Part shown: piece by piece, positions 1 to 64,000 of the stretch
Layout of the letters: every line of letters starts with the position of its first letter
Position numbering within the stretch: position 1 is the stretch's first letter
NCBI GenBank assembly: GCA_016521575.1
Contig: JAEKDP010000002.1
Span: forward strand, 658,098-722,097
DNA from: Rhodobacteraceae bacterium F11138
GTDB taxonomy: Bacteria > Pseudomonadota > Alphaproteobacteria > Rhodobacterales > Rhodobacteraceae
Length of the DNA: 64,000 nt
Direction: 5' to 3'
Notes under the pieces: generated by a model
What the model was told of the DNA's origin: nothing
Databases searched by the model: none
What the model saw: only the letters and a program-made list of their open reading frames with translations
Translations under genes and position numbers: made by a program

Positions 1-1335
1 CTCCAAGATATGATCACGTATGACCCTAGAGTGAGCCTTGATGCGTGGGCGGTGAAAAGTGCCCAAACCGTGACTGGAGTTCCTATTCTTGTCGCGGATA
101 GTATTGGTCCTCTATCCTTACCTTCAGAATGGTACTTGGCTGATCTTCAGTTCCCGACAGGGGCAGTCATGGGGAGTACCCTGCCGGGAATACCGTTCGT
201 ATTTGTGGGGCGCAATGACCGTATCGCATGGGCATTCCGTTCAAGTGACTTTCCTCGTGACGAAGAACTGGAACCACTTCAGGTTGCGAGCGCGGTCAGC
301 TTCATAACCATATTAGAAAAACTTCCCGGATCAACGGACGCAGGCGACGCGGTTGAAGAGGCATCGGACAATTTGCCTGCAGGATTGGAAATATTGGTTA
401 TAGATCGGAACACCTCGGCTTCAAGTCCACAAGACGATCGTTCTCGAAAACCATCGCTGCGAGCCTTGCGCCGGTCCACACTTCAGGACCGGCAGACAGT
501 ATTCTCTATGGAGGTTGTGAAAGCAGTCCAGCGCGATACCGTGAGCGAAGCTTCGCGGGTCTTGCTCCCACTGATGGCCCGCGAGCTCTGGTTTCAAAAC
601 CCCGTTCTTTCCAGCGAAGATCGGAACCTCGTCCAACTTCGGAGCCAGGTTCTGGATCGTCTCGCTGCATGGAACGGAAATATGGATCGCTATTCGCCTG
701 AGCCTCTGGCTTTCTGGGCTTGGTCACTCGCTCTTCAACGACGCATCCTCAAAGACGAGTTCCCCATACAAGAGCAGCTGTGGAGACTTCCAAATCCTGA
801 ATTCCTTATCTCGGCTCTTAGCGCACGAGGCGAGAGTGCCGACTGGTGCGATATCCGGACGTCATCACGGGTGGAAACCTGCCAAGATCAGATTGAAGCA
901 GCACTGGACGATGCGGTTGACTGGTTAAACCAGCGCCATGGCTCCGACCCCTCCAGCTGGATGTGGGGAAGTGAGCATTACGTGGAAATGAACTCGTCGA
1001 CGATATCATCAGAAGGTCTGCTGAAGGAATTCCTGTCGCTTCGGAAAGAAATCTCCGGGGATCCATATACGCAGTTCTCCACATCCTTCGATCCTACAAA
1101 TGATCGCCCATTTGTCAGCAGTACCGGCAGCAACTTTCAGGCGATCATGAGTATGTCGGAAGACATGGCCTCCTACTTCCTGCTGCCTGCCGGACAGTCG
1201 GGGCATCCAATGTCACCATTCTTCGACAACTTTTTTCAAATCTGGAGCCAGAATGAGTATCTGACGATGACCTCAGACCTGGCGGCGGCGAGAAGTGGCT
1301 CCGTTGGATTGTCGCGTCTATCGCCCGACCGGTAA
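1..1335 (+). CDS. Penicillin acylase family protein, 3' part only
   Basis: The reading frame is open from the left edge, so the start and the signal/alpha-chain part lie upstream of the window. What is visible matches the beta chain of Ntn-hydrolase penicillin/quorum-signal acylases: AWAVKSAQTVTGVPIL near the beginning, GSTLPGIPFVFVGRNDRIAW around residue 60, and the typical end FLLPAGQSGHPMSPFFDNF about 50 residues before the stop. These enzymes cleave amides in the periplasm and use the N-terminal Ser of the beta chain, usually S-N-x-W. Here the residues before the Trp read S-L-D-A-W, so the Ser position holds Leu and the only Ser is one residue too early. The protein may be inactive, or its processing site may be shifted. 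The family assignment is secure; activity is doubtful. Confidence 0.8.
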   Translation, partial: LQDMITYDPRVSLDAWAVKSAQTVTGVPILVADSIGPLSLPSEWYLADLQFPTGAVMGSTLPGIPFVFVGRNDRIAWAFRSSDFPRDEELEPLQVASAVSFITILEKLPGSTDAGDAVEEASDNLPAGLEILVIDRNTSASSPQDDRSRKPSLRALRRSTLQDRQTVFSMEVVKAVQRDTVSEASRVLLPLMARELWFQNPVLSSEDRNLVQLRSQVLDRLAAWNGNMDRYSPEPLAFWAWSLALQRRILKDEFPIQEQLWRLPNPEFLISALSARGESADWCDIRTSSRVETCQDQIEAALDDAVDWLNQRHGSDPSSWMWGSEHYVEMNSSTISSEGLLKEFLSLRKEISGDPYTQFSTSFDPTNDRPFVSSTGSNFQAIMSMSEDMASYFLLPAGQSGHPMSPFFDNFFQIWSQNEYLTMTSDLAAARSGSVGLSRLSPDR

Positions 1336-1570
1336 GGCATACGCCGGACTTCAACAGAATAAGTCGCGGGCATGAACATGGAAGCTCGCCGAATGGTTCG
1401 GAAAACCAGATTGACCTCAGGATGAGTTGCCCTCAAACTCACCAAGACCCTATAGCTCCTAAAGCTATAGGTAACACCGCAAGATGGATCGGATTGATCC
1501 AAGTGCGTTGGACAGCGACCTGGAGTGGCAACATGACAGGAAAGCAATAGACGCCCCAATGGAGGCAGCC
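1336..1570. other. Intergenic region with a 9-bp-stem hairpin
   Basis: No gene is seen between the acylase-like gene and the lipoprotein. Positions 1449-1471 form a perfect hairpin, CCTATAGCT and AGCTATAGG around a CCTAA loop. There is no T-run behind it, so it could be a weak terminator of the upstream gene or an operator of the downstream one. The ribosome binding site GGAGGC at 1561-1566 belongs to the lipoprotein gene. Confidence 0.5.
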
Positions 1571-1858
1571 ATGCAAACAAAGTACAGAAACTGTTCCCTA
1601 GTGATTATCGCCTCCGCTCTGCTTGCCAGCTGCGGGATCACAAACACGGAAGGCCAGAACGATCGATATGAAATCGGCAATATTCCAGAGAATGTTGTTG
1701 CCATGGCCGCTCCCAATCAGGATTTGTCGACGGCTCGACTGCTAAGCGAAGACGATTGTTACTGGTATATGCATGCCGGCCCAGTGGAAACCACTCTCGT
1801 GCCGCTTCGCGCAACAGGCGGCCGCCCAATATGCGTGGTGCAGCAGCCGGTATCATGA
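1571..1858 (+). CDS. Small lipoprotein of unknown function
   Basis: The 95-residue product begins MQTKYRNCSLVIIASALLAS and is followed by CG. This is a type II signal peptide with lipobox L-A-S-C near residue 21, so the mature protein should be anchored in a membrane by a diacylglyceryl Cys. I chose the ATG at 1571 because GGAGGC lies 5 bases upstream; the frame is open further up but without a signal peptide in register. The C-terminal half contains CYWYMHAGPVETT, LVPLRATGGRPIC and a short tail. Its two Cys residues could form a disulfide. I do not recognise the family. It is convergent with the L,D-transpeptidase gene across a strong hairpin. Confidence 0.7.
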   Translation: MQTKYRNCSLVIIASALLASCGITNTEGQNDRYEIGNIPENVVAMAAPNQDLSTARLLSEDDCYWYMHAGPVETTLVPLRATGGRPICVVQQPVS

Positions 1859-1864
1859 GCGATT

Positions 1865-1897
1865 TCTGGCCTTCCACGCCTCAGGTGGAAGGCCAGA
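1865..1897. terminator. Bidirectional hairpin between convergent genes
   Basis: A perfect 13-bp inverted repeat, TCTGGCCTTCCAC and GTGGAAGGCCAGA with a 7-base loop, fills the 41-base gap between the lipoprotein stop and the L,D-transpeptidase stop. The position between converging genes supports a two-way terminator. Only a short A/T stretch (TTT before, none after) flanks it, so termination strength is uncertain. Confidence 0.65.
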
Positions 1898-1899
1898 GT

Positions 1900-2562
1900 T
1901 CATCCCGGCATCACGAGGCTTTCCTCGGCTGAGTAAAGGTAGACTGTCGAACCGATTTCAACATTCTCGAACAGATCAATTATATGCGCCATCACCATTC
2001 GGACGCAGCCCGAGCTTGCCCGCCCGCCAATGCTTTCTGGATACGGGGTGCCATGAATGCGGAGATATGTGTCCCTGTCGCCGACATACAGATAGATGGC
2101 TCTTGAACCGAGTGCATTTTCGGGGCCGGGCTCCACACCACCTGCATACTGAGCATTCTCGGGGTTCCGCTCGATCATGTTTCGTGTAGGCCGCCAGTGC
2201 GGCCACCTAACCATGCGTTTGACGGTGTACGTACCTGGCTCGTAGAGATCCCCTTGGGCAATGGCCACACCATAGCGCATGGCGGTACCGCCTTCTTCTA
2301 TGTGGTAAAGGTACCTTGCCACGGCATCGACATGGATATCTCCGGGACGCAGTTCGTCGTTCGCCAATACTCTTTGAGGGAGGAACCTGGGATGCAGCCC
2401 CCAAGGGTTTGTGGTCGCGGGATCATAGCCAAGCGGAGTGACCTCCGCGTCCCAAGCGGCTTTCTGTTCTTCGCTGGGCCAGTTATTGGCAAACGAAAGC
2501 GTCGGGATCGACGACGGGAGCAGCGCCGCAGTTGTCTGTATGAAGTGTCGTCTCGTCAGCAT
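1900..2562 (-). CDS. L,D-transpeptidase (YkuD/ErfK type)
   Basis: The 220-residue protein has a twin-arginine-like leader, MLTRRHFIQTTAALL, and therefore probably acts in the periplasm. The YkuD catalytic signature is clear near the C-terminus: YLRIHGTPYPESIGGRASSG followed by CVRM, with catalytic Cys about residue 186 and the conserved His in RIHG. These enzymes make 3-3 cross-links in peptidoglycan or attach lipoproteins to it. The start at 2562 was chosen because it puts the leader at the N-terminus; a longer frame to 2649 has no leader. The sequence style, including NPWGLHPRFLPQRV and PGDIHVDA, is typical of Rhodobacterales ErfK/YbiS/YcfS/YnhG proteins. Confidence 0.88.
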   Translation of the reverse strand: MLTRRHFIQTTAALLPSSIPTLSFANNWPSEEQKAAWDAEVTPLGYDPATTNPWGLHPRFLPQRVLANDELRPGDIHVDAVARYLYHIEEGGTAMRYGVAIAQGDLYEPGTYTVKRMVRWPHWRPTRNMIERNPENAQYAGGVEPGPENALGSRAIYLYVGDRDTYLRIHGTPYPESIGGRASSGCVRMVMAHIIDLFENVEIGSTVYLYSAEESLVMPG

Positions 2563-2834
2563 CTCAAGTTTCCCAAGTACATAGTGAACCGGTTCGATCG
2601 CTTGTACGCGATAGATGCGGTATAAAACCTCCAGCCCCTGTAGCATCAAGGGTCTTCGCGGTTTTTGTAGTGGAAAGCATCACATCCGTCGAAAAGTGAA
2701 TCTCCTGCAGTTCTGGTCGCGACAGAACCCGATCAGATTGGCCATGAAGCCCACTAGATAGCAGCCGTTCGCTGATACCGACCTCGATCAAAGAGCAATG
2801 TGGGCGAAGCAATCCATGCAGCATCGAAAAGGAC

Positions 2835-2865
2835 TTGAAGCTACAGTTACTTTAGCCTGTAGGAA
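2835..2865 (+). promoter_or_regulatory. MerR-family metal-responsive promoter
   Basis: A -35 TTGAAG (2835-2840) and a -10 TAGGAA (2860-2865) are separated by 19 bases, the over-long spacing that MerR-type activators correct by twisting DNA. The spacer carries the palindrome CTACAGTTACTTTAG (2841-2855), which differs from perfect symmetry at one pair. This layout is standard for ZntR/CadR/PbrR promoters driving metal-export ATPases. No MerR-type gene is present in the window, so the regulator would have to act from elsewhere. Confidence 0.65.
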
Positions 2866-2917
2866 CCGACTCGGTCAAAGATAGTCCCGGCCAGTTGCCG
2901 GGCCAGGAGCAAAGAAA

Positions 2918-5182
2918 ATGAGTGGAGCCGAGCGCCGGGAGTGGACTGTCAGCGGCATGGATTGTGCCGCCTGCACTGTAAAAGTGACGAAGGCGGTCGA
3001 GCGCCTCCCGGGCGTCAGAGATGTAAAGGTCGCCCTGATGAGCGAACGCCTTTCGCTTGATCTCGAGCCTGCCCGGACGGACCCGACCGAGATCGAAACC
3101 ATCGTGAAGCGTCTCGGATACGGAATTGCGCAGCGTGGCGCTACATCGGAGAGAAAACCGCTCGACGCCGCGGACAAGCCGCATAGCCATGGTCACGACT
3201 GTGACGGCCATGACCGTGAACACCATCACGACGGGACGCCGCCAGACAAGGGCGACGCGGGGCATGGCAGTCCAGGTCACGTGCATGACGACCCCGCCGA
3301 TCGCGGCAAGAATTGGTATCAGACCGACAAGGGCCGGCTGGTGATCTTCACCGGCGCCTTGCTGGTCCTGGCCTGGGGGTTCGAGCTTCTGACCTCGGCG
3401 GACTACGGCTACTGGGCCTTTGCCCTCGCCTGCGTGATCGGAGTCGCCCCAGTGGCCAGGCGCGCCTTCGAGGCCGTTCGCCTCGGCCAGCCTTTTACCA
3501 TCGAAAGCCTGATGACCATTGCTGCTGTCGGCGCCTTATTTATCGGCGCAGCCGAGGAAGCGGCACTTGTCGTGTTTCTTTTTGCAGTGGGCGAGGTGCT
3601 GGAAGGCGTGGCCGCTGGCAAGGCACGCGACGGTATCCGAGCGCTGGCCAATTTGGTGCCCAAGACCGCGCTTCTGGAAATCGACGGCAAAACCCGGGAA
3701 GTCCCGGCCGAGCAGCTTCAAATTGGCCAGCGCGTTATGGTACGTCCCGGCGACCGGATCCCCTCCGACGGCGAGATTTTCGAGGGCACTAGCGGTATCG
3801 ACGAAAGCCCGGTCACCGGCGAAAGTGTACCCGTTACCCGGGGTCCGGGTGAGAAAGTCTTTGCCGGGTCGATCAACACCGAAGCCGCGCTTCGCGTGAC
3901 GGTCACGAAAACCGCGGCGGACAACACGATCTCGCGCATCATCCAATTGGTCGAGGACGCCGAAGACGCCCGCGCGCCGACCGAGCGGTTCATTGATCGA
4001 TTCAGCCGCTGGTACATGCCAGCCATCGTCGCGCTCGCGGCACTGGTCATCCTGATCCCGCCGCTGTTGACAGGGGCGGACTGGGGTACCTGGATCTATC
4101 GTGGCCTCGCATTGTTGCTCATCGGCTGCCCCTGCGCGTTGGTGATCTCGGTTCCGGCCTCGATTGCCTCTGCGCTGTCCTCAGGCGCCAAGAAAGGTCT
4201 GTTGATGAAGGGGGGCGCGGTGATCGAGTCCACCGCAAAGGTCTCGGCCATCGCCTTTGACAAGACCGGCACGCTGACCCATGGCAAACCCAAGGTGACC
4301 GACGTCCTGCCCGCCCTTGGCGTCACAGAAGACAACCTGCTGGCCGTGGCCGCCGCAGTCGAGACCGGATCGTCGCACCCGCTGGCTCAAGCCATCCTCC
4401 GCCGAACGGAGGAGGCCGGGATCGAGGCTCTGCCCGCGACAGAAGCGCGCGCGATCGTGGGTAAGGGCGTTGAAGCGCTGGTCGGCGGCACGAAGGCCTG
4501 GGTGGCATCGCCACGCCATGCCGAGGTGGCCGGGGGTATCGCCGCCGGCCAGGCCGAGTTCGCGGCACAGCTCGAGACTGAGGGCAAGACCGTGGTCGCG
4601 GTGTTCCGTTCCGGCCAACCCCTCGGCCTCGTTGCCTTGCGCGACGAGCCGCGCGGCGACGCCGCCGAGGCCATGGCCCAACTGCGGGCGATGGACATCG
4701 CCCCGGTTATCCTGACCGGCGACAATCCCCGCACGGCCGAGGCCATCGCCGGGAGGCTCGGCATGGAATTCCACGCCAGCATGATGCCCGAGGACAAGCT
4801 GAGGCTGATCCGCGAGATGGGCGCATCCGGCGGCGTCATGATGATTGGCGACGGCATCAACGACGCACCAGCGCTAAAGCAGGCGAACGTAGGTGTGGCG
4901 ATGGGCTCCGGCACCGACGTGGCGCTGGAAACCGCCGATGCGGCGATCCTGCGCGACAGGGTGGTGGACATACCTGCCCTGATCCGGCTCGCCCGAGCCG
5001 CCATGGCCAACATCCATCAGAACGTGGCCCTGGCACTGGGTCTGAAAGCTGTGTTTTTGGTAACGTCGGTGCTAGGGCTGACCGGGCTCTGGATCGCCAT
5101 CCTGGCCGATACCGGCGCAACAGTGCTGGTCACGCTCAACGCCCTGCGACTGTTGCGCTTCAACCCGTCTGACAATCGCTAG
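2918..5182 (+). CDS. P1B-type heavy-metal ATPase (Zn2+/Cd2+/Pb2+ exporter)
   Basis: This 754-residue inner-membrane pump should export Zn, Cd or Pb using ATP. The order is: N-terminal metal-binding domain with GMDCAACTVKV, a His-rich linker near residues 90-125 (HSHGHDCDGHDREHHHDG), paired membrane helices, the ion site GCPCALVIS near residue 404, the phosphorylated Asp in DKTGTLTHG near 448, the SSHPLA nucleotide motif, and GDGINDAPAL near 644. The last membrane segment DTGATVLVTLNALRLL is of the Zn/Cd/Pb subtype rather than Cu. Length is normal. The MerR-type promoter upstream fits metal induction. The ribosome binding site is AGGAGC, 8 bases before the ATG. Confidence 0.95.
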   Translation: MSGAERREWTVSGMDCAACTVKVTKAVERLPGVRDVKVALMSERLSLDLEPARTDPTEIETIVKRLGYGIAQRGATSERKPLDAADKPHSHGHDCDGHDREHHHDGTPPDKGDAGHGSPGHVHDDPADRGKNWYQTDKGRLVIFTGALLVLAWGFELLTSADYGYWAFALACVIGVAPVARRAFEAVRLGQPFTIESLMTIAAVGALFIGAAEEAALVVFLFAVGEVLEGVAAGKARDGIRALANLVPKTALLEIDGKTREVPAEQLQIGQRVMVRPGDRIPSDGEIFEGTSGIDESPVTGESVPVTRGPGEKVFAGSINTEAALRVTVTKTAADNTISRIIQLVEDAEDARAPTERFIDRFSRWYMPAIVALAALVILIPPLLTGADWGTWIYRGLALLLIGCPCALVISVPASIASALSSGAKKGLLMKGGAVIESTAKVSAIAFDKTGTLTHGKPKVTDVLPALGVTEDNLLAVAAAVETGSSHPLAQAILRRTEEAGIEALPATEARAIVGKGVEALVGGTKAWVASPRHAEVAGGIAAGQAEFAAQLETEGKTVVAVFRSGQPLGLVALRDEPRGDAAEAMAQLRAMDIAPVILTGDNPRTAEAIAGRLGMEFHASMMPEDKLRLIREMGASGGVMMIGDGINDAPALKQANVGVAMGSGTDVALETADAAILRDRVVDIPALIRLARAAMANIHQNVALALGLKAVFLVTSVLGLTGLWIAILADTGATVLVTLNALRLLRFNPSDNR

Positions 5183-5207
5183 CATTTCCACGCAGAGCAT
5201 ACGCCGC

Positions 5208-5226
5208 CTTGAAACAAAGTTTCAAG
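5208..5226. repeat. Perfect palindrome upstream of the LysR gene
   Basis: CTTGAAAC and GTTTCAAG flank an AAA centre. It lies 26 bases after the ATPase stop and about 80 bases before the LysR-type gene. LysR regulators usually bind interrupted palindromes (T-N11-A) at this distance upstream of their own gene, so this is a candidate autoregulatory site. It could instead be the stem of a terminator for the ATPase gene, but no T-run follows. Confidence 0.45.
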
Positions 5227-5306
5227 ACTTGGATTGAGGTTCGGCTCGTCAGTGTAGCGCTCCACAGAAAAGGACCTAAACACGAGGTGCGAGAGGATGT
5301 CGGAAA

Positions 5307-6287
5307 GTGGAAAGGAGAAAACATGAAATTGAGATTCGACACCTTCGATGCTTCGTCAACGCCGCTGATCATGGCAGTTTCCGAAAGGCTGGTAGCGTTA
5401 TGCGTATCCGACAGTCATCAGTCAGCCGTTGCATCCGCGACCTTGAGGATCGGCTCGGAACATCATTGTTTCACCGTCATCGAAGCGGCGTGAGCCTAAA
5501 CCGCGCCGGGCACCAGTTTCTGCCTCGCGCACGTCAGACAATTCGCGGGCTTGATGAGAGCTTGCACGCGATGGCGGCACTTGGCAGATCGGAAAACGGC
5601 CGTATAAGAGTCGGCATTTATTCATCGATTGCCTCGGGCTTTCTGGCCGAATTGCTGCGCTCCTTCGGGGAGCAGCACAATCATGTGCAGATCGAATTGA
5701 TCGATGGAAACCCGGAAGAACACGTCGCTGCCATTCGCGGGCTCAAACTCGACGTCGCTTTCCTAACCGGAACCCGAACCTGGCAAGATTGCGACAGCGC
5801 ATTGATGTGGTCGGAAGGTGTTTTCGTTGTCCTGCCTGAACGCCATGAGTTAGCCATCCGGACAGCAGTCGACTGGCGCGAGCTTAGCGGCGAGGCTTTC
5901 ATGGTCAGCGAAACAGCGCCGGGCCAAGAGATCTATGACTATCTGGTGAGGAAGCTGGCAGAGCTCAGTTGGCACCCTGACATACATGTGCAGTCCGTAA
6001 GTCGAGATAACCTGCTGTCATTGGTTGCCATTGGGCGAGGTTTGACCGTGGTCAGCGAGGCAATGACAGTGACGACCCATCCGGGAGTGGTCTTTCGACC
6101 GATCAAGGGCGAGCGCGTTCCATTTTCTGCAATCTGGTCGCCGAATAACGACAACCCAGCGTTCAGGCGTCTTCTGAGCATGGCAAGGGCTAAGGCAGAG
6201 CTGGAAAATCGCGGGGTGATCAATGGGCATCCCTATGGGATTGAGCAGCCCGCCTCGCCTTCGCAAACCCACGATCCGTCGCCATGA
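5307..6287 (+). CDS. LysR-family transcriptional regulator
   Basis: The 326-residue protein starts with a winged helix-turn-helix (about residues 8-65: IRHLRCFVNAADHGSFRKAG, then QSSVSRCIRDLEDRLGTSLF). A periplasmic-binding-protein-like effector domain follows. The GTG start at 5307 has GAGAGGA 9 bases upstream; an ATG at 5323 is in another frame. The normal LysR end would be near residue 300 (MARAKAEL). The last ~25 residues run antisense over the DUF2274 gene, with a 68-base overlap of convergent coding regions. LysR genes of this type often sit beside trbI-DUF2274 in alphaproteobacterial conjugative elements (from memory), so it is probably part of the element. Its target is not visible. 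Confidence 0.85.
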   Translation: MERRKHEIEIRHLRCFVNAADHGSFRKAGSVMRIRQSSVSRCIRDLEDRLGTSLFHRHRSGVSLNRAGHQFLPRARQTIRGLDESLHAMAALGRSENGRIRVGIYSSIASGFLAELLRSFGEQHNHVQIELIDGNPEEHVAAIRGLKLDVAFLTGTRTWQDCDSALMWSEGVFVVLPERHELAIRTAVDWRELSGEAFMVSETAPGQEIYDYLVRKLAELSWHPDIHVQSVSRDNLLSLVAIGRGLTVVSEAMTVTTHPGVVFRPIKGERVPFSAIWSPNNDNPAFRRLLSMARAKAELENRGVINGHPYGIEQPASPSQTHDPSP

Positions 6288-6459
6288 ACCGCTCCAGCAT
6301 CGGCACGATCAGCCGGACAGGATCGGCAACAGCTTGCCCCGTCTCCCGTCCCAGCACCTCTGCATAGGCGACAAGATCGCGATGAATGGACGCGGGCAAT
6401 TCCACCGTCACTTTCACCGGCTTTTCGTCGGGCAGAGGCCCAAGCTTGAGTTTCGACAT
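6220..6459 (-). CDS. DUF2274 protein, last gene of the trb operon
   Basis: The 79-residue protein reads MSKLKLGPLPDEKPVKVTVE and then PASIHRDLVAYAEVLGRETG, the DUF2274 family that regularly follows trbI. The fold looks like a small ribbon-helix-helix-type protein (a beta strand VKVTVELP, then two helices), which suggests DNA binding or a structural partner, but its function is not established. The ATG at 6459 lies 3 bases after the trbI stop and uses the site GGAGG in the trbI 3' end, so translation is probably coupled. Its 3' end overlaps the convergent LysR gene. Confidence 0.85.
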   Translation of the reverse strand: MSKLKLGPLPDEKPVKVTVELPASIHRDLVAYAEVLGRETGQAVADPVRLIVPMLERFMATDRGFAKARRAAQSHRDAH

Positions 6460-6461
6460 GA

Positions 6462-7583
6462 TCAACCTCCTGCCGGTTCGAATACCAGATCGCGGGTGAC
6501 GATGATCCTGACCGGGAACCCCGGACGGATGGTCAGCGTTGGCGCGACCTGCAGCTGACGCTGGACGATCTGCTGACCGGCCTGGTTGATCGTGTCCACC
6601 GCGCCATCGCGGATCGCCTGGACCAGGCGGTCTTCGTCATCGGTGGCGAGGTCCGCGCCGATCGCGAGCAGCGTGGACAGACCCGCCGCGCGCATCAGAT
6701 CCCACCAATGGTAGTTGACGCCATCTTCGAGACCGGCATAGCCGCTCGCATCCGCCCCCGGCAGACGTTCGAGAACGATGGATCGGCCACCGGGAAGGAT
6801 CAAGCGGTTCCAGACCAACAGCGCGCGGCGTTGGCCGAACGTCACACCGTCATCGTATTGGCCGATGATGCGGGTTCCTTGTGGGATCAGCAGCAACGAT
6901 CCCGTCGGACTGTCATAGACATTCTCTGTGACCTGCGCGGTGATCTGGCCCGGGAGATCGGAGCGAATGCCGGTGATGAGCGCGGCCGGGATCACCGCTC
7001 CCGCCTGAAGGATGTACGGCGAGGCTGGCGGCTGAATGCGATCGGATGCGACGGCCTGCCGGTCCACCGGACCGTTGAGGAAAGCCGTATGCCGGCTCCC
7101 CTCAGGTTGCTCGGCACCACCCAGGCCCGGAAGGTTCACGCCGACGCCGGCCGTCGTCGCCCTGCCAGACGCCGTCTGAAAGAAGACTCCGCTCAGACGC
7201 GCGGTTTCCTCCTCTGCCCTGCGGCGCTCCGCTTCCGGATCGACGGTCGGGCCCACAATCGGCGGAGGGGTCGCGGGCACTCCGCGCTCCTGCGCATCGA
7301 GGATCGGCCGCCCGAGGTCACCGGGCAGTGCGGGTCCCAGAACCGGTCCGGTATAGTCAGACGGCAACCCTTCCAGCCCGTCCGCGGCCGGTCGGTTGTC
7401 GATGGAATAGAGTTCTCCACCTCCCGGCCCTGCCTCACGGGTCTGGAGAGCATAGATCAGCGCACCCCCGATGCCGAACAGCGCGACCGCTCCGACACCG
7501 GCCAGAACCTTGCGCGACAGCCGGGTCACGCGCGGAGGATCGGGGCGCAGACGCATCGGAGCTGCGGTATCGGTGTCACTCAT
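6462..7583 (-). CDS. trbI: TrbI, VirB10-like mating-pore protein
   Basis: The 373-residue protein has a short cytoplasmic N-terminus, one membrane segment at about residues 27-47 (VLAGVGAVALFGIGGALIYAL), a Pro-rich periplasmic linker, and a C-terminal VirB10 barrel domain from about residue 180 (AGAVIPAALITGIRSDLPGQ, then NVYDSPTGSLLLIPQGTRII). TrbI spans the periplasm and joins the inner- and outer-membrane parts of the type IV secretion channel. Its start overlaps the trbG stop by 4 bases (ATGA), as expected in a tightly packed operon. Confidence 0.95.
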   Translation of the reverse strand: MSDTDTAAPMRLRPDPPRVTRLSRKVLAGVGAVALFGIGGALIYALQTREAGPGGGELYSIDNRPAADGLEGLPSDYTGPVLGPALPGDLGRPILDAQERGVPATPPPIVGPTVDPEAERRRAEEETARLSGVFFQTASGRATTAGVGVNLPGLGGAEQPEGSRHTAFLNGPVDRQAVASDRIQPPASPYILQAGAVIPAALITGIRSDLPGQITAQVTENVYDSPTGSLLLIPQGTRIIGQYDDGVTFGQRRALLVWNRLILPGGRSIVLERLPGADASGYAGLEDGVNYHWWDLMRAAGLSTLLAIGADLATDDEDRLVQAIRDGAVDTINQAGQQIVQRQLQVAPTLTIRPGFPVRIIVTRDLVFEPAGG

Positions 7584-8608
7584 GACGCCCCTCCCCTTCG
7601 CGCATCCCCCTCCGTTCGCGCATCGGCCTCGCGCGCCTCCATGCGCACGATCCGAACCACCTGCTGGCGGTCGCCGGCCCCCAGCCGGAGCTCGGCGGCA
7701 CCGAAGAGGCGATCCACGATCAGCACGTTCCGGTGGATACGGCTGTTAACGATCTGCGGTTCTCCGTCCGAACCGAGCACGAAGAGCGGCGGCATCTCGC
7801 CCTGGGCGATGCCAGCCGGGAAGACGACATAGACGCGGCGGCCATCGTCGAAGACAGAAACCGGGCGCCAGGGCGGGCTCTCACCCCGAATCTGCAGGCC
7901 GTAACGATGATTGCGGGCCGAGGGCGCCGGGATGGCCGGCGCGGTCGCCACAGCCTGTCGCCCACCACGCGGCGCTGCCGGATAGGCCCAGGCGACAGAG
8001 GGCATGTAGAGCGCCTCGCGGGCACGCAGCTCGATCGTGTACACCCGCCTGTCAGTGCTGATCACCAGATTGGTCGAGATGTCGTCCCGCGTCGGTTTGA
8101 CGAGGATGTTGACGCGGGTGTTGGACCCAGACCCGCTCTCCGTGTCGCCGATAATCCAGCGCGTGGTATCCCCTGCGGCGATCGGACCCGCGCCGGTCAG
8201 GCGCTCGCCCGGCTCGAGCGCGATGTTGGTGATCTGACCGGGAGCGGCATAGACCTGATAGAGGGCGCCTTCGCTCCAAGGATAAATCTGGATGGCGTTG
8301 TAATAGCCTTCCCGGCGTGGCTCGACGCGCGCAGCGGCATTGGCGTTTTCGATACGGCCGGTCGGTGTGCCCGCCGCCGCTCCGCCATGCGCCACTGTCC
8401 AGACCGGCGGCGTGTGCAGCGGCCGAGGGCGCTCCTCGGCGGCCGAGAAAGGTGGAGCGGGCAGCGGCGGCACGGACTCGTCGTAGCTGAATTCCGGCAC
8501 CCGGTTAGTGGCACACCCCGCCATCAAGGAGGAGGACAACAGGAGTGCCACCAACATCGGCGTCCTGCCGCTCGAAGACCTGATTGCACGAACATGCGTT
8601 TCAATCAT
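7580..8608 (-). CDS. trbG: TrbG, VirB9-like outer-membrane core protein
   Basis: This 342-residue protein carries a lipoprotein-type signal (LLLSSSLMAGC, Cys near residue 32) and then the VirB9/CagX domain with YPWSEGALYQVYAAPGQITN and YVVFPAGIAQGEMPPLFVLG. It forms the periplasmic/outer-membrane ring of the secretion channel with TrbI. In RP4-type systems TrbH is the lipoprotein; no separate trbH is seen here, and the lipobox on TrbG may replace it. The start overlaps the trbF stop by 4 bases. Confidence 0.93.
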   Translation of the reverse strand: MIETHVRAIRSSSGRTPMLVALLLSSSLMAGCATNRVPEFSYDESVPPLPAPPFSAAEERPRPLHTPPVWTVAHGGAAAGTPTGRIENANAAARVEPRREGYYNAIQIYPWSEGALYQVYAAPGQITNIALEPGERLTGAGPIAAGDTTRWIIGDTESGSGSNTRVNILVKPTRDDISTNLVISTDRRVYTIELRAREALYMPSVAWAYPAAPRGGRQAVATAPAIPAPSARNHRYGLQIRGESPPWRPVSVFDDGRRVYVVFPAGIAQGEMPPLFVLGSDGEPQIVNSRIHRNVLIVDRLFGAAELRLGAGDRQQVVRIVRMEAREADARTEGDARRGGAS

Positions 8609-9294
8609 TGGCTCATCTCCCGCGACCAGGAGATCGCATTGACATAGATACCGAGGGGATTGGCGCGCAGGCGCTCGGCGCTGCGCGGCGTCTGGATCAC
8701 GACGGTCAGGATCGCGGTCCAGCGCTCGGTCGTGGAAAGCTGGCCGTTCTCGTAGTGGCGCTCCGTCCAGGCGACGCGGAACGATCCCGGCGAGGCACGG
8801 ATGACCGAGGACACCTCGACAGCGATCTGTTGACGACCGACGCGTGTGAAGGGGTCGTTGGCGCGAGCGAAGTCGTTGAGCGCGGCCGCCCCTCGATCCG
8901 TGGTGAACTCATAGGCGCGCAACCAGTTCTGCCGCACGATAATCGGATCGGCGGGGATCGACCGGACCTGTTCGATGAAACGACCCAAATGGAAGGCGAT
9001 CTGCGGATCGGTCGGCTCGTAATCGGCGGAGGCCGGAGCGACGGTCTGGGCCTCGCCGAGCGCGTCGACCTGAACGACCCAGGGCACTACCGTGCCGCGT
9101 GCGGATTGCCAAACCAGGGCGCCAGCAAAACCCGCCGCGAGGATCAGGCTGCCGAAGGCCATGTAGCGCCAGTTGCGGGCCTGAACACGGGCGGAGCCGA
9201 TACGCTCATCCCAGACCTGCGCAGCCTTCTGATAGGGCGTCTCTGGTTGAGGTGTCTTGCCATAATGGGTGGCGGAGCGCCTGAAGAGGTTCAT
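8605..9294 (-). CDS. trbF: TrbF, VirB8-like protein
   Basis: The 229-residue protein begins with a soluble stretch, MNLFRRSATHYGKTPQPETP, followed by a membrane segment at about residues 45-63 (MAFGSLILAAGFAGALVW) and a periplasmic VirB8 domain containing WLRAYEFTTDRGAAALNDFA and FRVAWTERHYENG. VirB8 proteins nucleate assembly of the channel at the inner membrane. Its start overlaps the trbL stop (ATGA). Length is normal for TrbF. Confidence 0.93.
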   Translation of the reverse strand: MNLFRRSATHYGKTPQPETPYQKAAQVWDERIGSARVQARNWRYMAFGSLILAAGFAGALVWQSARGTVVPWVVQVDALGEAQTVAPASADYEPTDPQIAFHLGRFIEQVRSIPADPIIVRQNWLRAYEFTTDRGAAALNDFARANDPFTRVGRQQIAVEVSSVIRASPGSFRVAWTERHYENGQLSTTERWTAILTVVIQTPRSAERLRANPLGIYVNAISWSREMSQ

Positions 9295-10640
9295 GAGCGA
9301 TCCCTTTCGGAGAGATTGACGGAGGAGCCCGAGCCGTGGCTGTCACCCGACCGGACGGCATGTGCGGCAGCGCGCACACCATGGCTCATCGCCTGGCTAT
9401 GGCGCATGCGCTTGGCCCAGGCTGGCGGGCCATCGGAGGCGGACGGACCGGAAGAAGGCTCGGGCGCCGCGCCGCCGACCGTGCCCATCGAGGTGGTTCC
9501 GCCCGTCGCCGCAAAACCGCCCTTGGCACCTTCGGCGTAGCTGGACTGGATGCCGCCCGCCGCGCGAGAGGAGGCCTTCTTGAGTGGTGATGCCGCCGCA
9601 GCGGCCCCGGCGCGCGCTACACCAGCCATGCCGCCGGAGAGACCACCTCCGCCCATCGAGCCGAGCGTATAGGCGCTCGAGGCAGCGCCCGCCGCGGTGG
9701 CGCCGCCGCGTGCGAGGGCGGCACCACCGGAGAGCGCGGACCCGGCCCCGCGCGCTGCGAGCATGGTCGCCCCTCCGGCCCCGATCGTAGCGCCACCAAC
9801 GGCAAGGCCGGTGCCTATGGCCGCCCCCGCGCTGAGTTGGGGCCCGCCGGACACCAGACCCGAGGCGATGCCGGGGCCGAAGATGCCGAGGCCCAGCAGA
9901 GACAGGGCGGCCAGAACAATCGCCATGGCGTCATCGATGGTCGGCGTCACACCGCCGAAACCCGCGGTGAACTGGCCGAAGAGCGTCGATCCGATGCCGA
10001 TGATCACGGCGAGGACCAGGACCTTGATGCCGGAGGAAATGACGTTGCCAAGCACGCGCTCGGCCATGAAGGCGGTCTTGCCGAAGAGGCCGAAGGGGAT
10101 CAGAACGAAACCCGCGAGGGTCGTGAGCTTGAACTCGATCAGGGTGACGAAGAGCTGTACCGCGAGGATGAAGAAGGCGAGGATCACCAGCGCCCAGGCG
10201 AAGAACAGGCAGAGAATCTGGACGAGGTTCTCAAAGACCGCGACCCAGCCCATCAGATCGGAGATGCTCTCGAGCAGCGGCCGTCCGGCCTCAAGCCCGG
10301 TCTGGGCGACGCGGCCGGGGCGCAGAAGATCGGCGGCGGAAAACCCGGTGCCCGAGGCCATCAGACCGAGGCCCGCGAAGCTCTCGAAGACGATCCGGGC
10401 GAGGTTGTTCCAGTTGGAGATGATATAGGCGAAGACCCCGACAAAGAGCGTCTTCTTCACCAGTCTGGCAATGATGTCGTCATCGGCGCCCCAGGCCCAG
10501 AACAGCGCCGCCAGCGTCACGTCAATGACGATCAGCGTGGTGGCGATGAAGGCCACCTCGCCGCCGAGCAGCCCAAACCCGCTGTCGATGTAGCTGGTGA
10601 AGATGCCCAGGAAGTTGTCGATGACGCCGGTTCCACCCAT
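9291..10640 (-). CDS. trbL: TrbL, VirB6-like polytopic membrane protein
   Basis: The 449-residue protein has at least five or six hydrophobic helices in the first 270 residues (for example GEVAFIATTLIVIDVTLAAL and LCLFFAWALVILAFFILAVQ) and a long Gly/Ala/Ser-rich tail of about 170 residues. This is the usual plan of TrbL, the inner-membrane channel component through which the DNA substrate passes. The start at 10640 lies 3 bases after the trbK stop. Confidence 0.93.
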   Translation of the reverse strand: MGGTGVIDNFLGIFTSYIDSGFGLLGGEVAFIATTLIVIDVTLAALFWAWGADDDIIARLVKKTLFVGVFAYIISNWNNLARIVFESFAGLGLMASGTGFSAADLLRPGRVAQTGLEAGRPLLESISDLMGWVAVFENLVQILCLFFAWALVILAFFILAVQLFVTLIEFKLTTLAGFVLIPFGLFGKTAFMAERVLGNVISSGIKVLVLAVIIGIGSTLFGQFTAGFGGVTPTIDDAMAIVLAALSLLGLGIFGPGIASGLVSGGPQLSAGAAIGTGLAVGGATIGAGGATMLAARGAGSALSGGAALARGGATAAGAASSAYTLGSMGGGGLSGGMAGVARAGAAAAASPLKKASSRAAGGIQSSYAEGAKGGFAATGGTTSMGTVGGAAPEPSSGPSASDGPPAWAKRMRHSQAMSHGVRAAAHAVRSGDSHGSGSSVNLSERDRS

Positions 10641-10643
10641 GGC

Positions 10644-10931
10644 TCACTGATCTCCCGGACGCTGCGGCGCTTCGGGTGCAGGCGTCCGGCCGAGGAACCG
10701 GTCACGGCTCTCGGCCCAGGCGGCGAGGCAATCGGCATCGCTGGCGGCGGCCTCGCCAAGCTGCTGGCACCGGCGCAGCGTCGCGCGGAGAGGATCGGCA
10801 GACGGCTGGAGCGCGGGCGCGGTGCTGACCGGCGCGGGCCCCTCCTCCCGCGTGACCTCGATCACCGTGGCGGTGATCGCGATCGCCACGAACGCGATGG
10901 CCGCGATCCGGGCCAGCATCTTCCCCTCCAT
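10644..10931 (-). CDS. trbK: TrbK-like entry-exclusion protein
   Basis: The 95-residue protein starts MEGKMLARIAAIAFVAIAIT, a membrane or signal segment, followed by a charged region with two Cys residues (RRCQQLGEAAASDADCLAAW). This matches the TrbK-alt family placed between trbJ and trbL. TrbK proteins exclude entry of a second copy of the same element. There is no Cys at the end of the hydrophobic segment, so unlike RP4 TrbK it is probably not a lipoprotein. The frame is open further upstream (to 11285), but that part overlaps trbJ and is not credible. Confidence 0.8.
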   Translation of the reverse strand: MEGKMLARIAAIAFVAIAITATVIEVTREEGPAPVSTAPALQPSADPLRATLRRCQQLGEAAASDADCLAAWAESRDRFLGRTPAPEAPQRPGDQ

Positions 10932-10948
10932 CGTCTCCCCTCCCGGCC

Positions 10949-11731
10949 TCAGTTGAACATCTGTCCATTGCCGGGCTGGTAGCCCGCGCCCGGCGTCAGG
11001 AAGCGCTCGCGCTGGATGCGGCCCTGTTCTGCAGCGGTGGCACGCTCGGCCTCGGTCAGCGCGTTGGCGCGACCGTTTGCCGAGATCACCGCGATCAGAT
11101 CCGAGAGCTGCTGCGATTGCAGCGCGAGGAGCTGGTTGCCCGCCTGCGTGGCCTGCAGAGCACCGACAGCGTTCTGGCTCTGCCCCACGAGGGCGGACAT
11201 CTCGGCACGATTGGCTTCGATATTGCCAACGACTCCGGCCTGCACGCGCATCGCATCCTGCAGACCACCGACGGTGTTCTCCCAACGGGACCGGGCCTCA
11301 GCGATCAGCTGCTGGTCGGTCGCCGTCAGGGAGAGGTTGCCATAGTCCTGCTGGAACATCTGGTCGATGCTCTGCACGTCGAAGGCGATGTTCTGCGCCT
11401 GGGCCAGGAGTTGCTGTGTGCGGCTGACGTTCTGCTGGATTTGGTGGAGCGCGGAATACGGCAGGTTGGCGAGATTGCGCGCCTGGTTGATCAGCATCTG
11501 CGCTTCGTTCTGGAGCTGTGCGATCTGGTTGTTGATCTGCTCCAGAGCGCGCGCCGCGGTCAGGAGGTTTTCGGCATGGTTGGTCGGGTCGTAGACGATG
11601 AAAGGCCCCCCGCCGATGCCGAAGAGCGCATGGGCGGGGGGCGCTGCGATGGGCGACATGGCCATGGGCATCGCCAGCGCGAGGGCGAACAGCGACGGGC
11701 CGGCGAACCGAAACGTAATCTTGCGTGTCAT
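10949..11731 (-). CDS. trbJ: TrbJ, VirB5-like pilus-associated protein
   Basis: The 260-residue protein has a Sec signal peptide (LFALALAMPMAMSPIAAPPA, cut near A-H-A-L) and a long helical, Gln-rich body (LEQINNQIAQLQNEAQMLIN, ALHQIQQNVSRTQQLLAQAQ). This is typical of TrbJ/VirB5 minor pilins that help contact the recipient. It overlaps the end of trbE by 4 bases. The pattern of coiled helices and the Gly-rich tail are normal. Confidence 0.92.
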   Translation of the reverse strand: MTRKITFRFAGPSLFALALAMPMAMSPIAAPPAHALFGIGGGPFIVYDPTNHAENLLTAARALEQINNQIAQLQNEAQMLINQARNLANLPYSALHQIQQNVSRTQQLLAQAQNIAFDVQSIDQMFQQDYGNLSLTATDQQLIAEARSRWENTVGGLQDAMRVQAGVVGNIEANRAEMSALVGQSQNAVGALQATQAGNQLLALQSQQLSDLIAVISANGRANALTEAERATAAEQGRIQRERFLTPGAGYQPGNGQMFN

Positions 11732-14238
11732 GGTGTGACTTCCTCTTCTTCAAGGTCGATGTCGGCGTCCTCAACAACAGCGGAGGCCGGAGATTCCCCT
11801 TCTGCGTCGATGGCGAGATTGGTGAGGTCAGGGATCAGGTCGGCGGCCCAATCGAGGCCATGCGCCTTCAGCCAGGCGGCGAGGAAGCCGTCTTGGCCGT
11901 GCCCGGCGCAGATTTCGGCAATCAGCGCCTGATCCGATTTGGACGACGCCGCGCAAAGGGCCAGTCCGACATCGCTGAGACCCAGCTCGAACAGCCGGTT
12001 GCCGCGCCGCGACTGACAGTAGTAGTCGCGCTTGGGCGTGGCTCGCGCGAGGATCTCGATCTGCCGGTCATTGAGGCCGAAGCGGCGATAGATCGCGGTG
12101 ATTTGAGGCTCGATGGCCCGCTCATTCGGCAGCAGGAGCCGCGTCGGGCAGCTTTCGATGATCGCCGGCGCGATGGTACTGCCATCGATGTCGCTGAGGC
12201 TCTGCGTCGCGAAGATCACCGAGGCGTTCTTCTTCCTCAGCGTCTTCAGCCACTCGCGGAGCTGCTCCGCGAAGGCATCGTCATCGAGCGCGAGCCAACC
12301 CTCGTCGATGATGAGCAGCGTGGGTCGTCCGTCGAGCCGATCACCGATCCGGTGGAACAGGTATGAGAGGACGGCGGGCGCCGCGCCAGTTCCCACCAGC
12401 CCCTCGATCTCGAAGGCCTGCACATCCGCCGATCCCAGTTGTTCGGTCTCGGCATCGAGCAGCCGGCCATAGGGTCCACCGACGCAATATGCGCGCAACG
12501 CCTGCTTCAGGTCGTTGGACTGCAGCAGGACCGCGAGGCCGGTGATGGTCCGCTCGCCCACAGGGGCCGAGGCCAGCGAGGTCAGTGCCGTCCAGATATG
12601 TTCCTTCACATCCGGGGTAATCTGGATGTTCTCGCGCGTCAGGATGGCGACAATCCAGTCAGCCGCCCAAGCGCGCTCCGACGTCTCGTGAATGCGGGCC
12701 AGCGGCTGTAGCGAGACGGAACTCTCGTCCGCGTCGGTCAGCTCTCCGCCGAGGTCATGCCAGTCGCCGCCCATGGAAAGCGCGGCGGCGCGGATAGAAC
12801 CGCCGAAGTCGAAGGCGAAGATCTGGCTGCGCGAGTACCGCCGGAACTGAAGCGCCATCAGCGCCAGCAACACGGATTTGCCCGCGCCGGTCGGGCCGAC
12901 GACGAGTGTGTGCCCGACATCGCCGACATGGAGAGAAAACCGGAACGGGGTGGAGCCTTCGGTCCTGGCGTAGAGCAACGGAGCGTCGCCGAAATGCTCA
13001 TCCTGTTCCGGCCCCGCCCAGACCGCCGAGAGCGGGATCATATGGGCGAGATTCAATGTGCTGATCGGTGGCTGGCGGACATTGGCATAGGCATGCCCGG
13101 GCAAACTTCCGAGCCAGGCATCGACCGCATTGACCGTCTCGACCATGACGGTGAAATCACGGGACTGGACGATCTTCTCGACCAGCCGCAGCTTCTCGTC
13201 AGCGCGGCGGACATCCTCGTCCCAGACCGTGATCGTCGCAGTGACATAGGCAATGCCAGCCACATCCGCGCCGAGTTCCTGCAAGGCCATATCTGCGTCA
13301 GCGGCCTTGTTCGCCGCGTCTGTATCGACCAGTGCGGATTGCTCGTTGGTCATCACCTCTTTGAGGATCGCGGCGATGCTCTTGCGTTTGGCAAACCACT
13401 GACGACGTATCCGGGTCAGCAGTTTTGCCGCATCCAGCTTGTCCATGAGGATGGCCCGGGTCGACCAGCGATAGGGAAAGGCCAGCCGGTTCAGCTCGTC
13501 GAGCAAGCCCGGGGTCGTGGTTCCGGGAAAGCCCGTGATCGTCAGGACGCGGAGATGATGATCGCCCAGACGCGGCTCCAGCCCACCGGCCAGCGGCTGG
13601 TCGGGCAAGAGCGCGTCGAGATAGACCGGCACCTCGGGCACGCGCACGCGGTGCCGGTTGGTCGAAATCGTCGAATGCAGGTAGGTCAGCGTAGCGGCGT
13701 CATCGAGCCAGTGGCAGTCCGGCATGAAGCCGTCGAGCAGCGCCAGCACGCGATCGGTGCGGTCGATGAAACCGCGCACCTGTTCCCAGGGGTTCACACC
13801 TGAGGTCTCGCGGCCCTCGTAGAGCCAGGACTCCGAACGTGCTGCATCCTCGGCGGGCGGAAGCCAGAGGAGGGTCAGGAAATAGCCGGAGACGAAGTGG
13901 CTTCCCTCCTCTTCGAAGTCGGCCTTGCGCTCGGCATCGACCAGCGCCGATGCTGCATCGGGGAAGGTGCTCACCGGATAGGTGGCAGCCTCAGAGCGCT
14001 GTGCTTCCACGAAGATCGCCCAGCCGGACCCGAGGCGGCGGAAGGCGTTGTTCAGCCGTCCTGCCACCGCGACCAGTTCGGCCGCGACGGCGCTGTCCAG
14101 ATCGGGCCCCCGAAACTTCGCCGTCCTCTGAAACGAGCCATCCTTGTTGAGGACCACGCCCTCCCCAACCAGCGCCACCCAGGGCAGGTAATCGGCGAGG
14201 CGCGAGGCGGTGCGGCGGTATTCTGCGAGATTCATCAT
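11728..14238 (-). CDS. trbE: TrbE, VirB4-like secretion ATPase
   Basis: At 836 residues this is the size of TrbE. The C-terminal RecA-like domain has Walker A VGPTGAGKS near residue 450 and Walker B LLIIDEGWLAL near 645, followed by KTLRKKNASVIFATQSLSDI. VirB4 ATPases sit at the cytoplasmic base of the channel and power pilus assembly and transport. Two ATGs are possible (14238 or 14235). The 3' end overlaps trbJ by 4 bases. No motif appears to be missing. Confidence 0.96.
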   Translation of the reverse strand: MMNLAEYRRTASRLADYLPWVALVGEGVVLNKDGSFQRTAKFRGPDLDSAVAAELVAVAGRLNNAFRRLGSGWAIFVEAQRSEAATYPVSTFPDAASALVDAERKADFEEEGSHFVSGYFLTLLWLPPAEDAARSESWLYEGRETSGVNPWEQVRGFIDRTDRVLALLDGFMPDCHWLDDAATLTYLHSTISTNRHRVRVPEVPVYLDALLPDQPLAGGLEPRLGDHHLRVLTITGFPGTTTPGLLDELNRLAFPYRWSTRAILMDKLDAAKLLTRIRRQWFAKRKSIAAILKEVMTNEQSALVDTDAANKAADADMALQELGADVAGIAYVTATITVWDEDVRRADEKLRLVEKIVQSRDFTVMVETVNAVDAWLGSLPGHAYANVRQPPISTLNLAHMIPLSAVWAGPEQDEHFGDAPLLYARTEGSTPFRFSLHVGDVGHTLVVGPTGAGKSVLLALMALQFRRYSRSQIFAFDFGGSIRAAALSMGGDWHDLGGELTDADESSVSLQPLARIHETSERAWAADWIVAILTRENIQITPDVKEHIWTALTSLASAPVGERTITGLAVLLQSNDLKQALRAYCVGGPYGRLLDAETEQLGSADVQAFEIEGLVGTGAAPAVLSYLFHRIGDRLDGRPTLLIIDEGWLALDDDAFAEQLREWLKTLRKKNASVIFATQSLSDIDGSTIAPAIIESCPTRLLLPNERAIEPQITAIYRRFGLNDRQIEILARATPKRDYYCQSRRGNRLFELGLSDVGLALCAASSKSDQALIAEICAGHGQDGFLAAWLKAHGLDWAADLIPDLTNLAIDAEGESPASAVVEDADIDLEEEEVTP

Positions 14239-14244
14239 GGGGGT

Positions 14245-14526
14245 TCACATCGAGAGATGACCGGGAATGCGCAAATGGCGGCGGGCGACCTCGACGAAGA
14301 GCGGATCGCGCCTGGCCGCCCAGACAGCAGCGATGTGGCCGACGGCCCAGATCAGGATCCCGACCAGCCAGAGCTGAAGCCCGAGGCCGACCGCACCGGC
14401 GAGCGTGCCATTCAGAATGGCAACCGAGCGCGGTGCGCCGCCGAGCAGGATCGGCTCGGTCAGCGCGCGGTGGACCGGCACGCTGAACCCCGGCACAGCG
14501 TCGAGGGCCTCGAAACTCACCGCCAT
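14245..14526 (-). CDS. trbD: TrbD, VirB3-like protein
   Basis: The 93-residue protein has the motif VPVHRALTEPILLGGAPRSV at residues 16-35, then two hydrophobic segments (LAGAVGLGLQLWLVGILIWA), then RRDPLFVEVARRHL. This is the VirB3/TrbD pattern. It is an inner-membrane partner of the VirB4-type ATPase encoded next. Start and trbC stop share one base (TGATG). Confidence 0.92.
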   Translation of the reverse strand: MAVSFEALDAVPGFSVPVHRALTEPILLGGAPRSVAILNGTLAGAVGLGLQLWLVGILIWAVGHIAAVWAARRDPLFVEVARRHLRIPGHLSM

Positions 14527-14858
14527 CAGATCAGCGCTCCGCCACCAAAGCTGAAGAAGCTCAGGAAGAAGGACGAGGCCGCAAAGGCGATGGAAATCCC
14601 GAAGACTATCTGGATCAGCCGCCGGAAACCGCCGCCGGTATCGCCGAAGGCCAGCGTCAGACCGGTGACGATGATGATGATCACCGCCACAATCTTGGCC
14701 ACCGGCCCCTCGACGGAGTCGAGGATGGATTGCAGAGGCGCTTCCCAGGGCATGGAGGACCCGGAGGCATGGGCGGCCGGAGCCATGAAGAGACTGACAT
14801 AGGTGACGGCGGCGGCCGTGGCGGTGTGATGGCGGATGCGCAAGGCGTGACGGATCAT
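14526..14858 (-). CDS. trbC: TrbC, VirB2-like pilin precursor
   Basis: The 110-residue protein has a long leader ending in APAAHASGSSMPWE and two hydrophobic segments (IVAVIIIIVTGLTLAFGD and the C-terminal FGISIAFAASSFFLSFFSFG). This is the structure of conjugative pilins. In RP4 the TrbC prepilin is trimmed and cyclised by TraF; a TraF-type peptidase is encoded at 28.5-29.1 kb. The start overlaps the trbB stop by 4 bases. Confidence 0.92.
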   Translation of the reverse strand: MIRHALRIRHHTATAAAVTYVSLFMAPAAHASGSSMPWEAPLQSILDSVEGPVAKIVAVIIIIVTGLTLAFGDTGGGFRRLIQIVFGISIAFAASSFFLSFFSFGGGALI

Positions 14859-15850
14859 GCGGGATCTCCTTGTTCGTGAGTGGTGGGATCTGAAATGGCA
14901 GGTGAAATCCGGTAGTCGCCGTCGGCCCCGAGGCCCTTGACGCGGGCGAGTTCGGCCAGACGGCGTGCGGAGCCGCGCCCGGCCAGGACGGCTACGAGAT
15001 CGATGGTCTCCGCGATCATTGCCCGCGGCACGGTAACGACGGCTTCCTGGATGAGTTGTTCGAGCCGACGCAGCGCGCCAATCCCGGAACCGGCATGGAT
15101 GGTGCCGATCCCGCCCGGATGTCCGGTGCCCCAGGCTTTGAGCAGGTCCAGCGCCTCGGCGCCACGCACCTCACCGATCGGAATACGATCGGGGCGCAGA
15201 CGCAGCGAAGAGCGAACCAGATCGGACAGGCTTGCAACGCCGTCTTTGGTACGCATCGCCACGAGGTTCGGCGCGGCGCATTGCAGTTCCCGGGTGTCCT
15301 CAATGATCACGACGCGATCGGAGGTCTTGGCCACCTCGGCGAGCAGCGCATTGGTCAGCGTGGTCTTGCCGGTCGAGGTGCCCCCCGCCACCAGGATATT
15401 GGCACGGGTAGCGACCGCCTGACGCAGCGCCTCGGCCTGCATCAAGGTCATGATCCCGGCGGCGACGTAGTCGTCGAGCGTGAACACTGCGACAGCAGGC
15501 TTGCGAATGGCGAAGGCCGGCGCTGCGACCACGGGAGGCAATAGCCCCTCGAAGCGCTCGCCTGTTTCCGGAAGCTCCGCAGAGACGCGCGGGGACAGGC
15601 CGTGAACTTCGACGCCAACATGGTGCGCGACCAGCCGAACGATGCGCTCGCCGTCCGCTGCGCTGAGCGTCTTGCCACTGTCGGCCAGCCCCTCGGAAAG
15701 TCGGTCGACCCAGAGCCGCCCATCGGGGTTGAGCATCACCTCGACGGTCATGGGGTCGTCCAGAAACGCGGCGATCGCCGGCCCGAGCGCGGTGCGCAGC
15801 ATCCGCGCGCCTCTACGGATCACCTCTGGTCTCTGATCGGTCTTCGCCAT
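14855..15850 (-). CDS. trbB: TrbB, VirB11-like ATPase
   Basis: The 331-residue protein has the VirB11 plan: an N-terminal domain, Walker [12 protein letters not shown] near residue 155, the Asp box [12 protein letters not shown], and the His box [17 protein letters not shown]. Hexameric VirB11 ATPases drive pilus assembly and switch the channel to DNA transport. It is the first gene of the trb block here. In related elements copG-traG lies directly upstream; in this window a 7-kb insert separates them, so trb now needs its own promoter. Confidence 0.95.
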
Positions 15851-16311
15851 GCCGGCCCCGCTCCTTTGCAGGCGCCTCCAACAGGCCGCCCTGGATCGGG
15901 GTCGATTAAGAAAGCCGTAAAAGCCTGCGGCTCAACAGGTTTCCGAGGGGCGTAGTAGCCTAGCGTGCAATGACAGGAAAACGGCGGAATGATCCCCAGT
16001 TTCACTCCGGGAGGAAGGCATCGTGGCAACCGCCATGAGAACATGGTGAATTCGGACAGAAAGCGGTCGTTGGCTGCGAAGAGGCTCAAAGGCCGGTTTA
16101 GTGCTTAAAGGCCTAAAGGCAATTTACCAACTTGCACCGCTAGTCACCGCCTATCGGGCGGCTGACAGAGTTGTGTGGGGCGCGATATTTGGGTTGCAAC
16201 CACGCCGCGAGACGCCGAGAGTTCCGCTTGCCTACGAAGAGTTGTAGAATAGTCCCTTTTTCAAATCCTACCTTGGTTGTGCGGAAAGATTCTTTGCGGT
16301 GGAGCTTGCCC
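15851..16311. other. Intergenic region between trbB and the OLD nuclease gene
   Basis: This divergent gap should hold the promoters of the trb operon (minus strand) and of the Gabija-like pair (plus strand). I see no convincing gene. A short hairpin, CCGCC-TATCG-GGCGG, lies near 16146-16160. The stretch near 15975-16030 (GGAATGATCCCCAG and following) gives a faint impression of an insertion-sequence end, but I cannot support that. GGAG at 16301-16304 is the ribosome binding site of the nuclease gene. Confidence 0.4.
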
Positions 16312-18300
16312 ATGAAAATTGAGAATATTGCCGTGCGCAATTTTCGCTGCTTCGGTCCCGACTGGATGGAAATCAGCCTGGAAGAGCAGGTAACGGCCTT
16401 CGTCGGAGGGAACGGCTCAGGCAAGACGGCGCTCTTCCAGGCGCTTTCCCGTCTCTTTGGAGTGACGAGGGCGGACAGGACCGTCACAAAGAAAGACTTC
16501 CATATCGCGCAGAACGAAGAGGAGCTGCCGGACGGGCGGGCTCTGGAAATCGAGTGTCTGCTCGGCTTCCCAGAGCTCGACGAAGAAGAGGACGAAGACG
16601 CTTCGGCCGTCCCCGACTTTTTCAATCACATGGCTGCTTCTGGCCCCGATGAACCGCTAAAGGCGCGCATGCGGCTTATCGCCAGGTGGATCGAAGACGG
16701 CACGCCTGACGGGACCGTCGAAGAAGACATCAGATGGATCACGACCCTCGGCAACGAATTTGAATGGGAGACGCTTCCGAAAGTCTCCGCTGTGGATCGC
16801 GCGAGCATACAGGTTGTCTACGTTCCCGCTCTTCGCAACGCGGCCGACCGTGTCACCGAGCTCCTGAAAGGACGCCTATGGCGAGCGGCGCTATGGTCAG
16901 GTGATCTTGGCGCCCGCGCGACGGAAGGGGCCGAGCTTATCCAGAACCAGTTCGATCAGGAAGCCCCGGCAAGCTTCATCATTGAGCGTCTGACGCACAG
17001 GTGGCAGCAGGTTTACGAAGGCGACACCGACACAACCCCTAATCTTCGGCTGATTGAGAGCAGGATCGAAGATCTTGTCCGGCGCGCGGAGTTCGTTTTT
17101 CATCCTGACGAGGCCGGTCGAAACCGAATCCTCACCGATCTCAGTGACGGACAGCGCTCGCTTTTCCACGTCGCTCTGACGGCTGCAACCCTCGAGACCG
17201 AACAGGCTGCGCTTGCCCTCGCTGCGGCGGAGAGCCCGTTCGATCAGGAGAAGCTGAGGCGCACGCATCTGACGATTCTCGCGATTGAAGAGCCTGAAAA
17301 CAGCCTCTCCCCATTCTTCTTGTCTCGGATCGTGACGTTGGCGCGGGAAATCGGCGAGATGAGCACGGCGCAGGCGCTCATTTCGAGCCATAGCGCCAGC
17401 ATCCTCTCCCGCATCGAGGCGGACGAAGTTCGCTACTTTCGGCTTGACCGCCAGACGCGCCGCGCGAGCGTCAGGCTGCTGACCTTGCCTGAAGACGATG
17501 TACAAGCCAGCACATATGTCCGCCTCGCGGTCCGTTCCTACCCCGAACTATATTTTGCGCGGTTCGTGATTCTGGCGGAGGGGGACTCGGAGCGAGTCGT
17601 TCTGCCCCGTTTAGCCGAAGCAAGAGGCGTTCCGCTTGACCCGTCATTCGTGCCGGTCGTGCCTTTGGGCGGTCGCTATGTCTCGCACTTCTGGAGACTG
17701 CTCACCGATCTCGGCATCCCTCACGCGACACTGCTCGACTTCGATCTTGGCCGCACCCATGGCGGAGCCAACATGATCCGAACGGCGTTCGCGGCTCTAG
17801 AAGAGGTGGATCGCGACCTGACTGCAAATCCCCTCGTTATTGATGGCACGATCAGTCTCGACGATCTCGAAGATTTGGATGACGAAGATGTTCTGGAAGA
17901 TTGGGCGAAAAATGACTGGCTTCAGGCTCTCAGACATGAAGCCGTCTTCTTTTCCGACCCCATCGACTTGGATTTCGCGATGCTTGAGGCGTTTCCTGCG
18001 GCGTACCAGCACCCCAATCCGGGTGGACGAGGCCCTAGGACGACAGCAGAGGCGATTGCCGAGAAAAAAAGGGTGGTCCTGAAAACCAACGGGAATCCCG
18101 ACATCTACGACGGCGAGCAATGGGACGATAGCTTCACCTGGTATCCATATCTTTTCCTCAGCCGCAGCAAACCGGAGACCCATCTCGCCGCGCTGAGCAG
18201 GATCGCTCGTCGAAACCTCGCTCGGCGCGCACCCCCGGAACTACGCGCCCTGATCGATCATGTCAGAGACGTTCTGTTTCCTGAGCCGGCTGAAGACTGA
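16312..18300 (+). CDS. OLD-family ATPase-nuclease, Gabija GajA-like
   Basis: The 662-residue protein joins an ABC-type ATPase to a Toprim nuclease. Visible motifs are Walker A GGNGSGKTALF (about residue 33), LSDGQRSLFHVAL as a degenerate signature, Walker B LTILAIEEPENSLSP (about 322), the SSHSASILSRI switch, and then Toprim FVILAEGDSERVVLPRL (about 418) with LLDFDLGRTHGG (about 475). OLD proteins of class 2 are encoded next to a UvrD-like helicase, and that pair is the Gabija anti-phage system: GajA nicks DNA when nucleotide pools fall. The start at 16312 (MKIENIAVRNFRCF) has GGAG 7 bases upstream; an earlier start at 16171 would add an unrelated leader. The stop overlaps the next start (TGATG). 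At 662 residues it is longer than the reference GajA, so 'Gabija-like' is an inference. Confidence 0.85.
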   Translation: MKIENIAVRNFRCFGPDWMEISLEEQVTAFVGGNGSGKTALFQALSRLFGVTRADRTVTKKDFHIAQNEEELPDGRALEIECLLGFPELDEEEDEDASAVPDFFNHMAASGPDEPLKARMRLIARWIEDGTPDGTVEEDIRWITTLGNEFEWETLPKVSAVDRASIQVVYVPALRNAADRVTELLKGRLWRAALWSGDLGARATEGAELIQNQFDQEAPASFIIERLTHRWQQVYEGDTDTTPNLRLIESRIEDLVRRAEFVFHPDEAGRNRILTDLSDGQRSLFHVALTAATLETEQAALALAAAESPFDQEKLRRTHLTILAIEEPENSLSPFFLSRIVTLAREIGEMSTAQALISSHSASILSRIEADEVRYFRLDRQTRRASVRLLTLPEDDVQASTYVRLAVRSYPELYFARFVILAEGDSERVVLPRLAEARGVPLDPSFVPVVPLGGRYVSHFWRLLTDLGIPHATLLDFDLGRTHGGANMIRTAFAALEEVDRDLTANPLVIDGTISLDDLEDLDDEDVLEDWAKNDWLQALRHEAVFFSDPIDLDFAMLEAFPAAYQHPNPGGRGPRTTAEAIAEKKRVVLKTNGNPDIYDGEQWDDSFTWYPYLFLSRSKPETHLAALSRIARRNLARRAPPELRALIDHVRDVLFPEPAED

Positions 18301-20168
18301 TGCCCGTCGCGCCGGAAGATTGGCGACCACAAGGCGTCGATGACCTTGAACCGCGAGTCTGGGACGCTCTTCGAGAGACCGCGCAGAGTGTTTGCGTTAC
18401 CGCCGGTGCCGGAGCGGGCAAGACCGAATTTCTGGCGCAGAAGGCCGCCTATCTCCTGCAGACAGGTCTTTGTCCGGCACCAAAGCGCATCCTTGCGATC
18501 AGTTTCAAACGCGATGCCGCTCAAAACCTTGTCGCGCGGGTTCGCCAGCGCTGCCCTGCGGACCAGGCCCGCAGATTTCACTCGATGACGTTCGATGCAT
18601 TTACGAAGCACATGCTTGATCATTTCCGCCTTGCGATCCCCTATGCCTACCGACCGCCCGCAGACTACAGCATCGCTTTTCCCTCCAGACAGGACATAGA
18701 GGTCTTCCTGCGAAGACACGGCCGTCCGGACGTCAGTGCGGACCGGTTTGAGCGAGCGGTCGCCCGTACACCGCTGCCGCTTGAAGAAACCGTTGAAAAT
18801 CCGCGCGCGAGAGAGCTGCTACGGGCCTACTGGGATGACCAGTATGCCATGCCGGACGGCGCACTTGTTTCTTTTGCGATGATCAACCGCGTCGTTGAGT
18901 ACATGCTTCGCGCGAATCCCAGGATCAAGCGCGCTTTGCGCCTCACATATCCCTTTGTCTTTCTCGATGAATTCCAGGACACAACCTACGCGCAATTTAG
19001 CCTCGTGGATGCTGCGTTCAGCGAAAGCGATGCCGTCTTTACCGCAGTCGGCGACGACAAGCAGAAGATTATGGGTTGGGCGGGCGCAATGGATAACGCG
19101 TTCGACGAATTCACCGCCGACTTCAATGCCGTTCGCCATGCGCTACTCAGGAACTGGAGATCTCACGGGACGCTTGTTGCCATCCAGCATGTCATCGCAC
19201 GGCAGATCGATCCCGATGTCGAGGAGGTTGAGGCGCGCGGCGAGCTCGCGATCGAGGGGGATACGGCGGCCATCTGGCGGTTCGACAGCCGCGAGCAGGA
19301 AGCTGAGCAGATAGCGCGATGGATCAGGAGCGAAGTCGATGATGGCCGCATCGCCCCACACGATGTTGCCATCCTCGTGCGCATGCGGGCAAACAACGTT
19401 GAAGACGAGCTTGCGCCCGCTCTCCGTGCCCACGACCTCGCGCTGCGAAATCTTGCCAGAAATGTTGGCGAAATCGCCATTCAGGATTTGTTAGCCGAGC
19501 CCCTGACCGAAGTTCTCCTCCCGCTCTTGCGGCTGGGTGCAAGCGTCCGCGAGCCCGATGCTTGGAATGCGACGCAGGAACGCCTGCAAACGTTGGCGGG
19601 CATCAGTCCCGAAGATGAGGCCGGGCAAGAGCGCTTGCAGCGCGATATCGGAGAGTTCTCTCGGAACCTTCGACAGACGATGCGTGACGAGCCACCGGAT
19701 CCGGCAGTGGCCGACCGGTTGTTCGCGCAGGCTCTGGACTTCGCCGGGATCGAGCGTCTGCGTCAGACCTACCCCGAATATCGACGCGACGCCGATTTTC
19801 AGCGAGTGCGCAACGGCTTTCAGGTTCTTTTGCGGGAATGCGTCGAGAACGCAGCGGACTGGAGTGGCGTTCTTGATCACTTCGAAGGCAAGGACCAGGT
19901 CCCGCTCATGACAATCCATAAGAGCAAGGGCCTCGAATTCCACACCATGATCTTTTTCGGTCTCGATGCCAAGACATGGTGGAGCCTGTCGCCGGAGCGT
20001 GGCGAAGAGCTAAATTCATTCTTCGTCGCGTTTACTCGAGCGAAGCAGCGGGCGTTCTTCGCTTACTGCTCCGAGCGGGGCAATGCTATCGACTGGCTGG
20101 AACAGCTTCTCCTGCCTGCAGGTGTGGAGCAGATCGACGGAGCCAATATTGTCACTGCCGACAGGTAA
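18300..20168 (+). CDS. UvrD-like helicase, Gabija GajB-like
   Basis: The 622-residue superfamily 1 helicase has Walker A AGAGAGKTEFLAQ (about residue 35), LAISFKRDAAQNL, Walker B YPFVFLDEFQDTTYAQ (about 222), GDDKQKIMGWAGA, TIHKSKGLEFHTMIFFG and FVAFTRAKQ near the end. All core SF1 motifs are therefore present. It is translated from an ATG that shares one base with the nuclease stop, so the two products are made together. In Gabija the helicase senses DNA ends or single strands and activates the nuclease complex. It points away from the IS91 element, toward that element's 3' side. Confidence 0.88.
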   Translation: MPVAPEDWRPQGVDDLEPRVWDALRETAQSVCVTAGAGAGKTEFLAQKAAYLLQTGLCPAPKRILAISFKRDAAQNLVARVRQRCPADQARRFHSMTFDAFTKHMLDHFRLAIPYAYRPPADYSIAFPSRQDIEVFLRRHGRPDVSADRFERAVARTPLPLEETVENPRARELLRAYWDDQYAMPDGALVSFAMINRVVEYMLRANPRIKRALRLTYPFVFLDEFQDTTYAQFSLVDAAFSESDAVFTAVGDDKQKIMGWAGAMDNAFDEFTADFNAVRHALLRNWRSHGTLVAIQHVIARQIDPDVEEVEARGELAIEGDTAAIWRFDSREQEAEQIARWIRSEVDDGRIAPHDVAILVRMRANNVEDELAPALRAHDLALRNLARNVGEIAIQDLLAEPLTEVLLPLLRLGASVREPDAWNATQERLQTLAGISPEDEAGQERLQRDIGEFSRNLRQTMRDEPPDPAVADRLFAQALDFAGIERLRQTYPEYRRDADFQRVRNGFQVLLRECVENAADWSGVLDHFEGKDQVPLMTIHKSKGLEFHTMIFFGLDAKTWWSLSPERGEELNSFFVAFTRAKQRAFFAYCSERGNAIDWLEQLLLPAGVEQIDGANIVTADR

Positions 20169-20602
20169 GGACGGCAGATCCTGGGATCAGTAAGCCGGTT
20201 TCGTATCGGACGTGGTGGAGTGCTTGAAGCGGACGTCAGCTTGGGAGTGGCTGAACGGCGGCTATGGTGAAGGATTTTCGACGCGGGCCGTGGTGCAACA
20301 TTTCCTGGCGGTGCTTCGTCGGCCCGCGTTGGAAATCCTCCCAAGGTGGAAGCCGCGGTGGCCAGGTGCTGTCTATGGGGAAAGTGCGCTGAGGTTTCCA
20401 GCGCCGGTGCAGCGTGGTGTGCGGTTCGAAGGCTGTAGACCGTTCCCAATGGCGCCCTGATCCGCCCAGATGATGCTGTTCGGTCTCGGATGGCGCATTC
20501 CGTCGGCGGCTCGTCGGTGCGGCGCCGCGTAGTGCAAAGCTGAGCCGGGCCGGGCCGACTGCAAGATCCGGAGTGGTGTTCGTGACAGTGACGGGCGTTT
20601 CG
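20169..20602. other. Non-coding stretch at the 3' side of the IS91 transposase
   Basis: No credible gene lies between the helicase stop and the transposase stop. In IS91-type transposons the rolling-circle origin (oriIS) lies just downstream of the transposase gene. That places it in this interval, but I cannot identify the terminal sequence. The DNA is high-GC and free of obvious repeats. Confidence 0.4.
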
Positions 20603-21796
20603 TCATGCGGCCTGCTCCCGAGGTGGGGCGCGCGACATCGGTTTCTGGCCGCGGCGGAAAATTTCGATGATGCGCATCGGGCCGCCGCAGCAAGGGCACG
20701 GCTCGCGCAGGGTGAGCGGCGCTGCCTCGGCGGCGGGCAGAGCATCCCGGACCGGCATGGTCTGGCCAAGCAGGGTTCGGATCCGGTCGATGTTGACCTT
20801 CCGGCTCGCGCTGGCCAGCAGGCCGTAGTGCCGGATGCGGTGGAAGCCGTCGGGGAGGACATGCATCAGGAACCGGCGGATGAACTCCGATGTCGAGAGG
20901 CGCATGACCTTCTGCCTGTTACCGGACTTGATGCGGTAGTCCTTCCATCGAAACGCCACCGTCTCGGCGTCTGCGCTGATCAGGCGATGGTTCGAGATCG
21001 CGACGCGGTGGGTGTAGCGGCTCAGGTAGGCCAGCACCGCCTCGGGGCCGCCGAAGGGCGGTTTGGCGTAGACGATCCATTCGGATCTGCGGAACGGTTT
21101 GAGCCAAGCGGCAAAGGCATCTGCCTGCGCCAATCCTTCGAGACCGCCGTAGAAAGCCAGCTCTCCGGCCCGATGCAGGGCCAGCAGGCCGTCGAGGAAA
21201 AGCCGCCGGAACAGGCGGGACAGCACGCGAACATGCAGGAAGAACCCCCGCTTGCAGGCGACCCATCGGGTGCCATCCAGCGACAGGCCTCCGCCCGGCA
21301 CGATCATGTGGATGTGGGGGTGATGCGTCAGGGCCGATCCCCATGTGTGCAGCACGCTGGTCATGCCGATCCGGGCGCCGAGGCGCTTGGGATCGGCGGC
21401 GATGGTCATGACCGTTTCCGCGGACGCGCGGAACAGCAGGCCGTAGACGGCCTTCTTGTTCCAGAAGGCGATCTGCGCGATCTCGGCTGGCAGGGTGAAG
21501 ACGACGTGGAAATACTCCACAGGCAGAAGGTCCTCGGCGCGGGCTTCCATCCAGTCGCGTGCCGCCGGTCCCTGGCACTTCGGGCAGTGGCGGTTCTTGC
21601 AGGAGTTGTAGGCGATGTGGTGGTGGCCACACTTGGCACAGCCCGCGACATGCCCGCCGAGCGCTTCGGTCCGGCAGGCTTCAATCGCCGACATCACCTT
21701 CAGCTGGGTCAGGCTGACATGCCCCGCATTGGCCTGCCGCCACGCGGGACCATGAGCGCGAAAGATGTCAGCGATCTCCAGCGTTGGCCGGGGCAC
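20603..21796 (-). CDS. IS91-family transposase (HUH, two tyrosines)
   Basis: The 397-residue protein has the IS91 plan: an N-terminal zinc finger (CAKCGHHHIAYNSCKNRHCP then KC, about residues 53-75), the HUH metal site HHPHIHMIVPGG (about 158), the catalytic tyrosine pair in AYLSRYTHRVAISNH (Y-L-S-R-Y), and a C-terminal CPCCGGPM finger. IS91 transposes by rolling-circle replication from oriIS at its 3' side to terIS at its 5' side, without target duplication. The gene starts with GTG 12 bases after the recombinase stop. It looks complete. Confidence 0.93.
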   Translation of the reverse strand: MPRPTLEIADIFRAHGPAWRQANAGHVSLTQLKVMSAIEACRTEALGGHVAGCAKCGHHHIAYNSCKNRHCPKCQGPAARDWMEARAEDLLPVEYFHVVFTLPAEIAQIAFWNKKAVYGLLFRASAETVMTIAADPKRLGARIGMTSVLHTWGSALTHHPHIHMIVPGGGLSLDGTRWVACKRGFFLHVRVLSRLFRRLFLDGLLALHRAGELAFYGGLEGLAQADAFAAWLKPFRRSEWIVYAKPPFGGPEAVLAYLSRYTHRVAISNHRLISADAETVAFRWKDYRIKSGNRQKVMRLSTSEFIRRFLMHVLPDGFHRIRHYGLLASASRKVNIDRIRTLLGQTMPVRDALPAAEAAPLTLREPCPCCGGPMRIIEIFRRGQKPMSRAPPREQAA

Positions 21797-21808
21797 CCCG
21801 GCGCCCCG

Positions 21809-22696
21809 TCACTCCAGACTTCGCTTCACCGTCTGATCCTGCAGCTTGGCCAGCATCTCGTAGGGGCTGACCGTGTCACGGATCGTCTTGGTCGCGACAT
21901 GGGTGTATTGCGCCGTCGTGGTGAGCTTGGCATGGCCGAGGAGGACCTGGATCACCCGCACATCCGTGTTGGCCTCGAGCAGGTGCGTCGCAAAGCTGTG
22001 CCTGAGCGTGTGCAGTGTCGCCGGCTTGCTGATCCCGGCCATGTGCTTGGCTGAGGTGAAAGCCCGGTTCAGCTGCCGAGGCGAGATCGGATTGATCTTC
22101 GGCTTGCCCGGGAACAGCCAGCCCTCGGGACGCGCTTCGCGCCACCAGTCACGAAGCAGGTTCAGCAGGCCCGGAGAGAGCATGACCTTGCGGTCCTTCC
22201 GTCCTTTACCTTGCTCGACATGGATCAGCATGCGGTCGCTGTCGATGTCGCCGATCTTGAGATTGCAGACCTCGGCGGCGCGCAGCCCCGCACCATAGGA
22301 GATGCTGAGCGCGGCCCGATACTTCAGGCCCGGCCCGGGTGCCGCCATCAGGATGTCCGAAACCTCCTCGACGCTGAACACCACAGGCAACTTCCGCGGC
22401 TGGGTGCGGAACTGCATGTAGCGCTTCATGTCCTCGCGCCCGCAGGTCATGCCGAAGAAGAACCGCAGCGCCACGATCCTCACGTTGAACGTGCTGGCCG
22501 TGACCCCGGTGTCGGTCATGTGCAGCTGGTAGGCGCGCAACTCCTCCGGGGTGGCGGTATCAGGTGAATGCCCAAGGAACTGGGCGAAATCCTTGATTGC
22601 CCTGATGTGGGACTTCTGTGCCTTCTCGCCCATCCCCCGGATGCGCATGTCTTCGATCATCCGCGCCCGTAGCGGCGAAATCCTCTCCTCGGTCAT
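21809..22696 (-). CDS. Tyrosine recombinase of the IS91-type element
   Basis: The 295-residue protein has an N-terminal SAM-like core-binding domain (residues 5-90) and a catalytic domain with the R-H-R-H-Y set: ISYGAGLRAAEVCNLKIGDI (Arg), HTLRHSFATHLLEANTD (His-x-x-Arg) and LLGHAKLTTTAQYTHV (His and nucleophile Tyr). Such recombinases accompany IS91 transposases and may resolve transposition intermediates; that role is inferred. It is not likely to be the integrase of the whole conjugative element, because it is directly linked to the transposase gene. Confidence 0.9.
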   Translation of the reverse strand: MTEERISPLRARMIEDMRIRGMGEKAQKSHIRAIKDFAQFLGHSPDTATPEELRAYQLHMTDTGVTASTFNVRIVALRFFFGMTCGREDMKRYMQFRTQPRKLPVVFSVEEVSDILMAAPGPGLKYRAALSISYGAGLRAAEVCNLKIGDIDSDRMLIHVEQGKGRKDRKVMLSPGLLNLLRDWWREARPEGWLFPGKPKINPISPRQLNRAFTSAKHMAGISKPATLHTLRHSFATHLLEANTDVRVIQVLLGHAKLTTTAQYTHVATKTIRDTVSPYEMLAKLQDQTVKRSLE

Positions 22697-22713
22697 GGGA
22701 ACCTCCTGTCTGT

Positions 22714-22733
22714 CGATTGAGAGGCCTCAATCG
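22714..22733. repeat. Hairpin upstream of the IS91 recombinase gene
   Basis: CGATTGAG and CTCAATCG enclose an AGGC loop, an exact 8-bp stem, just upstream of the recombinase ribosome binding site. Terminal hairpins mark terIS in IS91-like elements, so this may be the upstream end of the transposon. Confidence 0.5.
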
Positions 22734-22783
22734 TCAGGCAGGTGCCCGCATTCCCAAATGCACAGGGTGGCGATCAGCCCCGA

Positions 22784-22800
22784 GCGCCCGTCACGGGCGC
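22784..22800. repeat. GC-rich hairpin between IS91 and copG
   Basis: GCGCCCG and CGGGCGC enclose TCA. It lies between the IS91 recombinase and the 3' end of copG. It may be a terminator for the copG transcript or an alternative transposon end; no T-run follows. Confidence 0.4.
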
Positions 22801-22899
22801 CATTGCCGCGCGAGCGGCTTCGTCCAAGGGCCGATCAACCCGGACATGATGATCACGGCTACAGTTCCCACGTCTGCGGCTGAGGCAGGTGACATCTTT

Positions 22900-23331
22900 T
22901 CAACCACCTGTGCCTCCTTCCACATCCTCTGAGACCTCCTGCCTCAGCTTCGGCCCCTGGGCCAGGCGCCGACCGAGAGCCAAGACGAATGCCTCGTAGC
23001 GCTCCCCAGCCTTTGCCCGCGTCGCCTTGGCCGCGGGTTCCGGCAGAGCCGGCGTCGTCGCAAGCCAGAAACGGATGAACACGGCCAGGGTTTCGACGGA
23101 GATCCCGACATCGCGTTCCAGCCGGGTGATCCGCCTGTCGATCTGATCCAGCCGCCGGACCAGAACCGCCTCGCGGCGCTCTGCGTCATCCGGGGAGAGG
23201 AAGGATGCGATCGCGGCCTCGGCCACCATCGATTGGGATCGGTCGCGCCGGGCGGCAAACTCCGCCAGCATCTGCATGACCTCGGGATCGAGGTAGACCG
23301 AGATCTTCGTCTTCTTGCGGCTTGAGGTCAT
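22900..23331 (-). CDS. CopG-type ribbon-helix-helix protein of the tra operon
   Basis: The 143-residue protein starts MTSSRKKTKISVYLDPEVMQ, a ribbon-helix-helix DNA-binding fold (residues 7-50), followed by a predicted coiled helix (DAERREAVLVRRLDQIDRRI) and the conserved block FIRFWLATTPALPEP. Proteins like this lie between traG and trbB in related conjugative elements and may be relaxosome or regulatory partners. The ATG at 23331 follows the traG stop by 2 bases and uses the traG-embedded GGAGC site. Its normal downstream neighbour trbB is 7 kb away because of the insert. Confidence 0.85.
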   Translation of the reverse strand: MTSSRKKTKISVYLDPEVMQMLAEFAARRDRSQSMVAEAAIASFLSPDDAERREAVLVRRLDQIDRRITRLERDVGISVETLAVFIRFWLATTPALPEPAAKATRAKAGERYEAFVLALGRRLAQGPKLRQEVSEDVEGGTGG

Positions 23332-23333
23332 TA

Positions 23334-25319
23334 TCAAAGCTCCATCCCGTCGTCGGGATTGAGGGAGACCTGGCGCGCGACACCGCGCATCTGGTGCATG
23401 ATGCGGCGATTGCGGATGGCGCCATCCTCTTCATCCTCGGGTGGGTCGAATTCAAACTCGTTCTCGATGGGGGTCTGCCTGTCGACCGGCTGGGGATGCG
23501 CCAGCTCCGGCTGAAGACGGCGCTCCGACGCTGTCGGGTCCTCATCCTCCGATCCCGTCTCGGATACTGGCTCCAACTCGTCGTTCTGCGTTGGGACGGC
23601 CAGACTGCTCCAGTCATCCTTCCCGGTCGCGCCTACATCCCCCAAATCGGGTGGCGGCAAGACCCGCTCGGCAAACCGCGTATCTTCGTAGTACCGTGCT
23701 TTCGTCGCCCGGATCGGCGGTGTGCCAGCGACCATGACGATCTCATCGGTTGGCGGCAGCTGCATGATTTCTCCGGGCGTGAGCAAGGCCCGCGCAGTTT
23801 CCGACCGGGACACCATGAGATGGCTGAGCCAGGGCGCCAGACGGTGCCCGGCATAGTTCTTCATCGCCTTCATCTCGGTGGCGGTACCGAGAGCATCAGA
23901 AACTCGCTTGGCCGTGCGCTCATCATTGGTCGCGAAGCTCACCCGGACATGGCAATTGTCGAGGATCGAGTTGTTCGGGCCGTAAGCCTTCTCGATCTGG
24001 TTCAGCGACTGGGCGATGAGGAAGCTCTTCAACCCGTAGCCCGCCATGAAGGCCAGCGCGCTCTCGAAGAAATCCAACCGGCCAAGCGCCGGGAATTCAT
24101 CAAGCATCAGAAGCAGCCGATGACGATCATCCTTGCGCTGCAGATCCTCGGTCAGGCGTCGACCGACCTGGTTGAGGATCAAACGGATAAGCGGCTTAGT
24201 GCGATTGATGTCCGAAGGTGGCACAACCAGGTAGAGCGTGACAGGCTGGGTGCCCCCGACAATGTCGCCGATCCGCCAGTCGCAGCGGCGCGTGACCTGG
24301 GCGACGACAGGGTCGCGATAGAGCCCAAGGAATGACATCGCCGTCGAAAGCACACCGGAGCGTTCATTCTCGGACTTGTTGAGCAACTCGCGGGCGGCAC
24401 TGGCGACCACGGGATGCGGTCCCACCTCGCCCAGATGCGGCGTCCGCATCATGGCGCGCAGCGTCGACTCTACGGGACGCCGCGGGTCGGACAGGAAGTT
24501 GGCGACACCGGCCAGCGTCTTGTCCTTCTCGGCATAGAGGACGTGCAAGATCGCCCCAACGAGCAGGCTGTGGCTGGTCTTCTCCCAGTGGTTCCGCCGC
24601 TCCAGGCTCCCCTCGGGGTCGACGAGAATATCTGCGATGTTCTGGACATCGCGAACCTCCCACTCACCACGGCGCACTTCCAGCAGGGGGTTGTAGGCCG
24701 AAGAGTTCGGATTGGTCGGATCGAAGAGGAGGACCCGACCGTGCCGGGCGCGGAATCCGGCGGTCAGCTGCCAGTTCTCACCCTTGATGTCATGAACGAT
24801 GGCCGAGCCGGGCCAGGTGAGAAGAGAGGGTACGACGAGCCCTACCCCCTTGCCGGATCGCGTCGGGGCGAAGCAGAGCACATGCTCCGGCCCATCATGG
24901 CGCAAATATTCCCGCTCATAGCGACCCAGGACCACGCCATCCGGGTCGAGAAGTCCGGCCGCCTTCACCTCGCCCTTCTCGGCCCATCGGGCTGATCCAT
25001 AGGTCGCAACGTTGCGGGCCTCGCGGGCACGCCAGACCGACATGGCGATGGCCACGCCGATAGCGATGAAGCCCCCCGAGGCAGCGATGATCCCGCCAGT
25101 CGCAAAGACCGGTGGCGCGTAGGCCTCGTAGAAGTACCACCACCAGAAGATGGCCGGTGGATAGTAGACGGGCGTCCCGAACAGCACGAACCAGGGCGGG
25201 CCCAGCTGCGCCTGATAGCCGAGGCTCGCGGCCACGTATTGCGTTGCGCCCCAGGTAGTCGCCAGAATGATGAGGAAGACGATAGAGATCTGTCCCCAGA
25301 GGATCTTGGTCGCGGACAT
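23334..25319 (-). CDS. traG: TraG, VirD4-like coupling protein
   Basis: The 661-residue protein begins with two membrane helices (ISIVFLIILATTWGATQYVA and a second near residue 75) and has Walker A CFAPTRSGKGVGLVVP (about 147), Walker B LLLMLDEFPALGRL (about 405) and the helicase-like SFLIAQSLNQIEKAYG. It links the relaxosome to the Trb channel and pumps DNA into it. I chose 25319 (MSATKILWGQ) because AAAGGAG lies 6 bases upstream. It follows the relaxase gene by 27 bases. Confidence 0.96.
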   Translation of the reverse strand: MSATKILWGQISIVFLIILATTWGATQYVAASLGYQAQLGPPWFVLFGTPVYYPPAIFWWWYFYEAYAPPVFATGGIIAASGGFIAIGVAIAMSVWRAREARNVATYGSARWAEKGEVKAAGLLDPDGVVLGRYEREYLRHDGPEHVLCFAPTRSGKGVGLVVPSLLTWPGSAIVHDIKGENWQLTAGFRARHGRVLLFDPTNPNSSAYNPLLEVRRGEWEVRDVQNIADILVDPEGSLERRNHWEKTSHSLLVGAILHVLYAEKDKTLAGVANFLSDPRRPVESTLRAMMRTPHLGEVGPHPVVASAARELLNKSENERSGVLSTAMSFLGLYRDPVVAQVTRRCDWRIGDIVGGTQPVTLYLVVPPSDINRTKPLIRLILNQVGRRLTEDLQRKDDRHRLLLMLDEFPALGRLDFFESALAFMAGYGLKSFLIAQSLNQIEKAYGPNNSILDNCHVRVSFATNDERTAKRVSDALGTATEMKAMKNYAGHRLAPWLSHLMVSRSETARALLTPGEIMQLPPTDEIVMVAGTPPIRATKARYYEDTRFAERVLPPPDLGDVGATGKDDWSSLAVPTQNDELEPVSETGSEDEDPTASERRLQPELAHPQPVDRQTPIENEFEFDPPEDEEDGAIRNRRIMHQMRGVARQVSLNPDDGMEL

Positions 25320-25346
25320 GACTGTCGCTCCTTTCCGGTGTTTCAA

Positions 25347-27101
25347 TCAGAAGCCGATGCCGCGCTTGCGGCCGAAGTCCCAGTCCACCCCGCCGTCCCC
25401 GCGTGCGACGCCGGAGACATCCCGGCCGAGGTGCTTTTCGAGGGAGGGCGACCAGGGCACGAGCTGGAAGCCGAGCGCGCCGTCGGCGCCATAGCCCTCG
25501 ATCATCGCGAAGCGCCCCGAAGCCAGCGCGAGACGCTGGCGATAGAGGCCGCTGACGTAGTCGCCCGCCCCCGTCTTGCTGAACGGCAACCCGGTTTCCC
25601 CTGAGAGCCGCTCGCCAACCGCCTGCAGCTCCCGGTCGCGCAAGGTTCCAAGCAGGCGCCGGGCAAAGACCACTCTGCCGCCCCTCTGCTCGGCCAGCCC
25701 CTCCGAGGTCAAATGATCGGCCCGGGCTTCCAGAGCCTGCCGGACCTCGGCACCGAAGCCCTGGTCCGACAGGGCGAGCGGGTCGCGCGCGATGGCCTGC
25801 CGGTCGAGCCAGGTGGCCCCGGACACGGTCACCTGCGCAGCGAGGTCCAGGTCGGACCGGACCGCCAGCGCGACACGACGCTGGCCGCGCGCATCGTCAT
25901 AGGTGCGGAGCTCCACGATCGAGCCCGGAGCGCTGTCGCCGGCGGCGTCGAGATGAGGCAATCGGATATGGTGGCTCCGGCCATCGACACCATCGACGAT
26001 GGCATAGGCCGTCCCCTTCAACTCGTCATCGAGGCCCCGCTGGACCAGACGACCGATGACGGGAACATCGAGGCTCTCCGCGGCAAGGACGTAACTCGAG
26101 GACCCGCGCTCAATCCCCCGTTCCGTCAGAGCCCGATGCATCCGCTTGATGATGTCGCCACGCTCCCCCATCTCCCGCAGGACTGCCTCTGCATCATCCC
26201 TGATGTGCCATAGCGACTGTCCGATCTGGTCGGCGACACCGAGCACTTCCAGCCGGCGCAGACGCCCGACCTTCAGTGTGTGAAACGCATCCGGCTGCCG
26301 ATCCGCATCCGGCGCCATGTCGAGGATGCGGGAACGCCCGGCATCCCGCAGCAACTGTCGATCGAGCTGCGTCCAGCGCTCGGCCCGGATCTGACGTTCA
26401 AGCGTCCGGCGGATGTCGAGATCGCTGCGCGGGCCCAGTTCCTGGGTGATGAGATCCCGTGCCCTGTCCCGCATGCCCTCCTTGATGTAGTCCCGCGAGA
26501 TCACGAGATCCTGGCCGTCGTCGCGCGTACCCCGAACGATCAGATGGACATGCGGATGGGCGGTGTTCCAGTGATCGACGCCGACCCAATCAAGGGACGT
26601 GCCGAGATCCTGTTCCATCCGCCCGACGATATCGCGGGTGAAGGATTGCAGGTCGGACATGTCCGGCGCGTCGTCGGGTGAGACGATGAAACGGAAATGA
26701 TGACGGTCATCGCGACACCGCTCCGCAAAGGCCCGACCATCGGCATCCTCCGTTTCCGGCCCGAAGAGCCTGGCCTTCTCCCCGTCGCGGGTCACGCCGT
26801 CCCGGCGCAGGTAATCGAGGTGGGCCCCGAGAGGCGCGGACGTCCCGCTGTGCCGCACCACACGCGCCTTGACCACCGCGCCGCGTGTGCGGGCGGTAAT
26901 GAGGCGGTTGGCCTGAATGCTGGCGCGCTGACCGCGCCCGAAGCGGGACCGATTGCCAGGGGTGACGCGCCCCGCTCGCGAGACCCCACCCCCGGCCTTT
27001 TTTGCCGCAGCCAGGGCCTGTGCGATGAAGGGCCGTGCCTGCTGCGCCCGTGTCGAGCGGATACGTCCCGGACGGATGCGGAACTCGCGATCATCGGGCA
27101 T
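25347..27101 (-). CDS. VirD2-like relaxase with DUF3363 (RlxS type)
   Basis: The 584-residue protein should nick oriT and stay attached to the transferred strand. It carries the metal-binding HUH motif in HWNTAHPHVHLIVRGTRDDG (about residues 173-192), RHHFRFIVSPDDA upstream of it, and a C-terminal DUF3363 region. The likely catalytic tyrosine is in the N-terminal part (GAHLDYLRRDG). The ATG at 27101 (MPDDREFRIRPGR) is preferred; an upstream TTG at 27128 is possible. The gene is the first of the relaxase-traG-copG series and lies next to the candidate oriT at 27.1-27.25 kb. Confidence 0.92.
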   Translation of the reverse strand: MPDDREFRIRPGRIRSTRAQQARPFIAQALAAAKKAGGGVSRAGRVTPGNRSRFGRGQRASIQANRLITARTRGAVVKARVVRHSGTSAPLGAHLDYLRRDGVTRDGEKARLFGPETEDADGRAFAERCRDDRHHFRFIVSPDDAPDMSDLQSFTRDIVGRMEQDLGTSLDWVGVDHWNTAHPHVHLIVRGTRDDGQDLVISRDYIKEGMRDRARDLITQELGPRSDLDIRRTLERQIRAERWTQLDRQLLRDAGRSRILDMAPDADRQPDAFHTLKVGRLRRLEVLGVADQIGQSLWHIRDDAEAVLREMGERGDIIKRMHRALTERGIERGSSSYVLAAESLDVPVIGRLVQRGLDDELKGTAYAIVDGVDGRSHHIRLPHLDAAGDSAPGSIVELRTYDDARGQRRVALAVRSDLDLAAQVTVSGATWLDRQAIARDPLALSDQGFGAEVRQALEARADHLTSEGLAEQRGGRVVFARRLLGTLRDRELQAVGERLSGETGLPFSKTGAGDYVSGLYRQRLALASGRFAMIEGYGADGALGFQLVPWSPSLEKHLGRDVSGVARGDGGVDWDFGRKRGIGF

Positions 27102-27111
27102 GGGAGGCCCC

Positions 27112-27243
27112 CACACAGTGCGAAACAACGCAAAAGATCAGAGTGTTAGGCACATTTCGCACGCTGCGCGCACGCGCCACACGGTGCGGAACGCAGCAAA
27201 AACATGAACAAAAACAACCGCCCAACCGCCGCGCACCGTGCGC
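27112..27243. repeat. Candidate oriT / relaxosome binding region
   Basis: Upstream of the relaxase gene two 24-base direct repeats occur at 27112-27135 and 27178-27201. They match at 19 of 24 positions, with the shared core CACAC-x-GTGCG-x-AAC and GCAAAA. They are 66 bases apart, about six helical turns. GTGCGAAA (27118-27125) is mirrored by TTTCGCAC (27155-27162), and GCGCAC-C-GTGCGC at 27231-27243 is a perfect palindrome. The stretch between them is A-rich (27196-27216). Clustered direct and inverted repeats beside the relaxase gene are the hallmark of an oriT; the nick site itself is not identified. Confidence 0.55.
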
Positions 27244-27344
27244 CCTTTTATCCTGCCATCCTTCGGTCGTGGTGCCTCCCGCCACCCCTCGCGCCCTCCA
27301 AAACACGCCAGAGCACGACGGAATGCGAAGTGTCGTCGCGCGGG

Positions 27345-28109
27345 TCATGGCCGGGCCTCACCAGTTTCTCGCCTGACGAAGAGGCCCTCGACCTGCGGGG
27401 CGATGCCCGCCCGCGGCACCGCCGGGCCGGGTGAAGGAGCGGCGCCGACCGTCGGGTGAGGCGCCACAGGATCGGTCGCAGAGGTCCCGTCGTCGCGACT
27501 GATGAAGATTGCCGCCTCACGCCAATCGCGGGGCTGGGCTGCAGCAAAAGTGCCGTCCGATGGCCGCTCGCCAAGCAGAACGGGCGCAAGCGCAGCGACA
27601 TAGGCACGCGTCTCGGCCGGCAACGGGCGATCCGCCAAGCGGTATTCGTCGTAGCGGGCGGGACCGGCGTTATAGGCCGCCAGCATCGCCGCGACATCGC
27701 CATAGCGATCCCACATCTCGCGCAGATAGGCCGTGCCCGCGAGGATGTTGTCACGCGGATCGTAAGGGTCTCGGCCAAGACCATGACGGATGCGCAGCCC
27801 GGCCCAGGTGTCGGGCATTACCTGCATCAGCCCCATCGCACCCGCGGAAGAAACCGCACGCAGATCGCCCGCGCTCTCTGCCCGCATCACGGCCATGATC
27901 CATGTCGTCGGAATGCCGAAGCGCTGGGATGCCTCGGTGACCTGGGCGGCGTAGGGATGCGCGGCGATTGCGTGTTCGGGCACATCGGTTTGCGCCATAA
28001 GCGGCTGGGTGGCGACGACAGGGATGAGGAGGCCAGAAAGAAGAAGGAGGAGAATGCGGCGGCGGGCGCCGCATCTCCCCGAAGCGGGACGGGTGCAGGA
28101 CATTGTCAT
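27345..28109 (-). CDS. Lytic transglycosylase (VirB1-like)
   Basis: The 254-residue exported protein has a hydrophobic signal at residues 18-40 (RRILLLLLSGLLIPVVATQP) and a family 1 lytic transglycosylase domain: ESAGDLRAVSSAGAMGLMQV (catalytic Glu about residue 78), DPYDPRDNILAGTAYLREM and MLAAYNAGPARYDEY. It opens peptidoglycan locally so that the conjugation channel can cross the periplasm. The C-terminal ~75 residues are Pro-rich and variable. It lies between the DUF736 gene and the oriT region. Confidence 0.93.
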   Translation of the reverse strand: MTMSCTRPASGRCGARRRILLLLLSGLLIPVVATQPLMAQTDVPEHAIAAHPYAAQVTEASQRFGIPTTWIMAVMRAESAGDLRAVSSAGAMGLMQVMPDTWAGLRIRHGLGRDPYDPRDNILAGTAYLREMWDRYGDVAAMLAAYNAGPARYDEYRLADRPLPAETRAYVAALAPVLLGERPSDGTFAAAQPRDWREAAIFISRDDGTSATDPVAPHPTVGAAPSPGPAVPRAGIAPQVEGLFVRRETGEARP

Positions 28110-28111
28110 TT

Positions 28112-28447
28112 TCAGTCCTGCTCATCGCGCTTCTTCGGGCGGGTCCAGTGCAACCCCCAGTCCCTGCCCTCCTCATCCGACTGGAACAGGCGGGCGCGGA
28201 TCGGATGCTGGGAAACCGGATCATCGAGCAGGACCGAAACGAATGCCCCTGCGGTCTCGCCGGTATGTTTCCAGCCCACGCCAACCTCCGGGCCCTCCTC
28301 GTCACCGAGGTGGATGCGATAGGCGGGAGCTTTCTCGGAGTCGACGGTGTCGGTGGGAACGAAGGTCAGTTCCAGGTCGAGAGAGAGCGTACGAAGCTGT
28401 CCGGAATAGCCGGACGGGGTGCGTGTGAATTGGCCGATCTGTGGCAT
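28112..28447 (-). CDS. DUF736 protein (first copy)
   Basis: The 111-residue protein MPQIGQFTRTPSGYSGQLRT shows the DUF736 pattern: a repeated beta-strand fold with LTFVPTDTVDS and RARLFQSDEEGRDWGLHWTR near the end. DUF736 genes are a constant part of this element type and are often highly expressed; the function is unknown. The start at 28447 has AAGGAG 6 bases upstream. A second, more typical copy is at 32.9-33.2 kb. Confidence 0.88.
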   Translation of the reverse strand: MPQIGQFTRTPSGYSGQLRTLSLDLELTFVPTDTVDSEKAPAYRIHLGDEEGPEVGVGWKHTGETAGAFVSVLLDDPVSQHPIRARLFQSDEEGRDWGLHWTRPKKRDEQD

Positions 28448-28513
28448 TGGAAGCTCCTTCCTCATGCGGTGAATGGGAGGCAGGCCGCTCGCACGTCCCG
28501 CCATAAACGCGCG

Positions 28514-29056
28514 TCACCGCTCCGGCGCGTGCCAGACGAGGCGGCCATCGCCGCCCTCGTCGTTGAACAGTGGACTGGCCCGGCCGATCACTGCCGAGGT
28601 GGGGGACGGACCGAAGTAGCGGCCATCGAAGCTGTCAGAGACCGCCGGGTTCATCAGGAACACCTCGCCCTCCGCGATGGTGCGGCAGCCCTGCCAGACG
28701 GGAAGATCACGGCCCTCGCTGTCGCGCTCTCGCGCCTCCCCCAGGTGTCTGCCATCGACGGTGATCGCGGCGCCGTCACGGCAGACCCGCTGTCCCGGCA
28801 GCCCGATGACGTGCTTCAGGATCGGCACATCGCGACCGACATAGCCGCGCGCGACCATGAAACCCGCAAAGGGTTCGGGCGGCATGACCACGACCAGATC
28901 TGGCACCGCGAGCCGGTCCACCGGTGCAATGGTGTAGAAACCAATCGGCACGCTGGCCGAGGCGTTCCAGACCAGCCGCGGCGCAGTCGGAATGCTGCCG
29001 GCGATGACGGCGGCGAGCGCGGCAACCGTCACCATGATGTAGCGGGCACGGGTCAT
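28514..29056 (-). CDS. traF: TraF, S26-family pilin peptidase
   Basis: The 180-residue membrane protease has one N-terminal helix (YIMVTVAALAAVIAGSIPTA) and the S26 catalytic pair: Ser35 in SASVPIGFY and Lys81 in PILKHVIGLPGQRV. In RP4, TraF trims the TrbC prepilin and closes it into a ring, so the probable substrate is the TrbC encoded at 14.5-14.9 kb. The ATG at 29056 overlaps the DUF2840 stop by 4 bases. Confidence 0.93.
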   Translation of the reverse strand: MTRARYIMVTVAALAAVIAGSIPTAPRLVWNASASVPIGFYTIAPVDRLAVPDLVVVMPPEPFAGFMVARGYVGRDVPILKHVIGLPGQRVCRDGAAITVDGRHLGEARERDSEGRDLPVWQGCRTIAEGEVFLMNPAVSDSFDGRYFGPSPTSAVIGRASPLFNDEGGDGRLVWHAPER

Positions 29057-29574
29057 TTTCCGATCTCCCGACGCCGGAGCCATGCGGCATGGCGTTCCGC
29101 CGTATAGGGTCGCGGCGCTTCGCCCGCCTTCATCCAGTGGGCGACATGACGCCAGTGATCGGGATCGACGTCGGCGGCATCGATGCCGAGCCCCTCGATC
29201 GCATCGATATGACGCAAGACCTCTTCGACCTTGGGCCAGCCTTCGATCTTCAACAAAATCTCGCCACCGGGGCGCACGAAGGGCAGCGTCTGACAGGCAC
29301 AGCCGGGCGCGATCGCGCGCACAATGTCGAGGCGCGAGAGGACGGTTCCATAGTCACTCGCCGCCCAGCGGACGAAGGCGAAGACAGAACCCGGCATGAA
29401 AAAGACCACACGTCGGCTGCGGTCCAGGACCTGCTCCCCTGCCCCGTTGCCGAACCGGATCCAGAACTCGGTCTGCTTCTCCAGCCAGATCAATTCGACG
29501 CGGGTCATACCGTCGAAGCTGAGCGACGAAGCCTCAATCGCGGATGATTTGCCGGGTCTCAGAATGACACTCAT
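29053..29574 (-). CDS. DUF2840 protein
   Basis: The 173-residue protein contains MTRVELIWLEKQTEFWIRFG, VVFFMPGSVFAFVRWAASDY, CACQTLPFVRPGGEILLKIE and VDPDHWRHVAHWMKAG, the DUF2840 family found beside traF and repA in alphaproteobacterial conjugative elements. No function is established. The ATG at 29574 shares one base with the repA stop (TGATG) and has GGAGG 6 bases upstream. In many related elements a parA gene lies near here (from memory); none is present. Confidence 0.85.
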   Translation of the reverse strand: MSVILRPGKSSAIEASSLSFDGMTRVELIWLEKQTEFWIRFGNGAGEQVLDRSRRVVFFMPGSVFAFVRWAASDYGTVLSRLDIVRAIAPGCACQTLPFVRPGGEILLKIEGWPKVEEVLRHIDAIEGLGIDAADVDPDHWRHVAHWMKAGEAPRPYTAERHAAWLRRREIGK

Positions 29575-30746
29575 CACCGACCTCCCGGAGGATCGATTGG
29601 AAGGCGTGCCAAGACGGGGCGACTGACAGAGTCGGATGCGGGGCTGTCCGGGAGCGATCCGGCAGCGCCAGGCATGCTCGGTGCGTCCGGTTTCTCAGCC
29701 TTTCGAAGGCCCCCGGCTGCGCTGCGGATGATGTTCTCCACATCATCTGCGCGCTCTTCAAAGTTAGAGTCTTCGTTAGACTCTAAGTTAAGGGAGCGAT
29801 TTCCGCTTTTGCTTCCGTACGTTACACCCTGTTTGGGTTCCTGATAGCACGAGACCCCGGTTCCTGATGGCACGATAGTCCGGGTTCCCGATAGCACGAG
29901 CGCATTCACAGGTTTTCCACAGCCCGGCGCAGGCTCGAAGGCCAGCAGTTTGCGGCCACCAACTTCAGTCTCGAGAAACAGCGTGTAGCCCGGCAGCGGC
30001 TGCCGCCGGATGATGTCGCGAAGCTCGAAGGCAAACCGCTTGAAGGGCGACAGTGCCCCGGACTTCTGGTGAAGATGATGGAAGTCGAAACGCCAGCCAT
30101 CCCGCTGCCGGCCACCGTGCTTGCGCACCAGGCGATACAGCCAGCGGTCGAGCCCGCCGGTCAGGTCGAAATACGCCCGGTCAATGGTGAGGATGAGCGC
30201 ATTGTCGAGCACGGCCTGGTAGAACCAGTCGGGCACAATCAGTTCGATGCCGTCCGGGCGCCCGTCCCTGTCGCTGCGCTCCTGCCATTCGTTGATCCAG
30301 GAGAAGCGGTGCCGGCGCCCTTCCGCCGGCTGCCGGATGGAGGTGGAGATCGTCGTCGACTGCAGACGATCCAACGCCGCCTTCAGGCGCTGATAGTCCC
30401 GCGAACTGGTCCCGCGGCCGACATAGGTGAGAATCTCGTATGGGGTGGCGGCCATCAGCCGGGAGGTGCGCAGACCCGCGTCACGCGCCTCGACGATCTG
30501 GCTCGCGGCCCAGATCAGGATGTCGGCATCCCAGATCGTGGCCATACCGTGATCGGGAACAGCCTCGACCCGGATGCTGACGCTGCCAGCGGCAAAGTCG
30601 ATCGGCGCAACACGCTTCGACTTGGCGAGGGAGAAGAAGGGATAGGCCATAAGGTCCTGCGCATCTCTGGGGGCGAAGACACCGGGCAGCGCACGGAACA
30701 GATCGAGCTGTCCGCGCTCGGAGCGGGGTTTGCGTCCATCGGTCAT
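29574..30746 (-). CDS. repA: Replication initiator protein A (RepA)
   Basis: The 390-residue protein matches the RepA family of these elements: LDLFRALPGVFAPRDAQDLM, YPFFSLAKSKRVAPIDF, ATPYEILTYVGRGTSSRDYQ and DRAYFDLTGGLDRWLYRLVR. These two winged-helix segments bind origin iterons. The C-terminal third is of low complexity, and its DNA carries three iteron-like repeats, a DnaA box and an AT-rich hairpin, so the origin may lie inside the gene. It lets a plasmid, or the excised circular form of an ICE, replicate. Confidence 0.9.
   Translation of the reverse strand: MTDGRKPRSERGQLDLFRALPGVFAPRDAQDLMAYPFFSLAKSKRVAPIDFAAGSVSIRVEAVPDHGMATIWDADILIWAASQIVEARDAGLRTSRLMAATPYEILTYVGRGTSSRDYQRLKAALDRLQSTTISTSIRQPAEGRRHRFSWINEWQERSDRDGRPDGIELIVPDWFYQAVLDNALILTIDRAYFDLTGGLDRWLYRLVRKHGGRQRDGWRFDFHHLHQKSGALSPFKRFAFELRDIIRRQPLPGYTLFLETEVGGRKLLAFEPAPGCGKPVNALVLSGTRTIVPSGTGVSCYQEPKQGVTYGSKSGNRSLNLESNEDSNFEERADDVENIIRSAAGGLRKAEKPDAPSMPGAAGSLPDSPASDSVSRPVLARLPIDPPGGR
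29764..29921. repeat. Iterons and DnaA box inside repA (candidate oriV)
   Basis: Three 17-base repeats with core GGTTCC(T/C)GAT(A/G)GCACGA lie at 29836-29852, 29859-29875 and 29883-29899, a spacing of 23 and 24 bases. TTTTCCACA at 29913-29921 fits the DnaA box TTWTNCACA. On the other side, TTAGAGTCT and AGACTCTAA (29764-29786) form a perfect hairpin in the most AT-rich part of repA. Iterons, DnaA box and AT-rich segment in this order are the parts of an iteron-controlled origin. They encode the unconserved C-terminus of RepA. Confidence 0.65.
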
Positions 30747-30764
30747 GACGGCATTGCCGGTGCG

Positions 30765-31046
30765 TCAGCGCACGAAGCGGTTGGGCTGCGGGAGGTTGGC
30801 GAGCGTATGGCGCTTCGCTGGCAGTACCTGCCCGCGCGGGTCGGATGTGGAGGTCACGGCGCCCCGTCCGACCCAGGCCTGCAGGTCCTCGACCGCATAG
30901 ACCACACGCCCGCCAAGCTTGTGGTAGGCTGGACCGGTGCCGTAGGTCCTGTGCTTTTCCAGCGTGCGAGCGGACAGGCTGAGGAACTGCGCGGCTTCCT
31001 TGGTGCGCAGATAGCGCGGGGGAAGTTCAGTTGAGATAGCGGACAT
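30765..31046 (-). CDS. AlpA/RdfS-like excisionase
   Basis: The 93-residue protein PPRYLRTKEAAQFLSLSART is a MerR-like winged helix of the AlpA/excisionase class; the recognition part is LSARTLEKHRTYGTGPAYHK and the wing is LGGRVVYAVEDLQAWV. In symbiosis ICEs such a protein (RdfS) directs the integrase towards excision and activates transfer genes. It follows the FseA-like gene, which would be its activator in that model. The conserved aromatic and Gly residues of the family are present. Confidence 0.8.
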   Translation of the reverse strand: MSAISTELPPRYLRTKEAAQFLSLSARTLEKHRTYGTGPAYHKLGGRVVYAVEDLQAWVGRGAVTSTSDPRGQVLPAKRHTLANLPQPNRFVR

Positions 31047-31183
31047 CGGGCGTCTCCCTGCTGTGTGTGACCACTGCCGCGAAACAGCGGCTGATGACGG
31101 TCACGATGGCGAAGCGCGTCCGGTCAGATGCAGTGGGGAGTTGGCAGGGGTAAATTCGCACACCGCGGCGAGGGATCGCCGAC

Positions 31184-31958
31184 CTAGAGGCGGCGCTGGT
31201 GACGCAGGAGCTTGCGATAGCCGCCGGCGATCAGGTCACGCCCCTCACGAAGGAGACTGGAGACGGCAAAACGGGCTGAGGAGACCTGCCATTCATCGCG
31301 GTCCAGATGACCGGTCCGGAACAGGACCTCAGCGATCTGCTTCTGGGTCGCGCCGTCGAAGGCGGCGTCGGAGGCCTGGAGGACACGCCGCAGGCGCGCT
31401 TTCTGCTGCGCGGTCAGACGGGTGTCACGGGGGATTGATCGACGGCGGTGCTGGTCCGCCAGGAGCCGCTGGATCGCCTCCATGCGGTCGAGCCCCTCAG
31501 GGCCGAGAGGAACAGTGGCCACAAGCCGACCGCGTTGTTTCAGGGGAGCGACGAGATGCAGGTATGTTCCGTCCGGCAGCCTGTGGCGCAGGTGCTTGCC
31601 AATGGGGGATGCCCTGCCCTTCGAGGCGCCTATCTCACCGCCGGGGGCGTCCGCCTCTCCGGCGAGTGCTTCGGGTGCGACCGCGAGGATCACGGCGCTG
31701 GTATCGATTTCGGGGCGCCAGAATATCTCGGCGACAGTCGCGCTCAGAGCGGGGCGAACCGGGAAAGCACAGACCCCATCGACGGCCGACCTGATCCCTC
31801 AGGTCAGCCCTCTCAGGTGGTCCCCCTGCAAGTTCTGCATAGTCATCTTGATATTCGGGATTACGACGCAGGCACTCCCAGCCGAGTTCCGGCGCGGCCA
31901 GATCATCGAGATAGTCATAGGCCGCCTGGTCACGCCAATTCGAGCGGTCGGGTTGCAT
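31184..31958 (-). CDS. FseA-like DUF6499/DUF2285 activator joined by +1 frameshift
   Basis: Two overlapping frames encode one protein family. The first frame starts at 31958 (MQPDRSNWRDQAAYDYLDDL) and carries DUF6499 up to RWGLCFP. If a single G at 31760 is skipped after CCC, reading continues as VRPALSATVAEIFWRPEIDT into the second frame, which ends at 31184 with DUF2285 (TQKQIAEVLFRTGHL, LREGRDLIAGGYRKLL). The product would be about 257 residues. Without the shift, frame 1 runs on in unrelated residues to 31635. FseA of ICEMlSymR7A is made by exactly this type of +1 programmed frameshift and activates excision. A mutation or sequencing error would look the same, but the clean junction favours programming. 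Confidence 0.72.
31757..31766 (-). promoter_or_regulatory. Candidate +1 ribosomal frameshift site
   Basis: Read on the minus strand the site is TTT-CCC-G-GTT. A Pro tRNA on CCC could re-pair with CCG one base forward, which drops the G at 31760 and puts GTT in the A site. Frame 0 upstream and frame +1 downstream both match the family, and the second frame has a stop codon (TGA) about 35 bases upstream of the site, which bounds where the shift can occur. Confidence 0.55.
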
Positions 31959-32065
31959 GGTATCGCCTCTCCCCTGGGTTGATCTCAGGAAAAGGATTCC
32001 GAGAGATCAATCACTTGGGAAGTCCGCCCCAAGGCATCAGGTGATGCGTGGCACGCATCACCTTC

Positions 32066-32335
32066 TCAGCCGGTGCGCCCCGCCGCCAATTGCCGATAGC
32101 CCTCGGAACTCAGCCAGTGTGCGCGTTCAAGATGGGCGTCGTGGACCAGGCGCGCCCGCTCCGGCTCTTTCTGCGTATCGAGACCCAGGATGATCTGCGC
32201 CGCCTCCTGCCAGCTCGCGCCCTCGCCTGCAGCATCGAGCAAACGCATATACTGCGCCATGTGGCGACGGTCATAATCCGTCACCACGGCCCCCTGCGGC
32301 GGCACATCCTGCAAGCTGCTGATCGTCACACGCAT
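32066..32335 (-). CDS. QseM-like DUF2285 protein
   Basis: The 89-residue protein MRVTISSLQDVPPQGAVVTD contains a single DUF2285-type unit: YDRRHMAQYMRLLDAAGEGA, WQEAAQIILGLDT, PERARLVHDAHLERAHWLSS and EGYRQLA. In symbiosis ICEs the single-domain protein QseM binds and blocks both the quorum-sensing activator and FseA. Its position between an XRE regulator and the FseA-like gene suggests the same antiactivator job here. The ATG at 32335 is preferred over a GTG two codons earlier. Function is inferred from context. Confidence 0.72.
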   Translation of the reverse strand: MRVTISSLQDVPPQGAVVTDYDRRHMAQYMRLLDAAGEGASWQEAAQIILGLDTQKEPERARLVHDAHLERAHWLSSEGYRQLAAGRTG

Positions 32336-32434
32336 CCCCACTGCGGCTTCTGCACAATCCTAGCACAGAAGGTTGACGTTTTCGTGAGCACGGCAATAGC
32401 GCAATTCCGTTCACGGCGAAACCTGCCGGAATAG

Positions 32435-32683
32435 TCAGCTCTTAGCGACGGCCTTCGCCTGCACATGCATCACTCCAATCCCCTGGTCGGAGTTCAGGAG
32501 CAGAATGCCATTCGCTTCGAACGCCCGTCGAACCTGATCGCGCGTGGTCTCGTAGACCTCGAGCCCGCTTTCGGATTCGAGGCGCTTGAGCGCGGTCAAA
32601 GATACCCGGGCCTCATCCGCAAGCTGCTCCTGTGTCCATCCAAGAAGCGCACGCGCGGCCCGCGATTGTCGGGCGGTGATCAT
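32435..32683 (-). CDS. XRE-family repressor, QseC-like
   Basis: The 82-residue protein MITARQSRAARALLGWTQEQ continues LADEARVSLTALKRLESESG, a standard lambda-Cro-type helix-turn-helix over residues 5-60. It is small, without an effector domain, like the QseC repressor that keeps ICE transfer genes off in most cells. The AT-rich region upstream (32684-32820) has three inverted repeats that could be its operators. It is the first gene of the control cassette. Confidence 0.82.
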   Translation of the reverse strand: MITARQSRAARALLGWTQEQLADEARVSLTALKRLESESGLEVYETTRDQVRRAFEANGILLLNSDQGIGVMHVQAKAVAKS

Positions 32684-32820
32684 GCAGATCACCTCCCATC
32701 CGGCCCAGCGCGCACGCCAGAACTACGACTATTATAGTCGCTATCAGAAGAATCTCTACCGGAATTCTTCTGCGTTTATATCGCACTTTCGAATTAGCAC
32801 CGCCAATTCGGAAAACTGAT
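32684..32820 (-). promoter_or_regulatory. Operator-rich promoter region of the XRE gene
   Basis: This AT-rich stretch contains three inverted repeats: CGACTA-TTA-TAGTCG at 32726-32740, AGAAGAAT and ATTCTTCT separated by 10 bases at 32746-32771, and CGAATT and AATTCG separated by 9 bases near 32793-32813. Different arm sequences suggest more than one DNA-binding protein. It separates the control genes from the second DUF736 gene and is the likely switch region for the transfer cassette. Confidence 0.55.
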
Positions 32821-32878
32821 TCGGTTGCCCGGCTTGGCGGGCGGGCCCCGGCCTGTCGGCCGGGGCCTCACGGCGCCG

Positions 32879-33205
32879 CTACTCGCTGCGGCGACCGTTG
32901 GGGCGGGACCAGATCAGCGCGTAGCTCTCGCCGTCGTCCTCATCGAAGAGATTGGCGTAGATCGGGGCGGTGAAGCTCGGATCGTCGAGCTTGAGGCCCA
33001 GATAGTCGCGGCCCTCACCCGAGCGCTTGGACCAGGCGGCGCCGATCTCGGCGCGGCCGACGAGGACCCGGTGGCTGGGGGCGTTCTCGCCGGTGGCGCG
33101 GGTGTCGGGGACGATGCGCACGCCCTTGGCCTGAACGCTGAGGGTGACGATTTCGCCGGTGAATTCGTTCGAGCCGGTCTTCTTGAAGGTGCCGATGGTA
33201 GCCAT
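32879..33205 (-). CDS. DUF736 protein (second copy)
   Basis: The 108-residue protein MATIGTFKKTGSNEFTGEIV is a typical DUF736 member: repeated strands, APSHRVLVGRAEIGAAW, LGLKLDDPSFTAPIYANLFD and LIWSRPNGRRSE at the end. Its function is unknown. The start at 33205 is followed upstream by a 557-base gap with several perfect hairpins, so expression may be regulated at the leader. Confidence 0.92.
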   Translation of the reverse strand: MATIGTFKKTGSNEFTGEIVTLSVQAKGVRIVPDTRATGENAPSHRVLVGRAEIGAAWSKRSGEGRDYLGLKLDDPSFTAPIYANLFDEDDGESYALIWSRPNGRRSE

Positions 33206-33761
33206 TTTGAGTCTCCGTTTTCCGTTTCCGGGTCCGCACCATTGCGGCCCGATGGCGATCGACAGGCTGGAGACGACCGGAGGTGCACCCCCGGCCTGCC
33301 GGGGGCTGGACAGCAAAGGCAGAACTTTCTTGTTCCGCGCGGAATGGGCGCAGCCCAGGGGAAGAAAGTTATGGCGGCGCTGTTGCGCCAAGCCGGTCGA
33401 GGCGTTGCCGGTCTTCGGCCAGATCAGGCCATTGAAGGGGCCGTATGGAGCGGACATGGGACGGGCAAGGAACGGAGACGATGGCGGCCGCGGATGCCCG
33501 TCAGCCTGACCGGCTATTCACCGGCGGGTTCGCTCACCCGCGACAGGCCATGCGCGCCGTTCTCCATGCGCCTCGGCCGGCGTGTCCCGCCCGATCACAG
33601 GTGCGGTTTGCCGCTCAAACGTTCCGCCCCCTCCACCGCACGGCCACGGGCCGCGACGCGAGCCTCATGCCGATCCGCACATAGCCCCATTCCGGCATCC
33701 TGACGATCAGGTCGGCAGTCCAGCGCCGCTCCGGACCCGCCTCATCGGATCGTCGGCAGTG
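33206..33761. other. Long non-coding region upstream of DUF736
   Basis: I see no gene in these 556 bases. Two structures stand out: CCCCCGGC-CT-GCCGGGGG at 33288-33305 (an exact 8-bp stem) and the 12-base palindrome TTCCGCGCGGAA at 33333-33344. On the minus strand they would fall in a long 5' leader of the DUF736 gene. The 33400-33760 part is ordinary high-GC DNA without motifs that I recognise. Confidence 0.5.
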
Positions 33762-34199
33762 TCAGGCGCCTACGGGAGAGCTGTCCGAAGGCTCGGCAGC
33801 CGAACCGGCAATGCGGAGAAAGGCGGAAACGCCTACAGCGCCAGCGCCGATGACAGCGAAGATCATCTGCCAGGTCTCCGAGGGCATCATCGCCCTGGTG
33901 ATCCCTATGGTGGCGTGGAAGCCGGCGAGCATCGCCGGTACCACGAAGATCAGGGTGATGACAAAGCGCGCCCAGAGCGGCCGGACGAGCATGATCAGCG
34001 CCTGGCCGATGGCCAGAGTCAGGCCGGCGGCAAAGCCACCGACGAGGATTGCTCCGAGCCAGCCTGCACCGGTGCAATAGGCCCAAATACCGGCATGGAG
34101 TCCGACGAGGAACGGCAGGGCGAAGACCGCGAGGTTAAACACCAACCAGCACAGGCCCGCAATGGCCGCGAAAGATGCAAGGATTCCGAGAACGATCAT
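33762..34199 (-). CDS. Small polytopic membrane protein
   Basis: The 145-residue protein starts MIVLGILASFAAIAGLCWLV and has about four hydrophobic helices (including LAVFALPFLVGLHAGIWAYC, WLGAILVGGFAAGLTLAIGQ and FVITLIFVVPAMLAGFHATI). It has no catalytic motif. Similar proteins are found in the accessory part of this element type; I do not know the function. The ATG at 34199 has GGGAGA 7 bases upstream, and a longer frame to 34436 has no membrane leader. Confidence 0.75.
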   Translation of the reverse strand: MIVLGILASFAAIAGLCWLVFNLAVFALPFLVGLHAGIWAYCTGAGWLGAILVGGFAAGLTLAIGQALIMLVRPLWARFVITLIFVVPAMLAGFHATIGITRAMMPSETWQMIFAVIGAGAVGVSAFLRIAGSAAEPSDSSPVGA

Positions 34200-34332
34200 G
34201 GTGGAGTCTCCCGTTTGACGTGGAACGGTCGCGCCTTCCACCACCACCATGGCGCAAGGCGAACATAGCATGAAACTGCCCGGCATGGCGAGAGTTCTGC
34301 CGGGCATGGTGTCGACGGATTGCTGGCAGCGC

Positions 34333-35259
34333 TCACGCGCTGCCCTTCGCCAGGCGGTAGACCGGGATGCCCATCTTGCGGGCCTTGTCGGCGAGGTTTT
34401 CCTGAATGCCGGTGCCGGGGAAGATGATGACCCCAATCGGCATCGTGTCGAGCATCCGGTCGTTGCGCTTGAAGGGCGCGGCCTTGGCGTGTTTCATCCA
34501 GTCCGGCTTGAAGGCGACCTGCGCGACCTTGCGGTTGTCGGCCCAAGTGGCCGCGATGCGTTCCGCCCCTTTCGGCGAACCTCCGTGCAGGAGCACCATG
34601 TCGGGGTGTTTGGCATGAACCTGATCGAGCCTGTCCCAGATCAGCCGGTGATCGGTGGTGTCGCCGCCCGAGAAGGCGATCTTCGGCCCGGCGGGCAATA
34701 GCACTTCATTGTCAGCCCAGCGTTTTGCGGCGAGAAAATCTCGGCTGTCGATCATGGCCGAGGTCATCTGGCGATGGTTGACCCGCGAGCCGGAGCGCGG
34801 CGACCAAGGCGTGCCGGTGGTGCGCAGGAAGAGGTCGGCGGCAGTGTCGCGGAAGGTCTCCATGCTGTCGCGGCGCTCGATCAGGTTTTGTCCGATGCCG
34901 ATCAGGGTCTCCAACTGGACGGATTTCACCTCGCTTCCGTCCTGTTCGCGCTGAAGGCGCTTCTGAGCCTGCTCGTTATCGTCGAGTTTGCGTTCGATCC
35001 GCTCGACGGCGCGGTGGAAGGTGTTGACGGTGGACCACATGATCTCGTCTAGGTCGAAATCGAGGCTGGTGTCGGCCATGGTGGAGATCAGGGCATCGAA
35101 GATGTCGGCAACCGCGCCCTGGATGGCGTTGTCCTCGGGCGTGATCCGGGGGTCGGCCTCGCCCTCGGCGGGACGGTAGCCATAGAGTTCGAGCTCTTCG
35201 ATGATATGGCCGGTGGGAGACGTGCTGTGATCGGGTTCGAATTCGTCATGGGCATACAT
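34333..35259 (-). CDS. DUF2493 (SLOG-fold) protein
   Basis: The 308-residue protein has an acidic helical N-terminal half (residues 1-170, with a coiled stretch VERIERKLDDNEQAQKRLQR) and a C-terminal Rossmann-like DUF2493 domain: KIAFSGGDTTDHRLIWDRLD, DMVLLHGGSPKGAERIAATW and GVIIFPGTGIQENLADKA. SLOG domains bind nucleotides or nucleotide-derived signals. The role in the element is unknown. It is a common accessory gene of these elements. Confidence 0.87.
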   Translation of the reverse strand: MYAHDEFEPDHSTSPTGHIIEELELYGYRPAEGEADPRITPEDNAIQGAVADIFDALISTMADTSLDFDLDEIMWSTVNTFHRAVERIERKLDDNEQAQKRLQREQDGSEVKSVQLETLIGIGQNLIERRDSMETFRDTAADLFLRTTGTPWSPRSGSRVNHRQMTSAMIDSRDFLAAKRWADNEVLLPAGPKIAFSGGDTTDHRLIWDRLDQVHAKHPDMVLLHGGSPKGAERIAATWADNRKVAQVAFKPDWMKHAKAAPFKRNDRMLDTMPIGVIIFPGTGIQENLADKARKMGIPVYRLAKGSA

Positions 35260-35566
35260 GGGATGTGTCCTTCGGCTGGACCGCGACCGTCGCGGCCTTC
35301 ATGGCGACGACAAGCCCACGGGCGCTCCGGCCTGGCAGTCCGAGCTCTTTGCGAGGGCCTTGATGGCAAAGCCCGGCTGATTTGCTTCGCGCTGTAAAGG
35401 CGGGCCTGCCCGCCGACGGAAATCAGTCGGGCGCCGCCATTGCCGGGCCGGAGTGTTTGTGGGCCGCTCGCCCTCTCAAGAAGGCCAAGGCGCGGTCCCC
35501 TTGCCGAGGTGCCGCAACCCCTTGCCCATGGCGGGATCGGTTATCCCCGATCACGGCCCTCTCTGG
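35260..35566. other. Intergenic region with GC-rich hairpin
   Basis: No gene is seen. GGCGGGC-CT-GCCCGCC at 35399-35414 is a perfect 7-bp stem, probably a terminator or leader structure between the primase-like gene (upstream on the minus strand) and the DUF2493 gene. Confidence 0.45.
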
Positions 35567-36613
35567 CTATGGTGCGCGCGGCATGAAACGGCTGACGTCC
35601 TCGGGGGCGATCTGCACCCGGATCTGCGCCCGAAGCGCCTCCAGGCCGAGGCTCACGAGATCGTCGTTGAAATCCCCCAGCATGGGCGAAAGCGTGATGG
35701 CCTCGATCCCGGCCTCGATGGCCCGGTCCACCAAGCTGTCCCGTGCGGCGTCGCCTGCCGGATCGTTGTCGCGGACGATATAGAGCCTGCGCAGATGCGG
35801 CGGGAACAGGATAGCAGCGAGATGTCCGGCCGAGAGTGCGGAGACCGTCGGCATGATCGGCAATGCCCGCCGCAGCGAGAGGATGGTTTCGATCCCCTCG
35901 CCTGCCGCCATGACATCCTCCGCCTCGCCAAACCGGACGGCGTTTCCGAGCAGGTCTCCCATTGCCTTTCTCGGCGGATCAAGAGGCGCCTTGCCAGAGC
36001 CGTCACGTTGGAGCCAGGTGCGATGCGCGCCGGTGATCTTGCCATCGAGGTCGGTCACCGCGGCAATCATGGCGGGCCATGCCTCTGTCGGCCCATCGCC
36101 GTCGGGTCGCCAGTAGCAGGTCGGATGGAACCGCAGGTTCGCGGTTCCGCGTAAATCCGTAATGCCGCGTCCGCGTAAATACGTCTCCGCGAGGCTGCCG
36201 ATCAATGGCCGGGTCATGCGCCAGAGCCGGCGGGCCGCTTCGGACGATCCGGATGGTGCTGGCGGTGTTCGGGATCGGTGGGACTTTGGCTCCAGCTCGG
36301 GATGCGGCAGGCTTAGGAAGCGGCGGGCTTCTTCGGCGACATCCGCGAAATCGATGAGGCCGAGGCTTTCGCCAATCACGTCGAGCAGATCGCCATGTTC
36401 CCCGCTCTGCGCATCGGTCCATTTGCCGGCCGCGCCCTTGCCCGATTCCGGCCCGGTCAGACGAACGAACATGGAGCGGCCGGGACTGTTCTGCACATCC
36501 CCAACCTGCCAGTAATTGCCCTGTTTGCGCCCATTCGAGAGATAGTGGCGGCACACCGCCTCGGCCTGGAGACCAAGACGCTGCGCCAGCTCGGAAGCGT
36601 TGAGACGTGCCAT
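35567..36613 (-). CDS. Toprim-domain primase-like protein
   Basis: The 348-residue protein has an N-terminal DUF7146-type region (LAQRLGLQAEAVCRHYLSNG, GEHGDLLDVIGESLGLIDFA) and a C-terminal Toprim domain with the catalytic Glu in MAAGEGIETILSLRRALP (about residue 225) and the DxD motif in RRLYIVRDNDPAGDAARD (about 275). No zinc finger is visible. It probably primes or processes plasmid or transferred DNA. The start shares one base with the stop of the methylase-helicase gene (TGATG), so the two are co-translated. Confidence 0.88.
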   Translation of the reverse strand: MARLNASELAQRLGLQAEAVCRHYLSNGRKQGNYWQVGDVQNSPGRSMFVRLTGPESGKGAAGKWTDAQSGEHGDLLDVIGESLGLIDFADVAEEARRFLSLPHPELEPKSHRSRTPPAPSGSSEAARRLWRMTRPLIGSLAETYLRGRGITDLRGTANLRFHPTCYWRPDGDGPTEAWPAMIAAVTDLDGKITGAHRTWLQRDGSGKAPLDPPRKAMGDLLGNAVRFGEAEDVMAAGEGIETILSLRRALPIMPTVSALSAGHLAAILFPPHLRRLYIVRDNDPAGDAARDSLVDRAIEAGIEAITLSPMLGDFNDDLVSLGLEALRAQIRVQIAPEDVSRFMPRAP

Positions 36614-39600
36614 CACGCGGCCTCCCGCTCGGAAATGCGCTCGATCGGGAAACGGTCGAGCAGTTTGCCGATAATCGCCGGTCCCGTTGCATCGACGGGC
36701 ACGAAGAAGCGCAGCTTCCAGGAGATGATCTCGCTGAAGAGACCATAGGTTCGTAGCCGGTCGCGCATGGTGTCGGTGAAGCCGGTGAGTTCGATCCGGT
36801 TCGCGCCCATGACACGCGAGCGTCGCAGCTGCAGCCCCTCGGCGAGATCAAGGATCGTGCGCCCCGCGATCAGCGCGGCATAGGCCCCGTCCGGGGTGAT
36901 GCTGGTCGCAACCCCGCTAGCGGCGGCATTGGCCGCCCATGCGGGCGAGACCCGGCGACCGATGATGCGCTCGCCCTCGTCGGTCTGGAGCCGATAGACG
37001 CGGGAGGAGTCCTGCGGCAGGCGCTTCCAGATCGGCAGCAGCAGCCCGGTCACCATATGCAGGATGCTGTCGGTGAACTCGGGCACTTCGGCCAGTTCCG
37101 CCTTCCAGGCCACGGTGAAAGCGGCACGGTCGGCCTCGATCCAGAGGGTCTCTTCCATCGCCCGTACCGGAATGCTCATCGCCTCCATCGGCCGGATCAA
37201 CCGCACGCGCCGTTCGATCTCGCCATCATCCAGCATCACGCTGGTGGTCGGGATCTGCACGGCGGCACGACCGGACCGCTCGTTGATGAGCAATCTTGCG
37301 CGGGGATCATCCAGTTCCGCCAAGGCTGCATCGAGCGTGACCGGCTGATTGCGCTTGCGTTCGGTGAGCGTCAGGAGCCGCGTTTCGGCACCGGTGCCGG
37401 GATGGGTGTGGATCACCTGCCGGTCGGTGACGATGAAGCTTTCCGCCTTCAGGGTCTCCAGCCCCATGTCATAGGTGCCCGAGGCAATCGCACCGTCGAT
37501 CCGGGCTTCCAGCAATTGCTCGAAGGCCGAGAACAGGATGCCCTGCATCGCGATGGTCAGGGCCAGAAGGCGGTTGAGAAACGTGGTGATCGGCGGCAAG
37601 TCGTCCTTGATGCCGTTCGAGTCCATCAACTTCAGGCCGGTGGCGGATTCAAACCTTTCGAGCGAGCACCCCTCGACCTTGCCGCGCACGATCAGCAGAT
37701 AGAGCTGGCGCAGCGCATCGCGGGCATAGGCGGATTCCAGATTGTCCTCGGGCCGGAACAGGCCCTGACCGCCGGTCTGACGCTGGCCGCGGGTGATCGC
37801 GCCCAGCGTGTCGAGGCGACGGGCGATCGTGCTGAGGAACCGCTTTTCGGCCTTCACATCCGTGGCGATGGGCCGGAACAGCGGTGGTTGCGCCTGATTG
37901 GTCCGGTTGGTGCGCCCCAGCCCCTGAATGGCGGTATCGGCTTTCCAGCCCGGTTCCAGCAGGTAATGCACCCGCAGCCGCTGGTTCCGCGCCGAGAGGT
38001 CCGCGTGATAGCTGCGCCCCGTGCCCCCGGCATCCGAGAAGACCAGGATGCGCTTCTGATCATCCATGAAGGCCGAGGTTTCGGCAAGATTGGCAGAAGG
38101 CGCACGGTTCTCGACTGCCAGGCGTGCCGATGTGCCATCGCCCTTGCGCACGATCCGGCGCGAGCGGCCCGTGACCTCCGCCACCACATCGGTGCCGAAG
38201 CGCTGGACGATCTGGTCGAGCGCTCCCGGGACCGGCGGCAGCGAGCCAAGCTGTTCGAGCATCTCGTCGCGCCGGGCCACGGCTTCGCGGCTTTCGACCG
38301 GCTGCCCATCCCGGAACACGGGCCGCGAGGACAGATTGCCTTCGCTGTCGGTGAAGGGCTCGTAGAGTTGCACCGGGAAGGAATGCTGCAAATACGAGCC
38401 GACATATTCCCGCGGCGTGACATCGACGGAAATGTCGTTCCACTCCTCGGTGGGGATCTCCGCGAGCCGCCGTTCCATCAGCGCCTCGCCGGTCGAGACG
38501 ATCTGGATCACGGCCGCATGGCCCGCCGCCAGATCGGCGTCGATCGAGCGGATCAGCGTCGGGGTTTTCATCGAAGTGAGCAGATGGCCGAAGAAACGCT
38601 GCTTGGTGCTCTCGAAGGCCGACCGCGCTGCGGATTTAGCCTGGCGGTTCAACGTGCCTTCACTGCCGGTGATATTGGCCGCCTCCATCGCCGCGTCCAG
38701 GTTCCCATGGATCACGGCGAACGCCGCAGCGTAAGCATCGTAGATGCGGCGCTGCTCGTCGGTGAGCAGGTGCTCGACCAGTTCGTATTCGACGCCATCA
38801 TAGGAAAGCGAGCGGGCGGTGTAGAGGCCGAGGGACCGCAGATCGCGGGCCAAGACCTCCATCGCCGCAACGCCACCGGCTTCGATCGCCTCGACGAATT
38901 CAGCGCGGGTCTGGAACGGAAAATCCTCGCCACCCCAGAGACCGAGCCGTTGTGCATAGGCGAGGTTGTGGACGGTCGTGGCCCCGGTTGCCGAGACATA
39001 GACCACGCGGGCATCCGGCAGGGCATGCTGGAGCCGCAGGCCTGCGCGTCCCTGCTGCGAAGCGGCGATTTCGCCGCGGTCTCCCTTGCCGCCACCGGCA
39101 TTCTGCATGGCATGGCTTTCGTCGAAGATGATGACCCCATCGAAATCGGAGCCCAACCATTCGACGATCTGCTTGACGCGCGAAACCTTCTCGCCGCGGT
39201 CGTCGGAGCGTAGCGTGGCATAGGTGGTGAACAGGATGCCTTCCGACAGCGTGATCTTTGCGCCTTGAGGGAAGCGCGACAGCGGCGTGACCAGCAGCCT
39301 CTCCATGCCGAGCGCCGACCAGTCGCGTTGCGCGTCCTCGATCAGCTTGTCGGATTTGGAGATCCAGATCGCCTTGCGTCCGCCGCGCAGCCAGTTGTCG
39401 AGAATGATGGCGGCGGACTGGCGGCCCTTGCCAGCACCGGTTCCGTCACCGAGCATGAAGCCCCGTCGAAAGCGGATCGATCCGGCAGCATCCTCTGGCG
39501 CGGCGCTCACAGTGTCGAAATGCTCGTCCACGGTCCATGCGCCGGCGAGATGATCGGCATGGGCTTCACCGGCATAGATCACCGTCTCAAGCTGGGCGTC

Positions 39601-40935
39601 CGACAGACGGGTGCAGATGTCGGCGGGCAGCATGGGCAGGTAGGACGGTTTGGGCGGTGCGACTGAGGCCATGGCGGCGGATTGCACCAGCCTGGTCGGA
39701 TGCGGCTCAGCGCCCGGAATGCGCAACGATTGCAGCGCATATTCCTCATAGATCGCGTCCGACAAGCGCGCGCCCTCGGGCGGCGCCCAGTCCACGGTCT
39801 CATACTCGAGCTCCACCCCCTCGGGATCGGACGCTGGTGCGGCGGCGGGTCGGGACGCTGTGGCGCGAGCGAGATAACCGCGTACGGTCTTCGGGGCAGC
39901 CGCCGGAACGGGAGATGCGACCTTCGGCAGCGAGACCGGCAAGCGCGGCGGAACCTGGCTTTCGATCCAGCCGAGCAGCGTGGCGACGTCGGGTGCGATG
40001 CCCTTTGATGCCGGGAAACATGACGGATCGTCCGCTGGTAGCTTGTCGATGACGGTCAGCCGCGTGTCGATGCTAGTGCCATGCCTGGCAAAGACAGCGC
40101 CATCGATGGCCGCTGTGAAGACCACACGGCCGCGAACCTGCAAGCGCATGAAGGCATCGCGCCAGGCTGGAGCGTCCGGTCCGAAATTGGCGCCGGTGAT
40201 CGTGACCAGCCGCCCGCATGGAGCGAGCCGGGCCAGCGCCGAGGCGACATGACGATACGCAGCATCCGCCATCCGTCCCCCGACATTGGCCATGACCGAG
40301 AAAGGCGGGTTCATCAGAACCACGGACGGCACGGCGTTCGTGGCCAGATGATCGTCGATCTGGGCGGCGTCGAACCGGGTGACGGTAAGGGCCGGAAAGA
40401 GGGAAGAGAGAAGATCGGCGCGGGTCTCGGCGAGTTCGTTGAGGATCAGCGAGCCGCCGGCAGCCTGTGCCAGGATCGCCATCAGGCCGGTGCCCGCCGA
40501 AGGTTCCAGCACCACATCGTCCGGCGTGATCCCGGCCGCCGCCAGCGCAGCAAGGCCGAGAGGCAGAGGCGTCGAAAACTGCTGGAAGCTCTGGCTTTCC
40601 TCGGAGCGGCGGGTCTGCGTCGGCAACAACCCCGCGATCTTCGTCAGAGCATCGAGCCGGGAAACCGGAGAACCGCCTTTGCGGAACAGCGCCTTTCCGT
40701 ATTTGCGCAGGAACAGCACCGTGGCGACCTCGCAGGCCTCATAGGCGAGCTTCCAGTCCCAGGCGCCACTGGCGTCGGACGCGCCGAACGCGGTTTCCAT
40801 CGCACCGCGCAGGATCGCAGCATCGACGCACTGACCGCGTTCGAGATGGGGAAGGATGAGATGGGCGGCGGCCAGGATCGCGGGTGCGGCGCCGACCGGC
40901 GTGACCGGATCGGTCACGGGAGACGAGATGTTCAT
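36613..40935 (-). CDS. DNA methylase-helicase fusion, Strawberry-notch type
   Basis: The 1440-residue protein has an N-terminal adenine-methylase fold (VVLEPSAGTGLMAILAQAAG as the SAM motif, VVLMNPPFSVMANVG as the catalytic NPPF; residues about 140-280). A superfamily 2 helicase of the Strawberry-notch class follows: Walker A MLGDGTGAGKGRQSAAII, DEAH-like GVIIFDESHAMQNAGGG, and motif VI IQGLGRTNRTNQAQPP with the Sno C-terminal domain. Such genes are typical of conjugative elements and large phages and may protect or process incoming DNA; the reaction is not established. The start has GAGGA upstream and lies just after the shared structured leader. Confidence 0.9.
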   Translation of the reverse strand: MNISSPVTDPVTPVGAAPAILAAAHLILPHLERGQCVDAAILRGAMETAFGASDASGAWDWKLAYEACEVATVLFLRKYGKALFRKGGSPVSRLDALTKIAGLLPTQTRRSEESQSFQQFSTPLPLGLAALAAAGITPDDVVLEPSAGTGLMAILAQAAGGSLILNELAETRADLLSSLFPALTVTRFDAAQIDDHLATNAVPSVVLMNPPFSVMANVGGRMADAAYRHVASALARLAPCGRLVTITGANFGPDAPAWRDAFMRLQVRGRVVFTAAIDGAVFARHGTSIDTRLTVIDKLPADDPSCFPASKGIAPDVATLLGWIESQVPPRLPVSLPKVASPVPAAAPKTVRGYLARATASRPAAAPASDPEGVELEYETVDWAPPEGARLSDAIYEEYALQSLRIPGAEPHPTRLVQSAAMASVAPPKPSYLPMLPADICTRLSDAQLETVIYAGEAHADHLAGAWTVDEHFDTVSAAPEDAAGSIRFRRGFMLGDGTGAGKGRQSAAIILDNWLRGGRKAIWISKSDKLIEDAQRDWSALGMERLLVTPLSRFPQGAKITLSEGILFTTYATLRSDDRGEKVSRVKQIVEWLGSDFDGVIIFDESHAMQNAGGGKGDRGEIAASQQGRAGLRLQHALPDARVVYVSATGATTVHNLAYAQRLGLWGGEDFPFQTRAEFVEAIEAGGVAAMEVLARDLRSLGLYTARSLSYDGVEYELVEHLLTDEQRRIYDAYAAAFAVIHGNLDAAMEAANITGSEGTLNRQAKSAARSAFESTKQRFFGHLLTSMKTPTLIRSIDADLAAGHAAVIQIVSTGEALMERRLAEIPTEEWNDISVDVTPREYVGSYLQHSFPVQLYEPFTDSEGNLSSRPVFRDGQPVESREAVARRDEMLEQLGSLPPVPGALDQIVQRFGTDVVAEVTGRSRRIVRKGDGTSARLAVENRAPSANLAETSAFMDDQKRILVFSDAGGTGRSYHADLSARNQRLRVHYLLEPGWKADTAIQGLGRTNRTNQAQPPLFRPIATDVKAEKRFLSTIARRLDTLGAITRGQRQTGGQGLFRPEDNLESAYARDALRQLYLLIVRGKVEGCSLERFESATGLKLMDSNGIKDDLPPITTFLNRLLALTIAMQGILFSAFEQLLEARIDGAIASGTYDMGLETLKAESFIVTDRQVIHTHPGTGAETRLLTLTERKRNQPVTLDAALAELDDPRARLLINERSGRAAVQIPTTSVMLDDGEIERRVRLIRPMEAMSIPVRAMEETLWIEADRAAFTVAWKAELAEVPEFTDSILHMVTGLLLPIWKRLPQDSSRVYRLQTDEGERIIGRRVSPAWAANAAASGVATSITPDGAYAALIAGRTILDLAEGLQLRRSRVMGANRIELTGFTDTMRDRLRTYGLFSEIISWKLRFFVPVDATGPAIIGKLLDRFPIERISEREAA

Positions 40936-41082
40936 ATCGGGGATCCTCGGAGAGCGGGAGGGACAAGCCCGGACGGCGCTCTCTCTCAACCGCCGGGGCT
41001 CAACCCGTCCCGGTCCCTCTCTGACTCTGGAAACGGTGATATAAAAAAGCGCCCCGACCGGATGGTGGAGCGTTTGTCGAGA
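40936..41082 (-). promoter_or_regulatory. Structured leader of the methylase-helicase gene (copy D)
   Basis: On the minus strand 41011-40960 folds as nested stems: GGGAC/GTCCC outside, AGCCC/GGGCT and CGGCG/CGCCG inside, with a loop containing GAGAGAGAG. It shares ACGGGTTGAG and the purine loop with the leaders at 42.8, 46.1 and 48.1 kb. The ribosome binding site GAGGA follows closely. Confidence 0.6.
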
Positions 41083-41727
41083 TCAGCCGAAGCGGCGTCC
41101 GGCGTCGGTGAAGGTGTAGTCGTTGGCGATGATGGTCTCATCGACGACTTCATCCGAGGACAAATAGTCGTATTCGCACTCGAGTTGGCGGTAGAGCCAG
41201 CGGGCGAGATCGCGCAGCGCCTCGCTCACGGTGTCCTCGGCATCGGCGGTCATGTCCTGCCAGCTCGGGCTGTCACGCTCGACCGAGATCGACATGCAGT
41301 ATTCGTGATAATAATGGCCACGATGGCTGGCCTCGGCGCGAAGCTGGTAGAAATTACGCCGCTGGACCGCCTGCAGGGCATCGGCGATGCGGTGCAGCTC
41401 GGTGTCCTGCGGCGCGTATTCCCTGATCCGGCGCGAGGCGTCCTTGCGGTAGGCATAGAAGGTTTCGAAGCACGCGCCATCCCCCTGGCTCCAGAAGCCT
41501 CGAAACCAGATGCAGGGTTCCTGCCGTGTGCCGCCGCCCATTAACCGGACGGTTCGGGTCTTGAGGTTCAACCCGAGGATTTCCGCGATGCGCTGGAAAT
41601 CCTCATAGACCGCATCGTACCAGTCATAGTCGAAGCCGCCCTCACGATACCAAGCGCGGGCCTTGTCTTTCGCCGCATCGGACAATTCGCCCAAGCGATA
41701 GACGGTGGTTTCGATAACCTCAGGCAT
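41083..41727 (-). CDS. Conserved accessory protein, unknown function
   Basis: The 214-residue protein MPEVIETTVYRLGELSDAAK continues with KARAWYREGGFDYDWYDAVY and EDFQRIAEILGLNLKTRTVR. It is acidic and aromatic-rich, with a C-terminal CEYDYLSSDEVVDETIIAND. Databases often label such proteins 'antitoxin of toxin-antitoxin stability system' (from memory), but no toxin gene is adjacent and I cannot support that function. The ATG at 41727 has GGGAGAG 7 bases upstream and lies inside the 3' end of the preceding gene (8-base overlap). Confidence 0.75.
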   Translation of the reverse strand: MPEVIETTVYRLGELSDAAKDKARAWYREGGFDYDWYDAVYEDFQRIAEILGLNLKTRTVRLMGGGTRQEPCIWFRGFWSQGDGACFETFYAYRKDASRRIREYAPQDTELHRIADALQAVQRRNFYQLRAEASHRGHYYHEYCMSISVERDSPSWQDMTADAEDTVSEALRDLARWLYRQLECEYDYLSSDEVVDETIIANDYTFTDAGRRFG

Positions 41728-42136
41728 AGGGATCTCTCCCTTCGAGAACGGAGGAAAGCCAGCCATCGGTATAGATCCAGTCCGGCGTTTCGCCGGTAGC
41801 GAGATTGAGGACATGCGCGCCGCCGCCGAAACCGTCGATTCTCGGCCGAGAACAACTGTTTGCGTATTGAAGGCCCCATAGACCCGTCAGCCCGAACTCC
41901 CTGGCGCAGCGTTTGACGAACTGGATGACATGCTCGGGATCGCCGGTGACGTCGTCACGCATCCAGAGCTGAGTGCCACCATGTTCTGGCTGGATGGAGA
42001 GCAGGAAGCCGTCCGAAGGCGGATCTTCGGCGGCATTGTCACCCGCCAGAGCGTTGTAGAGATCGAGTGCGCGGGCAGCATTTTCGGGGGTGCCCACGTC
42101 AAGCAGGCAAGAAAAGCGCGTGAAATAGTCGGCCAT
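41720..42136 (-). CDS. Conserved accessory protein, unknown function
   Basis: The 138-residue protein MADYFTRFSCLLDVGTPENA has FLLSIQPEHGGTQLWMRDDV, HVIQFVKRCAREFGLTGLWG and a C-terminal TPDWIYTDGWLSSVLEGRDP. It is acidic and looks like a small globular alpha/beta protein. It is translated just ahead of the 214-residue protein with overlapping ends, so the two are probably one functional unit. No family function is known to me. Confidence 0.75.
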   Translation of the reverse strand: MADYFTRFSCLLDVGTPENAARALDLYNALAGDNAAEDPPSDGFLLSIQPEHGGTQLWMRDDVTGDPEHVIQFVKRCAREFGLTGLWGLQYANSCSRPRIDGFGGGAHVLNLATGETPDWIYTDGWLSSVLEGRDPYA

Positions 42137-42201
42137 GATGGTCTCCTGAGAAGACATGGCCCGGCGTGACACCGAGCCGAATGGGATGGAAAGGGTGAAG
42201 C

Positions 42202-42750
42202 TCAGGCGGCCTGTGGCAGGCGGAGCAGATCGGCCGCGGTCTCGCGCCAGAAGGGATCAACCAACCGTGCCTCCAGCGCCGCGGCGCGGTAACGCAGCCG
42301 TCTCGCATCACCGGGCTCCGAGGCTCGGAATGCCATACCGCGCAGTCGGCTGGCCTCGGTCACAATCCTGCGTGCCTCGGCATCGGAGGCGACCGGCTGT
42401 TGCCAGAGGATAATGCCGGCGCGGATTCCGCCGCCTAGGACCAGGCGCTGATCGCGGTCCTGAATGAGCATGATGCGCGGCTGGAAATCCGGAAAGCTAT
42501 TCGGCCCCGTGCAAATATCACCGCACGATAGGCGCAAGGCCGCGGCCTGAATGGCATCTTCCGGTGACGGGCATTCGCCAAGCGGGATCACACGGTCGAA
42601 GCTGTTCGCCGCGTCACTGGCGTCATAGCTGGCCACACCGAGGCAAGAGATGGGCAGCGGCAGCTTTTGCGACCGATAAAGCGCGGGCAGAACATCGGCC
42701 GCCAGAATCTGGCCGATGGGGCGGAAGGTTTCGGAACGGGCAAAGGTCAT
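42202..42750 (-). CDS. Conserved accessory protein, unknown function
   Basis: The 182-residue protein begins MTFARSETFRPIGQILAADV and contains VASYDASDAANSFDRVIPLG, QRLVLGGGIRAGIILWQQPV and a basic helical end LRYRAAALEARLVDPFWRET. I do not recognise a catalytic motif. It is headed by the clearest copy of the shared structured leader (42764-42807), which ends directly at its GGAG ribosome binding site, so its expression is probably controlled together with ParB and ArdC. Confidence 0.72.
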   Translation of the reverse strand: MTFARSETFRPIGQILAADVLPALYRSQKLPLPISCLGVASYDASDAANSFDRVIPLGECPSPEDAIQAAALRLSCGDICTGPNSFPDFQPRIMLIQDRDQRLVLGGGIRAGIILWQQPVASDAEARRIVTEASRLRGMAFRASEPGDARRLRYRAAALEARLVDPFWRETAADLLRLPQAA

Positions 42751-42763
42751 CAGGATCACTCCA

Positions 42764-42807
42764 TGACGGGCGCCGGTGAGCCTCTCTCTCCGGCCCTCAA
42801 CCCGTCA
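42764..42807 (-). promoter_or_regulatory. Structured leader element, copy A
   Basis: On the minus strand TGACGGG pairs with CCCGTCA and, inside, GCCGG pairs with CCGGC around a 13-base loop with AGAGAGAGG. The 3' arm is followed at once by TGGAG, the ribosome binding site of the 182-residue protein gene. Copies B and C keep both stems through G-U pairs. Confidence 0.68.
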
Positions 42808-42949
42808 CGGCCGAAAGGCCCGCACTCTTCCTCTCCGACCGGGCTTGTTCCCGGTTCCGCTGCCGACGATAGGGGACCATCGTGAGCACAGAGGGCCCGA
42901 AGCGCGGGTCTCCGTGCTCGGGCCGTTTGGGATGAGGCGCTGTCGCGCC

Positions 42950-43114
42950 TCAGGCCCATGGATCCAGTTCCAGCTTCACCATGTCCTCATCGCCGTCGAA
43001 CTCGTCGGCGGGCATGACGCCGTGGGTTCCGTCCCCTGCCTGGAACACGACGATTACGACCATCAGCGTGGTGGCGAGGCTGGCGGCGAAGGCGGTGGCA
43101 TCTGCATAGGACAT
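42950..43114 (-). CDS. Small membrane-anchored protein, unknown
   Basis: The 54-residue protein MSYADATAFAASLATTLMVV continues IVVFQAGDGTHGVMPADEFD: one hydrophobic helix (residues 10-25) and an acidic tail. It has AGGAGCC 8 bases upstream of the ATG at 43114, and its leader holds a perfect hairpin, which supports a real gene. No function is known to me. Confidence 0.55.
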   Translation of the reverse strand: MSYADATAFAASLATTLMVVIVVFQAGDGTHGVMPADEFDGDEDMVKLELDPWA

Positions 43115-43534
43115 CGGGATTGGCTCCTGTCTCTGGAGGCGGGGGACCATCCCCCGCGCGACAGGCGCCCGACGTGTCTGACCGGATCTGCACTCACCCT
43201 CGGGCGTTCGGACTAGCTCCGAATCCCCGAGGGCGGCACGCGCGCGTAAGCCGACCCCTCCGGGGTTGAATGTCAAAGTGACGGATCGGACCAAGGTTCG
43301 CGAATGGAAGCGGGGTGGTGTCTTGCATCCGACAGGCGCCGGATACCCCCTTGCAGATGCTTCGCCCGGCCAGCTTTGCCGCCATGCTGGCATCAGGAAT
43401 GTGTTCGAGGACGGGGGCGGACACCGATGCCGAACATGATGAGCGGCACCGTCGTGCAGCTGGAACCGGAGCCATACAGGCCGATGACAGGACGACCGTG
43501 GCGGCTATCGTCAGACGAGGACGGGCCTTCAGTC
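43115..43534. other. Intergenic region with two strong hairpins
   Basis: No credible gene is seen. GCGGGGGA-CCA-TCCCCCGC at 43139-43157 is a perfect 8-bp stem directly upstream of the 54-residue gene. At 43197-43233 CCCTCGGG pairs with CCCGAGGG and, inside, TTCGGA pairs with TCCGAA with a 5-base CTAGC loop. This long stem may be an attenuator or a small RNA; no T-run follows in either direction. Confidence 0.5.
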
Positions 43535-43831
43535 TCAGAGCCCATCGGCGATCTCGCGGGCAATCATCGCGCGCGCTTTCATCATCACGTCGTTGCCGCT
43601 GGTGTCGATATGACCGTAGAACCAGGCATGACCGCCGTTCGCGGTCCAATCGGCGTAGCGGCAATATGCGCGGGCTTCGAGACGGAAGGCGCGCATATCC
43701 TCCGCCCAATGCGGCTTCGGCTCCACCACCGTGATACCGTCGCGGGTTTCCTCCCAGGGCAGCGTGCGCTCCGAAGGCGGGTTGGCGCTGTCCTCGCGGA
43801 AGATCTGGTCAATATCGATAGGTGCGGACAT
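43535..43831 (-). CDS. Small conserved accessory protein, unknown
   Basis: The 98-residue protein MSAPIDIDQIFREDSANPPS has SERTLPWEETRDGITVVEPK and AWFYGHIDTSGNDVMMKARA. It is acidic at the N-terminus and probably globular. The ATG at 43831 has GGAGA upstream. The gene lies 20-40 bases after a terminator hairpin that closes the ParB gene. I do not recognise the family. Confidence 0.6.
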   Translation of the reverse strand: MSAPIDIDQIFREDSANPPSERTLPWEETRDGITVVEPKPHWAEDMRAFRLEARAYCRYADWTANGGHAWFYGHIDTSGNDVMMKARAMIAREIADGL

Positions 43832-43844
43832 CGGATTTCTCCAA

Positions 43845-43872
43845 AGGAAAAGCCCGGTCACGAGGACCGGGC
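43845..43872 (-). terminator. Intrinsic terminator after parB-like gene
   Basis: On the minus strand GCCCGGTC and GACCGGGC form an exact 8-bp stem with a 5-base loop, followed by TTTTCCTTT. It lies 57 bases downstream of the ParB-like stop and just before the ribosome binding site of the next small gene, so some read-through may be intended. Confidence 0.7.
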
Positions 43873-43928
43873 GAGTTGCGGAAACGGAACGGATGAGACG
43901 GGGCAGCGGACGCCGCTCCGTCTGAGGA

Positions 43929-46055
43929 TCATTCGGCAGCGACCACCGACTGCTCCTCGTCTTCCGTGGCGTCTTCATCCTCGCCATCGCCGGCAAGGAA
44001 TTCAGGCAGATCATCCGCCTCTGTGTCGCCCCCGGCATCCATGGCGATATCGGCATCGGGATCGACCATGCGCAGCGGCTCCGGAAGCCAGCCGGTTTCG
44101 GCCAGCAGGCGCTCGGCCTCCTTGGCCATATCGCCCTTCTTCAGATGGTCGATGAGCTGCGCCGCCCGTTCGCCGGCGCCTTCGCGCACCGCCTCGATGA
44201 TCCGCGGCTTGGTCACGCGGCCGAGATAGTTGCCGACGGTCGGCCGCCAGCCCACCGCCACCATGTCGAGGCCCGTTGCCCGCGCCAGCCGGTCGGCCTG
44301 GGACAGGCGCACATCGAGCCCGTGCTGGCTGACGCCCATGCCGCCATAGGGGTTGGGCTTCTCGTGCAAGGCGTTGACGCCGAAGCTGATGCAATGGGCG
44401 AGCAACTCCATGCGGGTGTCGTCGTCCTGATCGGAGAGCCAGCCCCAGAGCGCCGCATCGTCAGCCGGGATGTGATCGCCCCAGCGTTCGTGCCGCTCGG
44501 CGATGGCGCGCGCCGAGACGCTTTCGCCGAGGTCGTCGGCTTGCGCCGGGAAATGAACTTCCCGGACATGGGCCTCGAGGCAGCCCTTGGTGGAGTGCGG
44601 CAGGAAGCAATCGGTGACCAGCCGATGCAGCAGCGCCGTCATCGCCACATGCGGGTTTATCGCCACGGCGTCGCGGAGCGCCAGCGTGCGATGCGCGGTC
44701 AGCTCGCTGACGAGGCGATCGGGCAGAGGCCGGATGATCTCAAGCTCATCCTCCTCCTCGGGTTCTGCCGCCCTACCGCCCACCGTGATGACAGCGCGCT
44801 GCATACCAGCAGACTCGCCGCCCTCGGGAGAACAACCATCGGCACCCTCCCCTTCCTGACCTTCCACAGCCTCGTCGTCGGCACGGACATAGCCGCGCTC
44901 GACGGCGAGCTGGCCGTCATGGCAGATGCTGACAAAGACACCGGCGCGGGCCATCTGATCGGCGTCGTAGCGCATCGGTCGGGTCTCGAAGGCTTCCAGC
45001 GCCTCCTCGATCTCGCCGAGCCGCGCGTCCACCTCGTCGGGCAGTTCGTCGGCCTCGGCATATTGCGCCTCCAACGCGTCGAACTCGTCGCGGAGCTTTT
45101 CGCGCTCGGCGCGTTCCTCGTCGGTCAGGTCGACCGTGGTGCCGGCCATGCGACGCATGCCGCTGGTATGACCATAGGGGAAATCCACCGCGACCTCGAT
45201 CCACTTCCAGCCTTCGCCGGCGATCGTCTCCGCCTCGGCCTTCAGCTTCTCGCCGGCCAGCCGGTCGAGCAGCACCGGCTCCTGGAGCCAACCGCCATCG
45301 TCCTGCTGGAAGAGATCGCGCAGCACATAGCCGCCCGCCGCCTCGTACGCCTCGATGCCGACAAAGAGCGCTCGCTTGTCGGAGGCGCGCACCGTGGTCT
45401 CGGTCAGCATGCGCCTGATGGTATAGGGCTCCTTCTGCCAGCCATCCTTGATCGCCTCCCAGACCTGTTCCTGCCGGGCATGGTCGTCGGAGACGGTGAA
45501 GGCCATGAGCTGTTCCAGCGTAATGCCGTCCCCGGCATAGACATCGAGCAGCGACGGCGAGACCGAGACCAGGCGCAGACGCTGCTTCACCACCTTGGCG
45601 TCGACGAAGAAGGCGGCGGCGATTTCCTCTTCGCTCATGCCCTTCTCACGAAGGACCTGGAAGGCGCGGAACTGGTCGAGCGGATGCAGCGGCGCGCGCT
45701 CGATATTCTCGGCCAGCGAGACCTCGTCGATCAGGATGTCGTCACTGGCCTCCGAGACGATACAGGGCACCGGCGTGGTCTTGTTCAGGCGCTTCTGTTT
45801 GACCAAAAGCTCCAGCGCGCGATAGCGGCGGCCGCCAGCCGGCACCTCGAAAAGGCCGGTTTCCTGACCGTCGGCGTCGAGCTCGGGCCGGACATGCAGG
45901 GACTGGATCAGCCCGCGCCGGGCGATGGACTCGGCCAGTTCCTCGACCGAGATGCCGGCCTTCATTCGCCGGACGTTGGACTGGCTGAGCACCAGCTTGT
46001 TGAAGGGGATGTCGCGCGAGGACGACAGGGTGATCTTCTGAGTGGCAGTGGCCAT
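43929..46055 (-). CDS. Large ParB/Spo0J-like DNA-binding protein
   Basis: The 708-residue protein has the ParB N-terminal CTP-binding/nuclease-like domain (IPFNKLVLSQSNVRRMKAG, LAESIARRGLIQSLHVRPEL, VPAGGRRYRALELL, and ENIERAPLHPLDQFRAF) and a helix-turn-helix part (GMSEEEIAAAFFVDAKVVKQ then RLRLVSVSPSLL). The remaining ~450 residues are acidic and include a long helical stretch. It is much larger than chromosomal ParB (about 300 residues) and no ParA is encoded in the window. A KorB-like role as a regulator binding many sites is a reasonable alternative to partition. Headed by structured leader copy B. Confidence 0.88.
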   Translation of the reverse strand: MATATQKITLSSSRDIPFNKLVLSQSNVRRMKAGISVEELAESIARRGLIQSLHVRPELDADGQETGLFEVPAGGRRYRALELLVKQKRLNKTTPVPCIVSEASDDILIDEVSLAENIERAPLHPLDQFRAFQVLREKGMSEEEIAAAFFVDAKVVKQRLRLVSVSPSLLDVYAGDGITLEQLMAFTVSDDHARQEQVWEAIKDGWQKEPYTIRRMLTETTVRASDKRALFVGIEAYEAAGGYVLRDLFQQDDGGWLQEPVLLDRLAGEKLKAEAETIAGEGWKWIEVAVDFPYGHTSGMRRMAGTTVDLTDEERAEREKLRDEFDALEAQYAEADELPDEVDARLGEIEEALEAFETRPMRYDADQMARAGVFVSICHDGQLAVERGYVRADDEAVEGQEGEGADGCSPEGGESAGMQRAVITVGGRAAEPEEEDELEIIRPLPDRLVSELTAHRTLALRDAVAINPHVAMTALLHRLVTDCFLPHSTKGCLEAHVREVHFPAQADDLGESVSARAIAERHERWGDHIPADDAALWGWLSDQDDDTRMELLAHCISFGVNALHEKPNPYGGMGVSQHGLDVRLSQADRLARATGLDMVAVGWRPTVGNYLGRVTKPRIIEAVREGAGERAAQLIDHLKKGDMAKEAERLLAETGWLPEPLRMVDPDADIAMDAGGDTEADDLPEFLAGDGEDEDATEDEEQSVVAAE

Positions 46056-46068
46056 GTCAGTATCTCCA

Positions 46069-46112
46069 TGACGGACGCCGGGGAGCCTCTCTCTCCGGCA
46101 ACCAGCCCGTCA
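46069..46112 (-). promoter_or_regulatory. Structured leader element, copy B
   Basis: On the minus strand TGACGGG pairs with TCCGTCA (the last pair is G-U) and GCCGG with CCGGC around a loop holding AGAGAGAGG. The 3' arm runs directly into TGGAG, the ribosome binding site of the ParB-like gene. The same two stems occur in copies A and C. Confidence 0.66.
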
Positions 46113-46171
46113 CGAAGCCCCCACCCTCCTTTCCCTCTCTAGGCCGAGCCGCGGATGAACGCGCAGACCCA

Positions 46172-46660
46172 TCAGAGCTCGCCGCGGGCGCTCAGGCTGG
46201 TCTCCCGGCCAGCCCCGGCTATGATGTGGTCGTGCAGTATCACCCCCAGGGACGCACAGGCGTTTCGGATTTCCTTGGTCATCGCGAGGTCGGCCGCCGA
46301 GGGCTCAGGATCGCCGGCCGGATGATTGTGGACGATGATCAGCGCCGAGGCATTGAGCGCCAGGCAGCGCCGAAGCACCTCCCGAGGATAGACCGGGACA
46401 TGATCGACCGTGCCGATGGCGAGGCATTCGTCAGAGATCAGCCGGTTCCTCCGGTCGAGATAGAGGACATGGAAGCGCTCCACATCACCTCTGATGGTGA
46501 GGGCGCAATAGTCGAGCACCGCCTGCCAGGACGACAGGACAGGGTTCTGATTGAGGTGGCGCAGCAGGATCTGCCGGGCCTCGTAGACTACGGCCTGCTC
46601 CTGGGCCGAGAACCGGAGCGGCTGTGCTTCGATGGCGGGTGTTCTCGTGTTTCGTATCAT
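46172..46660 (-). CDS. radC: RadC-like JAB-domain protein
   Basis: The 162-residue protein has the JAMM metal site: HNHPAGDPEPSAAD (His111, His113, Asp124), preceded by FHVLYLDRRNRLISDECLAI, and ends LGVILHDHIIAGAGRETSLS. This is the MPN/JAB domain of RadC; the usual N-terminal helix-hairpin-helix part is shortened. RadC-like proteins are common in mobile elements beside ArdC; the reaction is unknown. The start at 46660 follows GGAG; a degenerate copy of the shared leader lies upstream. Confidence 0.9.
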   Translation of the reverse strand: MIRNTRTPAIEAQPLRFSAQEQAVVYEARQILLRHLNQNPVLSSWQAVLDYCALTIRGDVERFHVLYLDRRNRLISDECLAIGTVDHVPVYPREVLRRCLALNASALIIVHNHPAGDPEPSAADLAMTKEIRNACASLGVILHDHIIAGAGRETSLSARGEL

Positions 46661-46673
46661 GGTGCTGTTCTCC

Positions 46674-46712
46674 GACGGGCAGCCGGCCGGGCGCCGAACT
46701 TTCACCGCGTCA
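46674..46712 (-). promoter_or_regulatory. Degenerate copy of the structured leader (copy E)
   Basis: On the minus strand GTGACGCGG at one side and CCCGTC at the other keep the outer ends of the shared leader, and the ribosome binding site GGAG follows the 3' arm directly. The inner stem differs from copies A-C, so this copy is less certain. Confidence 0.4.
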
Positions 46713-46770
46713 CGAGGAGAAGCGCCGCCCTCTTCCTTCGAAGAGCGCGGCGCGGAACCTGCAGAACCCC

Positions 46771-47166
46771 TCAGGAACGCGGGGACTCCGTGTCGAGGCG
46801 TGTTCCGCCTGACAGGCGGCCCGAGCGATAAAGCAGGCGCTCGGCATCGCGAATGCTGCCGGTTTCGCGGGCGGTCTCGGCCCAGACCGAGATCGGCACG
46901 TCCCCCGTGAACAGCAGATCCCGCTCGATACCCATGCCGAAGGGCAGCCGGATCGAGCGCAGTTCATTGAGGCTCCAGGAGCCAAGCTCGGGGTAGCCAA
47001 TGTCGGCCAGTCCAAACATGATGTCGCCGTCCTCGTCGAGCTCGGTCGCGAGCCAGACACCGGCGCCAAAGGGATTGAAGAACTTCACGACCGGAATGTG
47101 GTCGGTATTAGCCTGGCGACCATTGGCCAAAAGCTGCGCACGTTGTGACGCCGTCAGGAGGATCAT
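46771..47166 (-). CDS. DUF2958 protein
   Basis: The 131-residue protein MILLTASQRAQLLANGRQAN contains VVKFFNPFGAGVWLATELDE, DIMFGLADIGYPELGSWSLN and LPFGMGIERDLLFTGDVPIS, the DUF2958 family. It is a constant neighbour of ArdC and RadC in mobile elements; the function is unknown. Its start overlaps the ArdC stop by 4 bases (ATGA), so it is translated with ArdC. Confidence 0.93.
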   Translation of the reverse strand: MILLTASQRAQLLANGRQANTDHIPVVKFFNPFGAGVWLATELDEDGDIMFGLADIGYPELGSWSLNELRSIRLPFGMGIERDLLFTGDVPISVWAETARETGSIRDAERLLYRSGRLSGGTRLDTESPRS

Positions 47167-48125
47167 GCCGCAGCCCTCCCTTCCGTCGAGGTCTGCCGCT
47201 CAACATCGGTGCTGTCGTCAGGCAGATGGGCCAGCAGCCAGTCGGCCGCCTTGCTGGCCTGCGAGGCTGCACGTACGATGGCGCGGGAATCCTCGCGCAT
47301 CACCTCCAGCCAGGAGCCGATGTAATCGGCGTGGCGCACCGTCGGGACGATCCCAAGCGAGGCGCAACAGAACGCGCTCGAAATCTCGGCGATCAGTTCC
47401 TCGAAGGCGTATTTCTTCGTGCCGAAACCGCCCGAGAAGTCCCGCCCCAACCGTGAGGCATGTCCAGTCGCGTGCCCCATCTCGTGCAGTGCGGTCCGGT
47501 GCCAGTTGATCGGCTCAAAATAAGCCTGCGGAGGTGGCACCTGCACATAGTCGAGCGCGGGGACATAGAAGGCGCGGTTACCACCGATCCGGAAGTCGAT
47601 ACCGGTCGCCGCGATCAATGCCTCGACCCGCGGCTCGATCAGCCCGGGCGGCGGTGGCGGTGCCTCGACGGCGATGTCGTCGGGCAGACCCTCGCATTGC
47701 GCCGCGTTGAACACGGTGAAGCGCTTCAGGAAGGGGATGCTGTTTGCGTCCTCCCCGGTCTCCCGGGCGCGGCGCTTCTCGTCTTCAGGCGTGAAACGGT
47801 CGGCATAGACGACGGTTGTGCCCCGCTCACCCTTGCGGACATTGCCGCCGAGCGACAGCGCCTGGCGGAAGGTCAGCCAGTGCTGGGTTGGATAGCCCTG
47901 CTGGATCACGGCGCCCCAGAGGATCAGGACATTGATCCCGGAATATTGCCGACCCGTGCTGGCGTTGCACGGCATGGCGAGCGGCGCCTGAACCGCCGCC
48001 GTTCCCCAGGGCTGGACCCAGGGCAGCCGGCCTTCCTCCAGCTCGGCGATGATCTTGTCGGTGATGTCGTCATAAAAGTTGGTGCGCGGGCCGCTTTTGC
48101 GGGCCGCGTGATGCTCACTGGTCAT
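47163..48125 (-). CDS. ardC: ArdC-type antirestriction protein
   Basis: The 320-residue protein has an N-terminal ssDNA-binding domain (YDDITDKIIAELEEGRLPWV, NASTGRQYSGINVLILWGA) and a C-terminal zincin-like metallopeptidase domain with HEMGHATGH at residues 214-222 and a downstream Glu (AFEELIAEISSAFCC). ArdC proteins protect incoming single-stranded element DNA from host restriction; a peptidase activity has been suggested. It is headed by structured leader copy C. Length and motifs are normal. Confidence 0.94.
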   Translation of the reverse strand: MTSEHHAARKSGPRTNFYDDITDKIIAELEEGRLPWVQPWGTAAVQAPLAMPCNASTGRQYSGINVLILWGAVIQQGYPTQHWLTFRQALSLGGNVRKGERGTTVVYADRFTPEDEKRRARETGEDANSIPFLKRFTVFNAAQCEGLPDDIAVEAPPPPPGLIEPRVEALIAATGIDFRIGGNRAFYVPALDYVQVPPPQAYFEPINWHRTALHEMGHATGHASRLGRDFSGGFGTKKYAFEELIAEISSAFCCASLGIVPTVRHADYIGSWLEVMREDSRAIVRAASQASKAADWLLAHLPDDSTDVERQTSTEGRAAA

Positions 48126-48485
48126 CGGGATGATCTCCGCGACGGGCGCCGGAGGCCTCTCCTCCAGCCCTTAACCCGTCACGGAAAACCCGCCCGCACT
48201 TTCACTCTCAGGGGGCGTTGCGGGGTCTCCCCGCTGATGGGGGTGTGTCGGCAACGCCAGTGCCGACCAGGGGGAAGGCTTTCCCCCAGACAATCCTCGC
48301 ATTCAGCCGAGCCAGGCATAAAGGGGCAAAAGCCACCACTCGCGAGCCCCAACCCCCGACGTGTTGTAATCCCCAGGAGATCTGCGCTTATCTGACTCGC
48401 AATCGCGGTGCCTGCTTTGCAGCGCCAGACGCCTTCCTTCCTGAGGGCTCGGGCTCAAAGCCAACGGGCAATAAAAGAGGACCAG
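48126..48485. other. Divergent intergenic region between ardC and the H-NS gene
   Basis: Besides leader copy C at 48140-48181, this region holds GTCGGCA and TGCCGAC around a 7-base loop (48247-48267) and GGGGGAA-GGCT-TTCCCCC (48270-48287), both exact stems. They would lie upstream of the H-NS gene. No small gene is convincing here. GAGG just before 48486 is the H-NS ribosome binding site. Confidence 0.5.
48140..48181 (-). promoter_or_regulatory. Structured leader element, copy C
   Basis: On the minus strand TGACGGG pairs with CCCGTCG (the first pair is U-G) and GCTGG with CCGGC (one U-G pair), around a loop with AGGAGAGG. The 3' arm is followed by CGGAG, the ribosome binding site of ardC. 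The base changes keep the pairing, which argues for a selected RNA structure. Confidence 0.67.
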
Positions 48486-48803
48486 ATGACGGATATCGAT
48501 CTTAAAGCCTTGTCGCTCCCCGAACTGAAGCAGTTGCAAAAGAATGTTGCGAAGGCCATCGCCAGTTTCGAGGACCGTCGCAAGGCCGAGGCCCGCGCCA
48601 AGGTTGACGACTTGGCCCGCGAACTCGGTTTCAGCTTCGACGAGCTTGCGGAAGCGGCTCCCACCCGGAAACGCGCGACCTCTGCGCCCAAGTACCGCCA
48701 TCCGGAGAACGCCGAAATCACCTGGTCCGGGCGTGGGCGCAAACCGGCATGGATCGCCGAGGCGCTGGCTTCGGGAAAATCGCTCGAGGATTTTGCGATC
48801 TGA
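48486..48803 (+). CDS. H-NS-like nucleoid protein
   Basis: The 105-residue protein has an N-terminal coiled oligomerisation part (MTDIDLKALSLPELKQLQKN, then VAKAIASFEDRRKAEARAKV) and the C-terminal H-NS DNA-binding motif KYRHPENAEITWSGRGRKPA followed by WI. Proteins of this type silence AT-rich acquired DNA. On a mobile element it may hide the incoming genes from the host, or silence the AT-richer defence genes further right. The ATG at 48486 has GAGG 6 bases upstream. It starts the rightward gene group. Confidence 0.92.
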   Translation: MTDIDLKALSLPELKQLQKNVAKAIASFEDRRKAEARAKVDDLARELGFSFDELAEAAPTRKRATSAPKYRHPENAEITWSGRGRKPAWIAEALASGKSLEDFAI

Positions 48804-48818
48804 TCGGGGAGACCTGCC

Positions 48819-49436
48819 TTGTACCAGCCCGCGAATGCCGTCCGCCTGCATGTCTCTCTGGCGGAGATTGACCCGCCGATCTGGCGGCGACTTGTCGTGC
48901 CGTCGGACTGGACGCTCGACAGGCTGCATCTGGTGCTGCAGGCCGCGTTCAGCTGGACCGACAGCCATCTGCATGAGTTCCGGATCGGCGGGCTGCGCTA
49001 TGGCGACCCCGATCAGCTTGAGGGTGGTTTCGGGGGCCCGCAGACCTTCGACTACACTGAGGTCAGGCTGGCGGATTTCACCGGCCAGGATCTGACCTTC
49101 ACTTATCTCTATGACTTTGGCGATGACTGGACCCATGTGATCCGGATCGAGGAGTGGCTGTCCCTCGATCCCCTGCCCCGCCAAGCAGAATGCACCGAAG
49201 GTGCCCGTGCCCGGCCGCCCGAGGACGTCGGCGGCCCCTGGTCCTATGCCGATTTCCTCGAGACCATCCGCGACCCGAACCATGAAGACCATATGTCCAC
49301 CCTTCGCTGGGCCGGCGGGCATTTCGACCCGGACTGGTTCGACATTGAGCTGATCAACAAGGATCTGCGCAACACCTTCCGCAAGAACACCAGCCGACGC
49401 CTGCATCAGCCCAAGCCAAAGTCTTCTGGTCAGTGA
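48819..49436 (+). CDS. pRiA4b ORF-3 family protein
   Basis: The 205-residue protein shows the family pattern: VRLHVSLAEIDPPIWRRLVV, DWTLDRLHLVLQAAFSWTDS, HLHEFRIGG, FTYLYDFGDDWTHVIRIEEW and ARPPEDVGGPWSYADFLETI. These proteins are common on plasmids and conjugative elements; no function is established. It begins with TTG at 48819, with GGGGAGA upstream, 15 bases after the H-NS stop, so the two are probably one operon. Confidence 0.92.
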   Translation: MYQPANAVRLHVSLAEIDPPIWRRLVVPSDWTLDRLHLVLQAAFSWTDSHLHEFRIGGLRYGDPDQLEGGFGGPQTFDYTEVRLADFTGQDLTFTYLYDFGDDWTHVIRIEEWLSLDPLPRQAECTEGARARPPEDVGGPWSYADFLETIRDPNHEDHMSTLRWAGGHFDPDWFDIELINKDLRNTFRKNTSRRLHQPKPKSSGQ

Positions 49437-49763
49437 ACGCGGAGGGTTCGGCCCTCAATGCGCTGCCAGGGCCTGGATGCCCCTCCTCTTGCCGGCATCA
49501 CCAGTGTTGCAGCGCCTCAGCGGTATGTCGGGTTGTCTGCACCGCAAATGCTGCACTGATGTCGCGTTCTTTCCAGTAGCTTTGCCTGGCGTGGGGACTC
49601 GCGCACAAAAGGCCCAAGCCCCTGCACCCTATCCATTCATGCGCTCCCAAAAGTCTCCCCGATCCAACGCTCCCGTCCGATTTGCGCTCTATGCTATCCG
49701 TCTCCCCGACAACCGGCTGCGCGCCCTTCTCCCATCTACGCGATCATGTTTCATTCCGGGATC
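49437..49763. other. Intergenic region, no gene seen
   Basis: A plus-strand frame at 49477-49767 is open but has no ribosome binding site, no domain and an unusual Pro/Arg/Cys composition, so I do not call it. Base composition drops slightly from 49550 onward. This may be where the conserved backbone gives way to cargo. Confidence 0.45.
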
Positions 49764-50027
49764 ATGAACACGGCGTTTCTCTTGATAGCGATGTATTCCG
49801 GGCGACCGATCATTCCTGCGGAGGATGTCGCCAGGGATTTTTTCGGCCTGAGCACCGATAAGTTCATCCGCAAAGTCTCGGCTGGTTCCATCGTCCTCCC
49901 CCTCGTCCGCATGGAAGCGTCCCAGAAATGCGCCAAAGGCGTCCATATCGATGATCTGGCCGAGTACCTGGACAAGAGGCGGGCTGCAGCCGTCAAGGAA
50001 TGCCTGCAACTGCAGGGTCTTCGGTAG
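49764..50027 (+). CDS. PrtN-like transcriptional activator
   Basis: The 87-residue protein MNTAFLLIAMYSGRPIIPAE and DVARDFFGLSTDKFIRKVSA, SIVLPLVRMEASQKCAKGVH, IDDLAEYLDKRRAAAVKECL match the pyocin activator PrtN family over the full length. In Pseudomonas PrtN turns on pyocin genes after RecA-mediated loss of a repressor. No pyocin or phage-tail genes are in this window, so its targets here are unknown. The ATG at 49764 is chosen to fit the family N-terminus. Confidence 0.85.
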   Translation: MNTAFLLIAMYSGRPIIPAEDVARDFFGLSTDKFIRKVSAGSIVLPLVRMEASQKCAKGVHIDDLAEYLDKRRAAAVKECLQLQGLR

Positions 50028-50115
50028 ACGTGTTCCCCTCTGAAAATCGCCGAAGGCCAACCTGCTACCCACGGCACGAAGCCACCACCCTCTTCATCTC
50101 GCCCAACAGTACGGA

Positions 50116-50152
50116 TTGAATTCTGTTAGAAAACTGCGTATATTTCTGACAG
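50116..50152 (+). promoter_or_regulatory. abiE promoter with overlapping inverted repeat operator
   Basis: A good sigma-70-type promoter, TTGAAT (50116-50121), 17-base spacer and TATATT (50139-50144), is overlapped by CTGTTAGAAA (50123-50132) and TTTCTGACAG (50143-50152), inverted repeats matching at 9 of 10 positions. AbiEi antitoxins repress their own promoter by binding inverted repeats, so this is the likely operator. The second arm touches the ribosome binding site AGGAGA. Confidence 0.7.
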
Positions 50153-50159
50153 GAGAACA

Positions 50160-50756
50160 ATGATGCAGCACCTTGCAGAACAGATATTGACCCACGCAGA
50201 GGGACTTCCGGAAGGAGCACCACTTGCCGCAAAGGGCCTGCTGCACCTCGGCAGCCGTGCCGGTGTGGATCAGGCCTTGTCGCGCCTTGCCGAGCGCGGC
50301 CAGTTGATCCGTGCCGGACGCGGCGTTTACCTGCGACCGATCAAAAGCCGGTTTGGAACGCGCGCTCCGTCCGTGGAACAGGCCGTCGAGGCCCTCGCGG
50401 CGCAACGTGGCGAAGTCATCGTTCCAACCGGCGCCGCCGAAGCGAATGCGCTCGGGTTGACAACGCAAGTGCCTGTTCGCTCCGTGTATCTGACCTCGGG
50501 TCGCAGCCGCACGCTCTCCTTGGGCAAACAACTCGTCGAACTGCGCCACGCCCCCCGATGGCAGCTTGCCCTCGGGAAGCGGCCGGCAGGCAGTGCCGTT
50601 CGCGCCCTGGCCTGGCTCGGGCCGGAACAGGCGGAATCCGCGCTCAGATCGCTGAAGCAAAAACTGCCCGCAGCGGCGTTTGACGAATTGGTAACCGCCG
50701 CACCGCAGTTCCCGACCTGGCTTGCACGCAGTGTCGGAAAGGCGGCGCATGTCTGA
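50160..50756 (+). CDS. abiEi: AbiEi-type antitoxin and autorepressor (type IV TA)
   Basis: The 198-residue protein has a winged helix N-terminus (LAAKGLLHLGSRAGVDQALS, RLAERGQLIRAGRGVYLRPI; residues 20-65) and the AbiEi/DUF6088 C-terminal domain (VEQAVEALAAQRGEVIVPTG, GLTTQVPVRSVYLTSGRSRT). It should counteract the AbiEii nucleotidyltransferase and repress the operon. A second ATG at 50163 is better spaced from AGGAGA and may be the real start. The stop lies inside the toxin gene (8-base overlap). Confidence 0.9.
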   Translation: MMQHLAEQILTHAEGLPEGAPLAAKGLLHLGSRAGVDQALSRLAERGQLIRAGRGVYLRPIKSRFGTRAPSVEQAVEALAAQRGEVIVPTGAAEANALGLTTQVPVRSVYLTSGRSRTLSLGKQLVELRHAPRWQLALGKRPAGSAVRALAWLGPEQAESALRSLKQKLPAAAFDELVTAAPQFPTWLARSVGKAAHV

Positions 50757-51783
50757 GCCCTTCCTGTCGTTGTCGTCTGCAGACCGCAAGGAGGCCCTGT
50801 CCGTAGCTGCAGATCGCTCCGGGCGGCCCGCGCACCTGCTGGAAAAGGACGTCTGGGTTGTCTGGGCCCTTCAGACCCTCTTCAGTTCCGAGCTTGGTGA
50901 GCACCTCGTATTCAAGGGCGGAACCTCCCTTTCCAAAGCCTATGGGGTGATCCAGCGCTTTTCTGAAGATGTTGATCTGACCTATGACATTCGGGCAGTC
51001 GCGCCTGATCTGGTGGGCGACCGCGCCGAAGCCCTGCCAATCACACGCAGCGAGGAGAAGCGCTGGTCGAAAGCTGTCCGGGATCGATTGCCGAGATGGG
51101 TCGTCGAAACGACGCAGCCTTTGATCCAGGACGCCATTGCAGCGCAAGGGCTCCCCGCCTCGACACGGGCAGATGGCGACAAGCTTTTCATCGATTACGA
51201 AGCTGCCTCTTCTGGCTCCGGCTATGTCGCCCCGAGCGTCATGCTGGAATTCGGTGCGAGGTCGACGGGCGAACCGGCGAGCCTGCGTGACGTCTCCTGC
51301 GACGCAAACGGGCTGATTGAGGGCGTGACTTTTCCGACCGCGACACCGCGCGTAATGCATGCCGAGCGGACCTTTTGGGAGAAAGCCACGGCGATCCATG
51401 TCTTCTGCGTCCAGGGACGGCTCCGCGGGGAGCGCTTCGCGCGCCATTGGCATGACCTGGTACGCCTCGATGATGCAGGCATCGCAGATCTGGCCATTTC
51501 CGACCGAGACCTCGCCTCAGCAGTCGCGCGGCACAAGCGTATGTTCTTCCCGGAGAAGACGGCCGGCGGAACACCCGTGGACTATGAAGCCGCGGTTCAT
51601 GGCAATCTGCAACTGGTCCCAAACGGCGAGGCTCGCACCGCGCTCGCGGCTGACTACGCGCATATGGTCGACGACGGCCTATTGCTTGAAGACGCTGAGC
51701 GTTTCGACGACCTCATCGAACGTTGCGCATCCATTGCCGAGCGCGCAAAGCTCGAAGCAAAAAACCATCGCGTCCGCACCTGA
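50749..51783 (+). CDS. abiEii: AbiEii-type nucleotidyltransferase toxin
   Basis: The 344-residue protein has the DNA polymerase-beta-like site LVFKGGTSLSKAYGVIQRFS followed by EDVDLTYD (residues about 55-85), and the conserved HAERTFWEKATAIHVFCVQG later. AbiEii/AbiGii toxins transfer nucleotides to tRNA or other RNA and stop growth upon phage infection (abortive infection). The ATG at 50749 overlaps the antitoxin stop. Length is within the family's range and all key acidic residues (S-E-D-V-D) are present, so it looks functional. Confidence 0.92.
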   Translation: MSEPFLSLSSADRKEALSVAADRSGRPAHLLEKDVWVVWALQTLFSSELGEHLVFKGGTSLSKAYGVIQRFSEDVDLTYDIRAVAPDLVGDRAEALPITRSEEKRWSKAVRDRLPRWVVETTQPLIQDAIAAQGLPASTRADGDKLFIDYEAASSGSGYVAPSVMLEFGARSTGEPASLRDVSCDANGLIEGVTFPTATPRVMHAERTFWEKATAIHVFCVQGRLRGERFARHWHDLVRLDDAGIADLAISDRDLASAVARHKRMFFPEKTAGGTPVDYEAAVHGNLQLVPNGEARTALAADYAHMVDDGLLLEDAERFDDLIERCASIAERAKLEAKNHRVRT

Positions 51784-51911
51784 GCAGGTGGGCATACAGA
51801 TTTCACACCAGATAGCGGAGATCCGATGTTCTTGGCAATGTCACGTCTTGACGCAATGCCAAGTGTCGTTTTGACTTCAAATCTGTATTTCATCCTGCAT
51901 CCGAGGCGCGC

Positions 51912-52577
51912 GTGCGACGAACGTCAAAGACCGAATTTCTCAGAGGGTTAGGCGAATATAATCCCGGCGCGCATGGGCCTTCGGGAACATCCTCGGAGCG
52001 GCAAAGACTAAAAGAAAAAATCGCCGCATATGATGCTCAACGCGGTGGCGTTTAGAACTACGAGGATCTCTATCATATCCTGACTATGATCTTGAAAGGA
52101 TACCCCGCAGATAAGGCGCGCGACACGATTGCGGCCTTGGATGGGCCTGGGGAAGCCGCTGCAAAACTAGGAATCTTTGACGGAATCTGCGAATATATTC
52201 CAATTGGAAAGGCGAATTTCATCGAACGTGAGCGGCGGACTATCGCCTTCGGAACGCATGAAGTCGACATTTCACCTGATTTTAGCTACAAGGCAAATCA
52301 CGAAATTTTCGAAGTCTTCATTTATCCCTATAAGTCACCTCCACTCAAGCAGCAACAGAGGCATGCGATCGTTAACGCCATTGCCGCGACCGAGAGGAAA
52401 GTCCCGCATTTCTTAATTTTGGCAGAGTACCCAGAACTGTCCGGGATACGAAAATTCAGAGCAGAAACCTTTGATTTTCGTTACAGAGTTACTGAAGAGG
52501 GCTTCATAAAACACATGGAAACCTTCTATGATCTCCTCGACGAACGATCCAAAATAGGAGATTTATTCGGAGGATAG
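51912..52577 (+). pseudogene. Unknown gene interrupted by an in-frame amber codon
   Basis: One frame is coding-like on both sides of a single TAG at 52053-52055. The 5' part (GTG at 51912: VRRTSKTEFLRGLGEYNPGA, GTSSERQRLKEKIAAYDAQR) has 47 residues. The 3' part reads NYEDLYHILTMILKGYPADK right after the TAG and continues to 52577; it can restart at ATG 52086 to give 163 residues. Together they would make about 220 residues. The join GGV-stop-NYEDLYH suggests a sense codon such as AAG changed to TAG. I do not recognise the family; FGTHEVDISPDFSYKANHEI and EVFIYPYKSPPL are the clearest blocks. Expression of the 3' part alone is possible. Confidence 0.55.
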
Positions 52578-52724
52578 TGCATGGGCGACGATCGTGTCTG
52601 CCGCACTTGCGATCCCCCACCGCATGACCCGCCACCTCAGAACTTTAGCTGAAAAGTCGTTGACGCACCCCAGTCACTTCATGAAGCAACGGGCCACTAT
52701 CGCATAATTTCGATGGAGGATGGC

Positions 52725-52841
52725 ATGGTGGCCCGCAGTAAGAAACGTGCCGCAGAAACTTCACTATCGAGCAACCTCTCGCGCCCGGAGCCCAATGAAA
52801 TTTCCCTTACTGTTCAATACGCAAGCGCCAGGCTCACGTGA
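52725..52841 (+). CDS. Possible small gene ahead of the nuclease-ATPase operon
   Basis: A 38-codon frame, MVARSKKRAAETSLSSNLSR then PEPNEISLTVQYASARLT, has an excellent ribosome binding site (GGAGGA at 52715-52720) and ends 20 bases before the TTG start of the nuclease gene, or overlaps its alternative GTG start by 4 bases. It is basic at the N-terminus. I do not recognise it; it may be a leader peptide or the remnant of a longer gene. Confidence 0.35.
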   Translation: MVARSKKRAAETSLSSNLSRPEPNEISLTVQYASARLT

Positions 52842-52861
52842 TCTATGTCAGGGGTTCGATC

Positions 52862-54097
52862 TTGATTAAAATTCTTCACACTGCTGACGTCCATTTGGAC
52901 TCTCCCCTCAGGTCACTGGCCTTGCGCAACTCGGACCTTCGCGACGCGGTTGCAGCAGCCTCCCGGTCCGCTTTCCGCGGACTGGTCGATTTCGCCATCT
53001 CCGAACAGCTCTCCGCAGTCCTGATTTCCGGCGATCTGTTCGATGGAAAAGAGCGCAGCGCAAGAACGGGCGCCTTCCTGATGGCCGAGCTTGATCGCCT
53101 TGGCGATGCCGGGATCAAAGTTTTCTACATCAAAGGCAATCATGATGCCGAGAACCCGATCACCGGAGCGCTTGATCTGCCTGCCCAAGTTCACGCTTTC
53201 GATGCACGCGGCGGTATGGTGCCGCTGACAGACGACATCGTGATCCACGGTGTCAGCTTCGCGGACCGTCACGCGCCCGACAGCCTTCTGCCGCGGTTCA
53301 AACCGCCGGTTCCGGGCGTGGTGAATATTGCCATGCTGCACAGCTCGCTTGGCGGTGCGGCGGGTCATGATATCTATGCCCCCTGCAGCCTCGCCGATCT
53401 GGCCGGCATGGGGTTCGATTATTGGGCGCTCGGCCATATCCACAAACGGCAGGTCCATTCGGCCGCACCCTGGATTGTCATGCCCGGCACCCCGCAGGGG
53501 CGAGATATAGGCGAGTCCGGCCCAAAATCCGCGACGCTGCTGACCATCGATCAGGGCCAGATCGATATTAGCGAAGTACCCAGTTCGGTCGTGGAATTCG
53601 CCCAAAGCGAACTGGATGTGACAGAGACGGAGAGCGACGAGGCTTTGCGCGGGCTGCTGAAGTCCCACCTGAGTGCGATGCGCAACCAGATCGCGGCGCC
53701 GATCGGCGTTATCCGACTGATCTTGACCGGAACGCCGAAGCGCCATTGGCAAATCCTACGGGATCGCGATGTCTGGATCGAACAGGTGAACGAGCTTGCC
53801 CAGGCCACCGGGGATCTCTGGATCGACAAACTCCTGTTCGACCTGCCGCCGCCGGACGCAACCGAAGGCGCAAGCGGCGCCGCCGACGAACTGGCGACGA
53901 TCATGGCAACGATCCGCGGCGAGCCCGGCTTTGCCGCCCTCGCCCGCGACGAGGTCGAGACCGTCCTGCAGGAACTGCCCGTTACCCTGCGCGACCGCTT
54001 GCTGCCGGATGAGGCCGCGCGCGATGCGATGGTGGATAAATTGACCAAGGCCGGCGCCGACGTCGTCCTGGCCCAGATGAAGGGGGCCGGACACTGA
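52862..54097 (+). CDS. YhaO/SbcD-like metallophosphoesterase (DNA exonuclease)
   Basis: The 411-residue protein has the calcineurin-like phosphoesterase motifs ILHTADVHLDSPLRSLAL, AVLISGDLFDGKERSARTG, VFYIKGNHDAENPITG, MLHSSLG and YWALGHIHKRQVHSAA, in the order of SbcD/Mre11/YhaO nucleases. The C-terminal third is a capping/ATPase-contact region. TTG at 52862 fits the family start (I-K-I-L-H-T-A-D) and has AGGGG 7 bases upstream; GTG at 52838 is an alternative. Its stop shares one base with the start of the ATPase gene (TGATG), so both form one complex like SbcCD. Confidence 0.9.
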   Translation: MIKILHTADVHLDSPLRSLALRNSDLRDAVAAASRSAFRGLVDFAISEQLSAVLISGDLFDGKERSARTGAFLMAELDRLGDAGIKVFYIKGNHDAENPITGALDLPAQVHAFDARGGMVPLTDDIVIHGVSFADRHAPDSLLPRFKPPVPGVVNIAMLHSSLGGAAGHDIYAPCSLADLAGMGFDYWALGHIHKRQVHSAAPWIVMPGTPQGRDIGESGPKSATLLTIDQGQIDISEVPSSVVEFAQSELDVTETESDEALRGLLKSHLSAMRNQIAAPIGVIRLILTGTPKRHWQILRDRDVWIEQVNELAQATGDLWIDKLLFDLPPPDATEGASGAADELATIMATIRGEPGFAALARDEVETVLQELPVTLRDRLLPDEAARDAMVDKLTKAGADVVLAQMKGAGH

Positions 54098-57000
54098 TGC
54101 GGCTCCAGCGCCTCTCCCTTGATCGTTTCGGCCATTTCACCGACCGGCACTTCGACTTTGGCTCGGCCTCCGATGGCCATGATTTCCACATCATCTATGG
54201 CCCGAACGAAGCCGGAAAAACCACCACGATGGAAGCCGTCCTACGGCTATTCTACGGCTTCCCGCTGCGCGAGGGCTATGCGTTCAAGCATCCGCGCAAT
54301 AACCTCCAAGTCTCGGCCAGGCTGGATATCGACGGTGTCTTGCGTGATTTCACGCGGCTGCCGACGCGCAGCGGATCGCTGGTCGATGCGACCGGCACCG
54401 CGCTGCCCGAGGCTGCCCTCTCCGCCCATCTCGCGGGATTGTCCGAAGATGATTACCGCCGCCTGCTCTGCCTTGACGACGAGACGATCGAACGCGGCGG
54501 CGAAGAGATCGCAAATGCCGAAGGGGATATCGGGCGCCTGCTCTTTTCCGCTGCAGCGGGCGTGGCCGACCTGAGCACCGTTCTGGATCACGTCCGCGAG
54601 CGGGCCGACGCGCTCTGGAAAAAACGCGGACGCACCACCCGCATGGCCGAGTTGAAACGCGCCTTGGCCGATGTGGAAAAGGAAATCAAGGACCGCGACG
54701 TGACCGCCAGCGCCTGGAAGGCCCTCAAGAAAGATTTGGGCAAGGCACAAGAGACCGAGCGGGAGGTGCGCAAGACGCGGGATGTGCTGAATCTGACGAA
54801 GGCGCGGATGGAGGCGCAGAGGCGTGCCTTGCCCCTGATGGGCGAGATACAGGAACTGGAACAGGCGATTGCCCCTTTCGCGAGTTATCCAGATCATCTG
54901 GATTTCGATCCGGAACGGCTGATCGAGCTACAGAGAGATCGCGGGCTAGCCACACAGAATATCGCAGGCCTGACCGAGCAGATCACGCGCCTCAGGGCAG
55001 ATCGCGAATCCCTCGCTATGGATCCGAAACTTGTTAATCTCTCGACCACGCTAGCGGCGCTAGAGGACCTCGCCGCACGGGATCGCACCGCACAGCTCGA
55101 CCTCGATAGGCGCGAGCAGGAGCGGCAGGCTGCGCAGACATCGATGCAGCAGGCCGCGTGGGATCTTGGGCTCACCTCGCCGGAGGTCGATCTGCAAGGG
55201 CTGGTCCTGTCGGGCGCCGATATTGCGTCTCTGGAGAGCGCCAGGGAAACGCTGCGCGAGGCGATTTCCCAAGAAGAGATCGAGGCGCGCGAAACCGCCG
55301 AATTGAAAGAACGGGTGATCGCCGCGACCGAAGCCATGCAGGATGTCGCGCCCCAGGATGAGGAACGCCCACAGGTGGCAGATATTCTGCTGCGCTTCGA
55401 TGCCGAGACCCTCGCCCCTGCCTACGCCGCAGCGCAACAGGCAATCGGGGATATGAAGAACAAGGCGCGGCGCTCCCTGGCTGCGCTCTCATTCGCAGGC
55501 GTCACTTTCGATCATCTGCCTGCCTGCCCGACCTCCCGCCACCAAGCAACCAGCTGGGCCGAGCGCCACCAGGACTTGCTTCACGACCTGCGCATGACGA
55601 CAGAGAAGCGCGACGGGCATCTGGAGGATGCGGAGGCCCGCGGGGCTCAGGCCAAATCACTGGCCCGAGACGCGAAGCTCATCTCGGATGCCGATGCTGA
55701 GGATCTGCGCGAGCGGCGCGATGCACGCTGGGCGGAGCATCTTGCCGCCTTGGACAGACAGACCGCCGCCGACTTCCACGAGGCGATGCAAGGGCATGAT
55801 TTCGCTGCCGAAGCGCGATTGGCGCAGTCCCGCGAACTGGCACAGCTCCGCGAAATCGGCCAGGCCGAAGCCCAGGCGCGCGCCCGTGCGGCTCAGGCCA
55901 ACAAACGCCTGGAAACCCTTCGCGAAGATTGCAGCACTATCGAGGCCTCGGTCAGCGCGGCGGCGGCTCAGGTTGGCCTTCCAGACAGCATCACGTCTGC
56001 CGAATGGTTGGACTGGCGGCGAAGTCACGAGGCGGCCAGCGAAGATGCCCAGGCCCTGCGCGACACAGAAGAGGCCAATCAATCCACCCTCCAACGCGCC
56101 GAGGCCCTGCTGGCCGAGCTGACCCGGACCCTACCCTTTCCCCCGGCAGACCTGACTGGCGCCCTAGCGGCGGCCCGGCGTCAGGCCGAAACAGACCGTA
56201 AGCAAGCCGATGCCCATACGAAGGCCGAGACAACCCTGCGACAGGCGCAGCGGGATCTTGCCCGGCGCGAAGAGCGTTACGCAAAAACGTTTAAGGCAAG
56301 GGAGGATGCGAAGAAGACCTGGCGCGCACTGATCCACGACCTTCTCGGAGCGGCATTGCCCCCCGAACGGCTGGAGGCATCGCTGGAACCCCTGCGCGCT
56401 TTGCGCGAACACGAAAACGCACGCGCCGCGGCCAGGCGCCGGATCACAACCATGCAGGCGGACCAAAAGCAGTTCGCCCAGGAGATCGACAGCTTGGCAC
56501 GCGCCCATGAGCAGGAGCCTCACGCAACGGAGGCAAAGACATTCGCCGCCCTCAAAACCCTGGCGGAACAAGCGCGCTCGGCCACTGAGACGGGTCGAAA
56601 ACTCGACACCGCGATCGAGACGGCCGAGGCCGAGCTTGTCGAACACAAGGATCGGCAAAACGCCATCGACCAAGAGGTCGCGACCATCGCCACGCTTTTC
56701 CCCGACACGACCACCCCGGGCGATATCGGCGCCCTGCGCGAGGCCGCAATCCGCACGCAGAAAGCAATCGACAACCGCGCCGTGCTGGCGAAAATCACCC
56801 GCCAGATCCTGTCCGAACTGGACACGACCGACATCGAGACAGCCCGCGCCCAGCTTGCAGAGACCTCGGTCGCCGCATTGGAGGGCGAACTCGACAGCAA
56901 CCGATCCGATCTTACCCATGCCGAGGAGGAGCTGACCCAGGCCATTCAAAACCGCACAGCCGCCGAATATGCCCTTGCCGAGGTGAAGGGAGACGACACG

Positions 57001-57534
57001 GTTGCGGAATTGGTCGAGCAGAAAGCGACGCTGGAACTGCAGCTCGAAGAGGCTGCCTTGGAGCATCTCGAACTTTCCCTGGGCCATCACCTCGCCTCCG
57101 ACGCCATCCGGCGCTACCGCGACAGCCATCGCAGCGGCATGTTGACCGCGACGGAAGACTGCTTCGCCAGTCTAACGCAAGGCGCCTATCCGACGCTGAG
57201 CACCCAGATCGACAAGGAGTCCGAGATTTTGCTCGCCGTCGATGGCAACGGGGTCAGCAAGCGTGCGGCTGAGATGTCGAAGGGCACGCGCTTCCAGCTA
57301 TACTTAGCTCTGCGGGCGGCGGCCCACGAACAACTTGTCGCGCAGGGCACTAGGCTTCCGTTCTTTTGCGACGACATCTTCGAAACCTTCGACGAGGCGC
57401 GCACCAGCGCCGCCTGCCGCGTCATGGAAGCCATCGGCGGACGCGGCCAAGCGATCTACCTGACCCACCACCGCCACGTGGTCGAGATCGCAAAGAGCGT
57501 TTGCGTAACGCCTCCGGTCATTCATGAACTTTAA
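54097..57534 (+). CDS. YhaN/SbcC-like coiled-coil ATPase
   Basis: The 1145-residue protein starts MRLQRLSLDRFGHFTDRHFD and has a YhaN-type N-terminal AAA domain with Walker A IIYGPNEAGKTTTMEAVLRL (residues 30-50). Long coiled coils follow, from about 180 to 1000. The C-terminal ATPase half has signature RAAEMSKGTRFQLYLALRAA and Walker B LPFFCDDIFETFDEARTSAA. SMC/Rad50-type ATPases of this kind gate the partner nuclease. The second acidic Walker B residue is Asp in F-C-D-D. It overlaps the nuclease gene by one base and is followed 24 bases later by a dGTPase gene. Confidence 0.92.
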   Translation: MRLQRLSLDRFGHFTDRHFDFGSASDGHDFHIIYGPNEAGKTTTMEAVLRLFYGFPLREGYAFKHPRNNLQVSARLDIDGVLRDFTRLPTRSGSLVDATGTALPEAALSAHLAGLSEDDYRRLLCLDDETIERGGEEIANAEGDIGRLLFSAAAGVADLSTVLDHVRERADALWKKRGRTTRMAELKRALADVEKEIKDRDVTASAWKALKKDLGKAQETEREVRKTRDVLNLTKARMEAQRRALPLMGEIQELEQAIAPFASYPDHLDFDPERLIELQRDRGLATQNIAGLTEQITRLRADRESLAMDPKLVNLSTTLAALEDLAARDRTAQLDLDRREQERQAAQTSMQQAAWDLGLTSPEVDLQGLVLSGADIASLESARETLREAISQEEIEARETAELKERVIAATEAMQDVAPQDEERPQVADILLRFDAETLAPAYAAAQQAIGDMKNKARRSLAALSFAGVTFDHLPACPTSRHQATSWAERHQDLLHDLRMTTEKRDGHLEDAEARGAQAKSLARDAKLISDADAEDLRERRDARWAEHLAALDRQTAADFHEAMQGHDFAAEARLAQSRELAQLREIGQAEAQARARAAQANKRLETLREDCSTIEASVSAAAAQVGLPDSITSAEWLDWRRSHEAASEDAQALRDTEEANQSTLQRAEALLAELTRTLPFPPADLTGALAAARRQAETDRKQADAHTKAETTLRQAQRDLARREERYAKTFKAREDAKKTWRALIHDLLGAALPPERLEASLEPLRALREHENARAAARRRITTMQADQKQFAQEIDSLARAHEQEPHATEAKTFAALKTLAEQARSATETGRKLDTAIETAEAELVEHKDRQNAIDQEVATIATLFPDTTTPGDIGALREAAIRTQKAIDNRAVLAKITRQILSELDTTDIETARAQLAETSVAALEGELDSNRSDLTHAEEELTQAIQNRTAAEYALAEVKGDDTVAELVEQKATLELQLEEAALEHLELSLGHHLASDAIRRYRDSHRSGMLTATEDCFASLTQGAYPTLSTQIDKESEILLAVDGNGVSKRAAEMSKGTRFQLYLALRAAAHEQLVAQGTRLPFFCDDIFETFDEARTSAACRVMEAIGGRGQAIYLTHHRHVVEIAKSVCVTPPVIHEL

Positions 57535-57558
57535 GACATCGCGCCGAGGAGAGTTGAT

Positions 57559-58899
57559 TTGAGTACTTGGAATGCTCGCCGAGAGGCCTGGAACCCGCAG
57601 AAGGAAGACGCCCGGAATATCGGGGATGTCGACTATGGCCGGGTGATCCATTCGGCATCATTCAGAAGATTGCAGGGCAAGACCCAGATCCTGAATCTCG
57701 GCGACAGTGATTTCTATCGCACGCGCCTGACGCATTCCTTGGAAGTGGCTCAGATCGCGGGAGGGCTCGCAGTCCAGCTCACGCGCAGTTTCGCCGATCA
57801 CCCGGCAACTGCAACTCTGCCGGATCGCAGCCAAATCCATGCGATAGCCTGTTCGCACGACCTTGGCCACCCGCCTTTCGGCCATGGCGGTGAAGTCGCA
57901 CTGAACTACTGCATGCGCGATGCGGAAGGGTTCGAGGGCAACGGCCAGACCCTGCGTCTGCTGGCACGGCTCGAAAACTTCTCTGCCGCCGCAGGGGCCA
58001 ACCTGTCACGTCGTTCCATGCTTGGGGTCTTGAAATACCCTGTTGCACTCTCAGGGTTGCGCAACCCCGAATTGCGCCCGCGGTTGCAGGAGGGCCCTTC
58101 GGTTCTGCAAACCATCGACTTGAGAGCCTCGACTCCGCCAAAGGGATATCTCGACAGCGAAACCGACGTCGTCGACTGGATTCTCGAACCGCTCGGCAAT
58201 GCCGATCGAGATGCGTTTACTTCCATCGAACAGCGCGAAGGCAAGCATGCCCGCACTCTCCACAAGTCTCTCGATTGCAGCATCATGGATCTCGCGGACG
58301 ATATCGCCTACGGGGTACATGATTTGGAGGATGCCATTGCACTTCGGCTCGTCACAGAGCGCCAGTTCCGCGACCTCGTTCCCGAGGAATCCTGCAAGAG
58401 CTTTGTCGAAGAAAGGCGGCTGAAGGGCCGCACCGAGAGCAACGCCCCATACGAGGCCATGGTCGACGGACTGTTTGGCGACAGCAACACGCGCAAGCGC
58501 TGGATCAGCCGGTGGGTCAATCATCTGATTACACCCGTCAGTTTCATCGAATGTCCCGAATTCCAAGACCCCTTGCTCCGCTGGCGCGTCGAGATTCCAG
58601 AAGGTCAGGCCCGCTTCCTCAAGGCCCTAAAAGAGCTCGTAATGCAGGTGGTTATTCGCAGTCCGGGCGTGCAACATCTCGAATTCAAGGGGCAATCCAT
58701 GGTTGTATCGGTCTTTGAGGCAATGCAATCAGATCCAGAACGTTTGCTCCCGCGCGATGCGCAAGCGAAATTCGAAGCAGCAGATGGCGACCTCCGGTAC
58801 ATCAGCGATTTCGTGGCCGGCATGACAGATACCTATCTGCTTAAGACCTATGAAAGGCTGTTCGAGCCCAGGATGGGCTCAGTGTTCGATAAGCTTTAG
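57559..58899 (+). CDS. dGTPase (deoxynucleotide triphosphohydrolase, anti-phage type)
   Basis: The 446-residue HD-domain enzyme should split dGTP to deoxyguanosine and triphosphate. Catalytic residues are His59 (RTRLTHSLEVAQIA), His100-Asp101 (HDLGHPPFGHGGE) and Asp in DLADDIAYGVHD (residues 244-248). The pattern RVIHSASFRRLQGKTQILN and MRDAEGFEGNGQTLRLLARL matches the dGTPases known to starve phages of dNTPs rather than the housekeeping Dgt hexamers. TTG start with GAGGAG 7 bases upstream. Only 24 bases separate it from the YhaN-like gene, so the three form an operon. Confidence 0.92.
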   Translation: MSTWNARREAWNPQKEDARNIGDVDYGRVIHSASFRRLQGKTQILNLGDSDFYRTRLTHSLEVAQIAGGLAVQLTRSFADHPATATLPDRSQIHAIACSHDLGHPPFGHGGEVALNYCMRDAEGFEGNGQTLRLLARLENFSAAAGANLSRRSMLGVLKYPVALSGLRNPELRPRLQEGPSVLQTIDLRASTPPKGYLDSETDVVDWILEPLGNADRDAFTSIEQREGKHARTLHKSLDCSIMDLADDIAYGVHDLEDAIALRLVTERQFRDLVPEESCKSFVEERRLKGRTESNAPYEAMVDGLFGDSNTRKRWISRWVNHLITPVSFIECPEFQDPLLRWRVEIPEGQARFLKALKELVMQVVIRSPGVQHLEFKGQSMVVSVFEAMQSDPERLLPRDAQAKFEAADGDLRYISDFVAGMTDTYLLKTYERLFEPRMGSVFDKL

Positions 58900-58916
58900 C
58901 GAGTCCTCGCCCACAA

Positions 58917-60986
58917 CTAAAGTTTAACAACTTCAGGAAAGAAGGATGCAATCTGGTCAGCCTCTTCCTGACTTTTCATCAAACGAACACATACGAGACT
59001 TTTCTTTGCTCGCGAACAGGCAACATAAAAAAGTTTCCTTGATGAAATTTCTCGCTTTGAAACAGGTACGCCCTTTGAAAAGCAGCTCACGAAATCATAC
59101 TCCGTCGTCCAACCATACTCGTCGATAACGAGAAGCACGTTTTCGATGCCTGTGCCTTTCGTTTTGTGCATCGTGGAAAACTCGCTTTCATTGTCCTCAT
59201 ACTCGTAGAACGCCAATACCTCCCTCAGCGGGAGATCTATGGAAAACAAAGAATCTAGAAACTCCTTTTGCTTCAGATCATTTAACCTTTCATCGTATTC
59301 CTGCTCCAGCATATCGACGGTGATATGCTTTGCACTCGTGGCAGCCACCTCTTTTGACATTTGGAGTTTGGTATGGTGGCCGTTCCGGTGTAGTTCTTCA
59401 AACTCGGAAAAAACAGGATCATCTGCAAGCTTTGCCAAAAGCTCATTGCGCCGATCTATTAAATCCTTGTGGCTGTCTGAAACTTTTATCAAACCACATT
59501 CGGCGGCATACTCTATGGCCTCATAGGCGGCGCGATCCTTCGACCCGAACGAGTGAAGCATTTCATTGAGCTTGGCCTTATCCGCCACTGACGCAATAGA
59601 AAATCCGCGCTTCCGTAGTTTCGCGATCAAGCGGTTATATGAGCGCCTGTCGCCCGGCAAACTTCTGTATAGAGCAACCAGGTCAATCAGCTCGCCAAAC
59701 TGTAACCTGTCAAGCATCTTGCGCATGCGATCCCGTGGTTCGGAGTATCGATCATCAAAGATCTGATATAGCCTTCCAAATCCGACATCGTTCGCAATCG
59801 ATTTATTCGTCAGTTTCAACTGAACGTAGCCCGGATACTCAGTGGCGGACCTTTCAACCAACGCATCAAGTGCACTTCTGAACAAGACGGTATTTGTCTT
59901 CCGGTCTTCCGCCTTGTCGCCAGTATCAATCTCCGCAGGAGCCAAGTCGTACACCAGCTTCACGCTACCCTGGCGACTCTCAAGGGTTTCAAGGGCTCCA
60001 TCATCAAGCGATTTCAGTGCTACATCCTGCTTTAGACCGTCCGTCCGAAATTTATTGCTAAAATCAATAACCTGGGGGGAGCACCGATAATTATCTTCCT
60101 TCTCGACAAGAATAAGCTCTTTGGCATCGATATGTGACTGAGCGCTTCCTATACCATCCGAATAGATGGCCTGTTCGGAGTCGCCGAACAGGCCTATGAT
60201 GGTCTTCGCGTCTTCAGGCAAACAGCGCAGAAGGACGCGAACGACATCTGCACTTGTGTCCTGATACTCATCGATAAAGATGCAGTCGTGCCGATCTGAT
60301 ACGATCCTGCCCAGCAGCGGGAAGCTTTCAAATATGTGGCAGGCCAACGCGATCAAGCCGTCATGGCCGAATGAAGGATCGTTGAAGCTGTCAAAGGCAG
60401 TATCATTGTAGAAAAACTCGTTCGGCTGTCTCGCCGCCAGCTTGTCGCGGATTGCCTCGTTGACCTCGCCGATCAACCCATTTAGCTGCGCAATGTATGT
60501 GCCGGGTTCCTTGTCGTATTCCCGCTTTCCGGTGACCTTCGCAGTATCCTCACCGAGTACCGTTCTGCGGCGATTTTCGAGCTGGCCGTGCGCCTTCTTG
60601 AACCGGTCGTGCTCCTCCTTCTTCTTCACCTTTTCGTCGCCGTTATAGTGGTTATCTCCAAGGGCAACAAACTCGGGTAATTCGAAGAGCTTCGGAAAAA
60701 CCTGCTGGATGTTCTTCTTGAACGGCGAAATAATCTCGCCCAGGAACGAGTGAATTGTTGAAACCTTGATATCGCTGGATACACGATCAGCAATTTCGTC
60801 TGCTGCTTTGTTCGTATGAGTGATGCACGCAATACGGAGGCTTGGATTGGCCTTCAGAACCTTTTGAACGACTCTTTTCAGACTCTCTGTCTTTCCACTT
60901 CCGGCCCCGCCTTGAAGAACGAAGTTCTCGCTGCCGGAAACGAGCTCTGCGATCCGATCTACCGGATTCAGTTTTCGTGAATCCAT
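58917..60986 (-). CDS. UvrD-like helicase, second Gabija-like pair
   Basis: The 689-residue SF1 helicase has Walker A VLQGGAGSGKTESLKRV (residues 23-39), IACITHTNKAADEIADRV, HDCIFIDEYQDTSADVVRVL (about 235), GLFGDSEQAIYSDG, NYRCSPQVIDFSNKFRTDG, and STMHKTKGTGIENVLLVIDE with YVACSRAKKSLVCVRLM at the end. All SF1 motifs are present. The start overlaps the upstream OLD gene by 19 bases. It is only distantly like the helicase at 18.3-20.2 kb. The DNA is visibly AT-richer than the backbone, which suggests separate acquisition. Confidence 0.88.
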   Translation of the reverse strand: MDSRKLNPVDRIAELVSGSENFVLQGGAGSGKTESLKRVVQKVLKANPSLRIACITHTNKAADEIADRVSSDIKVSTIHSFLGEIISPFKKNIQQVFPKLFELPEFVALGDNHYNGDEKVKKKEEHDRFKKAHGQLENRRRTVLGEDTAKVTGKREYDKEPGTYIAQLNGLIGEVNEAIRDKLAARQPNEFFYNDTAFDSFNDPSFGHDGLIALACHIFESFPLLGRIVSDRHDCIFIDEYQDTSADVVRVLLRCLPEDAKTIIGLFGDSEQAIYSDGIGSAQSHIDAKELILVEKEDNYRCSPQVIDFSNKFRTDGLKQDVALKSLDDGALETLESRQGSVKLVYDLAPAEIDTGDKAEDRKTNTVLFRSALDALVERSATEYPGYVQLKLTNKSIANDVGFGRLYQIFDDRYSEPRDRMRKMLDRLQFGELIDLVALYRSLPGDRRSYNRLIAKLRKRGFSIASVADKAKLNEMLHSFGSKDRAAYEAIEYAAECGLIKVSDSHKDLIDRRNELLAKLADDPVFSEFEELHRNGHHTKLQMSKEVAATSAKHITVDMLEQEYDERLNDLKQKEFLDSLFSIDLPLREVLAFYEYEDNESEFSTMHKTKGTGIENVLLVIDEYGWTTEYDFVSCFSKGVPVSKREISSRKLFYVACSRAKKSLVCVRLMKSQEEADQIASFFPEVVKL

Positions 60987-62998
60987 TTCAAACCATCCAT
61001 TATATATTTCGGTACACGCCAGCTTTCGCCTTCGACAAGCGCCAAGTATAAAATCGATCCGGCAAAATCGGATTTCTTTCCAAGTATCTTAGCTGTGAGA
61101 GAATAATAGTCATTACCGCTGAATTCCTCCAGCGTATCCCTATTTTTCAAACCGGCCAACGCATCCTTGCGGGCCTTGACTTTATCCAAGTTGATCGAAA
61201 TGAAAGCGTCTTCAAAACTTCTTGCGTGGTAACCGTCCTCCGCTAACTGGTAGGCAAGCTCAATCTGCCCTTCGCCCGAAGAGGCAGCTCCATCTACCAA
61301 CCGCTTATGCCAGTCCGAGAAGTCCTTCTCTTCCTTAGGATCAGGGGCTGAGAGGAAGTGCTTCAGGGTTTCATTTGAGGTGTGGCTCGACTCCGCAACA
61401 GGACAGGCGGGATAGCTGGTCTTTCCCGTCTTCTCACTGACAACCGATTTGGTTGTGTCGATATCGGTGATGACCAATGTGCGAACGCCAATGAACTCAA
61501 GGAACGGAGCAAACGCACGCGCATTAGCGCCGACTTCAAGAACGGATATGTTCTGCGAAGACAGCCCGCTCTCCGTCGTTTCATCGACGTTTTCCTTGTC
61601 ATGCATCTCGATGAATAGAGGAAGCAGGATGCGTTCCGTGGTTCCCTCGATGAAGATCGCTTTACTTGCAAAGAACAGTTCAGCAGAGTTGATTGTAAGG
61701 TACTGCTTGAGAAACTGAAAAAGCGCTGCTCCGTCCGCTCCAAGCTCTTCGTACCTGGCGCTCAGATCAGTGTGGAAATTCTTGATCATGGCAGGTCCCG
61801 CCGGGGACGGTCGTGAAAGATACCTGATGTCCTCAAAGTTCGATTTAGAAACGATGTGGGACGAATGGGTTGTCAGCAAGGCCTGCAAGTTAGGAATTTG
61901 TGAGATCAATCCATGGATTTTGTCTGCAAAGACATACTGCATCTGCGGATGCGTGTGCGCTTCGGGTTCTTCGATAAGCAGGAGGTTAAGAGGGGCGTTT
62001 CGTCTAGCAAAGTCGTCACGGCACAACTCGATCTGTAACAGAAGATAAAGGATGTTCAAATATCCGAGTCCGCTATGGTGCTCAGGAAGAAAGTTGTCGG
62101 TTTCTCCGTATATGACTTGCGATGAGGTTTCGATCAGCGATTGTGATTGGATGTTTGAGACGACCTTCAAATCGCCCAGTCCCAGAAAGTCGCGTGAGCT
62201 TGCTAGAAAGCCCCCGAAAACCTGCGCATACTGCTCTCCGAGCTGATCATCGATGCTGGCAAGCATTGATCTGAGCTTTTCAATACTTTCAGCCTCTGCC
62301 CCGGTAGTCTCGTCATCGTTCTCGGCCTCGATGTCACGTTTTCGAAAGAACCTGGTAGATATCGTGGACAGGGGTTTCGCACCACGTCCGAACTCTTCGG
62401 AACTCGCAACATTTCTGCGCGCATGAATGACCTGAAAATTCAAAAGCGCCCGTACTTCGGATCGTTCTTTTTCTTCCAGTTGATCGCGGTGCGTCAGGTA
62501 GTATGGCGCTTCTTCGGCGTGCCCAAAATCATCAAACGCATAAATTCTGACATCCAGAAACTTGCCGCTGAGGTTGTTTTCAATGAACTTCTTTCGCTCT
62601 TTCGAGTCGGCTGGCAACACGGTAAGTAGTTTCTTCTTATCAATGCAGCATTCGAAAAGAACGTTGGTATGTCGCCGTGCCGGATCAAGGTCCAGCATGA
62701 ACTCGGAGAGTATCGCCAGGTTATCATTTTCGTCATAAGCTATGCGCAGCACCAGCCTGATCGCGAGTTCCTGGACATTCGTATCATCGTCGATGCTGAG
62801 AATTTTCTGCCTTATCGGGATCGGAAAGTCCGTATAGGAAAAGTGGTCGGGTCGCTCCAGAAACCTCTCCAGCAAAACAGCAAAGGATGTCTTTCCGGTA
62901 TTATTCTTTCCGACAAGAAGCGTTGTCTTTTCCCGCATATCGAGGCAACAATTTTGCAGAAGCCGGAAATTTTCAATTTTGATCTGTTCAATATGCAT
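60968..62998 (-). CDS. OLD-family ATPase-nuclease, second Gabija-like pair
   Basis: The 676-residue protein has MHIEQIKIENFRLLQNCCLD, Walker A LVGKNNTGKTSFAVLLERF (residues 28-46), signature HHSGLGYLNILYLLLQIEL, Walker B LNLLLIEEPEAHTHPQMQYV (about 340), LLTTHSSHIVSKSNF, and a Toprim domain with IFIEGTTERILLPLFIEMHD (about 447), VLEVGANARAFAPFLEF and VRTLVITDIDTTKSV (about 505-515). It is followed by a UvrD-like helicase with overlapping ends, the gene order of Gabija. No ribosome binding site is obvious before 62998. It is a second, sequence-distinct copy of this module in one window. Confidence 0.88.
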   Translation of the reverse strand: MHIEQIKIENFRLLQNCCLDMREKTTLLVGKNNTGKTSFAVLLERFLERPDHFSYTDFPIPIRQKILSIDDDTNVQELAIRLVLRIAYDENDNLAILSEFMLDLDPARRHTNVLFECCIDKKKLLTVLPADSKERKKFIENNLSGKFLDVRIYAFDDFGHAEEAPYYLTHRDQLEEKERSEVRALLNFQVIHARRNVASSEEFGRGAKPLSTISTRFFRKRDIEAENDDETTGAEAESIEKLRSMLASIDDQLGEQYAQVFGGFLASSRDFLGLGDLKVVSNIQSQSLIETSSQVIYGETDNFLPEHHSGLGYLNILYLLLQIELCRDDFARRNAPLNLLLIEEPEAHTHPQMQYVFADKIHGLISQIPNLQALLTTHSSHIVSKSNFEDIRYLSRPSPAGPAMIKNFHTDLSARYEELGADGAALFQFLKQYLTINSAELFFASKAIFIEGTTERILLPLFIEMHDKENVDETTESGLSSQNISVLEVGANARAFAPFLEFIGVRTLVITDIDTTKSVVSEKTGKTSYPACPVAESSHTSNETLKHFLSAPDPKEEKDFSDWHKRLVDGAASSGEGQIELAYQLAEDGYHARSFEDAFISINLDKVKARKDALAGLKNRDTLEEFSGNDYYSLTAKILGKKSDFAGSILYLALVEGESWRVPKYIMDGLKWIHEN

Positions 62999-63270
62999 GT
63001 CGGGAATACGCCTTAATTTTTGGCCACTTTCTGGGGCCGATATTTACCCACTTGATATCACGAGACACTCCAACGTGCAAAAGGTGGTTGCAGCTCGATT
63101 TCGAGTTGCAGAGCGCTCGGTTTTGAGACCGCGCGCAAGTCAGTTTCCAGCGCTGTTGCAAAACTAGCTCGACTGAACAGCGAAAGTCCGCTTCCTACAC
63201 TTCGCGGCAAAGACGTCACGCTGCAACGGCCATGCTTCTGCTGACAACAACTGTGGGACAGACGTAGTGT
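62999..63270. other. Intergenic region upstream of the second OLD gene
   Basis: This gap should carry the promoter of the OLD-helicase pair. I see no gene and no clear -35/-10 pair. The DNA is AT-rich up to about 63060 and then more mixed. Confidence 0.35.
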
Positions 63271-64000
63271 TCAATTTAAGGATCCTTTTCGAACAATAGC
63301 TGCGACCACATCCGGAAGCGCCTGCACGGACAACCTTGAGGATTCCGCGTCCAGAACTAGAAGCGCGCTAGACAGATATGGATGAAACTTCTCCGACATC
63401 AGGTTTCCTGCTCCCGCGAACAAGTCGACAGGTTCGCCGGATCGAATATCGGCCAGGAGTGCTCGAAGATCAGGTGTTTCATCGCCGACCTCCACCAGCA
63501 GAAACCCGTCATGCTGCTCGACTGAAAATCCCTCACTTCTAAGTGCGAGCGCCAGGGTTGACGTCTTAACCGTCCCCACTCGCGTTGCAATGATCGATGT
63601 ACGCTCGCCGAGAGCCTGGATATTCGTGGCTCGAAACCCAAGTTGGTCATAATGTGCACGCGCTTCGTCCAACATCTTTAGAGAAGCCGCGTCCATGTAT
63701 GCCGGTTGGGTGCCTCCTTCGAGCACTGCGAACATTCGATCAATCACTTTGTCATGAATGTCACCTGGATCACCGCCAAAGACGGGAGGCACGCCCGCTT
63801 TCGCGGGCTTGACCATGATCACCTTCTCGCGGTCATGGATTTCCTGAACCACCCACCGCCGCCCAGAGAAAATCAGAAGCATCCCTGGGGCAAGAACATT
63901 GTCGATCGGCAGGGTCCCAAGATCCCTCCCTTCTGCTACCAAGCGGAATTCCTCAGGCGTCTGAAACACTGCGTAGAAGCTGTAGTGTTCGACCAGCTTT
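63271..64000 (-). CDS. Lhr-like DEAD/DEAH helicase, C-terminal end only
   Basis: The frame is open to the right edge; the gene starts outside the window. The visible end, VEHYSFYAVFQTPEEFRLVA, EGRDLGTLPIDNVLAPGMLL, IFSGRRWVVQEIHDREKVIM and VKPAKAGVPPVFGGDPGDIH, matches the C-terminal beta domain of Lhr-type SF2 helicases ('GRRW-V--I' block). The remaining ~150 residues are less conserved. Helicases of this kind occur in defence and DNA-repair clusters. The motor domains cannot be checked here. It is co-oriented with the OLD-helicase pair, 270 bases upstream of it. Confidence 0.65.
   Translation of the reverse strand, partial: KLVEHYSFYAVFQTPEEFRLVAEGRDLGTLPIDNVLAPGMLLIFSGRRWVVQEIHDREKVIMVKPAKAGVPPVFGGDPGDIHDKVIDRMFAVLEGGTQPAYMDAASLKMLDEARAHYDQLGFRATNIQALGERTSIIATRVGTVKTSTLALALRSEGFSVEQHDGFLLVEVGDETPDLRALLADIRSGEPVDLFAGAGNLMSEKFHPYLSSALLVLDAESSRLSVQALPDVVAAIVRKGSLN

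Follow-up and report, generated by a model that had tools for sequence, protein, structure and literature searches.

A structured RNA leader with a paired Shine-Dalgarno sequence, found before a small gene set of alphaproteobacterial conjugative elements and probably acting in translational control

The window (the whole stretch of 64,000 nt analysed here) harbors five related leader elements, denoted A to E, each of which is positioned in front of a gene on the minus strand. The features are as follows, P1 and P2 being the two stems of the leader and SD the Shine-Dalgarno sequence.

36613..40935, minus strand: gene under variant D, strawberry-notch family NTPase/helicase (AAA_34 + Helicase_C_4), 1440 aa
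40933..41028, minus strand: variant leader D, with box AGAGTCAGAG at 41019-41028, a GAGAGAG-loop hairpin, a pyrimidine tract, an SD-like GAGG and the ATG
42202..42750, minus strand: gene under copy A, uncharacterised 182-aa protein
42747..42849, minus strand: leader copy A over the full extent of the model match (95.0 bits)
42825-42834, minus strand: AGAGGAAGAG box of copy A
42807-42801, minus strand: P1 5′ arm of copy A around TGACGGG; the P1 3′ arm is CCCGUCAUGG
42762-42759, minus strand: SD GGAG of copy A
43929..46055, minus strand: gene under copy B, ParB_N-domain protein, 708 aa
46052..46153, minus strand: leader copy B, 77.0 bits, with TGACGGG at 46112, box AGAGGGAAAG at 46129-46138 and SD GGAG at 46067-46064
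46172..46660, minus strand: gene under copy E, RadC (JAB domain)
46658..46754, minus strand: leader copy E, degenerate, 20.7 bits
47163..48125, minus strand: gene under copy C, ArdC (ArdcN + MPTase-PolyVal), 320 aa
48123..48222, minus strand: leader copy C, 100.2 bits, with TGACGGG at 48181, box AGAGTGAAAG at 48199-48208 and SD GGAG at 48138-48135

One type of structured RNA leader is strongly represented by copies A, B and C and weakly by E, with D as a distinct, conserved variant. The TGACGGG words of A, B and C are located on the minus strand at 42807, 46112 and 48181, exactly where the original prediction had placed them, and the 3′ arm runs, as also proposed there, directly into the Shine-Dalgarno sequence (AUGGAG in A and B, GCGGAG in C), followed by the ATG. 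A two-arm pattern with a variable middle matches A and C, with 0 matches expected from 100 shuffles. Copy B starts 18 nt past the end of the radC reading frame. The copy proposed in front of radC itself, E, does belong to the family, as a weak and degenerate member with an E-value of 0.0071 in one covariance-model search and of 0.08 in another; one relative contains a near-identical sequence (15.5 bits). Variant D was missed by the covariance model in both searches, while the pattern of box and D-type hairpin is found in 11 distinct sequences of the fetched DNA including the window, with strawberry-notch as the next gene in three of them. In D the 3′ arm does not run directly into the Shine-Dalgarno sequence, from which it is separated by the pyrimidine tract.

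Copies A, B and C fold alike, with P1 followed by a bulge of 5 nt, which is confined to the 5′ side, and then by P2. An AGAGnnAGAG-like box about 30 nt 5′ of the GACGG core marks the start of the conserved stretch, so that the element extends beyond what had been described originally, and the linker between box and helix measures about 12 nt. With a looser box pattern and a narrower stretch the box-to-helix distance is 27 nt in 27 copies, 28 nt in 116, 29 nt in 20 and 30 nt in 18; a stricter pattern places 88 of 107 boxes at 27–29 nt and 19 elsewhere (11 of them at 14 nt), and detects none in six copies. The loop word GGAGAGAGAGG, to which attention had been drawn originally, is by itself no more frequent than expected by chance. 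AGAG recurs in the P2 loop region. Single folds hinted at a further hairpin, P0, formed around the AGAG box on the 5′ side; with -14.8 kcal/mol for own arms, -13.1 for swapped and -12.8 for shuffled ones it is weakly supported, and we do not claim it.

As judged from sequence searches, the leader is found with conjugative elements across Alphaproteobacteria. Of 289 alphaproteobacterial genomes, 20 gave matches to a covariance model trained on 22 copies, as did 62 of 295 genomes of the window's family, the own genome being included in both counts. In the draw from the class, seven genomes hold a single match, located before a ParB-like gene in five, before a DUF932-like gene in one and without a called gene in one. 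Four families, namely ParB-like, DUF932-like, ArdC and the uncharacterised protein, account for 193 of the 195 downstream genes called and for 83 of 85 in the pattern-found set. These counts support a small recurrent set of downstream genes, as would be expected of a regulon. At a threshold of E ≤ 0.001, the 182-aa protein under A matches no Pfam or NCBIfam family and its AlphaFold2 model (pLDDT 87.9) matches no PDB fold.

Comparison of the copies shows the RNA structure, the strand on which it forms, the pairing of the Shine-Dalgarno sequence and the gene set. In an alignment of 209 copies, from which two gapped rows had been dropped, the four top-ranked column pairs out of 4,753 are pairs of the P2 stem, and thus the covariation called for at the outset is present in the hairpin. 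Four of 21 tested structure pairs reach E < 0.05 in the two-set test, all in P2, while in the test of all pairs one pair alone (60-72) does so and the next three P2 pairs have E-values of 0.9–3.1. An earlier alignment of 118 copies (three truncated rows dropped) likewise ranked P2 pairs first. Changes within pairs of the 209 copies comprise 44 compensatory and 261 single pair-keeping ones versus 104 breaks. Among 121 distinct rows, 93.7% of the cells are paired and both-side changes occur in 19 of 22 pairs, a level of pairing reached in 0 of 500 shuffles and compared with at most 48.9% in slid registers. Alignments A3 and A4 are fitted to the structure of the model, and cells do not represent independent events. 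For the P2 arms, 65% of 72 distinct own pairs are perfectly paired versus 17% of swapped ones (0 of 2,000 permutations). The core of P1 is nearly invariant and provides little test of pairing.

With respect to the strand, G-U cells outnumber A-C cells on the mRNA strand by 567 to 43 in P1 and by 225 to 42 in P2, which argues that the element acts as RNA and not as a promoter on the template DNA strand. The sense strand also folds more stably than the antisense strand (-31.1 versus -20.8 kcal/mol) and is the more stable of the two in 98% of 200. The cis-acting structured RNA that had been proposed is supported by the covariation, by the asymmetry of G-U cells, by the stability of the sense strand and by the near-fixed distance between Shine-Dalgarno sequence and ATG.

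The GGAG Shine-Dalgarno sequence is located in the basal part of P1. The arm facing it pairs better with its own Shine-Dalgarno sequence than with others, both over 150 distinct arm pairs and within gene families (in each case 0 of 5,000 permutations as stable), and CCC is found opposite GGGAG sites in 10 of 12 cases and opposite GGAG sites in 9 of 136. The start codon follows 7–9 nt after the Shine-Dalgarno sequence in 186 of the 195 called genes and in 84 of 85 in the pattern-found set. In 140-nt windows the mean unpaired probability of the Shine-Dalgarno sequence is 0.24 for 191 copies and 0.32 for 82 control genes, and 55% of the copies fall below 0.25 compared to 32% of the controls (p = 0.001). 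The 47 DUF932-like copies, with a mean of 0.39, are no more closed than the controls, and in the isolated hairpin at most one letter of the Shine-Dalgarno sequence is paired in 25 of 208 copies. Occlusion of the Shine-Dalgarno sequence by the helix is thus supported by the predicted folds, with a modest effect in long-window folding. A leader that sequesters the Shine-Dalgarno sequence would display these features, i.e. its pairing within a conserved helix at a near-fixed distance from the start codon, and they are less pronounced in the DUF932-like group.

Upstream of the leader copies no conserved promoter is found at a fixed place. Among 17 copies in annotated plasmid loci, five start 16–25 nt after the upstream gene, which would fit transcription of leader and gene together; the remaining 12 have upstream gaps of 40–887 nt, four of them following a gene on the opposite strand, and these require a promoter, for which no candidate was found. 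Eight terminator-like sites were detected in 40900-48400, none of which overlaps copies A to E, and the attenuator considered in the original prediction is therefore unsupported.

SD-sequestering mRNA leaders are known from CsrA targets, ribosomal-protein leaders and ROSE thermometers, and have in common with the present leader that the translation start site lies within a hairpin. Contrary to those, the genes here are backbone genes of mobile elements and no Rfam match over cut-off is found at a copy. A CsrA target leader was considered and rejected, as PF02599 was not found in the own genome while the E. coli, B. subtilis and T. maritima controls scored over cut-off; GGA is present in the box stretch of 53% and around the P2 loop of 76% of 211 copies. 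The radC RNA motif (RF01754) precedes radC and DNA-handling or antirestriction genes. Like this leader it is a cis-regulatory candidate in Proteobacteria (PMC2864571), but its 149 positions differ in consensus and structure; it has no match in 40900-48300 at E ≤ 10 and none in the own genome over the 40-bit gathering cut-off, the best hit (20.5 bits, E 0.16) being located elsewhere. The STAXI motif, often near SSB, integrase, topoisomerase and antirestriction genes according to the same source, is a pseudoknot repeated two or three times (Weinberg 2010), in contrast to the single SD-pairing hairpin with upstream box described here.

In agreement with the statement that no named RNA family fits, Rfam 15 gave no match over cut-off at any copy. 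At gathering score the window has no match, and the hits in eight loci, a tRNA and a group II intron, lie away from the leader copies; at permissive thresholds the sole match over a copy in the window is a 15-bit GHRLOS hit over D, far under cut-off, and ten loci yield two matches under cut-off, neither at a leader copy. The motifs of the 2017 survey of 224 motifs are covered as far as Rfam contains them. Among the literature matches listed, no title or abstract opening describes this leader.

Taken together, we assign a probability of about 0.65 to the reading that the element is a translational control leader, common to a small regulon of alphaproteobacterial conjugative elements and worked by a putative AGAG-reading factor. 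The mRNA would present, in order, the AGAGnnAGAG-like box, the linker of about 12 nt, P1 with its 5′ bulge and the P2 cap with the AGAG loop, the base of P1 including the GGAG usually 7–9 nt before the ATG. We infer that in the default state the Shine-Dalgarno sequence would be paired and initiation low. A protein or small RNA, most probably a product of the element or of its usual hosts, may read the AGAG motifs and shift this balance, and would thus set translation of the ParB-like, DUF932-like, ArdC and uncharacterised genes together.

Two alternatives place the function in DNA. Frpo/ssi hairpins are ssDNA promoters of conjugative plasmids, located before establishment and anti-defence genes (PMC11541004, in the passages cited here), and the gene theme of ArdC, RadC and ParB-like proteins resembles such leading regions. 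In this reading, a hairpin on the transferred strand might recruit RNA polymerase and allow immediate transcription of establishment genes in the recipient. With the consensus sequences given in that source (-35 TTGACA, -10 TATAAT), all 211 copies contain a TTGACA-like hexamer with at most two mismatches on the sense strand, and 165 of them contain one on the opposite strand, whereas the best TATAAT match has at least two mismatches in 208 and 209 of 211, respectively. Unlike in Frpo/ssi promoters, the structure here is formed on the sense strand and accompanies a -35-like hexamer without a good -10; the template strand folds worse in 98% of 200, and on the sense strand G-U cells are in excess over A-C cells. 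Moreover the Shine-Dalgarno sequence is within the stem, so that a transcript beginning inside it would lack half of the helix, and we regard such a promoter as very unlikely. Equally slim are the chances of a dsDNA operator at which a repressor such as the ParB-like protein binds the TGACGGG...CCCGTCA inverted repeat. Its halves are near-invariant, and in five of the seven single-match genomes the copy precedes a ParB-like gene, but P2 shows covariation, the ATG follows the Shine-Dalgarno sequence at 7–9 nt in 186 of 195, and several basal P1 pairs change on the 3′ side, mostly by steps that G-U pairing permits, while the 5′ side is nearly fixed.

The other alternatives accept the RNA and differ in its task. 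A strong stem is a plausible barrier to RNase III or E, and the hairpin could be cut or protect the operon mRNA with incidental overlap of the Shine-Dalgarno sequence, as the five intercistronic copies with gaps of 16–25 nt might suggest. Stability alone, however, requires neither the fit of the facing arm to its own Shine-Dalgarno sequence, which is observed within families as well, nor a near-fixed distance to the ATG, and this explanation appears improbable. Somewhat lower still we rate a small-molecule riboswitch or an RNA thermometer, in which ligand or heat would open P1 without any trans factor. The SD-closing hairpin with its conserved loop is compatible with either, and the asymmetric 5-nt bulge could form part of a binding pocket; however, no metabolic theme is seen in the four families to which the 193 assigned downstream genes belong, melting at growth temperature is generally unlikely for a helix of about -31 kcal/mol, and no Rfam family exceeds its cut-off at a copy. 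Finally, translation of an upstream reading frame ending at the TGA of GTGACGGG might open P1. This is attractive in A, B and C, where an in-frame GTG is seen by eye, and within 45 nt 101 of 186 copies have an ATG or GTG in frame, compared to 24 of 186 in one other frame, but it fails across the 186 copies, 85 of which contain no in-frame start, and single-nucleotide variation in the box-to-helix spacing would break the frame; we give it hardly any credence. The third frame is filled in 176 of 186 copies by the GTG of GTGACGG itself.

Returning to the translational control leader, a tentative extension, possible but rather doubtful to us, is that an element-encoded RNA-binding factor recognises the AGAG motifs and shuts translation of the ParB-like, ArdC, DUF932-like and uncharacterised genes in the resident cell, and that a recipient free of the factor translates the whole block at once. 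Such translational zygotic induction across Alphaproteobacteria would place synthesis early in the recipient and imply a role in establishment. To our knowledge, the timing of the burst of establishment and antirestriction proteins has been worked out mainly for F-like plasmids, via ssDNA promoters, as passages of PMC11541004 also indicate. Here, a widespread covarying RNA without Rfam match characterises a small, fixed group of genes in elements throughout a bacterial class and joins two uncharacterised families, the protein of about 170–190 aa and the DUF932-like one, to ArdC and ParB-like proteins as one set. Translational control of such genes is directly testable, and the AGAG motifs provide a handle in the search for a regulator. 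No trans factor was found, and a simple word search of the window gave no clear CU-rich partner; CTCTnnCTCT occurs at 41019 and 42825, where it is the complement of box D and of box A, respectively, and at a single place on the minus strand, 40568.

The leader on the minus strand of the window is, judged by comparison of its copies, a real and widespread structured RNA without an Rfam match. On the minus strand of 40500-49000 the arms and loops of copies A, B and C read as first described, and folding of 100-111 nt around each yields the nested hairpin common to all three. As to the two other copies claimed by the original prediction, E stands as a shorter, related hairpin, while D folds differently. 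The genes beneath them are as follows.

Copy A, minus strand: unknown protein, 182 aa
Copy B, minus strand, starting 18 nt past radC: ParB_N protein
Copy C, minus strand: ArdC
Copy E, minus strand: RadC-domain protein
Copy D, minus strand: strawberry-notch NTPase

The conjugative backbone in the window comprises a TrbE-type ATPase, a T2SSE-type ATPase (TrbB-like in our reading), TrbL, TrbI and a T4SS coupling protein, as well as a DUF3363 relaxase, an RPA initiator and a toprim protein. Two sites of the window, in A and in C, match GTGACGGGnT-N10-30-GGCnCCCGTC, and none does in 100 shuffles; the loop word by itself occurs at chance level.

Searches gave 137 and 100 matches, comprising 211 distinct sequences. 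From 5′ to 3′ the leader consists of an AGAGnnAGAG box, a linker, helix P1, a 5-nt bulge on the 5′ side, P2, the loop, RYGGAG within the 3′ arm of P1, and ATG. The first half of the box is AGAG in 179/211 and the second in 160/211 sequences, and with a loose pattern the distance from the start of the box to GACGG is 27-30 nt in 181/188 copies. The P1 core is GUGACGGG/CCCGUC, the bulge reads most commonly UGAGG (54/211), and P2 contains 8 modelled pairs closed by a loop with AGAGG (130/211) or AGUGG (48/211). In 195 aligned flanks conservation begins abruptly about 30 nt 5′ of the GACGG core; the segment from -260 to -41 carries 0.04-0.10 bits per column and no A+T peak. D-type leaders, in which the box is followed by a GAGAGAG-loop hairpin, are represented by 11 distinct sequences including that of the window; by inspection their stems vary partly through compensatory changes, and the Shine-Dalgarno (SD) sequence lies outside any P1-like stem.

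The original prediction had proposed a covariation test on a wider alignment. This was performed with a self-written, simplified R-scape-like procedure (APC-corrected G statistic, null model with substitutions redistributed along a FastTree tree) on 209 copies, two gap-rich sequences having been removed. The top four of 4,753 column pairs are P2 pairs, with all-pairs E-values of 0.03, 0.9, 1.2 and 3.1, so that a single pair falls under 0.05 when counted over all pairs; over the 21 pairs of the proposed structure the number is four, all in P2. The P1 pairs are mostly too invariant for covariation scoring. Along the tree 44 double and 261 single changes keep a pair, 104 break and 34 restore one. 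Among 121 distinct rows 93.7% of the cells are paired versus 87.9% in shuffles, 19/22 pairs have changes on both sides, slid registers reach at most 48.9%, and for each of five measures no shuffle out of 500 is as high as the real rows. P2 arms pair perfectly in 65% of 72 distinct pairs as they stand, but in 17% once arms are exchanged between copies. The copy sets A3 and A4 were fitted to the structure of R1, the covariance model of the leader built from 22 copies; related sequences are not independent and R1 E-values are rough.

A conserved hairpin could also act as a single-stranded DNA promoter, and a TTGACA-like hexamer with up to two mismatches is indeed present on the sense strand of 211/211 copies, whereas TATAAT with at most one mismatch is found there in just 3/211. 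Selection on the template strand would moreover predict the reverse of the bias observed: G-U cells outnumber A-C cells by 567 to 43 in P1 and by 225 to 42 in P2, and in 98% of 200 copies the fold of the sense strand is more stable than that of the complement. Both are what an RNA predicts, which argues that the structure is selected on RNA. The radC RNA does not match the leader and differs from it in consensus. As in the original prediction, the leader could not be matched to a named family: Rfam 15 gives no gathering-score match in the window and two in 8 further loci (tRNA, group II intron), neither at a copy, and permissive searches return sub-cut-off matches alone, one overlapping D (GHRLOS, 15 bits) and none the other copies.

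A downstream ORF was called for 195/211 copies; 10 of the remaining 16 have at most 132 bases left in the locus, and the other six have more, yet no ORF of 50 codons where expected. By BLASTP single linkage, with names taken from scanned members, the genes are ParB-like (80), DUF932-like (48, a name resting on sub-threshold Pfam matches of E 3e-4 to 0.015 and on annotations), ArdC (34), unknown (31) and other (2). In a pattern set that may share species with the first, 83/85 belong to the same four families and two lie at a locus end. In 88% of cases, versus 27% expected, a leader and its nearest relative in another locus (<90% identity) stand before genes of one family, so leaders have mostly moved along with their genes instead of by recent copying.

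The SD-to-start distance is 7-9 nt in 186/195 called genes, all starting at ATG, which the caller favoured, and in 84/85 of the pattern set. The SD-facing arm suits its own SD better than those of other copies (150 distinct arm pairs; 0/5,000), also with swaps restricted to the same gene family (0/5,000). CCC stands opposite the SD in 10/12 GGGAG sites versus 9/136 GGAG sites, though a single lineage may account for the GGGAG copies. When the hairpin is folded in isolation, 117/208 copies have all four SD letters paired and 183/208 at least two; in longer folding windows closure is modest relative to 82 control genes, and the DUF932-like group shows no extra closure.

Most likely the leader closes the SD and a putative factor that recognises the AGAG motifs alters this closure. 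These motifs would be read in trans, given that they are conserved in the box and the loop, where no pairing is supported; a search of the own genome for CsrA found none. SD-closing leaders are a known kind; the architecture and gene set are new, with switching as a candidate role. An establishment role would fit part of the gene set, as PMC5512222 proposes that ArdC-N domains protect entering single-stranded DNA.

In 17 annotated plasmid-locus copies (PLSDB gene tables being incomplete) the upstream gap is 16-25 nt in five and 40-887 nt in 12, four of which follow an opposite-strand gene. Accordingly, some copies lie within operons and others must have an upstream promoter, which was not found; the two promoter-like sites detected are not at a copy, and no terminator-like site overlaps A-E.

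By blastn, leader A matches 122 plasmid records (E <= 1) and copy C 84 (E <= 0.001); phage records gave no match to copy C, and a search of viral contigs for the exact pattern found none. The proposed covariance-model search of relatives finds R1 in 20/289 genomes of the class, 62/295 of the family and 21/249 of the phylum draw, own genome counted each time; all 21 phylum-draw positives are the own genome or of the same class or family, the out-of-class share of the 249 being not given. Seven class-draw genomes with one match carry it before ParB-like (five) or DUF932-like genes (one) or no called gene (one). In a pattern scan of named genomes (at least 120 stretches), 76 of the 80 matches listed carry names we take to be alphaproteobacterial, the other four being 'Proteobacteria bacterium'. 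In one family genome (G528, contig C1) 13 matches include three equal-score pairs ~93.55 kb apart, suggesting a duplicated element.

At E <= 1, R1 matches five places in the own genome (G000). Four of them are A, B, C and the weak E (20.7 bits; 15.5 bits for a near-identical sequence in a relative), which we treat as decayed; the fifth, on contig C27 (114330-114428; L212, L342; 48.2 bits), stands before a 769-aa ParB-like protein. The C-terminal part of this protein resembles, by eye, the separate 214-aa protein of window 41083-41727, as if fused. A 54-codon gene lies at 42950-43114 (-), and annotated CDS of 165 bases, matched by size and place, occur in the same neighbourhood of several plasmids (L041 11746-11910, L042 11748-11912, L046 8147-8311, L048 15119-15283). 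A terminator-like hairpin, GCCCGGTCCTCGTGACCGGGC-TTTTCC, at 43852-43872 (-) lies shortly 3′ of the ParB-like gene and directly 5′ of the ribosome binding site for a 98-aa ORF. Two separate Gabija-type defence pairs (GajA and GajB; 16171-20168 (+) and 58917-62998 (-); best PADLOC matches E 1.4e-194 or better) flank the conjugation and leader region, one per side, and an IS91-type transposase (Y2_Tnp and zinc-binding domain; 20603-21796 (-)) adjoins the first.
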